Below the pieces are notes generated by a model. It worked only from the letters and a program-made list of their open reading frames with translations. It did not search any database and was not told the DNA's origin. A stretch of DNA of 54,883 nucleotides from an uncultured Bacteroidia bacterium (GTDB lineage Bacteria > Bacteroidota > Bacteroidia > Bacteroidales > Prolixibacteraceae): positions 1 through 54,883 of the forward strand of contig CAIYPA010000451.1 of assembly GCA_903927965.1 (NCBI GenBank), read 5' to 3'. A program made the position numbers and the translations under genes. Numbering within the stretch: position 1 is the stretch's first letter; each line of letters opens with the position of its first letter. This document shows positions 1-54,883 of this stretch, in pieces.

Positions 1-497
1 AAAAAATGAATTTTTAGAACCTCCTTTCATTAAATAGTTGGTTTTGTTAGTTGTAAATAAAATGAATTTTTTATTAATTATGATAAAAAATTTAATTTTT
101 CGGTCAGAGCAGAAGTGTATTTAAAAGTGTTTCCAATATTATGATCATTAATTTATTGTATAGCAAATCGGAAAAATATAGACTTAATTAAGTTTTCTCT
201 TAGTGAATTCTGGTTTGCATCCTTGGATTTTCCCTGTGCAATTAGTTTATGTTATTGTTTTAGGCAGTCATAAAGCTTAGATGGGTTTGACTTGAGTACT
301 AATCGTCCAATAAATGACCAATTATGCGCTTAAAGACTGAAATATTTATTTCTCATAGTTCAAATATCAGGTTTAACCTGATTGAAATGACATGATGATG
401 GATTTAGTACTTATCAATTTAGGAATGATTCTGTAAACTACTTTCCAATAAAACTTTTTTTTGCTGCCAATAAGGTTACCACGATCAACCAAAAGCT
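1..497. other. AT-rich non-coding left edge
   Basis: No convincing coding frame is seen. It lies downstream of the leftward late operon. Around 265-312 a stretch including GAGTACTAATCGTCC resembles the extreme 3' end of a Bacteroidota 23S rRNA, but only about 50 bases look alike and the flanks do not, so it is not called as rRNA. The sequence AAGGTTAC at about 471 resembles a motif seen at gene ends in the 25-33 kb cassette. Confidence 0.5.
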
Positions 498-962
498 TTA
501 ATGTTTCGATGGCGGATCCACATGTGTCATTTCGAAGCCCAGGCTCCAGCCCATGCAGCCCCAGACGTTGTATTCCGGGTCAATATGGAAGGTGTCCACC
601 TTAATGTCATAAAATTCAGGCCATTCGGCACTGTCCCTGTTTTTATTGACCGCTTCCTCAATTGCAGCCACATAATTTAAGGTCAGTTCCCAGGCTTCAT
701 CGATCTCGTCATCGCTGCTGTTTTTTAGGGGTACAAGGCAATAATAAAAGATCGGAGAGGTATGTCCCCATGAATCAAAATTATAACCTGTCCCGTTCAG
801 GGTCGGCAATATCCCCACCAAAACAGGATAATCACCGGGCCCAAGCTTCTCCACCTTTGCCAAAATATCCTCATCGGCTGCTCCATAGATAAACCTGCCG
901 CTCAAAGGGAAACTCCTCGCAAAGAACTTCCCCATCTCCCTCCACCTTGATAATGTGATCAT
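498..962 (-). CDS. hypothetical late phage protein, 154 aa
   Basis: I do not recognise the family. The protein is 154 residues, acidic and Trp/Tyr-rich, with no signal peptide or membrane segment. Its start ATG overlaps the stop of the preceding gene in an ATGA arrangement, so the two are translationally coupled. As the last visible gene of the leftward portal operon it is probably a neck, head-completion or tail-terminator protein, a position-based inference only. GC content matches the other late genes. Confidence 0.7.
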   Translation of the reverse strand: MITLSRWREMGKFFARSFPLSGRFIYGAADEDILAKVEKLGPGDYPVLVGILPTLNGTGYNFDSWGHTSPIFYYCLVPLKNSSDDEIDEAWELTLNYVAAIEEAVNKNRDSAEWPEFYDIKVDTFHIDPEYNVWGCMGWSLGFEMTHVDPPSKH

Positions 963-1501
963 TGCTTCTGCCCCTTAATTTGTTGATGGATCTGGTACAA
1001 CCTTAAAAATACGTCCCACATGTTTACCCGGCTTGTTTGTTCCATATTGCCAAATACACCGCTCTCTGCCATTTGGAACAAGATACCAGCCATCCCTGTT
1101 TTGTCCTCCAAAACACTTTCCTTTTCCTTGGTTGGTTGTTTTGCAGAGGGGAACAGGCACCCAAAACAAATCTCCTGACCGTCCACCTCAATGGATTCCT
1201 CGCGTATCCAGTTCATGCACCCCAGAAAAAAAAGATAGGCCATAAATTTTGTCCCCTGTGGAACCTTGCCAACTATCCTTTGCCTCCGGCGTTCCCCTTT
1301 CTCCGGGTCCCTTTCGTCCGTTTTCAGGTAGAGTACCGAAAATATCCCGTCCAGGTATTGTTGGTTTTTGGTCAGTGCATATTTGCCGACCCTCCAGCTC
1401 GCCTCCTTAAATTGCCAGATGGTCAGGTCGGAGAGCAAGTCCCTTGGCCCCTTGAATTTGCGCCACCCGACCTTTACAACAGGCAGCAGGTTCGTGCAAA
1501 A
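959..1501 (-). CDS. -1 frame extension of the frameshifted late gene
   Basis: This is the downstream half (180 aa) of the gene starting at 1818. It has no plausible start of its own, and its frame becomes protein-like only after about position 1501. The zero-frame ORF runs into overlapping heptamers C CCA AAT and A AAT TTT at 1507-1498. A one-base backward slip there joins the halves into a product of about 286 residues. The end overlaps the next gene by ATGA, so the coupling depends on the shifted frame being translated. Such shifts are known in phage tail-assembly chaperone genes, but no tape-measure gene is visible here. A homopolymer indel would look the same. Confidence 0.6.
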   Translation of the reverse strand, partial: FCTNLLPVVKVGWRKFKGPRDLLSDLTIWQFKEASWRVGKYALTKNQQYLDGIFSVLYLKTDERDPEKGERRRQRIVGKVPQGTKFMAYLFFLGCMNWIREESIEVDGQEICFGCLFPSAKQPTKEKESVLEDKTGMAGILFQMAESGVFGNMEQTSRVNMWDVFLRLYQIHQQIKGQKQ

Positions 1502-1818
1502 TTTGGGGTTAATTTCGATGGATTCCGATCTGTCCCGGTGACTGTCTTGTTGAACAGGAAGTTGACCGAATCGGCCAGAACTACCTCGTTGGCCCAGTAG
1601 TTGGCCGATTCCTCGTTGTATGCGGGCTTTTTGGCACTGTTTACCCTGTTGATGAACACATCGACTGCCATTTTCCTGGCCAGGTCGTAATCGAATTCGA
1701 GCATAAACGCCCTGTACATAATGGTACCGATCTTTTCGGCACAAGCTGCGTTGATCTCGTCCCACTCTGAAGGATAGTCCACCTCAATTTTACGTTCCGG
1801 TATCGTCAATTTGTTCAT
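1474..1818 (-). CDS. zero-frame product of frameshifted late gene, 114 aa
   Basis: This ORF starts with an ATGA overlap on the stop of the 333-aa gene, which fixes the start. About 106 residues read as normal protein (many acidic and aromatic residues), followed by a short non-protein-like tail (about 8 residues) to the TAA at 1474. The tail begins exactly at the CCCAAATTTT slippery tract (1507-1498). Two products are therefore expected: the 114-aa form and the roughly 286-aa fusion. The family is unrecognised. Position after the portal-like gene suggests a head-tail connection or tail-assembly role. Confidence 0.65.
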   Translation of the reverse strand: MNKLTIPERKIEVDYPSEWDEINAACAEKIGTIMYRAFMLEFDYDLARKMAVDVFINRVNSAKKPAYNEESANYWANEVVLADSVNFLFNKTVTGTDRNPSKLTPNFARTCCLL

Positions 1819-2816
1819 GCGCTAAAGTATTTGTTGGTATCAATGTTCCGGTCTGCAAGCGTTGAAACAGGCACAACAACTGTCACCGATATTGTTGAAA
1901 CAATTATTTTCAACTGGTTTTCAAGCATTTCGGTGGCTTCCTGTGCATCGCGGATCAGCCCGGCAATGATCATGTCCTTTTCGCTGCTCTTCACCGGGAA
2001 GGAGGAGTTCCGGCTTTGTACGGAGCTCTTAAATTGTTGCACCAAACCTTCTGGCAGCAACTTAATGGACAGCCGCTTGATCCCGGTCGCCATTGTCCAA
2101 AGTGCAAGGGCAGGCCCTGCATAATCGAGGAGCAGCCCCAACTGGTCCCCGTCATAACCTGCACCGCTCGATCCTTCGTTTTGACCTGCCTGATAGGCAA
2201 GCATCTTCGACAATAGGTCTTTTCCGAGCAAAGGGGAAATGTGTTTGCGCTGCATCTCCATTTGTATCGGGAGCAATTGGTTGAACAACGCCAGGCTGTT
2301 GTCGATGGGGTAGTATTGGGTAAAGACATGAAGGTCGGAAAGCAATACTTCGTGCTTGATCCTGTAAGCCGTGGAACTGGTCCATTCCACGATTTTTTCC
2401 GTATCGAGAAAGTCGATCAACCGGTTCAGGGACTTCTGGACCTTGAAGTTCAGCCCTTCGTTGTCCTTGTCGATCAGGAATTCCCAAGCCTGTTTTTCGT
2501 TTGCAGGGTTTACCGATGCCTTCCGTCCGGTAAGGGAATGTCGCAAGTCGTTGTTTACGGTATAATCCCTGAAGGCGATATTGGCCACTGCCGATTGGAC
2601 ATGTTTCACGATGTTATCCCCCAAACCGTTGGGACCGGCATAGGTGGCCAATGCTTTTTCAAAAGTTTCCTTGCCGATAATTTTCTGAAGTTCATACTCC
2701 GCATTTTCAATGTCAGGTACCAACAGCTCAAAGTCGGTCCTTTTGTCGAGAATGGGGACGTGGAGCCTAAATTCGTCTATGGCCAGGGAACTTACCCCGT
2801 TTTTGTTAAATATCAT
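1815..2816 (-). CDS. phage structural protein, DUF6712-like, 333 aa
   Basis: A 333-residue soluble protein of the portal operon. Its general look and position resemble DUF6712-type proteins that I associate with Bacteroidota phages, but I cannot point to a diagnostic motif. The start lies 57 bases after the portal gene, and the stop overlaps the next start by ATGA. A head-tail connector or minor virion role is inferred from position. The C-terminal third is rich in hydrophobic beta-type residues, with no transmembrane segment. Confidence 0.6.
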   Translation of the reverse strand: MIFNKNGVSSLAIDEFRLHVPILDKRTDFELLVPDIENAEYELQKIIGKETFEKALATYAGPNGLGDNIVKHVQSAVANIAFRDYTVNNDLRHSLTGRKASVNPANEKQAWEFLIDKDNEGLNFKVQKSLNRLIDFLDTEKIVEWTSSTAYRIKHEVLLSDLHVFTQYYPIDNSLALFNQLLPIQMEMQRKHISPLLGKDLLSKMLAYQAGQNEGSSGAGYDGDQLGLLLDYAGPALALWTMATGIKRLSIKLLPEGLVQQFKSSVQSRNSSFPVKSSEKDMIIAGLIRDAQEATEMLENQLKIIVSTISVTVVVPVSTLADRNIDTNKYFSA

Positions 2817-2873
2817 ATTTACAATATTATATGTGATTTATACATCTACATTTTCAGTTTAACCTATCGGATA

Positions 2874-4250
2874 CTAAATGTTCCCGTTGACCATCCTGTC
2901 GTTGGGTGAAACATTCTGTTCTTTCATCACCGCTTCGCTGTAAAACCCAAGTTGGACCTCTTTATCTGGCCAGTTGTAGCCGATCACATCGTTGATGATC
3001 CCAAATACGGCATACTCTATTTTAAACACTGAGGAAGTCCGGAACAGTTTGTAACTGTAAAGCGACTCGCTACCGGAACCTTGCCTTCCATCGGCCACGA
3101 TATTGGACAGGGAAGGGGCAAGTCCGATCCCGCTCGCAATGGCAACATCGGCACGTTTGCTGATCTCGATCTGCGATTTAATAAAATTGTCCATTTTCAT
3201 ATCGAGCGGGATAAACTCCCATTTGTCGAGGTCGCCTTTGCCAAAATCGAGTTCTATCCGTTTTGATTGGGTATGGATAAACTTCCCGACGTTCTTTTTT
3301 CCGGCCAGTACCGAAGCCAACGACTGTAAAAACGATTCCTTGTAGTTTTCGAGAAAATCCTGTTTCCAAACCGACCCTTCGCCTTCGACCTTGTTTTTGA
3401 GCCGCTCTTCCACCGCGTCCCAATAACTGGAAGGTGAAATAATGTGCCACTTTACCCCAAGGGTATTCTCGCTCAGGTTGTTCAGGATGTCTGGCACATC
3501 GGTGCTGCGCCCCATCCAATTTCTCACGCCCCAATAATTTGGGAGCACTGGCTGCTTTAGTCCCCGGCCAAACCTGTACAGACTCCTGAACCCCATCATG
3601 GTCGGTCGCAATGTTGCAGTTTGTTTTGTCCAGACCGGATAGACCTCCTTTTCCAGGGCCGTATCGCTCCAGTCACCGACCAAGACCCTGTTGATAGCCC
3701 CTTTGTTGTCGGGCCACTCCCTCCGGCAATCTGATGCACAAACGTGTTGCAGTTCGTTGATCCTTCCCGTGGCCCCGCTGCCGGCCCTTCCCCCAACATT
3801 TCGCAACAATTTGGAATAGAGGATTCCCCCTTTTACAAGGTCCTCAAGCGAATTGATAATGTAGGTCCGGTAGTCCCAAAATTTCAGCCATTCGGTTATC
3901 TCCTTGTCCTTTGTCCATTGCCTGATGATCAGGTTGTCCTGAACAACTTCCGTAAATTGCCCTACCCCTTGTGCCAGGATAAGGCCGATCATCTTGTCCA
4001 GGACGCTGCCGCCAAGATGGTTGTTGTCGAGCAAATCCCTCAGATAGGTCGGGATATTGTTGTTTACCCCTTCCGGGATTACCGAATAGCTGCCAACACT
4101 TACAGGATCGGGCTTTGTAGAGGACAGCAAGGACGAAGCAGAAGTCGAGCCACTCGATGTGCTGCCCCCATATTCGTCCTTCACCGAAAAGTAAAAAGCT
4201 TCATTGGCCACCTCTACAATTGTGCCACCTGGCAATGCGATCTGTCTCAT
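2874..4250 (-). CDS. phage portal protein (probable)
   Basis: At 458 residues it has the usual portal size. The best motif is near residues 385-420: a Gly/Ser-rich turn (GIGLAPSLSNIVADGRQGSG) followed by a helix containing SESLYSYKLF. This matches the C-terminal region of many portal proteins, where a 'G-hP-L' turn precedes Gly/Ser-rich residues and a long helix. The portal is the dodecameric ring at the capsid vertex through which DNA is packaged by terminase. The Ser/Gly-rich N-terminus (residues 27-45) is probably disordered. It overlaps the upstream 94-aa gene by ATGA. Terminase, its usual neighbour, lies 31 kb away across the rightward block. Confidence 0.65.
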   Translation of the reverse strand: MRQIALPGGTIVEVANEAFYFSVKDEYGGSTSSGSTSASSLLSSTKPDPVSVGSYSVIPEGVNNNIPTYLRDLLDNNHLGGSVLDKMIGLILAQGVGQFTEVVQDNLIIRQWTKDKEITEWLKFWDYRTYIINSLEDLVKGGILYSKLLRNVGGRAGSGATGRINELQHVCASDCRREWPDNKGAINRVLVGDWSDTALEKEVYPVWTKQTATLRPTMMGFRSLYRFGRGLKQPVLPNYWGVRNWMGRSTDVPDILNNLSENTLGVKWHIISPSSYWDAVEERLKNKVEGEGSVWKQDFLENYKESFLQSLASVLAGKKNVGKFIHTQSKRIELDFGKGDLDKWEFIPLDMKMDNFIKSQIEISKRADVAIASGIGLAPSLSNIVADGRQGSGSESLYSYKLFRTSSVFKIEYAVFGIINDVIGYNWPDKEVQLGFYSEAVMKEQNVSPNDRMVNGNI

Positions 4251-4531
4251 AAAGTTACCCTCATCCCATTAAAATACATCAACAATATTTGGTAGAACCT
4301 ACCTGGAATGTTTGTTTCAACGTTCAGGTAGTTAATAATATACTTGCTGTTCTTGAACGCATCTTCGTTTGCACCGCTTCGCAATTTAACTTTGGGAAGT
4401 TCTATCAGGCCGGCACTTGTTTCGCGGCTCGTATCGCAGGACATAAACGCTATCGAAAAGTGTTCCCCATCAGATGACCGCTTTCTCATTAGAGAAATAG
4501 CATCGTAGATATTTATCGTCAGTTGTTCCAT
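4247..4531 (-). CDS. small protein, first gene of the portal operon
   Basis: A 94-residue protein with no recognised family. It starts the leftward portal operon and is coupled to the portal gene by an ATGA overlap, so it is probably a small virion or assembly protein. There is no signal peptide. The 900-bp region upstream, with the tandem repeat, must hold its promoter, but I found no clear TAnnTTTG box on the minus strand. Confidence 0.6.
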   Translation of the reverse strand: MEQLTINIYDAISLMRKRSSDGEHFSIAFMSCDTSRETSAGLIELPKVKLRSGANEDAFKNSKYIINYLNVETNIPGRFYQILLMYFNGMRVTL

Positions 4532-4842
4532 GGTCCAATATTAGTTAGGGATAAATGGTAAATAAAGGACACAAATCCTGATGGTGTATTGCTGAAAACA
4601 ATCAACATGGGTACTTGCTTCCTGTCACATTGGCCCTCCATTTAAAAAAATGGACTTCGCAAACAGCAAAAATTCAAAAGGATAGGTCTTTTTTCAGGTT
4701 TTTTTTCAAATTTTTCATATAGCGGAGGCCGAGCCGCCCTGCTTGGACTTTCTCTTTACATTACATTTTGTTAATATGATATATGATTACTACTAAATGA
4801 ATAGTTTAAACTGTTATTCATTTAGTTTTATTAAGGTTGTTT
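4532..4842. other. divergent intergenic region, left part
   Basis: Non-coding sequence between the leftward portal operon and the rightward early block. It contains a short inverted repeat (CCATTT...AAATGG, about 4637-4652), a GC-rich palindrome (GCGG...CCGC, about 4723-4738) in otherwise AT-rich DNA, and long A and T runs. Promoters for the portal operon should be here. Confidence 0.45.
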
Positions 4843-5059
4843 GTTCTGGTTGTTCGTTCTGGTTGTTTTGTTCTGGTTGTTTCGTTCTGGTTGTTTCGTT
4901 CTGGTTGTTTCGTTCTGGTTGTTTGTTCTGGTTGTTTCGATCTGGTTGTTTCGTTCTGGTTGTTTCGTTCTGGTTGTTTGTTCTGGTTGTTTGTTCTGGT
5001 TGTTTCGTTCTGGTTGTTTCGTTCTGGTTGTTTGTTCTGGTTGTTTGTTCTGGTTGTTT
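4843..5059. repeat. about 16 tandem copies of a 14-bp unit
   Basis: The unit is TTCTGGTTGTTTCG, with 13-bp variants lacking the C and a few single-base variants. The copies run head to tail without spacers. All three plus frames stay open and give Val/Leu/Phe/Trp/Cys-rich translations, but because the unit is 13 or 14 bp these are repeat artefacts and not proteins. Its location at the divergence point of late and early transcription suits an iteron-like origin, a regulator-binding array or a neutral minisatellite. Confidence 0.9.
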
Positions 5060-5361
5060 AATTGCTTCGCTAATTAACTTATTAATTCTTTAAGTATTTG
5101 ATATTTAAATACATAACTATTTTTTCAATTTTGCGCGTTTTTTTCTTAATTATTACTATTTAATTTTGAATTGATCATTTAAGATTATTATTAAAAAAAC
5201 AACTTAAAAGAACTTAATATATTGATATACAAGTTTATACAAATATTAGTTTATCATATAAAATAAATACATAATAATATAATATGTTAAATATCTAAGC
5301 TGTTCATTATCAATTAGATATAATTAGAATGTTTCTAAATAGATGGTTTTACATCATTTTA

Positions 5362-5394
5362 TTTGCATTTTGATATTTCGTTGTTATATCTTTG
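5362..5394 (+). promoter_or_regulatory. Bacteroidota-type sigma-ABfr promoter
   Basis: TATCTTTG at 5387-5394 matches the -7 consensus TAnnTTTG exactly. A TTTG at about 5362-5365 (or 5369-5372) can serve as the -33 element. It lies about 60 bases upstream of the first rightward ORF and could drive the whole early block. This is a pattern match only. Confidence 0.55.
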
Positions 5395-5454
5395 CAACGT
5401 CAAACGGTTGAAAAGTCAACCAAATTTTATTTAACATTTTAAAATACTTACATT

Positions 5455-5748
5455 ATGGAAACGATTAAGATCAATTCTCAAAAAATTAAGAGTGACGCAA
5501 ACTTCGCACACAAAGAGGCAAATTTATCACTTTTTGCAGTTTTAAACTATTTAATGAAAAGCAATGAAAAAAATTTAGTAGCCTACTGTAAAGCCAAAGA
5601 GATAAACAGAAAAAACCTAACTATTGATTTTTTAAAATCTAAAATGACAGTAAAGGAACTAAACAAAGTTAATAAAGCTGGTGAAATTTTGGAACCAAGG
5701 AAATTATTTTCCCTTTACACTGTTTTAACAGCCATTTGCAGAAAATAA
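5455..5748 (+). CDS. small basic hypothetical protein, 97 aa
   Basis: A Lys-rich, mostly helical protein (97 aa) with no recognised family. It is the first rightward gene after the repeat array and sits directly behind a good promoter, as expected for an early gene or regulator. It is markedly more AT-rich than the genes from 6.6 kb onward, which suggests a different origin. A hairpin follows its stop. Gene status rests on length, start context and promoter; function is unknown. Confidence 0.65.
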   Translation: METIKINSQKIKSDANFAHKEANLSLFAVLNYLMKSNEKNLVAYCKAKEINRKNLTIDFLKSKMTVKELNKVNKAGEILEPRKLFSLYTVLTAICRK

Positions 5749-5816
5749 CCGGATAGGTTTTATCCGGTCAAAAATCGGATAAAATTAATGGACTGCAAAA
5801 AAAACGTTTTTTGCAG
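5748..5816 (+). terminator. two hairpins after the first early gene
   Basis: A 7-bp stem (ACCGGAT/ATCCGGT, 5748-5768) overlaps the stop codon region. A second, 10-bp perfect stem follows (CTGCAAAAAA at 5793-5802, TTTTTTGCAG at 5807-5816). The second resembles a bidirectional intrinsic terminator with its T run inside the stem. Confidence 0.5.
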
Positions 5817-6410
5817 CGGTCTAAAGTCCGCAAAATATTTAAGTAAGCTGTAAACTTATTACAGTAAGTGCCTATAAGATAAACAGATAAAAACTACGCG
5901 CTTGCGTGGGCTGGGATATCTACGTCCGCTTGGGTCGTTTCGATATAGGTGTTTGATCTTTGACATATCTAAAAAATGGCTAAAAAGTCTTACTGTAAAG
6001 GTTTAATTGTGACAATATAGACCGGCTGCAATGGCTAAACAAGTGGGCCAAAATTATGCTTATAATTCCACTTATTTTTAATGCTTGTTAGACAAATGGG
6101 ATAATTTCCCGTTTGGGCCCAAATATAAAGAGTGACCAATTAGCGATTTGATCAACCCCCAAAATAAGCCCAAAAAGGATTTGGCAACAAAATTGGGGAG
6201 TCCGGTATAAATAGTCCAGTACACTATTTAGGCAATATAGGGATAAAATACCTATAAAGTCGCCCACTATAGGGGTCACGCCGGGTCCTAAGTTTGCCGT
6301 AACTGCCAATGAACAAGGCATAGCGAACAAAGTTCAAAACCACCTGTACACACATTCCCGACGGGTACAATATCGGGTCATGGCAGGTAGGTATATACCG
6401 TCAATCCAAT
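5817..6410. other. about 600 bp without a gene; possible structured RNA
   Basis: Minus-strand ORFs here have no protein-like composition. The stretch has several short inverted repeats (for example GGATATC...GATAT near 5911-5940) and ends at a strong terminator at 6411-6466, although no coding gene lies before it. That arrangement suits a non-coding RNA or long leader transcribed rightward. I recognise no RNA family. Confidence 0.35.
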
Positions 6411-6466
6411 AAACTATCTTTTCCAACCCCCCGAACATCGGGGTCCGGAAAAGATAGTTTTTTTTT
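6411..6466 (+). terminator. strong intrinsic terminator
   Basis: A 14-bp perfect stem (AAACTATCTTTTCC at 6411-6424 pairing with GGAAAAGATAGTTT at 6447-6460) is followed by a T run to 6466. The loop holds a small CCCCGA...CGGGG stem. It separates the region behind the first promoter from the small-gene operon, so a new promoter or read-through control should exist near 6470-6555. Confidence 0.75.
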
Positions 6467-6487
6467 CTAATTGGCACACGGTAAAAG

Positions 6488-6545
6488 CCGTCATTATAGG
6501 AGCATTGCCTATCTGCCAACTAACCAGTCGCCCGATGGGCGGCAC
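6488..6545 (+). promoter_or_regulatory. leader hairpin element, copy 1
   Basis: AAAAGCCGTCAT precedes a hairpin with a 5-bp stem and 7-base loop (ATAGG-AGCATTG-CCTAT, 6496-6512). A second stem-loop follows (CGCCC-gat-GGGCG, 6529-6541). The same two-hairpin plan recurs before the genes at 7629 and 8132, with different stem sequences but similar loops (AGCATTG, TGCAATG, TTCAATG), pointing to a conserved cis-acting RNA. Confidence 0.5.
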
Positions 6546-6558
6546 AAAACAAAAAGTA

Positions 6559-6684
6559 ATGGATAATTATATCGTTGTAAATGCCCTGACCAATGTGGAG
6601 ATATTTTGGTCGGTTGTCGCCCTGTTCGGAATATTGGCCGTATTGGCAATACTGCCTTCATCATCTAAAAAATCAACAAAATGA
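6559..6684 (+). CDS. small membrane protein, 41 aa
   Basis: A 41-residue ORF with one strong hydrophobic segment (about residues 14-33, with FWSVVALFGILAVLAILP) and a Lys/Ser-rich tail. Its TGA overlaps the ATG of the next gene (ATGA), which supports translation. A hairpin leader precedes it. Probably a single-pass inner-membrane peptide; role unknown. Confidence 0.6.
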   Translation: MDNYIVVNALTNVEIFWSVVALFGILAVLAILPSSSKKSTK

Positions 6685-6881
6685 AAACTTTTGACAAAAT
6701 CATGCTCGGCCTTGTTGGCCTGATGTTCGTTGGCATCCTAACGTTCACAATTGGTATTGCTGCCCAATGCCGCCCACTGGAGGGAACTGGACTGGCAGCC
6801 TTTGTTGCCGCATTTTTGGGAATATGCCTGATGTTCTGCATAGATGCTCAGAAAGACCTCAATAAGTACAAAACCAAATAA
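6681..6881 (+). CDS. small membrane protein, 66 aa
   Basis: Two hydrophobic segments (about residues 7-28 and 37-54) separated by a short loop, with a charged C-terminus, predict a two-pass inner-membrane protein. It is coupled to the 41-aa membrane gene by ATGA and followed 8 bases later by another membrane-anchored protein. The three may act together at the membrane. No family recognised. Confidence 0.65.
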   Translation: MKTFDKIMLGLVGLMFVGILTFTIGIAAQCRPLEGTGLAAFVAAFLGICLMFCIDAQKDLNKYKTK

Positions 6882-6889
6882 AGCAAGCC

Positions 6890-7126
6890 ATGAAAAAATC
6901 ATATAAAATAGCCCTGGCCATCATCCTATTGGCCGAAATGGCAATGACCATCAGGATCGTCACCGACCCTTACCGCAAAGCACAACACCGGTACGAAGAT
7001 ATTGTTGCCGTTGGGATAGACAGCCAAACGGCCCTTCGGACAGCTTTGTACGAAGTTGGTATCACAAATTGGAGCGACAATGCACAGGAAGAGGATTACG
7101 ACAATATCCATAACTATCAACCATGA
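6890..7126 (+). CDS. membrane-anchored small protein, 78 aa
   Basis: The N-terminus (MKKSYKIALAIILLAEMAM) is a signal-anchor, followed by a short soluble domain with an acidic tail (EEDYDN). Third gene of the small membrane cluster. A putative 33-aa ORF overlaps its stop by ATGA. Function unknown. Confidence 0.6.
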   Translation: MKKSYKIALAIILLAEMAMTIRIVTDPYRKAQHRYEDIVAVGIDSQTALRTALYEVGITNWSDNAQEEDYDNIHNYQP

Positions 7127-7224
7127 GAACTATCATTTGCGATCTCCTCCAAACCACTGCAATGCCTATTCTTATAGGTTTGCCAATTGTCCCAATCCGG
7201 TGCTTTTTTTTCCAATATAGATAA
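7123..7224 (+). CDS. possible 33-aa hydrophobic peptide
   Basis: The ORF begins with an ATGA overlap on the previous gene and encodes a short hydrophobic peptide (PILIGLPIVPI core). Only the overlap and hydrophobicity support it. The DNA also contains a CCTAT...ATAGG hairpin, so it may instead be non-coding leader for the next gene. Confidence 0.3.
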   Translation: MRTIICDLLQTTAMPILIGLPIVPIRCFFFQYR

Positions 7225-7245
7225 ACAACATATAAATTAAGAGAA

Positions 7246-7494
7246 ATGGGTTCAAATCATTATGTTATCACCCAGTCCAGTGAGGATACTTATATCGCTA
7301 CTATACAGGCCAATTCAGATACGGAACTCAACACAAAAATCAACCGGTTCTTTTGCGGGTATTTGAGTTTGGAGAAAATGGAAATAGGACCACTATCCTG
7401 CAACGACCCTGAAATTCTGGGTTTTGGGCGTTGGTTCAGCGTAATAACAGGATATTCCAACAGGTTTAAGATCCGCAAAACGGTGATTTATTGA
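7246..7494 (+). CDS. small protein paralogous to the one at 15953-16228
   Basis: An 82-residue soluble protein. It shares an N-terminal pattern with the 91-aa protein at 15953-16228: Y-V/F-hydrophobic, an acidic turn, IATI-A/S, then a helix with L-x-x-KI, a G-F/W core and a C-terminal T-V-Y/L-Y. The similarity suggests duplication within the operon. The family is unknown to me. Confidence 0.65.
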   Translation: MGSNHYVITQSSEDTYIATIQANSDTELNTKINRFFCGYLSLEKMEIGPLSCNDPEILGFGRWFSVITGYSNRFKIRKTVIY

Positions 7495-7530
7495 TCCCCT
7501 ATTCAAATTGACCTTTTTAGGGCACTTGGT

Positions 7531-7600
7531 CAAAAGCCATCATAGGCGGTGCAATGCCGCCTTGCCCACAAACCCTGATTGGCAAGGGACACAATGCCAT
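7531..7600 (+). promoter_or_regulatory. leader hairpin element, copy 2
   Basis: AAAAGCCATCAT precedes hairpin GGCGG-TGCAATG-CCGCC (7545-7561). A second stem TTGCC...GGCAA follows, then a CACAA run. It matches the copy near 6490 in order and loop sequence while the stems differ, with compensating changes. Confidence 0.5.
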
Positions 7601-7628
7601 ACAAACCAATTTTTAAAAAAGCAATATT

Positions 7629-8009
7629 ATGAAAGCTCAAATCGTAAACGGAAACATCGTGGTAACAATCGAAATGCAGGAACCAACCCCAAGCGCATCT
7701 GGCAAGACCCTTGTAGTGGCCACCACACGGGGAAATGTCACAACCGAGGTCATGGTGGACGGCAAACCGGTAACCATTGGGATGAACGCCTATGTCTCGG
7801 CAGACAACAGGCCGTACCAGAAAAACGAAGAAAAAGCAGCAGTGGTGAAGGGCAACGAGCTGATCGTGACCATTCCCATGCAAGCCGCAGCACCGTCGGC
7901 AAGCGGCAAGACAATGGTCGTGGGGACAACCCGTGGCAATATCGTGACCAATGCCAACGTAACGGGAAAAAACATCGTGCTTGGTTTCAATGCCTATTAC
8001 CACAAGTAA
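7629..8009 (+). CDS. protein with two PSASGKT repeats, 126 aa
   Basis: The protein is an internal duplication. PSASGKTLVVATTRGN, followed by a V-x-G-K/N turn and a G-h-NAY end, occupies the first half. A near copy (PSASGKTMVVGTTRGN, also ending G-F-NAY) fills the second, with a charged linker between them. Each repeat is about 50-60 residues and mostly beta. I recall similar 'SGK' repeat proteins in phages and mobile elements but cannot give a function. The Ser-Gly-Lys-Thr is not a Walker A motif because the required upstream glycines are absent. Confidence 0.7.
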   Translation: MKAQIVNGNIVVTIEMQEPTPSASGKTLVVATTRGNVTTEVMVDGKPVTIGMNAYVSADNRPYQKNEEKAAVVKGNELIVTIPMQAAAPSASGKTMVVGTTRGNIVTNANVTGKNIVLGFNAYYHK

Positions 8010-8051
8010 TCATAGGTGGCCAAAGACTCTTTTTCGTTCCAAATATCCGGT

Positions 8052-8126
8052 AAAGGCCGGCAAAGGGGGTTCAATGCCCCCTTTATTCTCCAACCGTTGC
8101 ATGAAATACGGCAACACAAAACAAAA
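8052..8126 (+). promoter_or_regulatory. leader hairpin element, copy 3
   Basis: GGTAAAGGCCGGCAAA precedes hairpin GGGGG-TTCAATG-CCCCC (centred near 8073). A second stem GTTGC...GCAAC and a CACAA run follow before the 51-aa ORF. Same plan as copies 1 and 2. Confidence 0.5.
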
Positions 8127-8131
8127 CCACA

Positions 8132-8287
8132 ATGAAACGTCCACGCATCAAAACAAAACCGGCACTTGTATATAGTGTCCGCAGAACAGACCTTGAGAAT
8201 ATCCAGGTATTGACAATTGTCAGTCCCAGCGAATCGGCCCGCCAGAAGTTGGAGGCATTGTTCCGCCCCCAAGTATCAATGGCCTAA
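8132..8287 (+). CDS. small protein, 51 aa
   Basis: A basic 51-residue ORF between the third leader hairpin and the 331-aa gene. The middle (LVYSVRRTDLENIQVLTIVS) and a helical C-terminal half look protein-like. It is distantly reminiscent of the N-terminal layout of the 82- and 91-aa paralogs (short strands then a helix). Function unknown. Confidence 0.5.
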   Translation: MKRPRIKTKPALVYSVRRTDLENIQVLTIVSPSESARQKLEALFRPQVSMA

Positions 8288-8336
8288 AAGTATATGGCGA
8301 GTTCCATATGGCCAATAAAAAACAAATTCTCTACAT

Positions 8337-9332
8337 ATGAAACAACTATCGGAACCGCTCCTGAAGGAGATCGAAGGTTACATCAACGACCATCAGCCAG
8401 AATTTTTCTGGGACTATCGGGACTCCCTGTCGCATGACCAGATAGCCAAGCTTGCGACCGGCAATGCGGATGCCCTTGGCGAAATCGAAGACGGCATCCT
8501 GTCCCACAACCATGGGGATGGGCACCGGTTGATCCGCGAAGCTGAAAAAGACATAAGGCACAGGTTCAAGCCAAGGCTCAAGGCAGAAATGGGCAAAGGG
8601 TGGAAGAAAGCTTTTAAGCAATGGATATCAGGGGCCGGGCTTATTTGTGTCGGCACAAACATCAGGGACCTGATCAAAAACACACATGACCAGGTGTTCT
8701 TTTATGATACTGGAACAGAATGTAGCGGTGATGGAAATACAGGGGCACAATACCGGCTCGACAGGTACAAGATCAAAAAAACACTTTCGATAACAGGCGA
8801 AAAGTACGACAAAACCATCGGGGACATGCAGTGCAACGCCTCCTACGGTGGGCGGCTTGTTGTCTATTTTTATATCGGGATAGATGCCCTTTTGGACATG
8901 CTCCAGAACGAAAATGCCAACACCATTAAATTTGTCAATGCCTCGGTCGCCATTATCGACACCTGTGGCGGCAGCGGGTCCGATGCGTTTCTCCACAAGC
9001 ATACTTTCTCCCTGCCGTTTATCAGGGAAAACCTGTTTTTTGAGAGGTCGGTCCATTACAACTATACCTACGAAGTATGCGGGATGTCTTCCGACTGGTG
9101 CGACAGTACGTTGCCGGAAGTGCTTTTTGTAGAAGGGACAGCCCCCATCAATGTAACTGTAAGCCCGATCAATGCCCAACTGGGGGAGCAGGCAAAGTTC
9201 GATGCCACCTTCAGGTCGGGGAAATGTACGTTCGGCGACATGGACATCAAAAGGCACCGCAATGTCAACTATGATAACAACTTCCCATGCGGGAACAGGT
9301 GCCGTGATTGTTCAACGTTCTGGATAGACTAA
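8337..9332 (+). CDS. hypothetical protein, 331 aa
   Basis: The N-terminal third is helical and charged. The rest is mixed, with several cysteines, including a C-terminal C-G-N-R-C-R-D-C cluster that could bind metal. No signal peptide or membrane segment. I do not recognise the family. It begins 49 bases after the 51-aa ORF and is followed 11 bases later by the next gene, so it is part of the operon. Confidence 0.7.
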   Translation: MKQLSEPLLKEIEGYINDHQPEFFWDYRDSLSHDQIAKLATGNADALGEIEDGILSHNHGDGHRLIREAEKDIRHRFKPRLKAEMGKGWKKAFKQWISGAGLICVGTNIRDLIKNTHDQVFFYDTGTECSGDGNTGAQYRLDRYKIKKTLSITGEKYDKTIGDMQCNASYGGRLVVYFYIGIDALLDMLQNENANTIKFVNASVAIIDTCGGSGSDAFLHKHTFSLPFIRENLFFERSVHYNYTYEVCGMSSDWCDSTLPEVLFVEGTAPINVTVSPINAQLGEQAKFDATFRSGKCTFGDMDIKRHRNVNYDNNFPCGNRCRDCSTFWID

Positions 9333-9343
9333 TACCAAACATT

Positions 9344-9616
9344 ATGAAAACACAAAAAAAGTATGCCAATATCGTATTTGTAAGGGATTCGGAAGCAGAT
9401 GAACCGCTCGAAATTCTCAACAACCTCGGGGTGGGGGCAGCAGTTGAATATTTGGCACAATGGGACTTCAACGAATACTGGGACATCAGTGACGGGCCAG
9501 CAATGGGCACGAGCGACAGGAGCGCCGAGCACAACGGCTACCTGTTGACCTACAATACGCGGCTTGGCTATATTGGGCTGGAAAAAATTATAGACCAGGG
9601 CCATGCAGAGCAATGA
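9344..9616 (+). CDS. small acidic protein, 90 aa
   Basis: The start at 9344 is preferred over an earlier in-frame codon at 9308, which would overlap the previous gene. It has the normal A-rich context and gives MKTQKKYANI. The protein is soluble and acidic with an aromatic-rich middle (WDFNEYWDI). No family recognised. Confidence 0.65.
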   Translation: MKTQKKYANIVFVRDSEADEPLEILNNLGVGAAVEYLAQWDFNEYWDISDGPAMGTSDRSAEHNGYLLTYNTRLGYIGLEKIIDQGHAEQ

Positions 9617-9800
9617 GTTCATGAAAAGGAACGCGGACCGGCGGATCTGTGAAATCAAGAAAAAATACCAAAAACAGTTCGTCCATCCGTTCTATGGCAT
9701 AACGTTCCACTCCAGCAGTTACCAAAAACTGCCCAATGGCTATTATGCCATTTATGACAACCCTGGCCAAATGGGGTTCACCATCGGAAAGCCAATTTGA
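9603..9800 (+). CDS. small basic protein, 65 aa
   Basis: A basic N-terminal helix (KRNADRRICEIKKKYQKQF) is followed by a Tyr/Gly-rich half. It overlaps the previous gene by 14 bases. A second ATG at 9621 would remove the overlap and is equally likely. No family recognised. Confidence 0.55.
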   Translation: MQSNEFMKRNADRRICEIKKKYQKQFVHPFYGITFHSSSYQKLPNGYYAIYDNPGQMGFTIGKPI

Positions 9801-9804
9801 GCCT

Positions 9805-9897
9805 ATGGCAATGTCCCAAAAAATATCCCAACAAATGCCACCACAAATGCTGTCTCAAATGCCGCAGCAAATGGCCCCACTTATTATTGTTCCCTAA
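9805..9897 (+). CDS. possible Met/Gln/Pro-rich micro-ORF, 30 aa
   Basis: A 30-residue reading frame made of repeated Q-M-P units (SQKISQQMPPQMLSQMPQQM). It comes from an imperfect CAAATGCC-type repeat and fills the gap before the next gene. Only its position and lack of stops support it; it may be a simple repeat. Confidence 0.25.
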   Translation: MAMSQKISQQMPPQMLSQMPQQMAPLIIVP

Positions 9898-9910
9898 AAA
9901 TCAATTTATT

Positions 9911-10507
9911 ATGAAATTCACGGTATCAAAAACCCCAAACGGCCATATCCACCTGTGTATTGCCGGAAGGAACTTTTATTTGAACAGGACCGAAATGGAG
10001 GGTATCCTATCGGGAAAGAAAACCTGTGCCGATGATGGGGCAATCCTCAAGACAGACCCGTCCACAATGGTTTTTTATCCAAATATTTACTGCTACCACA
10101 GGCCAACCCAATCGGCCTATGAGTTCGAGGCAAAAATCCTTGTTGTTTATTGCGATACCCAGAAGATGTTCCGCCGGATCGAAGAGAACACAAACAGGTT
10201 GGGAACGGACAAGCGTATTGAAATGGACACCGAAAGGTTCAGGTCCAAGTACGATGCCCCTGTTGAATTGTCCTACTCGCAGATCGTCCGGCATCCAGGC
10301 TTCCATGCCCCGGACGCCCTTTCGGTTGCCATCAAGACCGTCAAGCCAGAGCTGATGAAGCTCCGTAAAATATTGTCGGACAAGCTGAACACTGGTTTCC
10401 AGGTCTGGGAAGATTGGGTGGGGACGCCCAATTTCTATTTTAATGGCGGTGCCTACAATGGCGGCATCATTTACCACAAGGGCCACGGCTATTCGGTACA
10501 CACCTAA
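9911..10507 (+). CDS. hypothetical protein, 198 aa
   Basis: The ATG at 9911 is chosen because upstream in-frame sequence to 9797 is Cys/Lys-rich non-protein-like text that overlaps the micro-ORF. The protein is soluble and basic, with a Gly/Tyr-rich C-terminus (FNGGAYNGGIIYHKG). No family recognised. It lies 9 bases from the next gene. Confidence 0.65.
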   Translation: MKFTVSKTPNGHIHLCIAGRNFYLNRTEMEGILSGKKTCADDGAILKTDPSTMVFYPNIYCYHRPTQSAYEFEAKILVVYCDTQKMFRRIEENTNRLGTDKRIEMDTERFRSKYDAPVELSYSQIVRHPGFHAPDALSVAIKTVKPELMKLRKILSDKLNTGFQVWEDWVGTPNFYFNGGAYNGGIIYHKGHGYSVHT

Positions 10508-10516
10508 AATAGGGAC

Positions 10517-10798
10517 ATGAAAACAATAAAACTGTCAAATGCCTGTTCCCAATATGGGGCAAACATGGGCCGTTCGGACCAACCGGTAACTGGCCGGTGC
10601 CACTTGCAGCGCATCCGGTTCGTGGACGGCGACTACGACAATGGCGGTGCTTATTGGGGCGGTGGAAGGGGCACAACTCCCTTGTATGTCTGCCAGGATG
10701 CCAATATGAACCAATGCTTTGTCAGGGCAAAGTCCCGCGAAGATGCCAAGGAACAGGTCAAGGAAAAATTCGGTAACAAAATCACCTTTTACAATTAG
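10517..10798 (+). CDS. phage/plasmid small conserved protein, 93 aa
   Basis: It contains YGANMGR near the N-terminus and R-F-V-DGDYDNGGAYWGGG in the middle. I recall this combination in small proteins of phages and plasmids from several phyla ('GAYWG' proteins). The biochemical role is unknown. The recurring motif makes this one of the better-supported small genes in the block. Confidence 0.65.
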   Translation: MKTIKLSNACSQYGANMGRSDQPVTGRCHLQRIRFVDGDYDNGGAYWGGGRGTTPLYVCQDANMNQCFVRAKSREDAKEQVKEKFGNKITFYN

Positions 10799-10802
10799 AA
10801 AA

Positions 10803-11087
10803 ATGGCAACAAAAATCGTATTCCGTAAATACCCCAACTCAAAAGACATCATCGCATTGTTCCCCTCAGAGCTGTGGGGGACCTCCGGTAAGCTTGTCAC
10901 GTCCTATATGCACATAGGGCAGCACTGTTCAGCCGACTATAAAGGCACAATAAAGTCCACTGTCCCGGCAACACACGATGAATATCTCCCGCTCCTTGAC
11001 GAGCTTTCATCAATGGGCTACAACTGCCAACCCATACAATGTTATAAAACCGATCCACATGAAACCTCGCACCCCACATGCAATTAA
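10803..11087 (+). CDS. small conserved mobile-element protein, 94 aa
   Basis: The motifs DIIALFP, SYMHIGQH and a C-terminal EYLPLLDEL-x4-GY fit a small protein family that I recall from phages and conjugative elements of varied hosts. Its function is unknown. The start at 10803 is 4 bases after the previous stop, and the gene overlaps the following one by 29 bases. Confidence 0.65.
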   Translation: MATKIVFRKYPNSKDIIALFPSELWGTSGKLVTSYMHIGQHCSADYKGTIKSTVPATHDEYLPLLDELSSMGYNCQPIQCYKTDPHETSHPTCN

Positions 11088-11904
11088 CCAGTTCGTTGCC
11101 GCAAACCGGACAATCCAATTCTATCTCGAACTCTGCAACAAGTACGAAGAGCGGATATACAATTGGCGCAGCAGGCACTTTCTGTTCAATTTTGGCGACG
11201 GTATAAAATACGAAGTTACCCCCGCCGGAAATTTCATCTATGGGGCAGCCCACCGTTACCTTGAAAGGTTCCTGGGCCATGAACCCTGTTCCTATTATTC
11301 AAAAGAGCCGATAGAGATCGGGTCCCGTTATTTTACCACGGAGCTGTCCGATTTTGCCCGTGTCGAGACCGGCCTCTCCGGTGTTTGGTGTGTCATTGGC
11401 GACTGTCCGTTTATCGAAAACGGGCGAAGGTCCTACCGGTTTAAGGTAAACACCCACGAACAGCTCTCTACCGGCCAGGTCGTGCCCATTGCCAAGGCCG
11501 GTATCGAGAGGCTCCTTTATCCCGAAGGTATTTTGCGCGATATACAGGTCCGCAAGCGTTGCCCCAAAAGCGATGTGGCAAGATGGTACAAAATATTGAA
11601 GCCAGATATCCACAAGGCACAGGCTTTTAGTTGGACAAAATGCCACAAGGCCATGCTGCGCAGGCTCCGCAAAAAACACAACATCATCCTTGTCAACAGT
11701 TACGAAGGGGACCTAAAAGCCGACTATTCCCAAGCCATCCGTTGTGGCAGGTACAACAAACCAACAAAGGTCAATGCCAGGGCGTGGCACATCACCTATT
11801 CCGACATCGAACAGTGGTGCGATGGCGAAGGTGTCGAAGTTGACGAGGACACGATCCTTGAAGCCTATGACGAGCTGTGCAGGGTCCCATCACAAATATC
11901 TTAA
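11059..11904 (+). CDS. hypothetical protein, 281 aa
   Basis: A basic protein with mixed helix and strand. Its C-terminal half carries a KCHKAMLRRLRKKH stretch that could bind nucleic acid. The ATG at 11059 overlaps the previous gene by 29 bases; an earlier in-frame ATG at 10978 lies deep inside that gene and is rejected. No family recognised. Confidence 0.65.
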   Translation: MKPRTPHAINQFVAANRTIQFYLELCNKYEERIYNWRSRHFLFNFGDGIKYEVTPAGNFIYGAAHRYLERFLGHEPCSYYSKEPIEIGSRYFTTELSDFARVETGLSGVWCVIGDCPFIENGRRSYRFKVNTHEQLSTGQVVPIAKAGIERLLYPEGILRDIQVRKRCPKSDVARWYKILKPDIHKAQAFSWTKCHKAMLRRLRKKHNIILVNSYEGDLKADYSQAIRCGRYNKPTKVNARAWHITYSDIEQWCDGEGVEVDEDTILEAYDELCRVPSQIS

Positions 11905-11927
11905 CATCAGACAAATAATCAACCGCC

Positions 11928-12158
11928 ATGTCAACTGTCACATTTTTTCTTGCAATAAGGGACGAATTCCAGTGGGACCAAAACCCACAAACAGAACATG
12001 TTGTCGATGACCAGAAAGAAGTTGTCGCAATTGCCAATGCCGTTTCGCTCATCCATAAAAAAGAGGTCCGTGTAAGCAATTCGGCAGGGTACAACAACCA
12101 GGGATATTATTACTGGTACAATCTTGGAAAATATTATTTGGCAAAATCAAAAAAATAA
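11928..12158 (+). CDS. small protein, 76 aa
   Basis: A 76-residue soluble protein with a Tyr-rich C-terminus (GYYYWYNLGKYYLAK). It lies 23 bases after the preceding gene and 10 before the next. No family recognised. Confidence 0.6.
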   Translation: MSTVTFFLAIRDEFQWDQNPQTEHVVDDQKEVVAIANAVSLIHKKEVRVSNSAGYNNQGYYYWYNLGKYYLAKSKK

Positions 12159-12168
12159 ATTTAGAACC

Positions 12169-13563
12169 ATGTCATCATTTATTACAGAAATCGAAAAAAC
12201 ATCCATCCGCAAAAAACATTATGGATGGTGCGGCGAAACTTACATGAAGATCAACGGCCTGTCGTACGAAATTACCACCATGAAACGGCACAATGGCGAA
12301 ATTGCATCAATCGCCCAAAAACTCCGCACCAACAAAGAAGAAAACGGTATGCGGGTTGTCTCCTTTATGATGTTTGCCGACAAATCCATTGTCATCCTCC
12401 GCGAAAGGTCCAACGCCACCGAGGCTAAGGTCAAAGAACTGCATTACAAGGCACTGGCCTTGATCGACACGATGCCCGACCAGTTCCCAAATGCACCTGC
12501 TTATAAAGTCGAAGTCGGCCAGCTCTTTTTTATGGACGGGTATGGCAAAGAAGATGAAAAGCTCGCCATTTACAGCATTGACCAGGACAACGACCGAGTT
12601 TGGTATGTCAACACCAAGACATTGAAGCTCAACCACAACGAGTTCAGCCATATCCGCCCATGGTCGGAAAAGTTTGGGATAGGCTACTATTACCAAGAAG
12701 GGGAGACGATGGACCTTGACGAACTCTCCAATATGGTCATCGAAGCCAGGGCAAAAGCCGAACTCGAAGAAGCAGGGCGTCCGGCCAAAGAGGCAGCCGA
12801 AAAAGCAGAAATTGAAAGGCAGAAGGCAGAAATTGAGGCGCAATACCCTTATTTGCAGAAACCTTCCTCTCAATCTGGTGGTGGCAAAAATGTAGCGGTC
12901 AACCTTCGCATCGAATTGAAGCGCATGTTCCCAAATGTAAAGTTCTCCGTTGTTTCCGAATACAGCCGTGTCGAGGTCACCTGGACAGATGGGCCAACCA
13001 CCGACCAGATAAAAGAAATTACCGACAAATGGGAGGACCACAAAACCGATTGTTCGGGCGATTACCGCGACTATGCACCCTCACTGTTCAACAATGTCTT
13101 TGGGGGCTGCAATTACATGTCCGAAAGCCGCAAAATGTCGGGTGCCACCGAAGCAAAAATCAATGCTGTTTTGGATGTCCAGGTGGTCGAATTCGACCCG
13201 AATGTCCCATGGCGGATATTTTGCGAAAACGAAATCCCCACCCAAGAATGGGAAATAATCCCCAAGCCCAACTTCCGAGGCCCAACTTATGAAGCCTATG
13301 AAATAAAGCCAGTAGTAAAAATACCAGTCCCCGAAATTGCCGAATCTGTGGCCCATGAATTCCCTCCTGCTTCAGCTAGCGGAGTTATCCTTGTCACCCA
13401 CAACACCGACAAAAACGGCATCGAAATCCGGTTTCCCTCAAAACCCACAGAATTGGTCATCAACGATTTAAAAGCCCATGGTTTCCGTTGGTCGGGATTT
13501 GGCAAGTGCTGGTGGGCACGTTACTCCGGCTCCCTTTGGCTATTCGCTAACACCATCAAATAG
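12169..13563 (+). CDS. LPD29-domain polyvalent-type protein, 464 aa
   Basis: Residues of about 245-330 contain VNLRIELKRMFPNVKFSVVS followed by V-x-V-x-W-x-DGPT. This matches LPD29, a domain associated with large polyvalent proteins that phages and conjugative elements inject into or express early in the host. A coiled Ala/Glu/Lys linker (about 200-230) precedes it. The C-terminus has LKAHGFRWSGFGKCWWAR, the short domain also found, in variant form, at the end of the 762-aa clamp-like protein. A palindrome of the REP-like family lies inside the gene at 13364-13384, read in frame as an Ala/Ser/Pro linker. The start at 12169 avoids overlap with the previous gene. Confidence 0.65.
   Translation: MSSFITEIEKTSIRKKHYGWCGETYMKINGLSYEITTMKRHNGEIASIAQKLRTNKEENGMRVVSFMMFADKSIVILRERSNATEAKVKELHYKALALIDTMPDQFPNAPAYKVEVGQLFFMDGYGKEDEKLAIYSIDQDNDRVWYVNTKTLKLNHNEFSHIRPWSEKFGIGYYYQEGETMDLDELSNMVIEARAKAELEEAGRPAKEAAEKAEIERQKAEIEAQYPYLQKPSSQSGGGKNVAVNLRIELKRMFPNVKFSVVSEYSRVEVTWTDGPTTDQIKEITDKWEDHKTDCSGDYRDYAPSLFNNVFGGCNYMSESRKMSGATEAKINAVLDVQVVEFDPNVPWRIFCENEIPTQEWEIIPKPNFRGPTYEAYEIKPVVKIPVPEIAESVAHEFPPASASGVILVTHNTDKNGIEIRFPSKPTELVINDLKAHGFRWSGFGKCWWARYSGSLWLFANTIK
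13364..13384. repeat. REP-like palindrome inside the LPD29 gene
   Basis: CTCCTGCTTCAGCTAGCGGAG, preceded by GAATTCC, shows the plan GAATTCC-stem-TTCA/TTTA-stem seen in intergenic members at 15687, 17964, 20569 and 23212. The stem is imperfect. It encodes a linker between the LPD29 part and the C-terminal domain. Confidence 0.45.
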
Positions 13564-13691
13564 CATCGCACAATCACTGACAGCAGGCAAGGCCTTGGCT
13601 GCGATTCCGGTCAATCGGTGAAGTAGAAGTGCCGACCTTCCCAACCAAATAACACGACCATCTTTTTTTACTCATTCTTTAACCCTTCAAA

Positions 13692-13793
13692 ATGAAACTA
13701 TTTGTCTATGCCAGAGTTGGGATGAGGTTGGTCCTCGATTGCGACCCAACTCCCCAATCAATCACAAGTGCCCTAAAAACCGAAGTTTTAAAG
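13692..13793 (+). CDS. small gene, zero-frame part before a TTTAAAG slip
   Basis: Starts in a good A-rich context and gives a protein-like N-terminus (MKLFVYARVGMRLVLDCD). At 13787-13793 there is a canonical heptamer T TTA AAG in the zero frame. The -1 frame after it reads as a compact protein end (see next entry), while the zero frame becomes unconvincing and runs on into the RadC gene, giving a 231-aa ORF. I interpret this as a 74-aa frameshift product plus a separate RadC gene starting at 13929. A sequencing indel in TTTTAAA is the alternative. Confidence 0.5.
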
Positions 13794-13915
13794 CTCCCAA
13801 CGTCGAAGGTAAAACCTATGTCCCATGTGAAGGTGAAAAATTTGACATTTTCGATGATAATGGTAACCAGATCGGATCTCCAGGATCCGGCGAAGAAATT
13901 AAGTTTTATATTTAA
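13793..13915 (+). CDS. -1 frame end of the small TTTAAAG gene
   Basis: After the slip, translation gives 40 residues containing APNVEGKTYVPCEGEKFD and a Gly/Asn-rich beta turn ending EEIKFYI, then TAA at 13913. Acidic, beta-rich composition and a stop just 13 bases before the RadC ATG make this more credible than the zero-frame reading. Joined product of 74 residues, family unknown. Confidence 0.5.
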   Translation, partial: APNVEGKTYVPCEGEKFDIFDDNGNQIGSPGSGEEIKFYI

Positions 13916-13928
13916 AATCCCCCTCAAA

Positions 13929-14387
13929 ATGGAAAAAGTTTATAAAGATTTTATCCCCGAAATCTCCATCACCCTAAAACGCGGTGCCGAGCATAAATGT
14001 AAAATAACGAGAAGCAGGGATGCCGCAGATTTGTTCCGCATGTTTATTGACGAAGAGACCATTGAATGTTACGAACAATCGGTCGTATTGTATTTAAACC
14101 GTGCCAACAATACAATTGGTTGGTTCAAAGTATCACAGGGCGGTTTGGCAGGGACCGTTATCGACGTCCGCCTTATTTTCGCGACAGGTTTGGGAATGCT
14201 TTCCACGGGCGTGATCTTGTGCCATAACCACCCATCGGGGAACTTAAACCCGTCAGAACAGGATGCCAAGATAACCCGTCAGGTCAAAGAAGCAGGTAAA
14301 ATTCTGGACATGCCCATATTGGACCACATCATTATTGCCCCCAACACCAAGGATTATTTTTCCTTCGCCGATGAAGGATATTTGTAA
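13929..14387 (+). CDS. radC: RadC-like JAB/MPN-domain protein
   Basis: A 152-residue RadC family protein consisting only of the JAB (JAMM metalloprotease-like) domain, without the N-terminal helix-hairpin-helix of longer RadC. The metal-site signature CHNHPSGNLNPSEQD at residues 98-112 gives His99, His101 and Asp112. Short RadC genes are common on Bacteroidota phages, plasmids and transposons; their function is unsettled. The ATG at 13929 (MEKVYKDF) is preferred to 13692 because it gives the usual length and the upstream piece appears to belong to a separate frameshifted gene. Confidence 0.8.
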   Translation: MEKVYKDFIPEISITLKRGAEHKCKITRSRDAADLFRMFIDEETIECYEQSVVLYLNRANNTIGWFKVSQGGLAGTVIDVRLIFATGLGMLSTGVILCHNHPSGNLNPSEQDAKITRQVKEAGKILDMPILDHIIIAPNTKDYFSFADEGYL

Positions 14388-14406
14388 AGCTCAATGATCC
14401 AAAACC

Positions 14407-14619
14407 ATGCAAAAATATCTGGTCACATTCCAAGACCTGTTTTCCTTCGCCACGGTCAAGCGCGAAGTGCCCCTGTCAGATGCCCAATACGGCACGGCAT
14501 TGCGCCAAATGTCAAACAACGAAATCGTTGTCAACCGCTTCGATCCCAAACAGGCTATCCATTGGCTCCTGGTAATTAAATCCATAAAACCAAGTAACGA
14601 AAATACCCCATTATTATGA
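14407..14619 (+). CDS. small protein, 70 aa
   Basis: A 70-residue soluble protein, 19 bases after radC, coupled to the next gene by ATGA. No family recognised. Confidence 0.6.
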   Translation: MQKYLVTFQDLFSFATVKREVPLSDAQYGTALRQMSNNEIVVNRFDPKQAIHWLLVIKSIKPSNENTPLL

Positions 14620-15233
14620 CCGCTCATTTCAACCATTCACCGGCCCAGGTCCAGGCCGCGTCCCTCCTGTTGGCCACTATGGCAATCCGGAACATCGCCA
14701 AAGCGTCCTTCGACAAATTTGAGGCAGAAATCCTCGAAAGTGGCAATTACCACTACGATGAAAAATATTTGCAGCCCAAATATGCCGAACTGTTGGATAT
14801 TCCCTCCGACAAGGCGATCCGCAGTGCCGCCGACATCCACATGTTGTCAGGGCTTTGTATGCTCAACACGGACCAATATGCTTACACCGAAGCTGCAAAG
14901 TACTATTCAGAGTTGGGTTTAAGGGCCAGCAATGCAGGTTGGGTCCATGCCGAAAATGCCTATGCGACAATATCCCACGATGTTACGGTGCTCGAATCCT
15001 CTTTTATACAGATTACCGAAAATATCCACCTTATCGACAGTGACAGCTTGTCTGGGTTCAGCTTGTCAGGTAGGGCCGCATTTGTCAAGGACCTTCTCGA
15101 AATTTTTTGCCCCCTGGTCACACAAGATCAAAACCTCGATGCGACAACCAGAAAAGTCTATCATCAATATGTAAACCATAAGGCATTGGCCTTCAAAGAA
15201 TTCTCATTGTGGTTAAACAATAAATACAAATAA
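14616..15233 (+). CDS. hypothetical helical protein, 205 aa
   Basis: An all-helical soluble protein with Ala-rich helices (QAASLLLATMAIRNIAKASF) and no signal peptide. Start fixed by the ATGA overlap; the stop overlaps the next ATG (TAATG). Function unknown. Confidence 0.65.
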   Translation: MTAHFNHSPAQVQAASLLLATMAIRNIAKASFDKFEAEILESGNYHYDEKYLQPKYAELLDIPSDKAIRSAADIHMLSGLCMLNTDQYAYTEAAKYYSELGLRASNAGWVHAENAYATISHDVTVLESSFIQITENIHLIDSDSLSGFSLSGRAAFVKDLLEIFCPLVTQDQNLDATTRKVYHQYVNHKALAFKEFSLWLNNKYK

Positions 15234-15682
15234 TGTACTACGAATCTGTTATCCACACCCTGCGTCCGGTAGCCAATGCTGTCGAAGCCGCAACACTCGC
15301 CTGCTCAGGCAGTGCAATGTCCCACGAAGCCATCCAATGGGAAGCCAACGGCAAAACTTATTACGCTGTCAGCGATACGCACATAGACAATCCTGCATTT
15401 TCTGAAACGGCCATCATCCGTACCGATGGTGAAAAATTCACACAGTTGGAATCCATCACAGTTGCCTGGTGCAAACCGGAAGAGGTACTTGGATACTTCA
15501 AGGGGTGCGAAACCCAGGATTGGCAAATGCGCCAAACGCAACTGATAATCGGCCAGCCCAAACCCGAACAAAGGGCTTGGTTTACCTGCGGCTGTTGCGG
15601 CAACGGTTTCAAGGATTTTGTGGCTGTCCAGTTGAAGTTCGACCAGGACGCATCCTATGGCATTTGCCCAAGGTGCCAATGA
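15233..15682 (+). CDS. small zinc-ribbon protein, 149 aa
   Basis: The C-terminal 35 residues hold C-x-C-C-x2-G...C-P-x-C (CGCCGNGF then GICPRC), a likely zinc ribbon that could bind nucleic acid or a protein partner. The N-terminal 110 residues are mixed alpha/beta and unrecognised. The TGA stop is part of the REP-like element that follows. Confidence 0.6.
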   Translation: MYYESVIHTLRPVANAVEAATLACSGSAMSHEAIQWEANGKTYYAVSDTHIDNPAFSETAIIRTDGEKFTQLESITVAWCKPEEVLGYFKGCETQDWQMRQTQLIIGQPKPEQRAWFTCGCCGNGFKDFVAVQLKFDQDASYGICPRCQ

Positions 15683-15686
15683 GTTC

Positions 15687-15706
15687 CCCACGGTTTCATC
15701 CATGGG
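15687..15706. repeat. REP-like palindrome, intergenic
   Basis: CCCACGG-TTTCAT-CCATGGG preceded by GAGTTCC, starting immediately after the stop codon of the previous gene and followed by an AT-rich tract before the next. Member of the same family as 20569-20588 and 23212-23244. Confidence 0.65.
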
Positions 15707-15746
15707 TTTCTCTTAATTCTCTCATTTTAAATTTTTTAATTAATTT

Positions 15747-15956
15747 ATGTCTTCTCCTCCAGTCCACATCCTTCTTGAAATCCGTGGTGGCAACATCCAA
15801 CGGATTACCTCCACTGTCGATATTGTTGTCTCGATCATTGACCGTGACAACAATGACCCCGCCGAAATGGCAAAGTCCTACGGACCCGACCAGGTCCTCA
15901 CTTACGAACAAATCCGTGAAACCATTGAATCCGAAATTAAATCCATCGTCCCATGA
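15747..15956 (+). CDS. small protein, 69 aa
   Basis: A 69-residue acidic protein with a beta-rich N-terminus and an IDRDNNDP turn followed by a C-terminal helix. Coupled to the next gene by ATGA. Family not recognised. Confidence 0.6.
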   Translation: MSSPPVHILLEIRGGNIQRITSTVDIVVSIIDRDNNDPAEMAKSYGPDQVLTYEQIRETIESEIKSIVP

Positions 15957-16228
15957 AACCCTCAAAGTATTTTGTCCTGAACGAACAGGAAGGCGATCTC
16001 CGCCACATTGCAACAATCAAGGCCAGTAACGACAAGCAATTGACCCAAAAAATCAAAGAAGCGGTCACGGACCATTTTTCCTGCACGACGGTAGAGATTG
16101 ACAACCTTTCAATGTCTGAAATTTCACATACCCACTCAGGTTCTTTTGGGTTCATTGCCACCCTGTCCGATCCGGATGGGGACTTGGAATTCCAGAACGT
16201 CGAGATCATCGAGACAGTACTATATTGA
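15953..16228 (+). CDS. small protein paralogous to the one at 7246-7494
   Basis: A 91-residue protein sharing strand-turn-IATI-helix-hydrophobic core order with the 82-aa protein, ending T-V-L-Y versus T-V-I-Y. Similarity judged by eye. Possibly duplicated small regulators or inhibitors; no functional motif. Confidence 0.65.
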   Translation: MKPSKYFVLNEQEGDLRHIATIKASNDKQLTQKIKEAVTDHFSCTTVEIDNLSMSEISHTHSGSFGFIATLSDPDGDLEFQNVEIIETVLY

Positions 16229-16259
16229 TATATTGTACAACTTACTAATAATCAACAAT

Positions 16260-16631
16260 ATGCCGTTATTAAAATCCGTTACGCTCAACAAGTCCATAGC
16301 GTTCATAAGCAATGGGAACGACATGGCCCCCACTTTGGCAACCCTTGAATTCACACCGGACACGCTGACACGCATAGCCAGGGTCCAATGTTTGGTGAAG
16401 GAAAACAACCTTTTCTCCGCCAAGATAGAGATCCCCGATAATGTCGAATTGTTCGACGAAGTTGACGGTCTGGCCCAAATATCAGAATGGAGGTACGATT
16501 TTGCAACTTTTTCCATTTTTGACGACACGTTCTACTTCTATGCCCAGAACAAATGGGACTCCTCTTGTCAGATCGAATCGGAGGCCATCACCCTCGATGA
16601 AATCTATCCACTTTTTAACCACCAGCCATGA
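16260..16631 (+). CDS. hypothetical protein, 123 aa
   Basis: The ATG at 16260 is chosen because upstream in-frame sequence overlaps the previous gene without protein-like content. Acidic soluble protein with an aromatic-rich C-terminal half. Coupled to the next gene by ATGA. No family recognised. Confidence 0.6.
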   Translation: MPLLKSVTLNKSIAFISNGNDMAPTLATLEFTPDTLTRIARVQCLVKENNLFSAKIEIPDNVELFDEVDGLAQISEWRYDFATFSIFDDTFYFYAQNKWDSSCQIESEAITLDEIYPLFNHQP

Positions 16632-16987
16632 ACACCCTCACATTTGTCCCGGAAGGCGAATGGCACCGTTATCGCATCAAAGAGACCGGCGATTTGGTCT
16701 CCATTCCAAGCCTGGATCCGGTAGTGACCATCCAAAACCACTCAGCCGGTATTCTCCACTCGGCCCACCCCAACATCTCGGTAACCGGCTCCATCGCCGG
16801 TATGCGCAAGTATGGTTGGCGCAAAACCGACCTTGTCCATCGTCAGGGTGCCTATCATTACAATGTATCCATGGTAGTTACTTCCCACTTGCTCGACAAG
16901 CTTTGCCTTGCACTCGAAGACCCCGAATTGAAATGTTTCCTCTCTATCCGGTTCCTTGAAGATGGCTCCCAAGTATTCACGTTTTAA
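16628..16987 (+). CDS. hypothetical protein, 119 aa
   Basis: Soluble mixed alpha/beta protein with several His residues. Start fixed by the ATGA overlap. No family recognised. Confidence 0.6.
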   Translation: MNTLTFVPEGEWHRYRIKETGDLVSIPSLDPVVTIQNHSAGILHSAHPNISVTGSIAGMRKYGWRKTDLVHRQGAYHYNVSMVVTSHLLDKLCLALEDPELKCFLSIRFLEDGSQVFTF

Positions 16988-17000
16988 AAACATCAGCATT

Positions 17001-17243
17001 ATGCCACTCAAAGAAATCCTCTTCCATCAATTTAAAAGGTTGCTTCACCTAAAAGTTGATCCGGTTTCACCGCAATATCCGCGCTATCTGGAATTGTTGC
17101 AAAAAATTGACCTTCAGTACAAAACAAGTATCAATAGCCCATATTTAAAATCAATTCCATATGCCAACAATCAATCAAACCGCAATGCGGTCAATAGGGG
17201 AGGCGATCAAAAAGCTCGACAGCTTCTCCCATTTAAACAATGA
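17001..17243 (+). CDS. small protein, 80 aa, long overlap with next gene
   Basis: The first 55 residues look normal (MPLKEILFHQFKRLLHLKVD). The last 25, which overlap the next gene by 83 bases, read like a shadow frame, so the true end may differ. A U UUA AAA heptamer occurs at 17144-17150, but the shifted frame does not improve the protein. Treated as one small gene of uncertain C-terminus. Confidence 0.45.
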   Translation: MPLKEILFHQFKRLLHLKVDPVSPQYPRYLELLQKIDLQYKTSINSPYLKSIPYANNQSNRNAVNRGGDQKARQLLPFKQ

Positions 17244-17385
17244 TCAATTGGGCCCGCAAGAAAACGTCCAACGGATCGACACAGCCCGCAAGAACCTGGT
17301 CAACGTCCTATTCTCCTGCGGCTACGAACTTCAGGAATTTTCCTCTACTGTAATCAAATCAAAACATCAACGAACTCTAATTTAA
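17161..17385 (+). CDS. small helical protein, 74 aa
   Basis: A 74-residue helical protein whose coding frame is more convincing than the overlapping tail of the previous gene. No family recognised. It ends 5 bases before the next gene. Confidence 0.55.
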   Translation: MPTINQTAMRSIGEAIKKLDSFSHLNNDQLGPQENVQRIDTARKNLVNVLFSCGYELQEFSSTVIKSKHQRTLI

Positions 17386-17390
17386 AAGCA

Positions 17391-17732
17391 ATGCCAAAAT
17401 TCCATTTCCGTCCCCAATTGGTACTCACGGAAAAACAAAAAGAGTTGGCCAGAGAGTTGCGCCATGGTGAAACCCTTACCCTTCTCGACAGCCATGCAAA
17501 AACTTTTGTTCACTTCCAGATGAACAGGAAGGAAAAATTGATCTGCTGGATGCGCCATGTAAGCAGCGACCGCCGAAATTGGGCCCTGTGGAACAATTGC
17601 ATGTCGCTAAAGGAGGTCATGGCAGAAATCGTAAAAATTCACGTCCGGAATGTCGAATACCGCAAAAACGGTGACAGGTGCAACCTTGTCAACCCCTATA
17701 AACCCAGTATTGAACAAATAAAATTTATCTGA
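17391..17732 (+). CDS. hypothetical basic protein, 113 aa
   Basis: A basic soluble protein with many Arg/Lys/His/Trp residues, possibly nucleic-acid binding. The next ATG directly abuts its stop. No family recognised. Confidence 0.6.
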   Translation: MPKFHFRPQLVLTEKQKELARELRHGETLTLLDSHAKTFVHFQMNRKEKLICWMRHVSSDRRNWALWNNCMSLKEVMAEIVKIHVRNVEYRKNGDRCNLVNPYKPSIEQIKFI

Positions 17733-17951
17733 ATGGCAAAACTAAAAGACCTCAAAAAGTTGGAAAAGGCAATCAATAAGTTGAAAGAAATTGCCGAAGA
17801 AGTAAAGGAAACGCTCGAAGAGAAACGCTCCTGGCTCGACGAAAAGTCCTATTCTTATCAGGAAAGCGACAAAGGGCAGGAGTGGGACGAACACCTCTGT
17901 GGTATCGAATCCCTGCTCGACGAAATCGACGCCCTCGAAATCCCCGAATAG
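17733..17951 (+). CDS. acidic coiled-coil protein, 72 aa
   Basis: Residues 1-35 form a Lys/Glu-rich heptad coiled coil (LKKLEKAINKLKEIAEEVKE). The C-terminus is acidic. Begins at the base after the previous stop. Could be an oligomeric adaptor or inhibitor. Confidence 0.6.
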   Translation: MAKLKDLKKLEKAINKLKEIAEEVKETLEEKRSWLDEKSYSYQESDKGQEWDEHLCGIESLLDEIDALEIPE

Positions 17952-17962
17952 CAACATGAATT

Positions 17963-17983
17963 CCCCACGGGTCCATCTGTGGG
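17963..17983. repeat. REP-like palindrome, intergenic
   Basis: CCCAC-gggtccatct-GTGGG preceded by GAATTCC, in the gap before the clamp-like gene. Same family as the elements at 15687 and 20569, with an altered loop. Confidence 0.55.
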
Positions 17984-18013
17984 ACAACACCTTAATCAAT
18001 AAATATTTAACTT

Positions 18014-20302
18014 ATGGACTCAAAAAAAATCCATTCCCCCTACTATGAACGAAAGTGCCGTGACCGCCTGGAGCACCATCGGGGGTTTAAAGCACAGTTG
18101 GCCGCAAATATTGGCGCAATAATAGCCGAAGCCTCCAAACTCCCCGTAAAATCCCAGAAGGCTGGACTAACATTTACCCTCCCCGAATACATCAAATTTG
18201 AGGGGGCAAAATCCCCGCGCAAAATTGCCGAAGCGACAAGCGAATTTATCCGCATGTCCGAAAATGAAAGGTTGTTTATGTCCGGTGATGCCACAGACAG
18301 TGTGGCCGCACTTATCAATGGTGCCGAACCCAACGTAAATTGCAATATGCGCCGTGACGAAGATGGGACAATCAATTTTTTTACCTTCAATGGCAAATAC
18401 TCCATTATTGGCCCCGGTTATCTCCCCCTTCTGCTCGACGGCCTAAGGTCATGGGGCGATGGTGTCCCCCGCAACCCAAGCGACAGTGCTTTCCACGATC
18501 CATGTGGTTGCCTCCGCCGCAAAAAGTGGCAGGAAGAAATAAACCAAAAACGTGCCTGGCTACGTTCACAAATCTCAGATACCAAGAAGGTTGCCGAACG
18601 GGACAAATGGCTGCAATGGCTCATTGGTTGCACTGACACCACCGATATTTATTACCAGAACCGCAACTATATCCTTGACCCCATCGACCGGCCAGGTGTC
18701 CACATCCACGATCCCACGGCCCCCATCTGGGAACCGTGGTCGGAATCAAACCCAGTCCCCAAAAACATGGTCCCCACAAACGGCAAAGGCGAACCATGTA
18801 AAGGGTTCCAGCACTTCTCCAAAGCTGACTTCCCTACTGCTGAATTCCCTACTGCTTTAGCCGTAGGAACAGTACAAATTATCGAATTCCAACATAAGTT
18901 TCAATTGTCCAATAATTTAACAATCAACAAAATGAAAACAAATCCCGCAAACGTCCGTCTTTTCCAGTCATTTGTCAACAACCGTAAAAACACGATCCCG
19001 ATCCTTGATTTTGTAAAGGTGCAATCTGGCATGGCAACCATTTCGAACCTCGAAACATGGGTACAATTCCCCATCGAAGCAGAAGACGGGTTCTATCGCA
19101 TCCTCAATAACCAACTCTTTAAGGTCCACGGCCCCGACCATTTTGAAGCCGAAGACTGTCCTGCCCTTCCGGCAATGGTCCCTGCCTCCCGTGCAGTTTT
19201 TGAAGGTTCTTACCTGCTGAAATTTGCCACATGTGCCGCAAAAGACGAATTGCGCCCTGTTTACAGTTCCATTTACATCAACGGCAGTACCAACACGATC
19301 GTTGCGACCGATACCCATCTGGTCAGGTGGGAAACGCTTTTTACCTCCGACATCGAAAAAAACTTCGAGGCACTTATCCCGCCAGTTGCCCCATTGCTTG
19401 CAAAGTGCCGTGTCGATCCTTTCCAACCCATCAAGGTTACCCTTTTGAAAGACGAAGAAACAAAACATGGGGAACAAGCTGGGGACAAACCAGACGTTCC
19501 TGTTTTTCGGTACGCTACCTTTGAGTTCCCCGACTGCCTGTTTACGGTCCGTCTTGTTGAAGGCCGGTTCCCAAATTACAAATCCGTTATCCCGCAATGT
19601 TACCAATCCACGACATCGGAAGAGTCCGAGCAACCGCCGGTACGCTATTTTACGTTGCCATTGGCCACTGTCCTTGAAATAGACAAAACCGCAAAATCCT
19701 TCAAGCGGGAACTCCTGCGCATATCCGAAAATGGGATGGTCATCGAAAATGACGAAACCAACCTTTATAAATCATGGCCGGCACCCGTATTTTGCAGCCG
19801 CCCGTTACGGCAGCCCGATGCCATTGTGATGCCGATGCTTGTCAAGGATACGCCTGAAACGGAGGGGGGCGGTCCAATTTGTCCCACCTTGCTTGGGATC
19901 AACGCACATTTTCTCCCAAGGCTCGCGACCATGTTCAAGGGCAACATCACCATTGGAGTTTCAGACCCCAACCTTGCGGTCGCCGTCTGGCTCGAACCAT
20001 CAGATAACGAAACAATTGCAGTTGCCAACAAAGGCGCAAAAGCAGTCCGGCCAAAACCGGCTGCCGTTACATTTGCCAAACCGTCCGGTAATGGCAAACG
20101 GCAAATTGGTCCCAAATACACAATCGTCCATTATTCCGAAAAGGCCATTGCCCTGTTTGGCGACACAAAAGCGATCAAGGAACACCTTCGGACTTTGGGG
20201 GGCCGTTTCAACCCACGGCTCCAACACAACAGCCAGCGTACCGCAGGTTGGGTATTCCCGTTAAAATATGAAAGCGATCTTCTTAAATTAATTGCCTCAT
20301 AA
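18014..20302 (+). CDS. DNA sliding-clamp-like protein with fused N-terminal ORF, 762 aa
   Basis: The ORF looks like two genes joined. Residues 1-about 280 are an unrecognised Trp/Arg-rich protein. Residues of about 281-305 are translated REP-like DNA (18848-18867). From Met at 18932 a second protein of 456 residues begins in a normal start context. That part resembles a bacterial beta clamp (DNA polymerase III subunit beta), including YSSIYINGSTNTIVATDTHL near the domain-2 strand-turn and a repeated three-domain rhythm. Clamps encircle DNA and tether polymerases. The last 60 residues hold FGDTKAIKEHLRTLGGRF and GWVFPLKY, a short domain seen in mobile-element proteins. No stop separates the parts, so both a 762-aa fusion and a 456-aa internal product are possible. 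Confidence 0.6.
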   Translation: MDSKKIHSPYYERKCRDRLEHHRGFKAQLAANIGAIIAEASKLPVKSQKAGLTFTLPEYIKFEGAKSPRKIAEATSEFIRMSENERLFMSGDATDSVAALINGAEPNVNCNMRRDEDGTINFFTFNGKYSIIGPGYLPLLLDGLRSWGDGVPRNPSDSAFHDPCGCLRRKKWQEEINQKRAWLRSQISDTKKVAERDKWLQWLIGCTDTTDIYYQNRNYILDPIDRPGVHIHDPTAPIWEPWSESNPVPKNMVPTNGKGEPCKGFQHFSKADFPTAEFPTALAVGTVQIIEFQHKFQLSNNLTINKMKTNPANVRLFQSFVNNRKNTIPILDFVKVQSGMATISNLETWVQFPIEAEDGFYRILNNQLFKVHGPDHFEAEDCPALPAMVPASRAVFEGSYLLKFATCAAKDELRPVYSSIYINGSTNTIVATDTHLVRWETLFTSDIEKNFEALIPPVAPLLAKCRVDPFQPIKVTLLKDEETKHGEQAGDKPDVPVFRYATFEFPDCLFTVRLVEGRFPNYKSVIPQCYQSTTSEESEQPPVRYFTLPLATVLEIDKTAKSFKRELLRISENGMVIENDETNLYKSWPAPVFCSRPLRQPDAIVMPMLVKDTPETEGGGPICPTLLGINAHFLPRLATMFKGNITIGVSDPNLAVAVWLEPSDNETIAVANKGAKAVRPKPAAVTFAKPSGNGKRQIGPKYTIVHYSEKAIALFGDTKAIKEHLRTLGGRFNPRLQHNSQRTAGWVFPLKYESDLLKLIAS
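18848..18867. repeat. REP-like palindrome inside the clamp ORF
   Basis: CCTACTGC-TTTA-GCCGTAGG preceded by GAATTCC, plus a partial copy (CTTCCCTACTGC) 17 bases upstream. It lies where an intergenic gap would be expected and is translated in frame as a Pro/Thr/Ala linker. Confidence 0.6.
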
Positions 20303-20314
20303 TCAGAAAATACC

Positions 20315-20551
20315 ATGCCTGAATTATCGGACGGTCAAATTGAACTGCTTTTAAAACTTGCCGGGATGAAATACTGTCCCGGCAAGTATTCCCCCGAAGA
20401 ATGGACGGGGATCGCCAAAGTCGATCCGGCCCAGTTCCAACCCCTTATTGGCATCAAAAACAACCGCTGTTTTTGGTCCAAAGAAGCCGAAAAGATCTAC
20501 CAAAATTGGTCATGTTCAGTTGCCCAAAACTGGACAGCAATCGGGGCGTAA
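20315..20551 (+). CDS. small protein, 78 aa
   Basis: A helical N-terminus (LSDGQIELLLKLAGMKY) is followed by a Trp-rich C-terminus. Twelve bases after the clamp gene. No family recognised. Confidence 0.55.
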   Translation: MPELSDGQIELLLKLAGMKYCPGKYSPEEWTGIAKVDPAQFQPLIGIKNNRCFWSKEAEKIYQNWSCSVAQNWTAIGA

Positions 20552-20568
20552 CGTCCCAACATCGAATC

Positions 20569-20588
20569 CCCATGGTTTCAACCATGGG
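20569..20588. repeat. REP-like palindrome, intergenic
   Basis: A perfect 7-bp stem CCCATGG-TTTCAA-CCATGGG preceded by GAATCC and followed by an AT-rich tract. The best-formed member of the family. Confidence 0.7.
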
Positions 20589-20634
20589 TTTCAATTATTT
20601 CATTCCTTAATTTTTCATCCTTAATCCATTCACC

Positions 20635-20937
20635 ATGCATGTCGAAGTGAAAGTATCCGTATGGAAACGCATCGAACTTCCCGAAAGCACGACCAAAGAG
20701 GAGATAATAAAAATGCTCCGTTTAGGGGAAGAAGGCATCAATGACCTTTTTGATACCTACGAAGATCTCGAATACAACGAAGTCGAAAACTCAGAAGAGG
20801 CCCTGGCCCCCGAAGATAATGGGGGTTGCCATACCATTGAACTTTATTGTCCCGAAGAAAAAGGCGATGGTCCAGTCTGGACAAACGGGCCAAATCAAAT
20901 TAACCCCTTGACCGGTCTTGAATATGAAAACAATTAA
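20635..20937 (+). CDS. acidic small protein, 100 aa
   Basis: Very acidic, with a cluster of Glu/Asp around residues 35-65, reminiscent of DNA-mimic or inhibitor proteins; that is only a composition-based guess. The C-terminus overlaps the next start by 14 bases. Confidence 0.6.
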   Translation: MHVEVKVSVWKRIELPESTTKEEIIKMLRLGEEGINDLFDTYEDLEYNEVENSEEALAPEDNGGCHTIELYCPEEKGDGPVWTNGPNQINPLTGLEYENN

Positions 20938-21397
20938 ATTTCCATCAAACACATGGTTCACAGGCCGTAATGGGATGTCCAACGCATCAGGGATCCAGAT
21001 AACCGAGTCATTTGAAGGGCACCTTACACTTGTCCCGGTCACTTCAAAGGGCAAATTGGCAAACTGCTTTATCGTTGTCCACAAAGGTTCGGTCCCCGAA
21101 TTTATCGCCTCCATTGGACCAACAGTCCCTGACAATAAGGAACCAGTCCTTCCGACCAAAGCCGAAGGGCAACCTTCCACTTATGTCCTTTTTGGGAAAG
21201 AAGCGGTAAATATCTTACAAACCGAAGGGTTCAAAAGGCTCAACAGAACCATCAAGGCCGATAAAACATCCATTGGCTTTGCCCTCAAAGAGTTTACCCA
21301 AGGCGATACTGTTGCCGACATCCTTTCCGCTGCTGACGGATGGGACGACTGGGCCATCCTCACCCCAGATCAATACAAAAAACTCTCTGTTCTTTGA
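20924..21397 (+). CDS. hypothetical protein, 157 aa
   Basis: The ATG at 20924 (MKTIKFPSNTW) is preferred over a TTG six bases upstream. Soluble mixed alpha/beta protein ending in a helical WDDWAILTPDQYKKL segment. No family recognised. Confidence 0.6.
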   Translation: MKTIKFPSNTWFTGRNGMSNASGIQITESFEGHLTLVPVTSKGKLANCFIVVHKGSVPEFIASIGPTVPDNKEPVLPTKAEGQPSTYVLFGKEAVNILQTEGFKRLNRTIKADKTSIGFALKEFTQGDTVADILSAADGWDDWAILTPDQYKKLSVL

Positions 21398-21474
21398 CAC
21401 CCACTTGGGATCAAAGCTGCCATCCAATTAATTGTCCATACCATCCAATTTGTAAAAGTTTAATTTTTATTGCC

Positions 21475-21717
21475 ATGAAACTATTTAAGCTACAGGCGGT
21501 TAACAGGCCACCTGTTTTTATTCATCCAGATTCGATCATCCGTTTCAAGCCAGTGGATATCAAGGCGGTGAACCCGATTTTTAAGGATTGTAAATCAATA
21601 GTCGAATTGCGCTTCGCATTGGTTGCTTCCGAATTCGACAACCGTGCCCCTGAAGAATTGGCCGAACAGATCAACCGTGAATGTTACAATGTCAAACAAA
21701 ACCCCATTAAACGTTAA
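21475..21717 (+). CDS. small protein, 80 aa
   Basis: The ATG at 21475 gives MKLFKLQAVN in a normal A-rich context; earlier in-frame sequence is intergenic. Basic soluble protein. Five bases before the next gene. No family recognised. Confidence 0.6.
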   Translation: MKLFKLQAVNRPPVFIHPDSIIRFKPVDIKAVNPIFKDCKSIVELRFALVASEFDNRAPEELAEQINRECYNVKQNPIKR

Positions 21718-21721
21718 TATT

Positions 21722-23167
21722 ATGGACCCAAAAACCCCAAAAGCAATTATCATCATGGAAGATGGCAATATTTTCAAAGTATTGTGTTCCGAAAATATCG
21801 ACATTGCAATTATCGACTATGATACGGAATCCGGTGAAAAAGAGGATTATATCCCCATCCCGCAACCCGATGGCAATACGACCGAAGCCTATGTATATCA
21901 AGGGGAATATTTGGAGCTAAACCCATCCCGTGTCGATGAGATAATGAGGGCCATAAAATCCTACGTTCCACCTGTTCGGCTTATTCCTGTAATTGCATGT
22001 AGCTCACATGGTTCAATTACTTTCGATTCCCTAACCGGAAATGTAATATCCATCAACCTCGATAATAGTCCAGAAAGTCCGCAAGTGGCAAGGTTTGATG
22101 TCGAAGAGTTCAATGCCCATTATGGTGATTATCCAAAAACTGAAACCGATATTCTTGACCTTGGCTATTGGCAAAATGATGGGGGCTATGAGCCACCTTG
22201 CCATGATTGGCGGCGGGAAGTTGCCATTCTCCGCACAGGGGCAGGACCAGAAGAATTGAGCTCACTTGGCCAGCAAAATGCTGTGCCACAGGTCTTGATA
22301 AATGCAATTGCCGATAATTATGCCAATGCAGAACTAATCATCCCCAACGTAAACCTTCACCTGCTTGAAGCACAACGTAGGGCATTTCTCAAATATACCT
22401 CGCATATCGGCTCGTTTCAAGGCGAAAGGGACGGGTTGGAAAACTTCCTGAATACCATTTGCGATGCCTATTATGACAAATCAAATGGGGCCAATGAATT
22501 TTCCTCCAATTCCGGTAACCCGCTTTCTTTCGAGGGCTCACTCCAAACCAAAATTGGCACCATTGATGAAGCAAAATCATTTATCCGGATGCTGCACCGA
22601 ACTGGGAACATGTTCCATCTCGAAGACGATCCCCATGATGTCGATTTTGCAAAACCGCTATCGGACAATCAATTGGACGATCTCGAAATCCGTGTGAACG
22701 AAATATACGGCTTAGACTGGACAGAAGGTGGTTATGGATGTCCATTGGGTTATTATCTTCAGGAAGTCGATCCAAATTTCTTTGATGCCTTTGATACCGG
22801 TTATGAACCCATCCCAGCCTCCGAACTCCTTTCCTCCATTGAAGCAGTCCCACCGGTCGAACTTGCGCCACATGTTCCCGATCTCTCCGAAGTCTCCGAA
22901 ATCGCCGTCATCATGGGATATTCTATTGCAGAAACAATGGTCCAGGCCAACGCGGACCGCAATATTGGAACCGTTGAGACGATAGCCATTATTGCAGAAT
23001 GGGCTATCGAGTTTGAAAAGAAGTTTGCAACGGTTTGTGAATGGTCGGAGGAAGTTTTTGACAAACCATCCAAATGGGGCTTGCCCGATGGTACCTGCGA
23101 TTGGGAAGACGCAATCTGCGAATTTGCCGAACAAAAATTCAAAGCTTATTGTCAAAATCAACATTGA
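21722..23167 (+). CDS. large acidic multidomain hypothetical protein, 481 aa
   Basis: The ATG at 21722 is used because the upstream in-frame portion overlaps the previous gene. Several short modules seem strung together: a beta-rich N-terminal domain, a middle segment with YWQNDGGYEPPCHDWRREV, and an acidic C-terminal half with Pro-rich linkers. The middle motif resembles short domains in phage/plasmid polyvalent proteins, but I cannot name one. No transmembrane segments. Confidence 0.6.
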   Translation: MDPKTPKAIIIMEDGNIFKVLCSENIDIAIIDYDTESGEKEDYIPIPQPDGNTTEAYVYQGEYLELNPSRVDEIMRAIKSYVPPVRLIPVIACSSHGSITFDSLTGNVISINLDNSPESPQVARFDVEEFNAHYGDYPKTETDILDLGYWQNDGGYEPPCHDWRREVAILRTGAGPEELSSLGQQNAVPQVLINAIADNYANAELIIPNVNLHLLEAQRRAFLKYTSHIGSFQGERDGLENFLNTICDAYYDKSNGANEFSSNSGNPLSFEGSLQTKIGTIDEAKSFIRMLHRTGNMFHLEDDPHDVDFAKPLSDNQLDDLEIRVNEIYGLDWTEGGYGCPLGYYLQEVDPNFFDAFDTGYEPIPASELLSSIEAVPPVELAPHVPDLSEVSEIAVIMGYSIAETMVQANADRNIGTVETIAIIAEWAIEFEKKFATVCEWSEEVFDKPSKWGLPDGTCDWEDAICEFAEQKFKAYCQNQH

Positions 23168-23211
23168 GCTATCAGTTCCCACACTCTTGAATTCCCACAC
23201 TCCTGAATTGC

Positions 23212-23244
23212 CCACGGCTGAGTTCCTCACGGTTTCAGCCGTGG
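23212..23244. repeat. REP-like palindrome with partial copies, intergenic
   Basis: A 10-bp perfect stem (CCACGGCTGA at 23212-23221, TCAGCCGTGG at 23235-23244) encloses another copy of the core TCACGGTTTCA. Two or three partial repeats of TGAATTCCCACACTC precede it from 23173. The most elaborate family member. Confidence 0.7.
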
Positions 23245-23285
23245 TACTATAATTCTTTATTCTTCATTTTTAATTCTTCAATCCC

Positions 23286-24860
23286 ATGTTTTCATCCGAT
23301 TTCTATCCCACCCCAAGCCCCGTAATTGAGCAAATGTGTTCAGGTATCAACCTGCATGACAGGCATATCCTTGAACCGTCTGCCGGAAAGGGGAACATTG
23401 TCGATTACCTACTCCGTTACGGGGCAAAGGTTGTCGCTTGTGAAAAAGAACCAAACCTTGCAGCGATAGTGGCCGCAAAGTGCAGTTTTTTAAAGCACGA
23501 TTTCCTTCAGGTCACACCAACAGAAGTGAGCCATATCGACTGTATTATTATGAACCCACCATTTTCAGCCGATGAAAAGCATATCCTCCATGCCTGGTCC
23601 ATTGCTCCCGAAGGTTGCGAGATTGTTGCCTTGTGCAATTACGAAACAATCCGCAATCCGTACACCTCCAACAGGTTGAAGTTGGAAAATGTTATAAAGC
23701 AGTTTGGCAGCAGCCAAAATCTTGGGGATGCGTTTTCCACAGCCGAACGCAAAACCGGTACCGCCATTGGCATGGTTCACCTCTTCAAGCCAAGGGTCAC
23801 TCCCGAAACCGAGTTTGAGGGGTATTTCGATCTAAACGAAGAAGATGAAGACCAGGAAAACGGCATTATGGCATATAGCGAAATCCGGAACATTGTCAAC
23901 CGGTATGTCGGGGCCGTCAAAATGTTCAACGATGTCATTAACGCTTCAACAACAATGAACGAACTGATAAATCCCATCAGTAACGGTCTTGGTATCCGGT
24001 TTGGGGCATATAACGACAGCTACAATGGGGGCCAAGCAACAATAAGCCGTGATGATTTTAAAACCCGGCTTCAAAAGTCAGCGTGGAAATCGGTCTTTAA
24101 CCGGATGAATATGAAAAAGTATGTCACCCAAACTGTTATAGGCGAGTTAAATGCGTTTGTAGAGAAGCAATCCAATGTACCGTTCACCCAGACAAATGTT
24201 TACAAAATGATCGAAATGATTGTCGGGACCCATCAAGACCGGATGAACCGCGTGTTGGTCGAGGCATTTGAGAAGATCTGTGGCTATTCGGATCAAAACA
24301 GTACTGCCCAAGAACGGTGGAAAACCAACAGCGATTACAAAATTAATCGCCGTTTCATCCATCCGAACATTTGTAAATACGACAGCCGGTGGCCCAAGTC
24401 AACCGTCGATATCGACTATTGTGCCGATTCCCGTTTTGACGATATTATCAAGGCACTTTGCTTTCTGACCGGAAAGGATTACGAAAAACAGATAGCCCTA
24501 AGCCCATTTTTCAGCTATAAGTACAAATTGGCAATAGATGGCGAGATATTGGTGGGTTACGATAATTGGGACTCCGATCATTCAAGGATAATCCACCGCA
24601 AATCCGACCTCGAAAAAAATGGCAACAAATACGAAATCGTGACGGTTGAAGGCGAATGGGGACAATGGTACGACTGGGGTTTCTTCCGTGTCAGAGGTTA
24701 CAAAAAAGGCACGATGCACTTTGAGTTCATTGATGAAAAAGTATGGGAACTTTTCAACCGGCGCGTTGCCGAAATCAAAGGTTGGTCTCTTCCACGGAAA
24801 ACCGACAGCAAGCAGAAAGGGAATAACCGGACTAAAGCAGAAAGTTTGGTGCTTTTCTAA
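23286..24860 (+). CDS. N6-adenine DNA methyltransferase, DUF4942-type C-terminus
   Basis: A class I SAM-dependent methyltransferase with motif I as PSAGKGNI (residues 31-38) and the N6-adenine catalytic motif NPPF at 90-93. Residues after about 190 fit the DUF4942 region found C-terminal to such methyltransferases in phages and conjugative elements; the last 30 residues are basic. Total length is 524 aa. The likely role is methylation of element DNA to evade host restriction; no cognate nuclease is adjacent. The target sequence cannot be inferred. Upstream gap carries the REP-like element. Confidence 0.85.
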   Translation: MFSSDFYPTPSPVIEQMCSGINLHDRHILEPSAGKGNIVDYLLRYGAKVVACEKEPNLAAIVAAKCSFLKHDFLQVTPTEVSHIDCIIMNPPFSADEKHILHAWSIAPEGCEIVALCNYETIRNPYTSNRLKLENVIKQFGSSQNLGDAFSTAERKTGTAIGMVHLFKPRVTPETEFEGYFDLNEEDEDQENGIMAYSEIRNIVNRYVGAVKMFNDVINASTTMNELINPISNGLGIRFGAYNDSYNGGQATISRDDFKTRLQKSAWKSVFNRMNMKKYVTQTVIGELNAFVEKQSNVPFTQTNVYKMIEMIVGTHQDRMNRVLVEAFEKICGYSDQNSTAQERWKTNSDYKINRRFIHPNICKYDSRWPKSTVDIDYCADSRFDDIIKALCFLTGKDYEKQIALSPFFSYKYKLAIDGEILVGYDNWDSDHSRIIHRKSDLEKNGNKYEIVTVEGEWGQWYDWGFFRVRGYKKGTMHFEFIDEKVWELFNRRVAEIKGWSLPRKTDSKQKGNNRTKAESLVLF

Positions 24861-24946
24861 AATTCATAATGAAAAAGTACTAAATTGCATCATTTTATTG
24901 TCATTTTTTACAGATTATAAAGGGCTTTAATTTAACACATTAGGTT

Positions 24947-25450
24947 ATGAATCGAATAAGCATCCGTTTAGAAACTCCTGAAATTGAATCGTCACTTGCA
25001 GAAATCAATGACAAACCTGCTACGGCTGCGCAGACAGTTATTGAACTTTTCACTTACATGCGCCAGGCTACGATCAGGGAAATTCGCGGATTATTTACAC
25101 CCAATGAACTCACTTCGATTGCGTATTTTATTAAATCGACAAAACCAGCAGTGCAAGTAATGTGTGCCCCCTCTTTTTTAATTACTGGTTTGGAGGAAGC
25201 TGAAAAAAGCAAATCTGTAGTATCAAATTATGATGTTGACCTCAAAGCACTTATTTCTAAGATTGAAAGGCTGACAACAGCTCAATCTGCAATTCTTCAG
25301 CTTGAAATCTCCTCTTATTGGGAACTCAAAAGGATTAAACCTGTAAATCCAAATTTTATGAATAGTCCGGTACCTGCAAGTGAAATTATTTCCTCCAGGA
25401 ACAGACAAAAGGCATCAGATCTTGACAAGTTGATCAAAATATTTTCATAA
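24947..25450 (+). CDS. hypothetical protein, 167 aa
   Basis: A helical soluble protein without a recognised family. It is more AT-rich than the preceding operon genes and lies next to the AT-rich cassette, so it may have arrived with it, but it is transcribed in the operon direction. 86 bases after the methyltransferase. Confidence 0.6.
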   Translation: MNRISIRLETPEIESSLAEINDKPATAAQTVIELFTYMRQATIREIRGLFTPNELTSIAYFIKSTKPAVQVMCAPSFLITGLEEAEKSKSVVSNYDVDLKALISKIERLTTAQSAILQLEISSYWELKRIKPVNPNFMNSPVPASEIISSRNRQKASDLDKLIKIFS

Positions 25451-25660
25451 TCACTAAGGTTAAGAAAATTATTTTGGGAAAATCATTTCTGGGAAATATT
25501 GTTCTTATCTAATTGATATGGAAATTTTTATAAAAAAACCAATTAATTATTTTTAAGTAACGCTAAAATCAAGTCCATCCTTATCAGGTTAATATTTGCA
25601 AGTCCAAATAATAAAATGGATTGGGTTTGGCCAATTTATTCTTTGGCTATGTTAATAAAA

Positions 25661-25669
25661 AAGGTTACT
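25661..25669. repeat. AAGGTTACT motif, copy 1 of cassette
   Basis: A 9-bp sequence covering the stop of the pyrophosphorylase gene. Same-orientation copies at 30031-30039 and 32597-32605 mark the other gene boundaries of the cassette; a fourth lies at 43807-43815. Confidence 0.5.
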
Positions 25670-26870
25670 AATCACAACATCGAATATTGTTTCGTATCTC
25701 AAATTTTGATTTTTGTTTTAATTCAGTTATGTTATGAGCAAAAAGAGGGCTTATTTCAACTTTTTTCATTTCTGGAGTTGATATTTCCACTTCTTTCAAC
25801 CAAGACAAATATAAAGAATTAAGGGCTTCTTTCGCTTTTTGTAATGAATTTATACCACTTAATGATTTTACACAAGCATATTCTTCGTTCTTATTCACGG
25901 CAAGAATGGTAATAGATTGCGTAAAATCCATTAGATCAAAGATATGTTGTTCTATTTTAAGGATATTCCTGTCATCATGTAGTGGAATAATACGATATGG
26001 TAATTCAATATTTTGATCAATAACTCTTTCTATTAAATCTAAGCTAATTACGTGTGAACCTATATTTGCTGGTAACCTTTCCCATAATTCTTGTTTGATT
26101 TCATCTTTATTGTAATACTCAATTAACTTAAGATGCCCGTTATATTCTATTATTTTGCCTAATTTCTCTGATTCCTGATAATCATTTATGGTTTTTATTG
26201 TAAACTCAGCTAGAGAAAAATCATGAAATCCTATCATTACCGGATCACAGACTTGTTCCAAAATATTTGGATATTGAAAATAGAATAAGTGCTGAATTCC
26301 TATTTCTCTAAGTTTTTTCAATAAGCCAGAATTATTTAAAGCATTAATTAATCCGCCATGACCCGTTGGATGTTCTTCGATCACATTATCTTTTGACAAA
26401 ACACATTGAAGATTGGAATCTAAAATAGGCAATGTCTCTTGTTGAATGAAATAAATATTATCTCTTGATAATCCATAAAAATCTTGCCTTTTGAAGGATT
26501 CTATGGTTCTATTATGGACAGATGGACTAGTCAGAATTATTATGGGAATATCTGAATGATATTTTTTTTGTATTGCCAATATTTTTTCAGCTTGCAACTG
26601 ATAGATTGTGCGATTGGTAACAGGGCCAATCGGCAAATTACCTCTTAAATCTGAAATTCCCATTCGGGATGAGATTCCTCCGGCAACCATAACGATGGCT
26701 ATTTTCCCCTGCTGTAACAAATGCATTCCATGATTATAAATTTCTCCTTCTATATTTTTTTTATAAAAAATCTTAGAAGGTAAATGCATTTCAACATTTT
26801 TGAGCAATATATCTTCTGTTTTACCAGCGATGATTCGATGAACAAATTCGATTTTATCCTTAATTCCCAT
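25668..26870 (-). CDS. UDP-sugar pyrophosphorylase-like nucleotidyltransferase
   Basis: A 400-residue enzyme of the UDPGP/UAP1 nucleotidyltransferase type, which joins UTP and a sugar 1-phosphate to make UDP-sugar and PPi. Visible signs in order: degenerate nucleotide loop VAGGISSRMG (62-71) followed by RGNLPIGP; GHGGLINAL, matching the uridine-binding P-x-GNGG motif; FYFQYPNILEQVCDPVMIGF, matching the metal-binding VDN-DP-F-G region; and a GSHVISLDLIERV segment. Departures (Ser in the loop, Arg for the usual Lys) mean substrate may differ. The start at 26870 is used: an earlier frame overlaps the upstream gene by 122 bases, whereas this gives an 11-bp ATG-TAA overlap. Last gene of the three-gene cassette. 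AT-rich. Confidence 0.7.
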   Translation of the reverse strand: MGIKDKIEFVHRIIAGKTEDILLKNVEMHLPSKIFYKKNIEGEIYNHGMHLLQQGKIAIVMVAGGISSRMGISDLRGNLPIGPVTNRTIYQLQAEKILAIQKKYHSDIPIIILTSPSVHNRTIESFKRQDFYGLSRDNIYFIQQETLPILDSNLQCVLSKDNVIEEHPTGHGGLINALNNSGLLKKLREIGIQHLFYFQYPNILEQVCDPVMIGFHDFSLAEFTIKTINDYQESEKLGKIIEYNGHLKLIEYYNKDEIKQELWERLPANIGSHVISLDLIERVIDQNIELPYRIIPLHDDRNILKIEQHIFDLMDFTQSITILAVNKNEEYACVKSLSGINSLQKAKEALNSLYLSWLKEVEISTPEMKKVEISPLFAHNITELKQKSKFEIRNNIRCCD

Positions 26871-29800
26871 TTGGTTTTTTGCAGTAAAAATTTGCCCAAT
26901 ATATTGATTTGGGATCATTATATAGATTATTCTTATTCCATCTGAATGTGATCTCTTCAATGCTAAATCCGGCAGCTTCAATTTTTCTCTGAGGGATTAG
27001 ATGACTATTGTAATATTCGAAAAACCTATCCCCAACCGAAATTATTGTATGATCTCCAATTTTATAATTTACAAATAACAAGCCACCGGGTTTAAGTAAG
27101 TCGAATAATTTGTGATAAATGCTCGCTGATTCCTCTTTTGGTATATGAATCATCATGGCACATGCAAATATTAAATCGAATGGTTTGTCTATAAATGGGC
27201 AATTATCAAAATTATAAATATCCCATTGATGTATTTTATTAATTCCGGTTGCTTTTTGTGCCTCATTTAGCATAACATGAGAAGCATCAAATAACGTCAC
27301 ATCAAATCCAATATCTTGTAACAATTTTGCATATTGGCCGGGGCCACATCCTAAATCCAAAGCGGTTTTCACTTCATTAAAATCCCAATCTGTAACATCC
27401 CTCAATCTTGTTACAATGGTTGTTATTGGTGTTCCTTTGTATCTTTCTGAATATAAATTATTATTATCGTAAAATGCAATAGTGGAAGTTTTTAAATTGT
27501 TATTTATAAAAGTTTTCCAACCATTCGGATTTAAACAATATTGCATATGTTCTCCGGACTCTAATTTGTTTACTAACATATCTTTGACTGATCGAACGTC
27601 AATGTCGATCGATCTATCATTAATTAATAATTCTGTCAGCATAGTTTGTAAACCGCTTTCAGTAACAATATTATTATGAACATTTAAAACAGTATTTATT
27701 TTATTTTCAATATTATTGAATTCGGATGGAAACCTACTTAAATCTGATGAATTCAAATATCTGAAAAAAGAGACACTAGTAGTATATTTGAATATTTCAG
27801 CCAATTTATGATATTTATCGAAAGTGAACAATAAAGCATTTTCAAGAGCCTCTTTCTTTTGTTTTAATTCTTCTTTTGAAATAAAGCCTAAGGTTATTAC
27901 CATCCTTTGAATTAAAGGAATATTTAAAATGGATAATAGTTCCGCAGAAAGACCCCAATCTCTATATCTGAAGATATTATCATTATTAGGATCCCTATGG
28001 TAATAAACTAAACTATTTTCTGGTTTAGTTTGGTTAAATGGTAAACCTATTCCTCCGTTATTCAATAATTCAAATAATGCTGCAATTAGTCTGTTCTTAA
28101 ATCCATCTCTAATATTGGAATTATATTCATTCTCATCTTCTTTAATGAAATAAGGTAAGTTCATTAAAAGATTTGATGTTTCCATTCGCCAGAAATTACC
28201 ATATGGTCGGAAATGAAGCAAATTATTATTGCCATAGAAAGTATTTTCAGGTTTTAAATCTAAAATATTAGGGTTAGTTACTCTATTTTCAATTCCTAAT
28301 AATTCATTCTTAATAATAGTATTTAACCTATCTAATGAACTTAATAAATCAGGCTTTAAACCATCCACAAATCCATTAGTTTCAAGTAATTCATTCAATT
28401 TGATCAATGCTGCATAAAGTGCTAGATCATGTGCTGTATCTTGTCTCCATAAATTAATATGGTTTATTAAATAGTCACTGGTTAGCTTTAATTCATCTTC
28501 AATATTTACAATTCTCATTGTTGCATTTCTGCAGAGGAGGAAAGTTATTATTCCCATAGCTGTATGTCTAATTTTAACTGGTACAGCTGCTCTTTCAGAT
28601 TGAGAAAGGCCCACTGCTCCATCAAATCCAATTTGACTTGAAATATTAGAAAATACTAATCTTGCAATAGGTTGAATTTCATTGGAAAGTCTTCCTGCAT
28701 TATTGTTATGGATTTTCTTTAAAAATTTGTAATAATGATAGAAAGCATATGTCGTTAAATCAACTCCACCATAATACCGCATTCCAGGATTACGAGGTAT
28801 ATTACCCAAATCTCCTTCCCATATTGCCTCCATCCAATTTGCCAAAGTTTTTCCCCATCCTCCTTTAGGTAACTGGTCTAATTTGAAGAAAGCATATGCT
28901 ATTCGATTTAAGTATAGTTTCTTCTCCTCAAGAATAGCTTGTTCATTTAATGTAATATTAAGACCATTAGAATTTAATTTTTCTTTTATTTGTTTAACAA
29001 TATTTACTGCATTTTGTCTGATATTAATATTCAATTCTTCGTTGCAAGCTGCAAAAATAAACTGGTATAGAAGGGCTACATTATAATTAAATTCCCAATC
29101 TATATCATTTACAATTGCGAACCTTCTTATACATTTAATAGTTTCAAATGCCTTTTTTAAATTGATATTATTATCATTATAGGTATTATCGATATTTTCC
29201 AATAATACATTTAGTTTATTTGAATCTTCATCAGGATTTTGGCAGTTAGTTAAGTAAAGGAATAATCGAATTTCACGCTCAAGTTTAGCAATATCTCGCC
29301 ATAAATGCTGTACACCTGTCAGGCCAAAATCAATAATAAATGGTATTTTGTTCGAAATAATTAAATTTCTGGAATGCAAGTCGCCATGTACAAGCATTTT
29401 TTTAGAATGATTCCACCTAGGATCTTGATCGCATTTGTTTTTTGCTTCATTAATCCAATGAATTGTTCCTGGGAGATCATCTCCAAGTCGGATTAGCTCG
29501 TTGTTTATTTTCGATGGGTTATCAAATTCATAAAGTTTAAAAGCATTCAAATTTGTTGTTCTTGGATTAAGATTATTTATGTTAAGGGAATTCTCAAATA
29601 TTATATTTATTATTTCTGTTATATTTTCATAATTGTCTGTTTTTAAATAATAATTTTCAAATGTTATTCCTTCCCTACCTCCTGTTAATTCCATAACAAT
29701 ACATCGTATGGCACCTTCAGATATATCTAAACGTATTATAGGTTTGTTATTGAAAAAATTACCTGCATGTATGGAGCCATCAATATCTTTTCCTATTTGA

Positions 29801-30015
29801 AAAGCATTGCCAATTTTAATCACAATCATATTTGGCGTTCCAACAGCAGATTCAGGAATTGCAAGATAAGTTTTTGCCCCCGAACGACCACTTACGTGCT
29901 TATCTAAATGAATAGCATTATAACCTAGTTCCAGGCATATTCTTGAAATTAGTGACCTGATTTCTTCTGGCCATTTTTCTAACCAAACTTCTATTTTTTC
30001 TTTCTGATTATTCAT
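26860..30015 (-). CDS. APH-like kinase / alpha-toroid-like / methyltransferase fusion
   Basis: A 1051-residue three-part protein. (1) Residues of about 35-350: aminoglycoside phosphotransferase/choline kinase fold, with Gly-rich SGRSGAKTYLA (42-52), VIKIG (Lys67), catalytic HGDLHSRN (210-217) and metal-binding IDFG (228-231). Such enzymes phosphorylate small molecules, including anomeric sugar kinases of the NahK kind. (2) About 360-870: helical, with GGWGKT (384-389) and IRHTAMG (481-487), reminiscent of alpha/alpha-toroid (squalene-cyclase-like) domains; this assignment is weak. (3) 870-1051: class I SAM methyltransferase with ALDLGCGPGQ (885-894). No signal peptide. It lies 19 bases after the preceding gene and overlaps the next by 11. 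This domain order is unknown to me. Confidence 0.7.
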   Translation of the reverse strand: MNNQKEKIEVWLEKWPEEIRSLISRICLELGYNAIHLDKHVSGRSGAKTYLAIPESAVGTPNMIVIKIGNAFQIGKDIDGSIHAGNFFNNKPIIRLDISEGAIRCIVMELTGGREGITFENYYLKTDNYENITEIINIIFENSLNINNLNPRTTNLNAFKLYEFDNPSKINNELIRLGDDLPGTIHWINEAKNKCDQDPRWNHSKKMLVHGDLHSRNLIISNKIPFIIDFGLTGVQHLWRDIAKLEREIRLFLYLTNCQNPDEDSNKLNVLLENIDNTYNDNNINLKKAFETIKCIRRFAIVNDIDWEFNYNVALLYQFIFAACNEELNINIRQNAVNIVKQIKEKLNSNGLNITLNEQAILEEKKLYLNRIAYAFFKLDQLPKGGWGKTLANWMEAIWEGDLGNIPRNPGMRYYGGVDLTTYAFYHYYKFLKKIHNNNAGRLSNEIQPIARLVFSNISSQIGFDGAVGLSQSERAAVPVKIRHTAMGIITFLLCRNATMRIVNIEDELKLTSDYLINHINLWRQDTAHDLALYAALIKLNELLETNGFVDGLKPDLLSSLDRLNTIIKNELLGIENRVTNPNILDLKPENTFYGNNNLLHFRPYGNFWRMETSNLLMNLPYFIKEDENEYNSNIRDGFKNRLIAALFELLNNGGIGLPFNQTKPENSLVYYHRDPNNDNIFRYRDWGLSAELLSILNIPLIQRMVITLGFISKEELKQKKEALENALLFTFDKYHKLAEIFKYTTSVSFFRYLNSSDLSRFPSEFNNIENKINTVLNVHNNIVTESGLQTMLTELLINDRSIDIDVRSVKDMLVNKLESGEHMQYCLNPNGWKTFINNNLKTSTIAFYDNNNLYSERYKGTPITTIVTRLRDVTDWDFNEVKTALDLGCGPGQYAKLLQDIGFDVTLFDASHVMLNEAQKATGINKIHQWDIYNFDNCPFIDKPFDLIFACAMMIHIPKEESASIYHKLFDLLKPGGLLFVNYKIGDHTIISVGDRFFEYYNSHLIPQRKIEAAGFSIEEITFRWNKNNLYNDPKSIYWANFYCKKPNGN

Positions 30016-30030
30016 AGTTTCTATTTTAAT

Positions 30031-30039
30031 AAGGTTACT
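30031..30039. repeat. AAGGTTACT motif, copy 2 of cassette
   Basis: Covers the stop codon of the HIT-methyltransferase-ThiL gene, in the 19-bp gap between the two fusion genes. Confidence 0.5.
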
Positions 30040-32581
30040 TAACTGAAATATACAGTGGTTCTTGCTGCATTTTAACGAAATAATCTTTTATTCCATGCGA
30101 AAAGTAAGAGAATTGGGTAAACCGTTCACTAGCAATGTAATTCAATTCACCAGACTCATCCTTATCTTTAAACCAAACTTTTCCCGTACCGCTTTCAACT
30201 TTGCCTAAACAATATACCGGGCAGTTTATTTCATTCATTAATTTCTGCAGTTTTGGCAAATTTTCTGGTAATATAGTACAAACCAATTCCCAATCCCCCC
30301 AGGATAGCATCACTTTTCTGTAATCAATATCAATACTATCCGATATCTTTTTTACAATTGGATCCGGTTCAATATTTGAAAGATCAATATGAATGTCAAC
30401 ATTGTGACTGCTTTTAGCAATTCCATAAAACGTTGATATTAAACCATCAGAACTATCCATTGCGCAATATGACAAATTATTGGAAGCTATTATCATTCCT
30501 TCTTTAATCCTTGGAATGGGCCGTTTTAAGTTTTTTTGTATTTTATCATAATCTTCCTTTTTAATATTTAATACAAGATTTGGAAACAACTTACTGATTG
30601 TTCCGGACCAAAATAATCCCATATCGCCTAAAACAATTACTAATTCACCAGCTTTTGCCATGTCTCTTCGAAGTACTTTTTCAGGATGAACACTTCCAAA
30701 AGCTGTACAAACGCTATTAAAATTTTGTGAATCTTTGATGTTTCCTCCAATAATCGGACAGCTAAATTGAATAGATGCTTCAATTATTCCTGCATAAAAT
30801 CGGTCAAAATCATTTATGCTCATATCATTATTGGCTTCCAATGCTAAAAGAATACCGGTAGGTTTAGCACCCATCGCCCCTAAATCGCTGATATTTATAA
30901 TCATAGAAAACCAGCCGTAATACCAGTAATCAATTTCTTCAAAATAAGTAATGACAGGTTTGGGGCAAGGATCAGAAGTAACAACAACAATTTCATCTTT
31001 TATTGGTTTAAACCCGGCACAATCGTCACCTATTCCGACAATAATGTCCTGATCAGTTTCTTTTGGAATCAGTTTAAAAATATGTTCTAAAATATTTCTT
31101 TCGCCTAAATCTTTTAGTGTCACTACTTCTTTCTTAACAATAAATTGTCTCCATATTTTATCTGTATCATCACCAAAAGTCCCCGTAGAAACGACATTAT
31201 CCCACTGCTCAATAATTGTGAAGCCAATTTTTTTGAATAAATCTGTTAATTCTTCTTTAGAGTAATAAATATACATTCTTCCCTCAGGACGTACGATCGA
31301 ATCACCCCCACTCTGAGCGGATAAATATAAAATTCCGTTCGGTTTAAGTATCGAATAAAATTTTTTTAATGTTTCAAGAACTTTGATCTTAGGTAAATGG
31401 ACAAAGACAGCACTACACCAGATCCCATCAAAAATATTTGGCGGGAAATCAGACTGAACGATATTCATTTTATAAAGCTGAGGAAAGGTATCCTGCAAAT
31501 AATGAACCTTGTAATCGTCCTTTTTATGGGGTTCGGATGAAATCAATTCGCTTGAAATTTTAAGCATCTCTTCTGAAATGTCAATTCCGATACATTTCAA
31601 TCCCAGATCATTAAATACCCTTAAATAAGTACCAGGTCCACAACCGGCATCAAGAATTAGGGGTCGGATAGGATCTTTATCACTTATTGAGTATTCGGGT
31701 AAACGGTTTAAAAACCGGCCAATCACATTGTATTGCTCCAGGCCTTTCCATTTATTAAAATAAGTAGAAGCTACAGAATTGTTACCAATAATATTAGTTT
31801 TGATTATGGATTCTACAAAATCAATATTATATAAGCCATTTTCATTTTGCTTAATGGCGTATTTTTTTGAATTTTTCTCAAACCAATTTTTAAAATCAGT
31901 GACTAATTTGTCAACTGAGCCTTTTTGGGGATATCTAGCCCAATCCCATAAATCCTCTGAACCAATTTTCCTTGCTAATAATCTTCTAAGGAATTGAGAT
32001 GGTATTTCATCGTTTTCGTTCAATACAACTATTCTTGCTTCCCATTTTTCCCGCTTGGTGGAATTCTCTTTTTCTTTTTCATTAACAATAGAATTCTGAA
32101 TAAATAAATAAGAGGAATCTTGAACAGATGAAGCCAAATCCGAAAATCCGTTTATCTGTTTTACTTTTAAATTTTCGATGTTATCCCAGATCGATTCGCT
32201 TTGTGGAAAGCAACATAAGTGTGCATGATGACAGTGTTTAGTGAATAATGAGTCCATTATACACATAGGAGTTCTTCCATGTTCAAAGTGCATTCCCCCG
32301 CCTTTTGATTTATAATTGTCTTTATAAAAACGAGAAATAATTTCCCTAAGAAATATTACCTCATCAATAAGTTCCGGTTTCATATCAGCAAAGGAATGAA
32401 AAAGGCCATTTTCACCTTCGCAAGAGTATGGTGTAATAATAATGTATCCGTCAACAATCGGTCCTAATCCTGCAAACAAATAAAAGTTGTCGGATTTAAG
32501 CAGTATTTGATTTCCTTGTTTAAATTTAGATGGTTCACAAAATAAACAGTGCTTTTGAAATTTCTCTTCATTATTTTCCAT
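30035..32581 (-). CDS. HIT / methyltransferase / ThiL-like kinase fusion
   Basis: An 848-residue three-part protein. (1) Residues 1-about 240: histidine-triad (HIT) nucleotide hydrolase/transferase domain, with the N-terminal zinc pair HCLFC (11-15), HFEHG, the triad-type CHHAHLCCFP (117-126) and a PSQFLRRLLA segment. (2) About 290-485: SAM methyltransferase with LDAGCGPGTYL (310-320). (3) About 490-830: ThiL/AIR-synthase-type ATP-using domain, with VGIGDDC (515-521) and SDLGAMGAKP (565-574), as in thiamine-monophosphate kinase. The canonical triad spacing is altered by an extra His. First gene of the cassette. Nothing else for thiamine synthesis is present, so the ThiL-like part probably phosphorylates another substrate. 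Confidence 0.7.
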   Translation of the reverse strand: MENNEEKFQKHCLFCEPSKFKQGNQILLKSDNFYLFAGLGPIVDGYIIITPYSCEGENGLFHSFADMKPELIDEVIFLREIISRFYKDNYKSKGGGMHFEHGRTPMCIMDSLFTKHCHHAHLCCFPQSESIWDNIENLKVKQINGFSDLASSVQDSSYLFIQNSIVNEKEKENSTKREKWEARIVVLNENDEIPSQFLRRLLARKIGSEDLWDWARYPQKGSVDKLVTDFKNWFEKNSKKYAIKQNENGLYNIDFVESIIKTNIIGNNSVASTYFNKWKGLEQYNVIGRFLNRLPEYSISDKDPIRPLILDAGCGPGTYLRVFNDLGLKCIGIDISEEMLKISSELISSEPHKKDDYKVHYLQDTFPQLYKMNIVQSDFPPNIFDGIWCSAVFVHLPKIKVLETLKKFYSILKPNGILYLSAQSGGDSIVRPEGRMYIYYSKEELTDLFKKIGFTIIEQWDNVVSTGTFGDDTDKIWRQFIVKKEVVTLKDLGERNILEHIFKLIPKETDQDIIVGIGDDCAGFKPIKDEIVVVTSDPCPKPVITYFEEIDYWYYGWFSMIINISDLGAMGAKPTGILLALEANNDMSINDFDRFYAGIIEASIQFSCPIIGGNIKDSQNFNSVCTAFGSVHPEKVLRRDMAKAGELVIVLGDMGLFWSGTISKLFPNLVLNIKKEDYDKIQKNLKRPIPRIKEGMIIASNNLSYCAMDSSDGLISTFYGIAKSSHNVDIHIDLSNIEPDPIVKKISDSIDIDYRKVMLSWGDWELVCTILPENLPKLQKLMNEINCPVYCLGKVESGTGKVWFKDKDESGELNYIASERFTQFSYFSHGIKDYFVKMQQEPLYISVK

Positions 32582-33223
32582 TATTTTATTTAATTTAAGG
32601 TTACTTTAATTCAGCTATTATTTTAATCGCTTGTTTTAAACTACTTATGCAAGTCACATAAAATATCAATTTATCAGATATTGGTTTAGTGAAAAAGGAA
32701 GGTTTTTGCAAGTTATTGTTCAAGTGTAAGCTCTATCTGTTTGCTAAAAATTTGCTGGAATGTAGTTTTGTTTTGCCATTTTCTTCTTTCTTTTTTGAGA
32801 TTGGGAAAAAAACAAAATAAGTTCCTCCAATTTTCATCAACCTATCAAAGAACTAAATGTTATTTAAATATTGTATTTATTTATCTGGGGTGCAATTTTT
32901 TAAACTTACAACTATTTATATTTAAGTATCGAAAAACAACACAAAATCTTCCATTTTAGGAATATATTCCGTTCCCCAGTTTCTTATTATCAAAACTATT
33001 CAAGGAAAAAAAATCCAAATTATTAGGCAAAGTTAAAAAATAACTTTCAACATTCAAAATATTTAATTAATTATTCTTTATTGATTGATTATTTTTTCAG
33101 CCTAATATAACCTTTGTTTTCTGATAAATAGGCTTATTTTAATCGGAAATTCGTTGCAATATTGGCAATAATGAAGAGGTTTGTCCTACTTATATTATTT
33201 CAATTTTATTAAATACTCAAATT
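32582..33223. other. AT-rich spacer with divergent promoters
   Basis: About 640 bp without a credible gene. It must contain the leftward promoter of the cassette and the rightward promoter of the ligase gene. The third same-orientation AAGGTTACT lies at 32597-32605. A near match to the Bacteroidota -7 box (TAACCTTTG) is at about 33107. Nothing else recognised. Confidence 0.45.
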
Positions 33224-34153
33224 ATGAAAGACCGAATCCAAAAACTTCGTGAAACAATCGATCACCACAACCACCAATACTATGTGTTGGGATCACCGGA
33301 AATACCGGATGCTGTTTTTGACAGGATGTTCCAAAAACTGATCGAACTTGAAGCCCAATACCCGGAATTTTATGTGGCCAACTCGCCTTCATCGCGCATC
33401 GGTTCCGACCTTTGCAATTCGTTCAACATGGCCAGCCATATCACGCCAATGCATTCGATTAATGCTGTCCAAACAGTGACCGAAATCGAAAAATTCATTG
33501 CCAAGGGTGAAATAATTGTACAGCTTAAATATGATGGTGTAGGGGTAAACCTCATATATAAAAACGGAAAGCTCCATCGGGCGATCACCAGGGGCGATGG
33601 GGGCAAGGGAATTGACGTTACCGCCAATATCCGTACAATCGGAAATATACCTTATGCAATTAATACAAATGAAACAATAGAAATACGTGGCGAGGTCTGG
33701 TGCCCATGGTCGGAGTTAAAGCGTTTGCAAAACCTTGGGGAGAATGTCCGATCCCCGGTCGCAGTGGCCATCAATTCGATAAAGGTAAAACAGAGCAGCC
33801 TCTGCGCGGCCCGCAACCTGAGTTTTACAGCATACCACCTGACCGAAGGTATTGCAGGGACAAGCCATTTAGAAAACATCAAGTGGCTTAAAGACAACCA
33901 TTTTGAGGTGCCGATAGCCTTTAAGTTGGATGCTACATTAAAGGCAATACGGCACAGTATCCTTTCGATCCAGGGCATCCTTAAACAGGCACAGGTCAAG
34001 GACATTCCTGCCGATGGGATCGTGTTCAAGCACAATGACCTATTGACATGCAAGACAGAAGGCAATACGTCACGTGCGGTGAATTGGGCAATCTCCTGGA
34101 AATTTGACAAGGAGACCTATACTGCGAAAGTGGCCGGGATCGGGGGAAAGTAG
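33224..34153 (+). CDS. ligA: NAD-dependent DNA ligase, zero-frame part
   Basis: NAD+-dependent ligase: domain Ia at residues 1-60 (HNHQYYVLGSPEIPD, then SPSSRIG) binds NMN. The adenylation domain has the nucleophile motif LKYDG (Lys102), TRGDGGKGIDVT and EIRGEVW. Translation ends at TAG (34151-34153) directly after G GGA AAG (34144-34150), a canonical -1 slippery heptamer identical to the phage lambda G-T site. The -1 frame continues as the ligase OB fold and zinc finger. The zero-frame product, 309 aa, could adenylate itself but should not seal nicks well. A homopolymer error in GGGGGAAA is the alternative. Confidence 0.8.
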   Translation: MKDRIQKLRETIDHHNHQYYVLGSPEIPDAVFDRMFQKLIELEAQYPEFYVANSPSSRIGSDLCNSFNMASHITPMHSINAVQTVTEIEKFIAKGEIIVQLKYDGVGVNLIYKNGKLHRAITRGDGGKGIDVTANIRTIGNIPYAINTNETIEIRGEVWCPWSELKRLQNLGENVRSPVAVAINSIKVKQSSLCAARNLSFTAYHLTEGIAGTSHLENIKWLKDNHFEVPIAFKLDATLKAIRHSILSIQGILKQAQVKDIPADGIVFKHNDLLTCKTEGNTSRAVNWAISWKFDKETYTAKVAGIGGK

Positions 34154-34662
34154 CCGCAAATGGACGTGTTACCCCTTTAGTATTTATTGACCCAATTATG
34201 GCCAACAACGAAACAATCTCCAAAATTCCTGTTACGCCAGCCGATCTCGATACGGGAATCCAGGTAGGTCAAACCATCACCATCCGAAGGGCAGGGACAC
34301 GCGTGGCACAAATTGTTATAAATTCAAGTGCAACCGCCCCATCGGAATTCAGGTGCCCGCAATGTTCTTCAATACTGGTCCGCCATAAAAATGTATTCTA
34401 TTGTCCCATAAATTGTTACAATTTGGAAACCCCTCCTGTTGGCGAGGAATATGCTTTGGTACACGCACCCAATATTTCAAGCTACTGCATCGACCCTGCA
34501 ATGGCCCAATACATTGCCCATCAAAACAATTGCAGGTTGGTCCCGGTTTCTGGTAAATTTCATGGGTGCAAGCTCTATTACAACGACCTGAAGCAACTTG
34601 CCGACATCGGATTTGCCCTTGGCGGTTATGCCAAAAAATTCCAGGCAACTGTTCCTGTTTGA
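34150..34662 (+). CDS. ligA: NAD-dependent DNA ligase, -1 frame OB/zinc-finger part
   Basis: Directly after the slip the frame reads VAANGRVTPLVFIDP, then GIQVGQTITIRRAG. This corresponds to the LigA OB-fold (normally GRTG-LTP-A-LEPV and IGD-V-V-RAG). A four-cysteine zinc finger follows (CPQCSSIL...CPINC). The remaining ~75 residues are diverged. HhH and BRCT domains are absent, giving a 479-residue joined ligase instead of about 670. An internal ATG at 34198 could start a separate protein, but homology begins before it, supporting joining by frameshift. Confidence 0.75.
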   Translation, partial: VAANGRVTPLVFIDPIMANNETISKIPVTPADLDTGIQVGQTITIRRAGTRVAQIVINSSATAPSEFRCPQCSSILVRHKNVFYCPINCYNLETPPVGEEYALVHAPNISSYCIDPAMAQYIAHQNNCRLVPVSGKFHGCKLYYNDLKQLADIGFALGGYAKKFQATVPV

Positions 34663-34742
34663 CCAGAAAAGGCCAAATACCTTGGCCGGCAACTTTCCCA
34701 TTTTCTTCAAATTCAAATTACTAACAACTTAATCTTGGTACT

Positions 34743-35087
34743 ATGGCACCACAACAGGATTGCTGTGTCAAATATTTCAGGTTTGACCCCAAAGACTATA
34801 ACACGACGTTCCGGATCGTGAAAAACATCTCCTCCGATAAAGTTGTGCTCATGGCCAATGGGGACATTTTTATCGAGTATTACCTGGATGCTTCCATTGT
34901 CAACCTGTTTTACCTCCTTCAATTGCATACCCCTTCACCGGAGGATATTGACCCCCCGGCGACCCCGAAGGAATTGCGCCGGAAGCGGCAAACCGAAAGG
35001 GCCCACCTTGCGCTGTTAGCCTTTCAAATCATTGGATTTTTGGCACTTGCGGCCTATCTGTTGGTCCAAGCAATAGGCCCAAATTAA
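34743..35087 (+). CDS. small C-terminally anchored membrane protein, 114 aa
   Basis: About 85 soluble residues, a basic stretch (KELRRKRQTERAH) and one C-terminal transmembrane segment (about 91-109, LLAFQIIGFLALAAYLLVQA) make this a tail-anchored membrane protein with its soluble part in the cytoplasm. Its stop overlaps the terminator. No family recognised. Confidence 0.6.
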   Translation: MAPQQDCCVKYFRFDPKDYNTTFRIVKNISSDKVVLMANGDIFIEYYLDASIVNLFYLLQLHTPSPEDIDPPATPKELRRKRQTERAHLALLAFQIIGFLALAAYLLVQAIGPN

Positions 35088-35115
35088 AAGGGCAGCCCAT
35101 CCGGACAGCCCTTTT
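35086..35115. terminator. bidirectional terminator between converging operons
   Basis: Stem AAAAGGGC (35086-35093) with GCCCTTTT (35108-35115) around a 14-base loop. A-run and T-run flanks let it end both the rightward early operon and the leftward late operon. Confidence 0.8.
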
Positions 35116-35172
35116 AACAAGAATTCAAACTTTAAAAAAATGTATTCCTACTTAACCCACACAACGTGCCAT

Positions 35173-36873
35173 CTATCCATAAACCTTTGCCTCATAACCA
35201 GATAGACCGGTTGTTTTCCCACTTACCGATGTGAGCCACTCCCTGCGGCACAACAAATACTTCATCGCATCGCTCATGTTGGTGCTTTCCATAGGCAGCC
35301 GGGCCATCGCCAGTTTTTCGCTCGTCTTTTTCTTTTTCAGTTTTCCCATCATGTAGGTGCATTGCGCCCCTTCCAACGACCCCTTGAGTTCCCTGCAATT
35401 GAACTGGTCGATCAGCAGTTTTGGCAATTTGGGGCTGTTGCCGCCCATCAACTGGATCATAAAATCATATTCAGTGGCATGTTCGATGTTGCCTCCCCCA
35501 ACGTTCATCAGCTCGACCTTCCAGCCGGTCTTGTTCCCGGACTTGTCAAACTCGATTGCCTTTTTCAGTGCCGATGCCTGGTCCTTTTTCACCTTCCCAT
35601 ATTGGTTGGTCGCCCTGTCGTGGTAGAGGTGCAACAATTTTCGCTTGTGGCCACAGAAATAGTCCACGAACATAACGCCCAGTTCCTCGATATGCTCAGG
35701 TGGCAAAGTATGCAGGTTTTTCACGATCCGGTAATCTTTCCCGGTCTCCTGGCCCATGACCAGCGAACACATGTTACCTGCATCAAAACCTGCATCAATG
35801 GCCTCATTTTTATCCAAATAGCGGAGCATCCTTCCCGAATCGCGCATCCCGTCCAACAGCCCGAACTTATCGACCTCGTCAAAATCGGTCCCATCGCCAT
35901 AGAAATGGAAATCCTTCAATGCTGGATAGAACATTTTGCCGCGTTCCGTAAAGGTAGGTATCCCCAAAACCGCGGTGTTGAATTCTTCTTTGGTCAGGGT
36001 GGCAGCCAGGTTGATAAAATATTCCATGGTCAGGATGTCCACATTGCAATAGCTCGAAGCCGAATAATAAAATGTGGTCCCGAACCTGGTCTTTAGGTGC
36101 CTCTCTTTCCACCGCTTCAGCTTGTTCCGGCAATTTTCGATCTCCCGGCTTTTGTCCAGATTGTCGTTCGATGCCGTGGCAGCAAGCTCCATCAGCTCTG
36201 TCAGTATCTCGTTGACCACGATCCCTGCCTGTAAAGCCTGGACAATCTTTGTTTTGTCCATGTTCCCGGCCATTTCCATCATCCATGTGTCCTCGCCGAT
36301 CATCGGGTTGGCCATGTCGGAGGTGAACGTCTTCCCAAGGTAATAGGGCGAATGGCCAAATACCGCAGGGTCGCCCCTTAGGGTCGGGAACAATTTGTTC
36401 AGTTTGGATATTTTCAAATACTTTGCCTCGTCCCCAAACACATGAACCACCGAAAGTCCCGCGTTTGACGATGGCCTGTCAAGGGAGGTCAGGTAAAAAA
36501 AGCATCCGTTGTGGGTGCTGATCGTATGCTTGTAATCGAATACCCTTGGATAAAACGGGGGTTCCCAACTTTTCAGCCCCGGTTGGTCAACGACAAAATG
36601 GCTCCCTTCATAAAAGCCGTACCTGTCCGAAAGCCCCTTGACCACGCCGGGGATAATATTTGTCATCAGGTCCATATAGGTGTTCGATGTAAACACCATC
36701 GGTGCCCGTGGCATTTCGTAGATACAGTCATAGACACGGCTGGCCATGATATCGGTCGTTTTGCTGATCCCCCTTCCGCCAAAGAAATACAGGTCCTTTG
36801 GCTTCATCAAATCTATGGCGGCCTTTATCCAGCTTGCCTTCTCGATCCTGTGTAAGTTGCTGTCTATCTTCAT
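35173..36873 (-). CDS. terL: phage terminase large subunit
   Basis: A 566-residue packaging motor. Walker A is GGRGISKTT (32-40) and Walker B with the catalytic Glu is VVHVFGDEA (142-150). The C-terminal half starts with DAGFDAGNMCSLV near 345, fitting the RNase H-like nuclease domain with its first acidic residues, and includes HLYHDRATNQYG. It uses ATP to drive DNA through the portal and cuts concatemers. It is unusual that the portal gene is 31 kb away. The upstream 212-aa gene is a likely small subunit, three bases away. Confidence 0.85.
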   Translation of the reverse strand: MKIDSNLHRIEKASWIKAAIDLMKPKDLYFFGGRGISKTTDIMASRVYDCIYEMPRAPMVFTSNTYMDLMTNIIPGVVKGLSDRYGFYEGSHFVVDQPGLKSWEPPFYPRVFDYKHTISTHNGCFFYLTSLDRPSSNAGLSVVHVFGDEAKYLKISKLNKLFPTLRGDPAVFGHSPYYLGKTFTSDMANPMIGEDTWMMEMAGNMDKTKIVQALQAGIVVNEILTELMELAATASNDNLDKSREIENCRNKLKRWKERHLKTRFGTTFYYSASSYCNVDILTMEYFINLAATLTKEEFNTAVLGIPTFTERGKMFYPALKDFHFYGDGTDFDEVDKFGLLDGMRDSGRMLRYLDKNEAIDAGFDAGNMCSLVMGQETGKDYRIVKNLHTLPPEHIEELGVMFVDYFCGHKRKLLHLYHDRATNQYGKVKKDQASALKKAIEFDKSGNKTGWKVELMNVGGGNIEHATEYDFMIQLMGGNSPKLPKLLIDQFNCRELKGSLEGAQCTYMMGKLKKKKTSEKLAMARLPMESTNMSDAMKYLLCRREWLTSVSGKTTGLSGYEAKVYG

Positions 36874-36876
36874 GTT

Positions 36877-37515
36877 TTATTCAGCTTCAACATCGACAAC
36901 ATCCATGTTGTCGAACAACTTTCTTGGCAGCACCCCTGCCTCACGTTTTACCCTGACCTTCAGGCTCTCCCTGATGTCGTAACCGTCGATCAGTTTTGCC
37001 AGTTCCTTCCTGTCCACTTCCGGGACGCCCAGTTCCTTCCCGGAAACGACATAGACAAAAGTCCGCTTGTCGAGCAGTTTTGGGTCCACCGAACCATCGT
37101 CCTTTTCGTTCAGCCGCATCACCCTTTCGACAGCCTCCAAAAATTTCCTCTGCCCATCGAGGTCGTCCTTGTCGAAACACAATTGGGCCGACAGCAGATA
37201 CTTCTCAGCGAGCATGTTGCGCCAGCTCTCCTTGCGGATCTTCCGGTCGGCATAGTAATAGTTCATGGCATTGTCGTAAACCTGCCGGGCCAGATAGTCG
37301 CTCAGTTCTTCGCCATTTTTGGCATAATGGGCCAGCTTTAGCTGCTTGACTACATACAAACGGCTTTTCATCTGGTAATGCCAGTCCCTTGCTTTCTCCA
37401 TCAAACCAAGGTATTCGATTATCTCCGGTGGCAACGACTTGCAGTCCATCGTTGCCGCCATCTCCCTGATCTGTTCCGCCGTAATGTCCATCACCTCAAT
37501 TTTCGCCCTCGCCAT
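36877..37515 (-). CDS. probable terminase small subunit or associated protein
   Basis: A 212-residue helical, charged protein directly upstream of terL, in the usual position and size range of a small terminase subunit (DNA recognition). Residues 5-25 could form a short helical DNA-binding region, but I see no clear helix-turn-helix, so the assignment is by context. Confidence 0.5.
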   Translation of the reverse strand: MARAKIEVMDITAEQIREMAATMDCKSLPPEIIEYLGLMEKARDWHYQMKSRLYVVKQLKLAHYAKNGEELSDYLARQVYDNAMNYYYADRKIRKESWRNMLAEKYLLSAQLCFDKDDLDGQRKFLEAVERVMRLNEKDDGSVDPKLLDKRTFVYVVSGKELGVPEVDRKELAKLIDGYDIRESLKVRVKREAGVLPRKLFDNMDVVDVEAE

Positions 37516-37553
37516 GGTTTTCAGGTTTTCTTTGGAATCGTTTGTCCGGTCCG

Positions 37554-37751
37554 TCAGGCTTCACCGTTGAGCAACTGCTCCTTGAACTGCCCGTGCCTGA
37601 TCTTTTCCTCCAGGTCACCGATAACCGACAATAGCTTTATCTTGTCGGGATCTTCCGTTCCGGTCGATTTATAGAGCTTTTTGGCTTTTTTCTTCAACGC
37701 CCTGAGCCCAGCCAAATTGCTGCAGCCTACCTTTCCGTGATCAATGTCCAT
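37554..37751 (-). CDS. small basic protein, 65 aa
   Basis: A Lys-rich helical 65-residue protein (LRALKKKAKKLYKS) followed by an acidic helix. It lies between the glycosyltransferase and terminase genes with short gaps, so it is part of the operon. Possibly an accessory packaging protein. Confidence 0.5.
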   Translation of the reverse strand: MDIDHGKVGCSNLAGLRALKKKAKKLYKSTGTEDPDKIKLLSVIGDLEEKIRHGQFKEQLLNGEA

Positions 37752-37758
37752 TTCTACA

Positions 37759-39738
37759 CTAGGGTTTATCGTGAACCATTAGTCCGGCTTTTTCTTTGTT
37801 CAAAAATTCATCGTACCCCTTTGGGTACCTCCACTCTTTGTGGTAACAACGGTATTTCATCAGGACATCGGGCAAATTGGCAATTGTCCCATTGCCCTTT
37901 AGTATCTTGCACCAGAGGTGATAGTCCTCGGCATAACCGGTTTTCGTATTGCCATAGCCACCAACTTTCATCAACACCTGTTTCCTGATGGCAACCCCCG
38001 GATGGTTGACAAACCAGGTGCCTGGCATCTCAAGAGCGGATCTTCTTGTGACCAGTGGCGGATGGTTGGTAACCATCGATTTTGCCCCAAAGAACTGGAG
38101 CTGGACACCACAAACGTCAATATCCTTGTTGCCCATCAGGAACCCGACCAGTTTGCTTACCAGTTTGGGTTCCGCAATGTCGTCACAATCCATCCTGACA
38201 ATGATATCCCCGGCACAATGCGCAATCCCAAAATCGAGCACCCCTGAGAACTCCAGGGTATCGTCCTTGACCTCCAATAATTTGAATTTGAAATGGCCTG
38301 GTCCTATTTGTCCAGTAAACTTTTCGACCATCGCTTTAAGGTTTTCAGATAAGCCCAACCGGCAGTCGTGGTTGACAATGACCAGCTCGATCTCCCCGTC
38401 ATAATCTTGACCGACAATGCTTTCGATGGCCTCCACGATCCACTCCAGTTTGCCGTCCCTGACCGGCATCAGCACCGAGACGATGGACAGGTTATCCTCT
38501 ATTTTTTCATTTTGTACCGGTCCCAAATCTTGGATTTCAAGACTGACCGCCTTTTTAGCTTCAACCGTTTTCTTTGCCATATTGATAAATTTTATGAATT
38601 CCTTTTCCTGGAACTTGATGCCACGGTATTTGCGGACAAACCCGGCAGCTTCGTTTCCCAAACGTTCAAGTTCCGGTCTGTTGCCATGCAGTTGGACAAT
38701 GGCATTTACGAACTTGCCGATCTCGTCCATTGAATAGCAGGGTACCGCCTTGATCTCCTTGATGTCCATTCGTTGTCTGATCGGGACAACAATTCCCCTT
38801 CCGGTCAGTACTTCAGGGATATCGCCGATTCCTGGCATCACACAAGGGATACCGGCACCCATCATTTCAAGAAGGGCAATGGGGAGCCCTTCGCTCGGCG
38901 AACAGTTCAGGCCAATGTCAAAAGCCTGCATTTTTTGGTAAACCTCTTCCATAGGAAGGTTGCCAGTGATCACCACCTTCTTGGAGAACTTTCCCGATCC
39001 GATTGTACGGACCAGCCGGTTTACCCGGTCCAAATATGCGGCACTGGTAGGGTTTGCCGCAGCCCCACCGATAATGAGGAGCCTGGCGTTCATAGCATCC
39101 GGTAACATCGATAAAATTTTCACTGCATCGAGGATGTTTTTATCGGCAGCAACACGTGTGACCATCCCCACCACAAAATCGTTTTGATCAAACCCAAATT
39201 CCTTCCGTAAAACGGTTTGATCATGTAAAGAATCAGAAGATCCAGTTTTTTGGGAAAAGGCCAAAATCCTGTCAATGTCCACACAATTGGGGACTACCGT
39301 AAATTTCCGCCTGTCCATAATGCCCTTGTTGACAAACGAATCCACGATCTTTAAGTGGATGGCATAATAGCCGTCCGTATCCTTGTCATATTTCACCAAT
39401 TGGTTATATACCCAGTCAATGTCGCTGTGGATGGCCGTCAGGTAACGGAACCCGATTTCAGGTTTGAGGCGCAATACCGTTTGTGTTATCCCGAACGAAT
39501 TGCAGTTGAACACAACATCCGCTCCCTTGAGCAACCTGGCCACAACCTCCAATGAGGGGGCCATCCCGACAACTTCGATATTAATACCGGCTGCCTTTAT
39601 CAGGTCATAGAATTTTCCTGTCGTGCCACTTAGAACAATTATATCATATTTATTGCGTTGTGCCATAAGCACATGGTGGTAAGAAACAAATTCCGCACCG
39701 CCCACATCGTTCACCCCGATCAAAAATGCTACTTTCAT
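37759..39738 (-). CDS. GT4-GT2 bifunctional glycosyltransferase
   Basis: A 659-residue fusion. Residues 1-about 395 are a GT-B, GT4-type transferase, with N-terminal FLIGVNDVGGAE, a GMVTRVAADKN nucleotide-binding loop (191-201) and the signature EGLPIALLE (283-291). Residues of about 418-659 are a GT-A, GT2-type transferase, with SVLMPVRDGK (421-430), metal-binding DCDD (517-520) and a downstream AEDYHLWCK catalytic loop. GC content matches the structural genes, so it is not a recent insert. It could glycosylate capsid or tail proteins or remodel host surface glycans. Sits inside the packaging/capsid operon, 3 bases from its upstream neighbour. Confidence 0.85.
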   Translation of the reverse strand: MKVAFLIGVNDVGGAEFVSYHHVLMAQRNKYDIIVLSGTTGKFYDLIKAAGINIEVVGMAPSLEVVARLLKGADVVFNCNSFGITQTVLRLKPEIGFRYLTAIHSDIDWVYNQLVKYDKDTDGYYAIHLKIVDSFVNKGIMDRRKFTVVPNCVDIDRILAFSQKTGSSDSLHDQTVLRKEFGFDQNDFVVGMVTRVAADKNILDAVKILSMLPDAMNARLLIIGGAAANPTSAAYLDRVNRLVRTIGSGKFSKKVVITGNLPMEEVYQKMQAFDIGLNCSPSEGLPIALLEMMGAGIPCVMPGIGDIPEVLTGRGIVVPIRQRMDIKEIKAVPCYSMDEIGKFVNAIVQLHGNRPELERLGNEAAGFVRKYRGIKFQEKEFIKFINMAKKTVEAKKAVSLEIQDLGPVQNEKIEDNLSIVSVLMPVRDGKLEWIVEAIESIVGQDYDGEIELVIVNHDCRLGLSENLKAMVEKFTGQIGPGHFKFKLLEVKDDTLEFSGVLDFGIAHCAGDIIVRMDCDDIAEPKLVSKLVGFLMGNKDIDVCGVQLQFFGAKSMVTNHPPLVTRRSALEMPGTWFVNHPGVAIRKQVLMKVGGYGNTKTGYAEDYHLWCKILKGNGTIANLPDVLMKYRCYHKEWRYPKGYDEFLNKEKAGLMVHDKP

Positions 39739-39741
39739 GTT

Positions 39742-40542
39742 TTAAATTTCCCCACGTTCAATTAAAATTGCCCTGATCAACGAGAGTTCTTCCTCCTGGC
39801 TGGCCATTTTCTTGCGTATTTCCATTTTGTTCTTGGTGCCGCTGCTGGCGAGCTGCTTTTTATAGTACGACATCTTTCTTGGTATATTGTTGCCGATTAT
39901 TTTCACGAGGTTGACAGTGCCAATCGCCCCATATTTTTCTTTCAACACCCTGGCCCTGAACTCTGGACGGTTTCCCAAGACCTTGCCGTGCAGCTTGTAA
40001 TGGTTCAGCTCCTCCCAAATTTCCCTGTTCAGGATATGGGCGTCCAAAACTTCCCTGGCAGTTTGGTAGCACAATTCCAGGTTGTTCGGGTCGGCATCAA
40101 AAAGCTTTTCGTGGCCGCTCCGGTAATTGTCATAGGCAGTCAGCATCTTGTTCACAAGGAGAGCCAGTTCTTCGGGGCAATCCTTGCTGCCCAAAAATGG
40201 GAACTCTTCCCTGAGCTTGACGGTCTTTTTGTGCTGCCCCTTATTTGTATGTCCAACATTTATTGGGGAGCAATCCAGGTTTTCGTTGCCGGTTTGGTCT
40301 GCTTCCGGTTTTGAAGGCAGGGCAGTCCCTGAGATCATTGCCCAGATTTCGTTGGCCGGTATTTTTGTTTTGTTCGAGAACTCGCAAACCAAGGTCGCCG
40401 TCCCTTTTTCTGTCCCTTTTGCCCCGATATTCCTGGCATAAAACACATTGCGGTTGTACGATCCGAACAGTGCCAATCCGGCATTAAAATCCCCGCCCGA
40501 CCTTGCCCAGTTTTCCACCCGATCTTTTATCCCGATTTCCAT
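39742..40542 (-). CDS. hypothetical late protein, 266 aa
   Basis: An N-terminal mixed domain (1-80), a Gln/Asn-rich linker and a charged helical C-terminal half (about 110-266) ending in a coiled-coil-like KNKMEIRKKMASQEEELSLI. No family recognised. In-operon position between two sugar-transfer genes suggests a virion or assembly role, perhaps as the glycosylated partner; that is speculation. Confidence 0.6.
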   Translation of the reverse strand: MEIGIKDRVENWARSGGDFNAGLALFGSYNRNVFYARNIGAKGTEKGTATLVCEFSNKTKIPANEIWAMISGTALPSKPEADQTGNENLDCSPINVGHTNKGQHKKTVKLREEFPFLGSKDCPEELALLVNKMLTAYDNYRSGHEKLFDADPNNLELCYQTAREVLDAHILNREIWEELNHYKLHGKVLGNRPEFRARVLKEKYGAIGTVNLVKIIGNNIPRKMSYYKKQLASSGTKNKMEIRKKMASQEEELSLIRAILIERGEI

Positions 40543-40608
40543 GTTTCAAAATTGTAATTACAAAACCGGAACATAAAGGACAGGCACAAATACATTACTC
40601 AGGATGGC

Positions 40609-41373
40609 CTATTTTTCAAACCTGGATTTCTGTGGGAACATCTTGCAGATATATTTTTTTAGGTCATTATCCAGACCTAAATCGTTATGGTTCAGAAAGT
40701 ATTTCCCTTTTAGGATTTGATCCATTTGGCTCCCACTCAAATTTCCATATGAAAAGTCGTTTTCCTGTCCATAAAACAATGCCCTTTCGGTTTTTCTGTC
40801 CTTCAGCAACCTGCCAAAGGGAAAAACATTATAATAAAGGGTCGAAGTCAACAGCCGGTTTTCCAATGGGCCGAACAGCGCGAAAACCTTTTGCATCTTC
40901 TTCTTTTCAAATACTTCCGGGCAGTGCGTTTCGGTCATATATCCGGGATACCCAATCTGCCTAACCGCTTCAACGCTTTTGCGGACCTGGTCCTGCCAGA
41001 TCAAACTTCCCGACCTGCACCCACCACTGGAAAATTCTTCATAAGAAAACAGGTACCTGGTCACTTCAAGGTCGGCCAAGGTCCTTTCAGCGATAAAGTA
41101 AATATCGTCGTACATCCTGACAAACCTTTCTGGACTGTCCTTATTGTCAATGTACTGTGACAATTTTGAAACCGCATCATAAGTGGCAGAGGAGGTGATC
41201 CGTTCGGTTTTCTTGTGGGGGATATGCCTGACACCCTTGATCCAGGAAGGAAGGTCACCAACGATCCAGACTTCAAAATCTTCTCCAAAGAACCGGTCAA
41301 GGCCCCTTAGCGAATACTTTAGCTCTTCCCACTTTTTGGCACTTTCCAAGTAGGGATAATAAACTCCGATCAT
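40609..41373 (-). CDS. Stealth-like or GT-A-type glycosyltransferase, 254 aa
   Basis: The ATG at 41373 (MIGVYYPYLES) is preferred to an upstream in-frame ATG at 41643, which lies inside the preceding gene. Features: an early FEVWIVGDLP strand, Arg/Thr-rich RITSSATYD, and RFVRMYDDIYFI. The last matches the 'RF-h-NDD-h-F' metal site of Stealth-family hexose-phosphate transferases and related GT-A enzymes. A conserved-looking late HNDLGLD follows. The second sugar-transfer gene in the capsid operon. The exact family is uncertain. Confidence 0.6.
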   Translation of the reverse strand: MIGVYYPYLESAKKWEELKYSLRGLDRFFGEDFEVWIVGDLPSWIKGVRHIPHKKTERITSSATYDAVSKLSQYIDNKDSPERFVRMYDDIYFIAERTLADLEVTRYLFSYEEFSSGGCRSGSLIWQDQVRKSVEAVRQIGYPGYMTETHCPEVFEKKKMQKVFALFGPLENRLLTSTLYYNVFPFGRLLKDRKTERALFYGQENDFSYGNLSGSQMDQILKGKYFLNHNDLGLDNDLKKYICKMFPQKSRFEK

Positions 41374-41468
41374 GGTTTTTGAATGTAACAGTGAATTGAA
41401 AACGAGAAAGGCACAATCCTGTTGGTCCAGAACTGTGCCTTTGGTCAATTTAACAATGGAAACCCTTC

Positions 41469-42023
41469 CTAAGCGTTGTAAAAACCGCCACCGGCACCAC
41501 TGCTCAAATCGGTGACCGGCAATGTGGCGTTGTAGTGCAGTATCTTGTCCCCGGCAAAAAGGCTCTCCAATTTGATCGTGTTGGAATCCTCCTTTTCGTC
41601 GTCTTTTTGCTCGTGGTTCAATTGGAGCGGGTTGCCAGGCCAACCGGCCAATTTGTCAAAATCAAGGTCCGGATAGACAACAATGGCCATCAGGTTCTCG
41701 TTCACGTTGTCGTTCACAAATTGCGAATACTCGATACTTGACCCAGGGTGCTCAAATTCAATGGAATGGATAAACCCTTTTTTGTCTGCCTCGCCGCTTG
41801 ATTTGTCGCTTACTTTGATCGAAGAAGGGGTGGCGTATATCTCAATGGCAGTTTTCCCGGCCTTGAACGCCAGGGGGACGGCAACACTCACACCATCGGC
41901 AGACTTGACCGGCTTGGTAGCCAGGTCGGCGGCCTTGAACAAAATAATGTAAGGGCTCTTTGGGTTCGGGCGACCGGGGTTGCCGTTTTTCAAATCGGAC
42001 TTCTTTACGGTAATAAATCTCAT
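41469..42023 (-). CDS. probable minor capsid or decoration protein, 184 aa
   Basis: The ATG at 42023 gives MRFITVKKSD; an earlier one at 42044 is less likely. The protein is beta-rich, soluble and has no signal peptide. It follows the major capsid gene by 53 bases and ends with a Gly-rich SSGAGGGFYNA tail. A decoration or head-completion role is inferred from position and composition. Confidence 0.55.
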   Translation of the reverse strand: MRFITVKKSDLKNGNPGRPNPKSPYIILFKAADLATKPVKSADGVSVAVPLAFKAGKTAIEIYATPSSIKVSDKSSGEADKKGFIHSIEFEHPGSSIEYSQFVNDNVNENLMAIVVYPDLDFDKLAGWPGNPLQLNHEQKDDEKEDSNTIKLESLFAGDKILHYNATLPVTDLSSGAGGGFYNA

Positions 42024-42076
42024 AATATATTGTAAATTAATCAATTATTGGCAAATTCACGCAATATGGGAAAATG

Positions 42077-43696
42077 CTATGCGCCACTTTCCTGGTCAGG
42101 TATGATACCGGCAAAGACCCATTCTGCCACTGCAAACCCCACGGCCAGCCAGAACTCCCCGAATACCCTTACCTCATAGTTCTGCAACTGTAGGAAAAGG
42201 TTTGTCGAGCCGCTTGCTTCGTTGATGTGGTGCAGCTCGATAAAGTTTTCTTTCGGTGTCGAGAATATGATCCCCGACCCCCTCATGTTTTCGAGCGGGA
42301 CAATGGTGAGGTTGCTAAAATCAATTTTTACCCTGTTCATGTCCGAATCCTTTGTGAGGGGGAACATTTCCCTGTACTTTTTGCGCCGTGTCTCGTCCAT
42401 GTCCGGGTCGCAGAATACGTTCATCCCGACCTTCGCCAAAGTAGGGCTGAGTTTTTTGATCCATTTTGCATACTCTTCAAAGTAGTTGACCGAATTGTCC
42501 TCGCTCCAACCAAGTGACGGGGACCAGAAATTCATCGCGGTACCTGTTTTGGCGAACTCTTCTTTGAGGATCGTCAAAAAGCCGTCCATACTCTTTTCGG
42601 GGACCTGTCCCGTGCCACCTTCGGCAACCGATGATGGGTCAAGCTCGACAAATTTACCTGTCGCGATCATTTTGTATTCGATATCGTCCGATACTCTGGG
42701 ACGGAGCAATTCGTCGATTACATATTTGGTGACCGGCATCTGGTCTGGGGTCAGTTCCTCATTGTACAGATAGGTAAGGTACCCACCTGTAATGTCGTCG
42801 GGAACAATCGGAAGGTTGATCTTGTGCCTCCGGTTCACAATTTTCAGCGGCGTCACCTTGACCTTTCCAAGTGGTGTCCATTTGGCAATAAACTGTTGCA
42901 CAACCGATTCGATCCTTGCCTTGGTGTCCCGCCATTCGTTGATGGCCAGTACTTTGGTCATGTACAACCTGCTCTCGGTCGGTTTTAGGATGTCCTTGTA
43001 GATTTTCATCCTCCGTGCCGGGTCATTGAGGTACGTCCCGAACTCCTCGTTGATTTCCGAAACGTCGATCGTATCGGTGGGCCCACCGCCCATTGTTTTG
43101 TTCCCGAAAGTGCCGTTTGTCATGGCAACGATGGCCGTGCTCGAATTCCCATGGATATAGTCCAGGGCCATGCGGTTGTGAAAATGTTTCTGGTTCACCT
43201 TAAACGGAAATTCCGCTACCTTCGCTACCGCACCTATGGTCCGGTCTTCAGGTTGGTCGGTTTCACTTTTGGCAGACAGGATGGCGTTTTCTTTTTCGAG
43301 CCTTGATTTCTCCGCTTCAAGGTCGGCAAACCGCTGGTCGATTGCTTTTTCGTTCAAGGCTGCATCGAGCTTTTGCTTGAACTCTTTTTCAAGTTCTGTT
43401 TTAATGGCCTCTTTGTTCGCATTTAGCTCGGCAAACACATCCTGCCTGATGGCACCGACCAATGCTTTGGCGATCAGGTCGTGTTGCCCCAGTTCCCCAT
43501 CGGTGTTGCTGTCCGCCAGTTCGTCAAACGACTGTTTGAACCTGTTGGCAAACTCCCCACCGGCATACTTCATTTTTGCATTTAGCTTTTCGCCCTCTTC
43601 GGTGCTCAAGACCAAATGCCCTTCCTTGTCTGTGCTGAACTCTTTTTTGCCAAGAATCCCAAGCACGATTAACCCCAACGTTTTAAATGGATCCAT
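42077..43696 (-). CDS. major capsid protein with built-in scaffold domain
   Basis: A 539-residue HK97-type capsid protein by context and layout. N-terminal residues 1-about 150 are acidic and coiled-coil (LEAEKSRLEKENAILSAK), as in delta/scaffold domains removed by the prohead protease. The mature part (about 165-539) is rich in Gly/Pro turns. It is next to the S49 protease and upstream of other virion genes. No scaffold gene is seen elsewhere, in line with an internal one. The call rests on order and composition, with no sequence signature. Confidence 0.7.
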   Translation of the reverse strand: MDPFKTLGLIVLGILGKKEFSTDKEGHLVLSTEEGEKLNAKMKYAGGEFANRFKQSFDELADSNTDGELGQHDLIAKALVGAIRQDVFAELNANKEAIKTELEKEFKQKLDAALNEKAIDQRFADLEAEKSRLEKENAILSAKSETDQPEDRTIGAVAKVAEFPFKVNQKHFHNRMALDYIHGNSSTAIVAMTNGTFGNKTMGGGPTDTIDVSEINEEFGTYLNDPARRMKIYKDILKPTESRLYMTKVLAINEWRDTKARIESVVQQFIAKWTPLGKVKVTPLKIVNRRHKINLPIVPDDITGGYLTYLYNEELTPDQMPVTKYVIDELLRPRVSDDIEYKMIATGKFVELDPSSVAEGGTGQVPEKSMDGFLTILKEEFAKTGTAMNFWSPSLGWSEDNSVNYFEEYAKWIKKLSPTLAKVGMNVFCDPDMDETRRKKYREMFPLTKDSDMNRVKIDFSNLTIVPLENMRGSGIIFSTPKENFIELHHINEASGSTNLFLQLQNYEVRVFGEFWLAVGFAVAEWVFAGIIPDQESGA

Positions 43697-43767
43697 CTTT
43701 ACATTATTAAGTTGATTAAAAATTCTATGCTGTTTTAATTATCCGGTACTTTATGCCGGAAATTGCC

Positions 43768-43800
43768 ATGCAACATTATCACCTTGAAATAATGTTGCAT
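43768..43800. promoter_or_regulatory. 12-bp perfect hairpin between protease and capsid genes
   Basis: ATGCAACATTAT (43768-43779) pairs with ATAATGTTGCAT (43789-43800) around a 9-base loop. No U-run follows on either strand. It may be an attenuator or mRNA-stability element that raises capsid expression relative to protease. Confidence 0.5.
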
Positions 43801-43818
43801 TATAAGAAGGTTACTGAT

Positions 43819-44736
43819 TTATCCGAAGTGCCGGAGGTTTGCCATTCCGGCGGCCACGTCCAGGGCATCGAACAACGTCCCAAACCCATCGGCCAGTCCC
43901 ACTTTCACAATGTCCTCGCCTTCATATAGTTTCCCCCGGTAAACATCAGAGCCTTCGTCTATTTTCCCCTTGCGGTTGGCCTTTACCGTATTGATGAACC
44001 TGGTTGCAGATGGGACAAGGATATTGTTGACCAGTGGCCCTTCATTGTTGTTGTCCACAAGTTCACGGTATTCATGGTTTTTCAGGTCGCTTTGGGGCGC
44101 GTAGATTGTCTTGTGCTTGATCCCTTTCTTTTCGAGTTTTTCCTTATAGTCCATATAGGAAACATAGACCCCGATACTGCCAAAAGCCGAACTGATGTGG
44201 TTGTCGGCCATAAGGTAGTCGCAGAACGAACCGATATAATAGGCCGCACTTGCCACCATGTCACCATGCAGCACCACCGGCTTCCCTTTCGACTGCACAT
44301 ATTTGATGGCCTCGATGAACGGTGGTACCGCGCCTTCCGAACCACCGCCAGAATCGACATCCAGGACCAATGCCACAATATTTTTGAGCTCGGCTGCTTT
44401 GTAGATCGCCGGGACGATCTCATTGGCACCATAGGAACACTGCGTCCCATACTTTAAAAACTCCCCGATAATCGGCACAATGGCCACCGATCCCTGTGTG
44501 GCCCCATCCATTGCCATAGCCGCTGACCGGCCACCAATGGCAAAGGATTGCTTTGAAAAAGAATAGGCAGTGGGGGAGAGTTCCTTTTTCTGGTTCAGGA
44601 GCGACCCCGGTTTCAGGTCCCCGTTCATTACCGACATCAACCAGGGCAGGTAAACGTTCTCTACCAATCCCCGGTCGATCATCATCCGCTCCCGCATTAC
44701 CTCCAACAATAGATTCGCCATTTGACTTGAATTCAT
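43819..44736 (-). CDS. S49 (SppA/lambda C-type) prohead protease
   Basis: A 305-residue serine protease of the S49 clan. VALVLDVDSGGGSEGA (121-136) and GDMVASAAYYIGS (158-170, nucleophile Ser163) followed by a GSIGVYVSYMDYKEKL region match SppA and phage capsid maturation proteases. A C-terminal VGLADGFGTLFDAL also fits. It processes capsid or portal during head assembly. Directly upstream of the capsid gene in the transcribed direction; no signal peptide, unlike host SppA. Confidence 0.85.
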   Translation of the reverse strand: MNSSQMANLLLEVMRERMMIDRGLVENVYLPWLMSVMNGDLKPGSLLNQKKELSPTAYSFSKQSFAIGGRSAAMAMDGATQGSVAIVPIIGEFLKYGTQCSYGANEIVPAIYKAAELKNIVALVLDVDSGGGSEGAVPPFIEAIKYVQSKGKPVVLHGDMVASAAYYIGSFCDYLMADNHISSAFGSIGVYVSYMDYKEKLEKKGIKHKTIYAPQSDLKNHEYRELVDNNNEGPLVNNILVPSATRFINTVKANRKGKIDEGSDVYRGKLYEGEDIVKVGLADGFGTLFDALDVAAGMANLRHFG

Positions 44737-45118
44737 TTTAACGGTACAATTTTAGTCCCCCCTTTTTGAATGGCATAGGACGATATCAATTGATAAGTAG
44801 CGGCATAGCTTTGGGAATACCGCCTGACAGGTCCGGGCGGGTCAGATATTTATTGTGTTTGCATAAAACCATTACAGATAATAGGGAGCTGCCGGAAACA
44901 ACAAGGACAGGAAACCTTCCGGTTCCTGTCCCCACATTTTGGAAGGATGCCAAAGCCACAGATATTACCATAACATAGCACCCAAATTCAATTGGTCTTA
45001 CATGTCTTGACGGTCTTTGAAAATCTTTAAAATCTCAGGGTTGAAATTTTGTGCCATTATGCTGATGTGAATTTAACGTTTATTAACACATTAATTTATT
45101 TTGAAGGGCTTCAGTTGG
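44737..45118. other. 380-bp gap in the late operon with hairpin
   Basis: Contains a 9-bp hairpin (GGACAGGAA at 44905-44913 with TTCCTGTCC at 44923-44931) and short ORFs on both strands. The minus-strand ORF at 44786-44971 (61 aa, hydrophobic) is the only one in operon orientation, but its support is weak. Confidence 0.4.
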
Positions 45119-45658
45119 TCAAGCTGATTTCGAAAGTTCCTTCTCGCCCTTCTTTTTCACTGTGAACCTCCTGTTGACCTCTTTCTTTTTGTACCGGGTA
45201 AAAAGCTTGTAAAGGCGGTCGAACGAGTCACGGTCGTTGGCGTCAAAGCCAAATTCATCGATCAGGACAAGGGTGCATTGTTGCCGGTCGAGGGTGATCA
45301 TGTTCCCGTCCTCCCGTTTCTCAGGGCGTTTCATCAGTTTGCTGATCCGCTCCTGGATGATCCAGTCATAGAATTCTTTGATCTTTGATTTGAAAACAGC
45401 TTCCTTCACGGTGGAGAGGTACCTGAAGTGGGCAGGGTTCTTGTATTCAAAATTGGGAAGGGCAATCTTGAACAGGCTGGTTTCTTCTTCTGGCGCAACG
45501 TACCCATGCGGCTTGGTGATGACAAAGTGTTCGAGCATTGTATTGAAACGGTGCCTGGACGGGAACTCAAAAACTTCCGATTCGCATACGAACTGGCTCC
45601 GTAAGAACCGCTGGTAGTGGGGATCGAGGTTGATCGAAACGTAATATTGTGATGCCAT
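45119..45658 (-). CDS. phage-associated hypothetical protein, 179 aa
   Basis: A basic protein of a type I associate with Bacteroidota prophages. A C-terminal FGFDANDRDSFDRLYKLFTRYKKKE motif and a Lys/Arg tail suggest DNA binding, perhaps a late regulator, but no helix-turn-helix is obvious. 42 bases after the 148-aa gene. Confidence 0.6.
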   Translation of the reverse strand: MASQYYVSINLDPHYQRFLRSQFVCESEVFEFPSRHRFNTMLEHFVITKPHGYVAPEEETSLFKIALPNFEYKNPAHFRYLSTVKEAVFKSKIKEFYDWIIQERISKLMKRPEKREDGNMITLDRQQCTLVLIDEFGFDANDRDSFDRLYKLFTRYKKKEVNRRFTVKKKGEKELSKSA

Positions 45659-45700
45659 GTTTTTTTCTTGATTGGGGATTGTAGTTAATGCAGCCTATTT

Positions 45701-46147
45701 TTAGTTTGACCACCTGAAATCTTTGCCGCTTTTATAGACAAAACCAACGACATTCCCTTTTTGGGGGCCAATAGTCGAGGAGGTGGACAACCTTAATTTG
45801 CACTCCTTTCCGCCACAGATGATGGCTTCGCCACTCTCAAAAATAAGCTTGAGGACAATTGCCCGGCCACAAATACGTTCAAGCTCAGCGGTGAGGTCGG
45901 CAGAACTTCCTGGGATTTTCATTTCGAATTTGCTTTCGATCAGCCTTCCGGCGAAGGGCGTACTTTCCTGGGTGGTCAATATTGCGCTTCCAGGAGTAAA
46001 ATAAACCGGGTTCCAGGCTTTACCGGCAACAGGCGTCACCGATATTTTATTTGATCCGACCAAACTTTCCGATTCGATATCGACCGGAAACAGGTACACG
46101 CACCCAACAATCGGATCGTTGGCGCGTTGCTTTTCATTAATAATCAT
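45701..46147 (-). CDS. hypothetical virion-type protein, 148 aa
   Basis: A beta-rich soluble protein whose strand-turn pattern (PGSAILTTQESTPFAGRLIE) resembles phage tail-tube or decoration proteins only loosely. First gene of the leftward late operon. A long inverted repeat lies just upstream. Confidence 0.55.
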   Translation of the reverse strand: MIINEKQRANDPIVGCVYLFPVDIESESLVGSNKISVTPVAGKAWNPVYFTPGSAILTTQESTPFAGRLIESKFEMKIPGSSADLTAELERICGRAIVLKLIFESGEAIICGGKECKLRLSTSSTIGPQKGNVVGFVYKSGKDFRWSN

Positions 46148-46155
46148 TGAATTAA

Positions 46156-46188
46156 GGTTTTAGATATTACATTAAAATGTCTAAAACC
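46156..46188. promoter_or_regulatory. 13-bp inverted repeat upstream of late operon
   Basis: GGTTTTAGATATT (46156-46168) pairs with AATGTCTAAAACC (46176-46188) with one G-T wobble. Lying ahead of the first late gene, it is a candidate operator or regulator-binding palindrome, or a terminator for the defence-like genes. Confidence 0.45.
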
Positions 46189-46266
46189 CCAGTGGCGATG
46201 GGAAGGTCAAAGATAATATTATTGTAATTTGAAAATCAAAAGTTGCAATATTAAAATGATGATCAT

Positions 46267-46297
46267 ATTAATGCTGCTGCTGATGAACAGCATTAAT
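46267..46297 (-). terminator. likely terminator of the defence-like operon
   Basis: A 10-bp perfect stem ATTAATGCTG (46267-46276) with CAGCATTAAT (46288-46297), 100 bases downstream of the sacsin-like gene. Confidence 0.5.
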
Positions 46298-46396
46298 AAG
46301 GAATTGTTACAAATTCAGATAGAACATGAAAATACAAAATTTGTTTTTTCCTGACCTATATAGATTGTATGCACCTCTTAAATTACAGAATAAGGA

Positions 46397-49300
46397 TCAA
46401 TTCTTAAAACTAATGCACCAGTTTTCGGCTACTAATTGTTGATCTCCTTTATAATAATCAGCATGGGCTTTAATCGCATTGTAAACATATTCTGTACGAT
46501 CATAAGCTTTTCCATCTACAAAATGATAAAGCTTCCAATTTTCGGCCTTTTGTTCTGCGAAATAAAGAATTTTTAGTCGTTCGTTTTCTGAGAGGTATAT
46601 AGACTGATTATTTTGCGATGATTTAATTTCAACAGTATTAAAACGCTTTAACCTTCCCTCTTCAATAATTGGTTCTAAAATATCATAACCCAAGCCATCA
46701 CCTAAGGCTTCTGAAACGTGTAGCAGTTTGGCCAATGATTCAATATCGACTTTGTCTGGAATTTTTAATCTCTTTAACTCCTCAATATTATGAATATGTT
46801 CATTTAAAAAGGGTACCAATTCATGATTTAGCAATTCTTGAGCATATTTTGTTGCTAAAATTTTCTCCATACAAATGCCCCTATTATGTTGATCCTTAAT
46901 TATTTTTTCACGTTCTTGATAAGTTCTTTTAACTGTATGTGTTTCCGATTTCCCAAACGAGGAAACAGACTGAAGTTTTACTTCTGTTGAAATTGTCGGT
47001 ACTAATTCTAAATTTTCCGGTAATCCAAGGTTCTTTTTTAAATCTAAAATATTAAGTTCTGCTTTGGCCTTATCAATTGAAAATGAATCTAATTCAGATG
47101 TAATTCCCAAAATGGAATAGCATTGAGAAAGACCAAAATTAAAATTATGAAATTCTAATGGAATTACTTTCGATTTTATTAATTTGTCGAATGATTCATT
47201 TGCAAGTACTTTGTTATGAAAAGCATAGTAACAAATCTGGAGATAATCTCTATGTTCGATAAAAAATTTAAGATTTGCTTCGTAAGGATTTATTAAATTT
47301 AGCAATGCTTCAAATTTGGATGTATTTTCGTATTTCATTTCTAAATTTTCAATTACCTTACTTGTAAGAAAGGGAAATGACAAGTCATAATAATTGTATT
47401 TTTCTTTCCAGTTTTCCTTGTTAACATTTTCACAAATGAAAGAAATGGCATTTAGAAACGATTCCATTTCTTTACTATTAATAACTGAGGCTTTTATAAA
47501 ATTCTTTGATTGGTTTAATTCATTTTCTCCTATACCTTTTTCTTTTAAATATTCACTTGCACTCAATAGATCAAATTGTTTTTTTTGAATGTAGTTCGAA
47601 ATTATATCTCCAAAATTTTGATTTCTGAAAACTGAATCAGCAATAGCATACCCAAACTTTGAAAGGTTAGGATCATTCTCGTAATCTTCTAAATCATAAG
47701 CTAATAAGCCTACTGATTCCTTTATGGATCCTCGCAAGTTCTTACTTAAGGGTTTATATAAAACCTCCTTTCGAACATCTTTATAAAGTTGTATTATATT
47801 GTTGTTAAATGAAACCTCCAGCCATACGTCATTTGCTTTGTAGATATTAAGATTTTGCCAACGAAATATACAATCTTCTTTGTCAAAATCAATTGTAGAA
47901 ATGGCGATTTCTGCTAAAGCAAAGAAGTCCGGAATATAATTGGTTTCCAAAAAAAGCTTTATTTCAGAATCGATTTCCAATTGATCCATTTCAGGCTTAA
48001 TCTTAAATTCCGGTTCAAAACGTTTGACAAAACTTAAGTTATCAATAAAACTCAATGCAGTATTTACGTCGAAATTCACAAAATTATAGTTAGGGAAATG
48101 ATGGATGTATTTTCTATGATCAAACGGAACGAACCAACAGTTCTCTTCCAAATATTTACCTTGAGTTGTTAATAAAGGAATTTCTTTAATGTTGGCATCT
48201 TTTAATCTTGAGATCCTAAGAACTAATTGTTTATAAACCGTTTTGTGATTCTCACCTACCTCTAAATTCTTCATCATTTCTAGTTGGGTGATTATTTTCC
48301 CTATATTTTCAGTTTCATCAATAGATTGAATATTTAAAAAATGATACAATTCTTTTAGTTCATTTGACTTTTGTTCTTGAGCAATACATTTTCTAGGACG
48401 TAAATCATTAAAAAGAAAAACTTTTGATGGAGCAACAACCGATTTATTTGCCTCGTCATAAAACCAGGATTCAGATTTTAGGATTTTTATTAACTCCTCT
48501 TTCCCAACTAAATTTTGCCAATCCGGAATTGAATTATTAATCAGTATTTTTAATTGATTATTATTAAGTTGCGGAAAGTTTATAAATGGCAATTTTAATT
48601 TATTATTTTCATACTGAATAGGAAGGGAGGCTTGCCAAACCCCAAGTTTTTTCAAAATTAATTTGAATTCTCCTGGATCCGATTTATCATTTTCAATTAA
48701 TTTCCTGAAGGCGTCAATATCTAATTCAAAAAATAAATCACTATTTAAATATCCCTTAATTTCAGAGGGTATTTCTGTATAACATCGTATTGCTTCATTC
48801 CATTTTCCGTTTTTACAGGGAAGCTTAATTCTGGCCAATTGACGTTCAATTTTGTCATCTGTTAAATAGAATTGTTTTTCTGTTTTATTCCCAAAATCTG
48901 ATATCAGGTTGAGAACAAATATTAATATTCTTTGATTGAAATTTGTTATATCTGTTTCATTATTAATTTTTTCATTATTGATGGCTCTTATAATTTCAAT
49001 TTTATTATATTTCCGTACAACTTTAGTATAATCAAAATATTCCCGTTCGATTGGATCGAAATTAGTTATGGAAACGTTTTTTAGTTCACTAATTATGTTG
49101 CTTTCGAATATTGAACCATCATCTTTGCGAAAAAATAATTTTTTGGATGACTCTCTGCGGGGTAAATAATCGATATAGCTTATCGTATCCCCTTCAAAGG
49201 TAGGCACGATGAAAATAGAGGGATCACAAAAATGCCGAATCGTATCATTATATATCTTATTATAGTAAGAATCCCATTTCTCATTGGAGTTGTGGTTTCG

Positions 49301-50611
49301 TTTCCAACAATCAATTACATCGAAAATAAGCATGTAAGAGTCCTTTCCCCATTTTCTATCTTTAGTATAAACCTTTTTTAGAATTGAACTTATTAATAAG
49401 GAATTGAAAAGCTCTTCACTAAAAATCTTTTCAATTTTTTCTTCTCGGTTAAGGGGCAGTAAAAATTTACCAAAATATGGCAATTCGTGTAACTCTGTTT
49501 TATTTAAAAGCGTTTCAACAAATAGTTTTGCCAAATGCGTAAGAAGTTTCTTATTGTAAGGATTATTTTCAAAATCAATCTGTTTGCGGGATACATCCAA
49601 TAAAAAATCACCATGCATCAGCACATTAAATCCACATTTTACTTCTGTTGGTAGATAACAATAAAAATTGGAACGGAAAGTCGTATCAAGACTTATGTTT
49701 TGCTTTAATGGGAAAGCTATAGCTATTTTGGGATTTTCAATCCTATAATTTAATTTGGAAGAAAGTTCTTGAAGTTCCACAAGTTCTTCTTTACTAAATT
49801 CTTTACTTTCGATGGACCAATCTGCAAAATCGACCTGAGTGTTTAAGGTCTTTCTAAAGGAATCATTTACAAGAAGTTCTAGTTTTACGTTCGAGTGTTT
49901 CAATTTATCAAGTTGTTGTACAAAAAAGATCTGATGTTCAGAAAATTCTATAATCTTGTTGCTTAATAACACAATGTTTTCGTCAGTTAAATCTTGAAAC
50001 TGTATTACTGTTTTTGCATCATTCAATGATTCAAAAAAATCATTGGCATTTTCAATGGGTAAAGGGAAATAAAAGGATGGAATTTGATTGGCATTATTTT
50101 TAAAAACTTGGGAATAGTCATTATTTGATTTCCACTTTTCTATCAAGTCCATTCCAAAAGGTGAGACGATATTATCTATTGTAAGTGGATTATGCAATTC
50201 AAAGCCCCATTTTGTGTTTTCAAATACTGAACACACCGTGACTTTTTTTGTATATTCCCAGCACGATTTAAACCCAACACCTTTGTTGCCAATTGATTCA
50301 TTTTGGTTCTTACTACTGGTATTAATTGAGCATAAGGATTCTAAATCAGAGTAGTTTCTGTTTCCTCGTTCAATGGAAAATACTTCTCCATCATTAGCAA
50401 TAGTAAGTGTACGTTGCAATTTATTGAGATGAATCCAAATTTTGTTTTCAGCCCGATCAATGGCATTCTGGAAAAATTCATAGATAGCCCTACCACGGTA
50501 GTCATTGGTAATTCCATTCTCATTTTTGATATGGCCATCTAAGGTCTTAGGTGGATTTTTGACCGATTCAGAATATATATCTAGCAAGGCGGCTTCGATT
50601 TTAGGATTCAT
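46397..50611 (-). CDS. sacsin-like GHKL ATPase with NOV/DUF3883 C-terminal nuclease-like domain
   Basis: A 1404-residue protein. The N-terminus is a GHKL (Hsp90/sacsin-type) ATPase: EFFQNA (45-50, N box), NDGEV (73-77, G1) and GNKGVGFKS (108-116, G2 lid). About 1000 residues of helical, unassigned sequence follow. The C-terminus (about 1315-1404) matches the NOV/DUF3883 domain: GDGLGYDI, then NTVEIKSS (E-x-K) and a helix with S-ENE. This is a PD-(D/E)XK-like layout. Proteins of this plan occur in bacterial defence islands, presumably as ATP-controlled effectors. It lies 34 bases after the DUF4268 gene, so the pair probably acts together. AT-rich compared with the phage genes. Confidence 0.75.
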   Translation of the reverse strand: MNPKIEAALLDIYSESVKNPPKTLDGHIKNENGITNDYRGRAIYEFFQNAIDRAENKIWIHLNKLQRTLTIANDGEVFSIERGNRNYSDLESLCSINTSSKNQNESIGNKGVGFKSCWEYTKKVTVCSVFENTKWGFELHNPLTIDNIVSPFGMDLIEKWKSNNDYSQVFKNNANQIPSFYFPLPIENANDFFESLNDAKTVIQFQDLTDENIVLLSNKIIEFSEHQIFFVQQLDKLKHSNVKLELLVNDSFRKTLNTQVDFADWSIESKEFSKEELVELQELSSKLNYRIENPKIAIAFPLKQNISLDTTFRSNFYCYLPTEVKCGFNVLMHGDFLLDVSRKQIDFENNPYNKKLLTHLAKLFVETLLNKTELHELPYFGKFLLPLNREEKIEKIFSEELFNSLLISSILKKVYTKDRKWGKDSYMLIFDVIDCWKRNHNSNEKWDSYYNKIYNDTIRHFCDPSIFIVPTFEGDTISYIDYLPRRESSKKLFFRKDDGSIFESNIISELKNVSITNFDPIEREYFDYTKVVRKYNKIEIIRAINNEKINNETDITNFNQRILIFVLNLISDFGNKTEKQFYLTDDKIERQLARIKLPCKNGKWNEAIRCYTEIPSEIKGYLNSDLFFELDIDAFRKLIENDKSDPGEFKLILKKLGVWQASLPIQYENNKLKLPFINFPQLNNNQLKILINNSIPDWQNLVGKEELIKILKSESWFYDEANKSVVAPSKVFLFNDLRPRKCIAQEQKSNELKELYHFLNIQSIDETENIGKIITQLEMMKNLEVGENHKTVYKQLVLRISRLKDANIKEIPLLTTQGKYLEENCWFVPFDHRKYIHHFPNYNFVNFDVNTALSFIDNLSFVKRFEPEFKIKPEMDQLEIDSEIKLFLETNYIPDFFALAEIAISTIDFDKEDCIFRWQNLNIYKANDVWLEVSFNNNIIQLYKDVRKEVLYKPLSKNLRGSIKESVGLLAYDLEDYENDPNLSKFGYAIADSVFRNQNFGDIISNYIQKKQFDLLSASEYLKEKGIGENELNQSKNFIKASVINSKEMESFLNAISFICENVNKENWKEKYNYYDLSFPFLTSKVIENLEMKYENTSKFEALLNLINPYEANLKFFIEHRDYLQICYYAFHNKVLANESFDKLIKSKVIPLEFHNFNFGLSQCYSILGITSELDSFSIDKAKAELNILDLKKNLGLPENLELVPTISTEVKLQSVSSFGKSETHTVKRTYQEREKIIKDQHNRGICMEKILATKYAQELLNHELVPFLNEHIHNIEELKRLKIPDKVDIESLAKLLHVSEALGDGLGYDILEPIIEEGRLKRFNTVEIKSSQNNQSIYLSENERLKILYFAEQKAENWKLYHFVDGKAYDRTEYVYNAIKAHADYYKGDQQLVAENWCISFKN

Positions 50612-50645
50612 ATTTAAAGATATTAATAGTTGGCTTTATTTATTC

Positions 50646-51782
50646 TTATTTCAATTTTAATTCATTTTTAGCGTAGCTATTCAGTTTTTTAATTGGTTCT
50701 TTAATAGCGTTTGCCAGTCTTTCGGAATGATCAACCAGAAAAGCTGACATTTTGGGCCAGTCGCTTTTATTGAATATATCCACATCTTCAACTCTTGAAT
50801 AAATCCGGCAGGATATTTTATCGGTCATTTTGGTCCAAATAAGAGGTTCTCCATATTTAGTTTCAATTTCTGATTGCATCGCATGCATAAAGTCGAAAAG
50901 CGCCTCATTTTCAGTTTTGTCACCTCTATTAAAATAAATTTCAACCCCTGCATACTTTTGGGTAACTGTTAAGTTCAAGTTGACCCCGCTCATTCCGATT
51001 CCAAGGCCTATCCAATTGTCTTTTGATGGACTGATGTTTGCGAAAAGAATGTTCTTCTTATTCGATTCAGCGAGAAAATAAGTCCAAAATTCCAATCGTA
51101 AATAATGCCTTGCTTTTAGGCCTTCTTGAGTTGCGATTTCATCCTGGGCTTTAGTTGCCATGCTGATTGTGAACTCCTCCGTATCTTTTAATGGTAAAAT
51201 CTGTTCAATATCGAGCATCAGATTATCATCATGAGCGATGGGAGTCACTTTGATACATTGAATTCTGAGCATAAAACTTCTGAGCCATAAAACTGCTGAT
51301 GTTACCTCTTTCCGGAAACTACCTGCAACCATAATTATGCGTTGGGTACTTCCTTGATTAAGTAATATATCATCAAATTCTTTATTGTCCATGAATTCCG
51401 AAATCTTCTCTTCAGCTGTACATCCAATACTTTGTTTCTTTAAATATGCTTGGTATATATTACAGATTTGCTCCTTACTTAAGCTGGCACAATACGAGGC
51501 ATATTTTATTACCTGCCATGTTACATCTTTTCCGCTAGTATCGAGTTTGTTTTCAATAATAACAAGGTTGCCAAGTTTATCGATTGCAAGTAAATCCAAA
51601 CGTTCACTGGTATCGAAAAAACCATCGAATTCTTTTTGAATGATCAATAATTCCTCTCCCAGGCAGGAAGGATTTTTGGCTATCCATTCCTGGAGATGCT
51701 TACGTTCAACAAAGCCAAGTTCTGAAAATGATTTTTCCGGAAGGAGACTGATCGAGTTGTTTTTTTTGTCAATTAAATACAT
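50646..51782 (-). CDS. DUF4268 PD-(D/E)XK nuclease-like protein
   Basis: A 378-residue protein. The N-terminal nuclease fold has RLDLLAID (61-68; Asp63) and IIENKLD (75-81; Glu77-x-Lys79). The C-terminal half fits DUF4268, with a beta-rich region and W-x-K-M near 325. DUF4268 proteins are frequent in restriction and defence contexts. Likely cleaves DNA under control of the neighbouring ATPase. Second-last gene of the leftward cluster. Confidence 0.7.
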   Translation of the reverse strand: MYLIDKKNNSISLLPEKSFSELGFVERKHLQEWIAKNPSCLGEELLIIQKEFDGFFDTSERLDLLAIDKLGNLVIIENKLDTSGKDVTWQVIKYASYCASLSKEQICNIYQAYLKKQSIGCTAEEKISEFMDNKEFDDILLNQGSTQRIIMVAGSFRKEVTSAVLWLRSFMLRIQCIKVTPIAHDDNLMLDIEQILPLKDTEEFTISMATKAQDEIATQEGLKARHYLRLEFWTYFLAESNKKNILFANISPSKDNWIGLGIGMSGVNLNLTVTQKYAGVEIYFNRGDKTENEALFDFMHAMQSEIETKYGEPLIWTKMTDKISCRIYSRVEDVDIFNKSDWPKMSAFLVDHSERLANAIKEPIKKLNSYAKNELKLK

Positions 51783-51844
51783 TCTGTAATCTTTGTTACG
51801 TTAGAATCAATAAGCGGTCTTTAAACTATTTTTATTATAATGTT

Positions 51845-52861
51845 TTATGCCGACTCCTTAAAAATAGGAAAAGCAAGTTCTTTGGAAAGGTAGTCTTCAA
51901 TCTTGAAATCCCGTTTCTCAGCTGCTTCTGTAAATTTCTGAATCCATTCCAAAAGACTCGTATTTAAGCCTCTGGTGCGCATTGCATAATTTTGGATTAT
52001 TTTGTAATCTTCTTGATGACTTAAAATGTCTGTAATTACATTAAAGGCAGAATAAGCATTTTCTCCAAGCTTTTCAACATATTTAATAACCAGCCTATTT
52101 GAAAGATCCCTGAGATTGCAGCCTTCTTCAAGTATCCCTGCTTGATTCGGCAATTTATACTCTGGAAACAATAATCCTTCTGAAGTTTTTGACTCATAAT
52201 TCAACTTCAATGCTTTACATACTAAAGGGAAAATATATTTTTTTGGTAAAAAGAATCTCTTCAGGTTAAGCATGTGACTAATAAATTCGTTTTCAAGCCC
52301 CTTCAATTTTTGAATATCTGCCTTTATCTCCCAGTCTTGTTTTCGCTTAGTATGGTTTATTTTCACTGTAACTGTCTTTTTGTCAAAAATCATCCCATTA
52401 CTACATAATTTTCGCACAAATCCGATTTCAAACAATAAAGCATACATTTTATTATAACTATTTGTAACTCGGATAATGGGGTACCAAGTGTCTTGATCAA
52501 AAACATTAAAATTTATATCCTTGTGAATTAAATCGATATGGCAAAATGTTTTTCTTTTTGGAGCAATCACCTTGAAAGGAATCAAATCTTTTGCTTTGAT
52601 ACTTGGAAAAAGATGAACAAACACCTGTTTACCAATATTTAACGCATCAGAATTATGAATTAGCCTATAATCTTTGGAAACAACGCTTAGGCATTCCCTG
52701 TTCATTTTGTTGATAACTGACAGATATTCAGTTATATTTAATGACTCTTTTTGAGGATAATTTTCTGAACTGAACGGTTTTGTTATTATTGAAATCAACT
52801 CAACATCAAACATTAAATCATTAAGCTCGTGCGTCGCTGGAGAAAAATCAAGTTCTTTCAT
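51845..52861 (-). CDS. DUF932-like protein
   Basis: A 338-residue protein with CLSVVSKDYRLIHNSDAL near 57-74, the hallmark of the DUF932 family found on phages, plasmids and defence loci. The function of DUF932 is unknown. An AT-rich gene in the defence-like cluster. Confidence 0.6.
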   Translation of the reverse strand: MKELDFSPATHELNDLMFDVELISIITKPFSSENYPQKESLNITEYLSVINKMNRECLSVVSKDYRLIHNSDALNIGKQVFVHLFPSIKAKDLIPFKVIAPKRKTFCHIDLIHKDINFNVFDQDTWYPIIRVTNSYNKMYALLFEIGFVRKLCSNGMIFDKKTVTVKINHTKRKQDWEIKADIQKLKGLENEFISHMLNLKRFFLPKKYIFPLVCKALKLNYESKTSEGLLFPEYKLPNQAGILEEGCNLRDLSNRLVIKYVEKLGENAYSAFNVITDILSHQEDYKIIQNYAMRTRGLNTSLLEWIQKFTEAAEKRDFKIEDYLSKELAFPIFKESA

Positions 52862-52970
52862 AAGAGCATATTGTTAATTGGTTATTATTAAAGTTGATCG
52901 TTATTTTATTTTGTTGCTTTGTTACTTTGATACGAACAATATAGTTTGCACCGCCTTTTATCAAAATCCG

Positions 52971-53945
52971 TTAACTCCAATACCGTTGCTCCAGGTATTG
53001 AATTGCAGCCATAGCACCTGGAATATACCTGGCAGGTTCCAAAAAATCTTTTGGGTCAATAGCGCGGTATTTCACCGGTGATTTCAGCAAATTCGACCAG
53101 GTTTCCTGGAGTGTTAAACCTGGTAGGATTCCCCTTGAAGGATTTACTAGCTTTAGTTCCTTATTGTCAGTAGGAATAAGATGCAAATGGATATAGTCTG
53201 TTGCTCCGAAGTCATTTGCCTTTATCATTTCGTTTGCCAAAAGTGTTTGCCGCATTAATTGATAAAATGGTTCATAAAAAATACCCTCAATAAACTGATC
53301 GCTCATTTCCGGAATATTGATTGGGCAATCTTCTTTTGTTAAGAGGGGTATATAGGTTGCCTTTCGTCTTTGGCCACTTTCGTCATTAAATTTTGATGGC
53401 TTACCAGCATAGTTCTCAACGTATTTCCACTCAATAAAGAATAATTTCCGTGAACCATCTTCCATCTCTGCAAGCATAACTGCATCTACTGATGTTGAAT
53501 GTGCTCCACGAGAATGTCTTTTCTCCTTCAAATAGTTTTCCTTACCGATTACTTCAAGGGAAACAAATCCCTGGTAAGTTTTGTCGTTGTCTAATCGGAG
53601 CGCAATTTTCACGTTCTTGTCAACGCTCTTAAGGATGGCTGTGGCAATTTCTTGATCATGTCTGAAGAATAACAGATGATTTATACATGCAACTTGTGAC
53701 GACAGCATGTGACCCGAAGGTTTGTTAATGCCACTGGGTCGTGTTTCACCAGTATTCCAGAATGGAATCTTGTTGTCAGAGAAATAAATTTCAGCTTCAT
53801 TTCTGACTTCTTCCATTAAGTTTAATTCAGGATTCTTTAGAACGAATTCCCTTGGAATATTAAAGAATAGTCCATGTCCCGGATCACCTGTTATTTTGTC
53901 CCGAAGCCTGATGCATTTATCTCGTTGTTGGTTGTAGAAGGTCAT
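52971..53945 (-). CDS. PGN_0703-like PD-(D/E)XK restriction endonuclease
   Basis: A 324-residue protein. HMLSSQVACINHLLFFRHD (79-97) followed by SVDAVMLAEME (Asp154) and FFIEWKY (Glu172-x-Lys174) fits the PD-(D/E)XK active site of the PGN_0703 family of putative restriction endonucleases. No methyltransferase is adjacent, so it may be type IV-like or act with its neighbours. 109 bases from the DUF932 gene. Confidence 0.7.
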   Translation of the reverse strand: MTFYNQQRDKCIRLRDKITGDPGHGLFFNIPREFVLKNPELNLMEEVRNEAEIYFSDNKIPFWNTGETRPSGINKPSGHMLSSQVACINHLLFFRHDQEIATAILKSVDKNVKIALRLDNDKTYQGFVSLEVIGKENYLKEKRHSRGAHSTSVDAVMLAEMEDGSRKLFFIEWKYVENYAGKPSKFNDESGQRRKATYIPLLTKEDCPINIPEMSDQFIEGIFYEPFYQLMRQTLLANEMIKANDFGATDYIHLHLIPTDNKELKLVNPSRGILPGLTLQETWSNLLKSPVKYRAIDPKDFLEPARYIPGAMAAIQYLEQRYWS

Positions 53946-54133
53946 AATGTATAAATAAATAATTAATAATCAATTAAAAGTATTATAAGTGAAATATTCA
54001 AAATTCTTATTATTCAGTTCAGAAATTTCTTTGTTATTCATTCCAATTCTTGCGCTTATTTCATTAGCCTAAATGCCATCACTTAAATAGCAAATACAAT
54101 TTATTTCTTAATAGTAGTGACTATTCAATTTCT

Positions 54134-54763
54134 TTAAAATGATAATAGATGTTCGAATTTTCTTCTAAACCATTCTGTAGAGGTTAGCATTTCAGTTGTG
54201 ACTTGAAACTTCTCAAGGTATTTCCTATCAAAAAATGGATTTTTTAGGCTATACGATTTTAGAAATATCTCAACATCCTCAGAAGATAAATATTCGCAAA
54301 TTATTTCTTCATTGCTATCCCGAAATTTATTGTCCGGAGTCTTAAACTCTTGATAACCATTGCGGTCATTTTTAAAGTTCATTACAATTTTATTATACTT
54401 CATCCTTTTCTGATTCTTTATATCACGAACATAAATTTCGTAATCAAATCCTTGAAGATTTAGTTCTTGTATATTATCCGGATGATAGATATAGTTTTCA
54501 AAACAATAATATTCCAGAATGATATAATTTTTGATTTCCTTTTTTAGTTTTTTAATTTCATTATCTGTTAAAAAATCCCTATCTCGCAATCCGAAAGCCG
54601 TTGGATTTGCAACAGTCTTAATATAAACACCTGCACTATTATTTTCTGCAATAAAATGAATATTTCTAAATTTTAACTTATTGAAATAAATTGAATTTTG
54701 ATTTTCGCAATAGATAATAATTTTCTCTTCAATTGTAGGAATAATTACTAATGTTTCGCACAT
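54134..54763 (-). CDS. DUF4435/TOPRIM-like protein, 209 aa
   Basis: The motif IIIYCEN (Glu20) and FGLRDRDFL (Asp61, Asp63) match the E...DxD acidic triad of TOPRIM-like DUF4435 proteins, followed by EYYCFENYIYHPDNI, resembling the 'slENyl' helix. DUF4435 proteins occur as effectors beside ATPases in defence systems such as PARIS (AriB). Here no AAA ATPase is adjacent; the sacsin-like ATPase is the only one nearby. First gene of the leftward cluster. Very AT-rich. Confidence 0.5.
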   Translation of the reverse strand: MCETLVIIPTIEEKIIIYCENQNSIYFNKLKFRNIHFIAENNSAGVYIKTVANPTAFGLRDRDFLTDNEIKKLKKEIKNYIILEYYCFENYIYHPDNIQELNLQGFDYEIYVRDIKNQKRMKYNKIVMNFKNDRNGYQEFKTPDNKFRDSNEEIICEYLSSEDVEIFLKSYSLKNPFFDRKYLEKFQVTTEMLTSTEWFRRKFEHLLSF

Positions 54764-54802
54764 AAAAAAAGTGCTTAAAACATTGTGTTTTAGATAAAAA
54801 AA

Positions 54803-54877
54803 GTAGCATGGAAATTTTGTTAAGACCTTAAAATGTAGTAATTTAAGGGCGAATCCAAAACAATACTGCCATGCTAC
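54803..54877. repeat. inverted repeat near the window end
   Basis: GTAGCATGG (54803-54811) is repeated inverted as CCATGCTAC (54869-54877). The second arm contains ATGCTACAGAACA, which could start an ORF leaving the window. This could be an insertion-sequence border or a hairpin; the window ends too soon to decide. Confidence 0.35.
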
Positions 54878-54883
54878 AGAACA

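Follow-up and report, generated by a model that had tools for sequence, protein, structure and literature searches.

What do three AT-rich genes, two of them encoding large fused enzymes, contribute to a phage-like element in a Bacteroidota genome? The window, meaning the whole stretch of DNA that was analyzed, is a single contig of 54,883 bases with phage genes, and it comes from a 7.57-Mb genome in 584 contigs (completeness 98.03, contamination 4.41%). Its phage nature is indicated by a head maturation protease match (7.5e-38; E values are given in this form throughout), other PHROG matches, and DUF6712.

An AT-rich operon in a phage-like element

A preliminary description of this DNA proposed a three-gene leftward operon of strong AT bias, gained horizontally and embedded in a rightward phage-like block. 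The ORF coordinates bear out the operon. Three ORFs without an internal stop lie on the minus strand and encode P3 (848 aa; 30035..32581), P2 (1051 aa; 26860..30015), and P1 (25668..26870), with a 19-bp gap between P3 and P2 (30016–30034) and an 11-bp overlap between P2 and P1 (26860–26870). P1 most likely starts at the ATG at 26870, which gives 400 aa; a longer TTG form of 437 aa extends to 26981. The AT bias is equally clear. The GC content of the three genes is 30–33%, and their GC3 is 0.22–0.27 versus 0.53–0.66 in the six backbone genes measured; six 6-kb samples from other contigs of the genome have a GC content of 39–45%. The rightward setting holds for about 7–25 kb and for 33.2–35.1 kb, but the large genes from 35.2 kb onward run leftward.

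On the left, the operon is bordered by a backbone gene on the plus strand (24947..25450). On the right, beyond an AT-rich intergenic stretch (32582..33223) that separates divergent genes, comes the adenylation domain of an NAD-dependent DNA ligase (33224..34153, plus strand). Only the N-terminal and adenylation domains of this 309-aa ligase were recognized; its counterpart in the related viral record described below has 484 aa. Promoters in Bacteroidota follow the consensus TTTG-N-TAnnTTTG, and two sites of this type precede P3 on the minus strand: TTTG-N19-TAACTTTG (33028..33058, 447–477 nt upstream) and TTTG-N17-TAGTTTTG (32991..33019, 410–438 nt upstream). Two such sites upstream of P3 were reached in none of 2000 mononucleotide shuffles, and one promoter-like match in the same stretch points toward the ligase (32740). 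Neither terminator-like sites (1 against 3.2 expected) nor sigma-70-like sites (41 against 46.9 expected) were enriched, and Rfam gave 0 matches. The arrangement as a whole supports a single operon.

The most informative relative is the viral record IMGVR_UViG_3300025153_000204 (L051; 47,549 bases), which has a backbone in common with the window. Identities are 60% for the 23286 gene, 44% for the 24947 gene, 67% for the ligase, 79% for the 35173 gene, 86% for the 42077 gene, and 89% for the head-protease-like gene. Between its homologs of the 24947 gene and the ligase, L051 has only a 213-aa ORF with no Pfam match, and this ORF has no trace in the window (best tblastn E value 7.7). Since L051 shares the backbone but carries only the 213-aa ORF at this place, the operon looks like optional cargo, although a single relative is a small basis for that claim. 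Together with the composition, the replacement also supports the horizontal gain that had been suggested. In a comparison that took in 14 of 17 viral loci whole and L058 and L060 in part, but not L059, L051 was the sole record syntenic around the site. A viral scan with the 35173 gene returned only this same record, and nothing was gained from viral scans with P3, two HIT alignments, and the ligase or from a megablast of 23000–35100 against phages.

Backbone genes of both elements include further enzymes. In the window, 37759–41643 encodes a glycosyltransferase with two domains and a protein that matches Stealth weakly (below its cut-off), both kept in L051 (63% and 61%). L051 also carries, between backbone genes at 13101–15194, a 697-aa AT-rich (33%) ORF that has no counterpart in the window and matches neither a PADLOC model nor, above cut-off, any Pfam family.

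No exact terminal repeats of 20–299 bases were found on the contig, its first and last 600 bases have no 15-mers in common, and no integrase was found among the window ORFs scanned. A related contig, G475:C399 (35,261 bases, possibly a fragment), has counterparts of 11 genes of the window (26–47%) as well as an integrase-like ORF, recognized by eye. Because the window belongs to a bacterial genome assembly and this related contig has the integrase-like ORF, the element is probably temperate. A widespread unit of phage plus operon was considered; G475:C399 matches these 11 genes yet lacks any P1–P3 match over its (possibly fragmentary) length. The three genes together had no second occurrence in the genomes, plasmids, and viral and phage sequences searched, so the co-occurring homologs that the preliminary description proposed to look for did not appear. 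Its statement that no pathway with this set is known agrees with the partial collection of literature covered, where no described cluster of the three genes was found.

Enzyme families of the three proteins

Domain matches support the enzyme families first proposed for phosphorylation, methylation, and nucleotidyl transfer. P1 matches Pfam UDPGP (PF01704) over most of its length (1e-31; 110.5 bits against a cut-off of 22). By PDB sequence comparison, its nearest neighbors are UDP-N-acetylglucosamine pyrophosphorylases (4.3e-40, next 2.9e-33), ahead of the UTP-glucose-1-phosphate uridylyltransferases (best 4.6e-13). Compared with three PDB pyrophosphorylases, P1 differs at several motifs, with SSRMG for GTRLG/ATRLG and GHGG for GNGG; in the same three alignments it has Arg in place of the PKG Lys and YPN for VDN, putting Pro at the place of the Asp. 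This Lys and Asp are usually conserved in UDPGP proteins, and with such residues changed the activity of P1 may be altered. P1 is thus best described as UDPGP-like, of uncertain activity as judged from its residues, and it departs from the family as well in being encoded in a phage-like element. Matches to P1 occur in 6 of 395 genomes of the phylum, its own included (best other 8.7e-8). Those elsewhere include UDPGP genes at two loci, L085 and L086 (25–26%), with no P2 match beside either. In L085, an ORF two genes from the UDPGP gene has a weak match (24%, 3.7e-4) to the methyltransferase region of P3.

P2 combines an APH-like kinase, a region without a recognized family, and a class I methyltransferase. 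The kinase part (residues 1–350; 28966..30015, minus strand) passes the Pfam APH cut-off (2e-8; 34.8 bits against 23.2) over residues 188–245 only. It has VIKIG (65), HGDLHSRN (210), and IDFG (228), which contain the HGDxHxxN and DFG signatures of such kinases. Sugar salvage of the NahK kind, which had been offered as the logic of the operon, is unsupported: the APH match covers the catalytic stretch only and no NahK-type enzyme is among the matches, so that idea draws on fold families alone. The methyltransferase (residues 831–1051; 26863..27525, minus strand; LDLGCGPG at 886) is clear, its best model matching at 9.3e-16 over about residues 886–978, above the Pfam cut-off.

The middle of P2 (residues 351–830; 27526..28965, minus strand) had been described as toroid-like, and this was not confirmed. 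It has no Pfam match at E values up to 1. For residues 365–825, no PDB sequence match fell below 0.36, and the single-sequence model, mostly helical, is unreliable (pLDDT 34.3). A toroid of the LanC-like or terpenoid-cyclase kind therefore found no sequence match, and the sole model for it is this low-confidence one. Homology of the middle part to neighbors of HIT genes (L068, L071, L073, L074, L082, and L083) was also tried, and single-sequence hhalign gave it no support.

Residues 1–820 of P2 are rarely matched. They were found in 1 of 61 relatives, that one being the source genome itself, and at an E value of 0.01 in 6 of 395 genomes of the phylum, of which one is again its own and the other five have short matches (2e-4 to 7.8e-3). 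One of 200 further genomes matched (7.8e-4, over the kinase stretch), and two other sets gave none of 6 and none of 119. None of 26 pattern stretches from a genome-contig search was confirmed, nor the 1 from viral contigs, and phages had none. The only positive control in the genome searches was the source genome, which makes an empty result elsewhere weak evidence. Whole P2 matched 32 plasmid records, and the best 20 matches all begin at residue 840 or later.

A system acting on proteins or nucleic acids, with the APH-like part as a protein-kinase-like sensor or effector comparable to TCAD9 conflict proteins and the middle of P2 as a partner-binding scaffold, seems improbable. A TCAD9 match (3.8e-8, below its cut-off) does lie over the kinase motif, and two weak matches to the P2 kinase sit in proteins of 536 and 546 aa that seem, by eye, to begin with a receiver-like part; in the PDB the kinase comes closest to RIO2, though not significantly (0.064). 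APH itself, however, is above its cut-off, and the partner genes of such systems were not recognized.

P3 joins a HIT-like domain, treated below, to a second methyltransferase and a ThiL-like kinase. The methyltransferase (residues 288–460; 31202..31720, minus strand; LDAGCGPG at 310) matches its best model at 7.1e-17, above the Pfam cut-off, so that both methyltransferases of the preliminary description stand. It is 28% identical to that of P2, and its best PDB match is a D-glucose O-methyltransferase (1.9e-6).

The ThiL-like part (residues 485–848; 30038..31129, minus strand) exceeds the equivalog cut-off of TIGR01379 (190.6 bits against 184.15). It largely keeps the ATP and metal motifs of ThiL: GIGDD, TSD with the TTD aspartate, SDLGAMGA, DSSDGL, and GDWE. 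It differs in being fused behind a HIT-like domain and a methyltransferase, and in having GGNI in place of the GGDT found in all four aligned ThiL proteins of relatives, so that the GGD aspartate is missing. For this last reason it is filed as ThiL-like and not as ThiL. Identity to the four is 27–30%, and the source genome has a separate ThiL match (G000:C224). Whole P3 matched 134 of 140 genomes of the family, and among the matches listed nearly all came through ThiL and none other than its own spanned HIT and ThiL. That the ThiL-like part is an ordinary thiamin-cluster gene was rejected: the eight high-scoring relatives opened are unfused, at 26–31% identity. All eight lie in thiamin-salvage neighborhoods (gene identities by eye). 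In four of them, the gene row contains a methyltransferase-like ORF, also by eye (L043 6319–7017; L044 5112–5822; L045 11075–11785; L050 11342–12052), so P3 is not alone in having a methyltransferase close to ThiL.

The altered residues in three domains, the single occurrence of the operon, and its source in a 584-contig assembly with 4.41% contamination would fit a decaying or misassembled island without function. This is highly unlikely. There are 2299 open codons in an AT-rich region, the operon is tightly spaced and has promoter-like sites, most motifs are kept, and the flanks are common to the independent viral record L051. The preliminary description had tied its case to co-occurring homologs and to domains that are not degenerate; the former were not found in the sequences searched, and degeneracy is not clear despite the Cys and GGNI in P3 and the two residues lost in P1.

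The HIT-like domain and its relatives

The HIT assignment in P3 (residues 1–240; 31862..32581, minus strand) rests on alignment and fold. P3 itself has no match to HIT Pfam models at E values up to 1, but its first 290 residues align with sets of three to eleven HIT-like proteins. The best relative, from Halomonas salicampi (L068; 30%), passes the cut-off of CwfJ_C_1, a HIT-like Pfam model. The domain carries FEHG (99) and KHCHHAHLCC (115). In an 11-row alignment, EHG, the second histidine, and the C-terminal Q and R positions are kept in all rows, and the first histidine in 10 (Phe in L012). The third position is His in 10 of the 11 and Cys in P3 alone, leaving two histidines of the triad. 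The second histidine, which is the nucleophile in HIT enzymes, is retained. A model of the domain from eight sequences (pLDDT 66.8, pTM 0.73) gave 280 fold matches with E values up to 10, five of them at or below 0.001. The best is PDB 8ro1, an intron-lariat spliceosome (2.9e-7), and the other four are three chains of the HIT-like protein 3lb5 and one DUF4931 protein; the weaker matches include FHIT, other HIT, and GalT-like entries. The fold and two of the three histidines thus agree with HIT, whereas a direct Pfam match and an intact triad are lacking. P3 also differs in architecture, as by eye the HIT relatives opened are single-domain proteins or have a membrane segment ahead of the domain, whereas in P3 the domain is fused to a methyltransferase and a ThiL-like kinase.

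Residues 1–300 of P3 matched 5 of 395 genomes of the phylum, including its own (best other 6.2e-6). Neighborhoods were compared at 14 HIT loci, namely the 8 confirmed of 59 pattern stretches in a second genome scan and 6 plasmid records; L012, L014, L015, and L078 are not among them, nor are two plasmid records, from Listeria and Sulfitobacter, that match in part. Judged by their organism names, the HIT loci opened come from six phyla. Among the selected neighbors scanned, nucleotide-metabolism genes (above Pfam cut-off or annotated) lie near HIT in 5 of the 14 loci and in three phyla, Pseudomonadota, Bacteroidota, and Actinomycetota; the other 9 have no clear nucleotide-enzyme neighbor, although two of these, L073 and L074, have a sub-cut-off MazG-like or PRA-PH match in a third gene. 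In L068 (9406–10910), DUF1599 and HIT are followed, near the contig end, by a 78-aa ORF without a Pfam match. L082 has PRA-PH near HIT, with annotated ThyX and DHFR; L083 has a dCTP-deaminase-like protein with an annotated NTP pyrophosphohydrolase, and L084 has an annotated NTP pyrophosphohydrolase. The fifth locus, L081, has PRPP-type and phosphoribosyltransferase-family genes. A class V aminotransferase is part of the HIT operon or row in L079, L081, and L083 (Pfam) and in L080 and L084 (annotation). No sugar-salvage set was seen among the selected neighbors at the 14 loci.

Other arrangements also occur. In L073 (9986–13699), L071 (10001–13664), and L072 (6769–8027), HIT is followed by a small protein that appears by eye to be a membrane protein, making what looks like a recurring uncharacterized set. 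In L071 and L073 an 816- or 839-aa protein comes next, that of L073 having a sub-cut-off MazG-like match. In Maribellus luteus (L069 8189–10663), a gene that looks DUF4062-like by eye precedes an apparently membrane-anchored HIT protein.

On plasmid pRL1 of Rhizobium leguminosarum (L081 593–12329), HIT lies within a row of about 14 ORFs. The four scanned match a nucleotidyltransferase, a PRPP-synthetase/phosphoribosyltransferase-type protein, an aminotransferase, and Glycos_transf_3, so that the row looks like a biosynthetic cluster. This row lends some weight to the idea that P1–P3 form an antibiotic- or nucleoside-like natural product pathway, carried as phage cargo to kill competitors, as does a HIT relative in Lactococcus, where the next protein matches EamA below the cut-off. 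A fused set of kinase, methyltransferase, and nucleotidyltransferase would fit such a pathway. The idea is nevertheless rather unlikely, for the operon has just three genes, neither an exporter nor an immunity gene was recognized, and a similar cluster was not found.

Defense setting and possible function

A second AT-rich block on the minus strand (46397..53945), outside the operon, encodes a TmtA-like ATPase, PDC-S11, DUF932, and REase-ARP. With PADLOC models, the TmtA match of the 1404-aa ATPase reaches 9.1e-49 and that of the PDC-S11/DUF4268 protein 2.6e-154, and the block is probably a defense block. In both the window and L051, such a second AT-rich block lies after the 45701 gene. In L051 (record G960, 26.4–44.6 kb; L091 and L092), it holds matches to QatD, QatC, QatB (weak, 6.9e-7), and QatA, followed by BrxL, PglZ, PglX, and BrxC. 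Between its PglZ and PglX matches lies a 548-aa protein with a partial match to a pAgo model (2.1e-22).

By these model matches the element lineage is a carrier of defense-type genes, which does not make P1–P3 a defense system. PADLOC found only mad2 and MTase_II models on P1–P3, over the methyltransferase stretches, and otherwise no component of a known system. Qat, which includes a QueC-like protein, and the other cargo defense systems resemble the operon in belonging to AT-rich blocks of the same element lineage; in contrast, no protein shared by these systems and P1–P3 was found, and the site differs.

What is directly established for P1–P3 is an intact operon, its enzyme families, and the lack of the operon at the corresponding place of one relative. 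From there, the APH-like and ThiL-like domains might perform a two-step ATP-dependent phosphorylation of a small molecule, and P1 would join the phosphate so formed to a nucleotide, which is most likely UMP supplied by UTP. With its second histidine retained, the HIT-like domain could use this residue to transfer or remove the nucleotidyl group, and the two methyltransferases would cap the product, a sugar or nucleoside compound that is methylated and nucleotide-linked. Defense or competition on behalf of the lysogen would be its most likely use, because the other cargo block is of anti-phage type and genes of nucleotide metabolism are found around some HIT relatives; location and HIT neighborhoods likewise make defense or competition more likely than ordinary metabolism.

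Our best explanation, held tentatively and at less than an even chance, is therefore that P1–P3 are a cargo operon of a phage-like element of Bacteroidota that makes a methylated nucleotide-linked compound for defense or competition. In its favor, the kinase, ThiL, and methyltransferase motifs are largely kept and the domain matches exceed curated cut-offs. Against it, P1 (Lys, Asp), the HIT domain (third His), and the ThiL-like domain (GGD aspartate) are altered at usually conserved residues; the operon also sits at a different site from the known defense genes, 9 of the 14 HIT loci are without a clear nucleotide-enzyme neighbor, and no second copy of the operon was seen. That this is an undescribed system, in which novel HIT/ThiL/APH/UDPGP chemistry would make a methylated nucleotide-linked molecule serve as an anti-phage weapon or alarm, with the HIT branch recurring elsewhere, is a more doubtful proposition.

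A serious rival, if an unlikely one, is lysogenic conversion, in which an O-methylated UDP-sugar would alter the surface glycan of the host and block superinfection. The proximity of P1 to UDP-GlcNAc pyrophosphorylases, the glucose O-methyltransferase match of P3, and the glycosyltransferase and weak Stealth match of the backbone all speak for it. Yet no glycosyltransferase, flippase, or membrane protein was recognized within the operon, the glycosyltransferases are also present in L051, where this site carries no such operon, and the HIT relatives with nucleotide-metabolism neighbors point away from surface glycans.

On balance, the observations of the preliminary description largely hold, and its interpretation is partly supported. 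The newness lies in the architecture, within what was searched, and would shrink if the product were an ordinary modified UDP-sugar. If the cargo reading with a methylated nucleotide-linked compound is true, the operon brings an enzymatic logic that is new to the cargo of mobile elements, with two multidomain fusion enzymes and one nucleotidyltransferase making an activated small molecule. The finding also points to a little-studied branch of HIT proteins.
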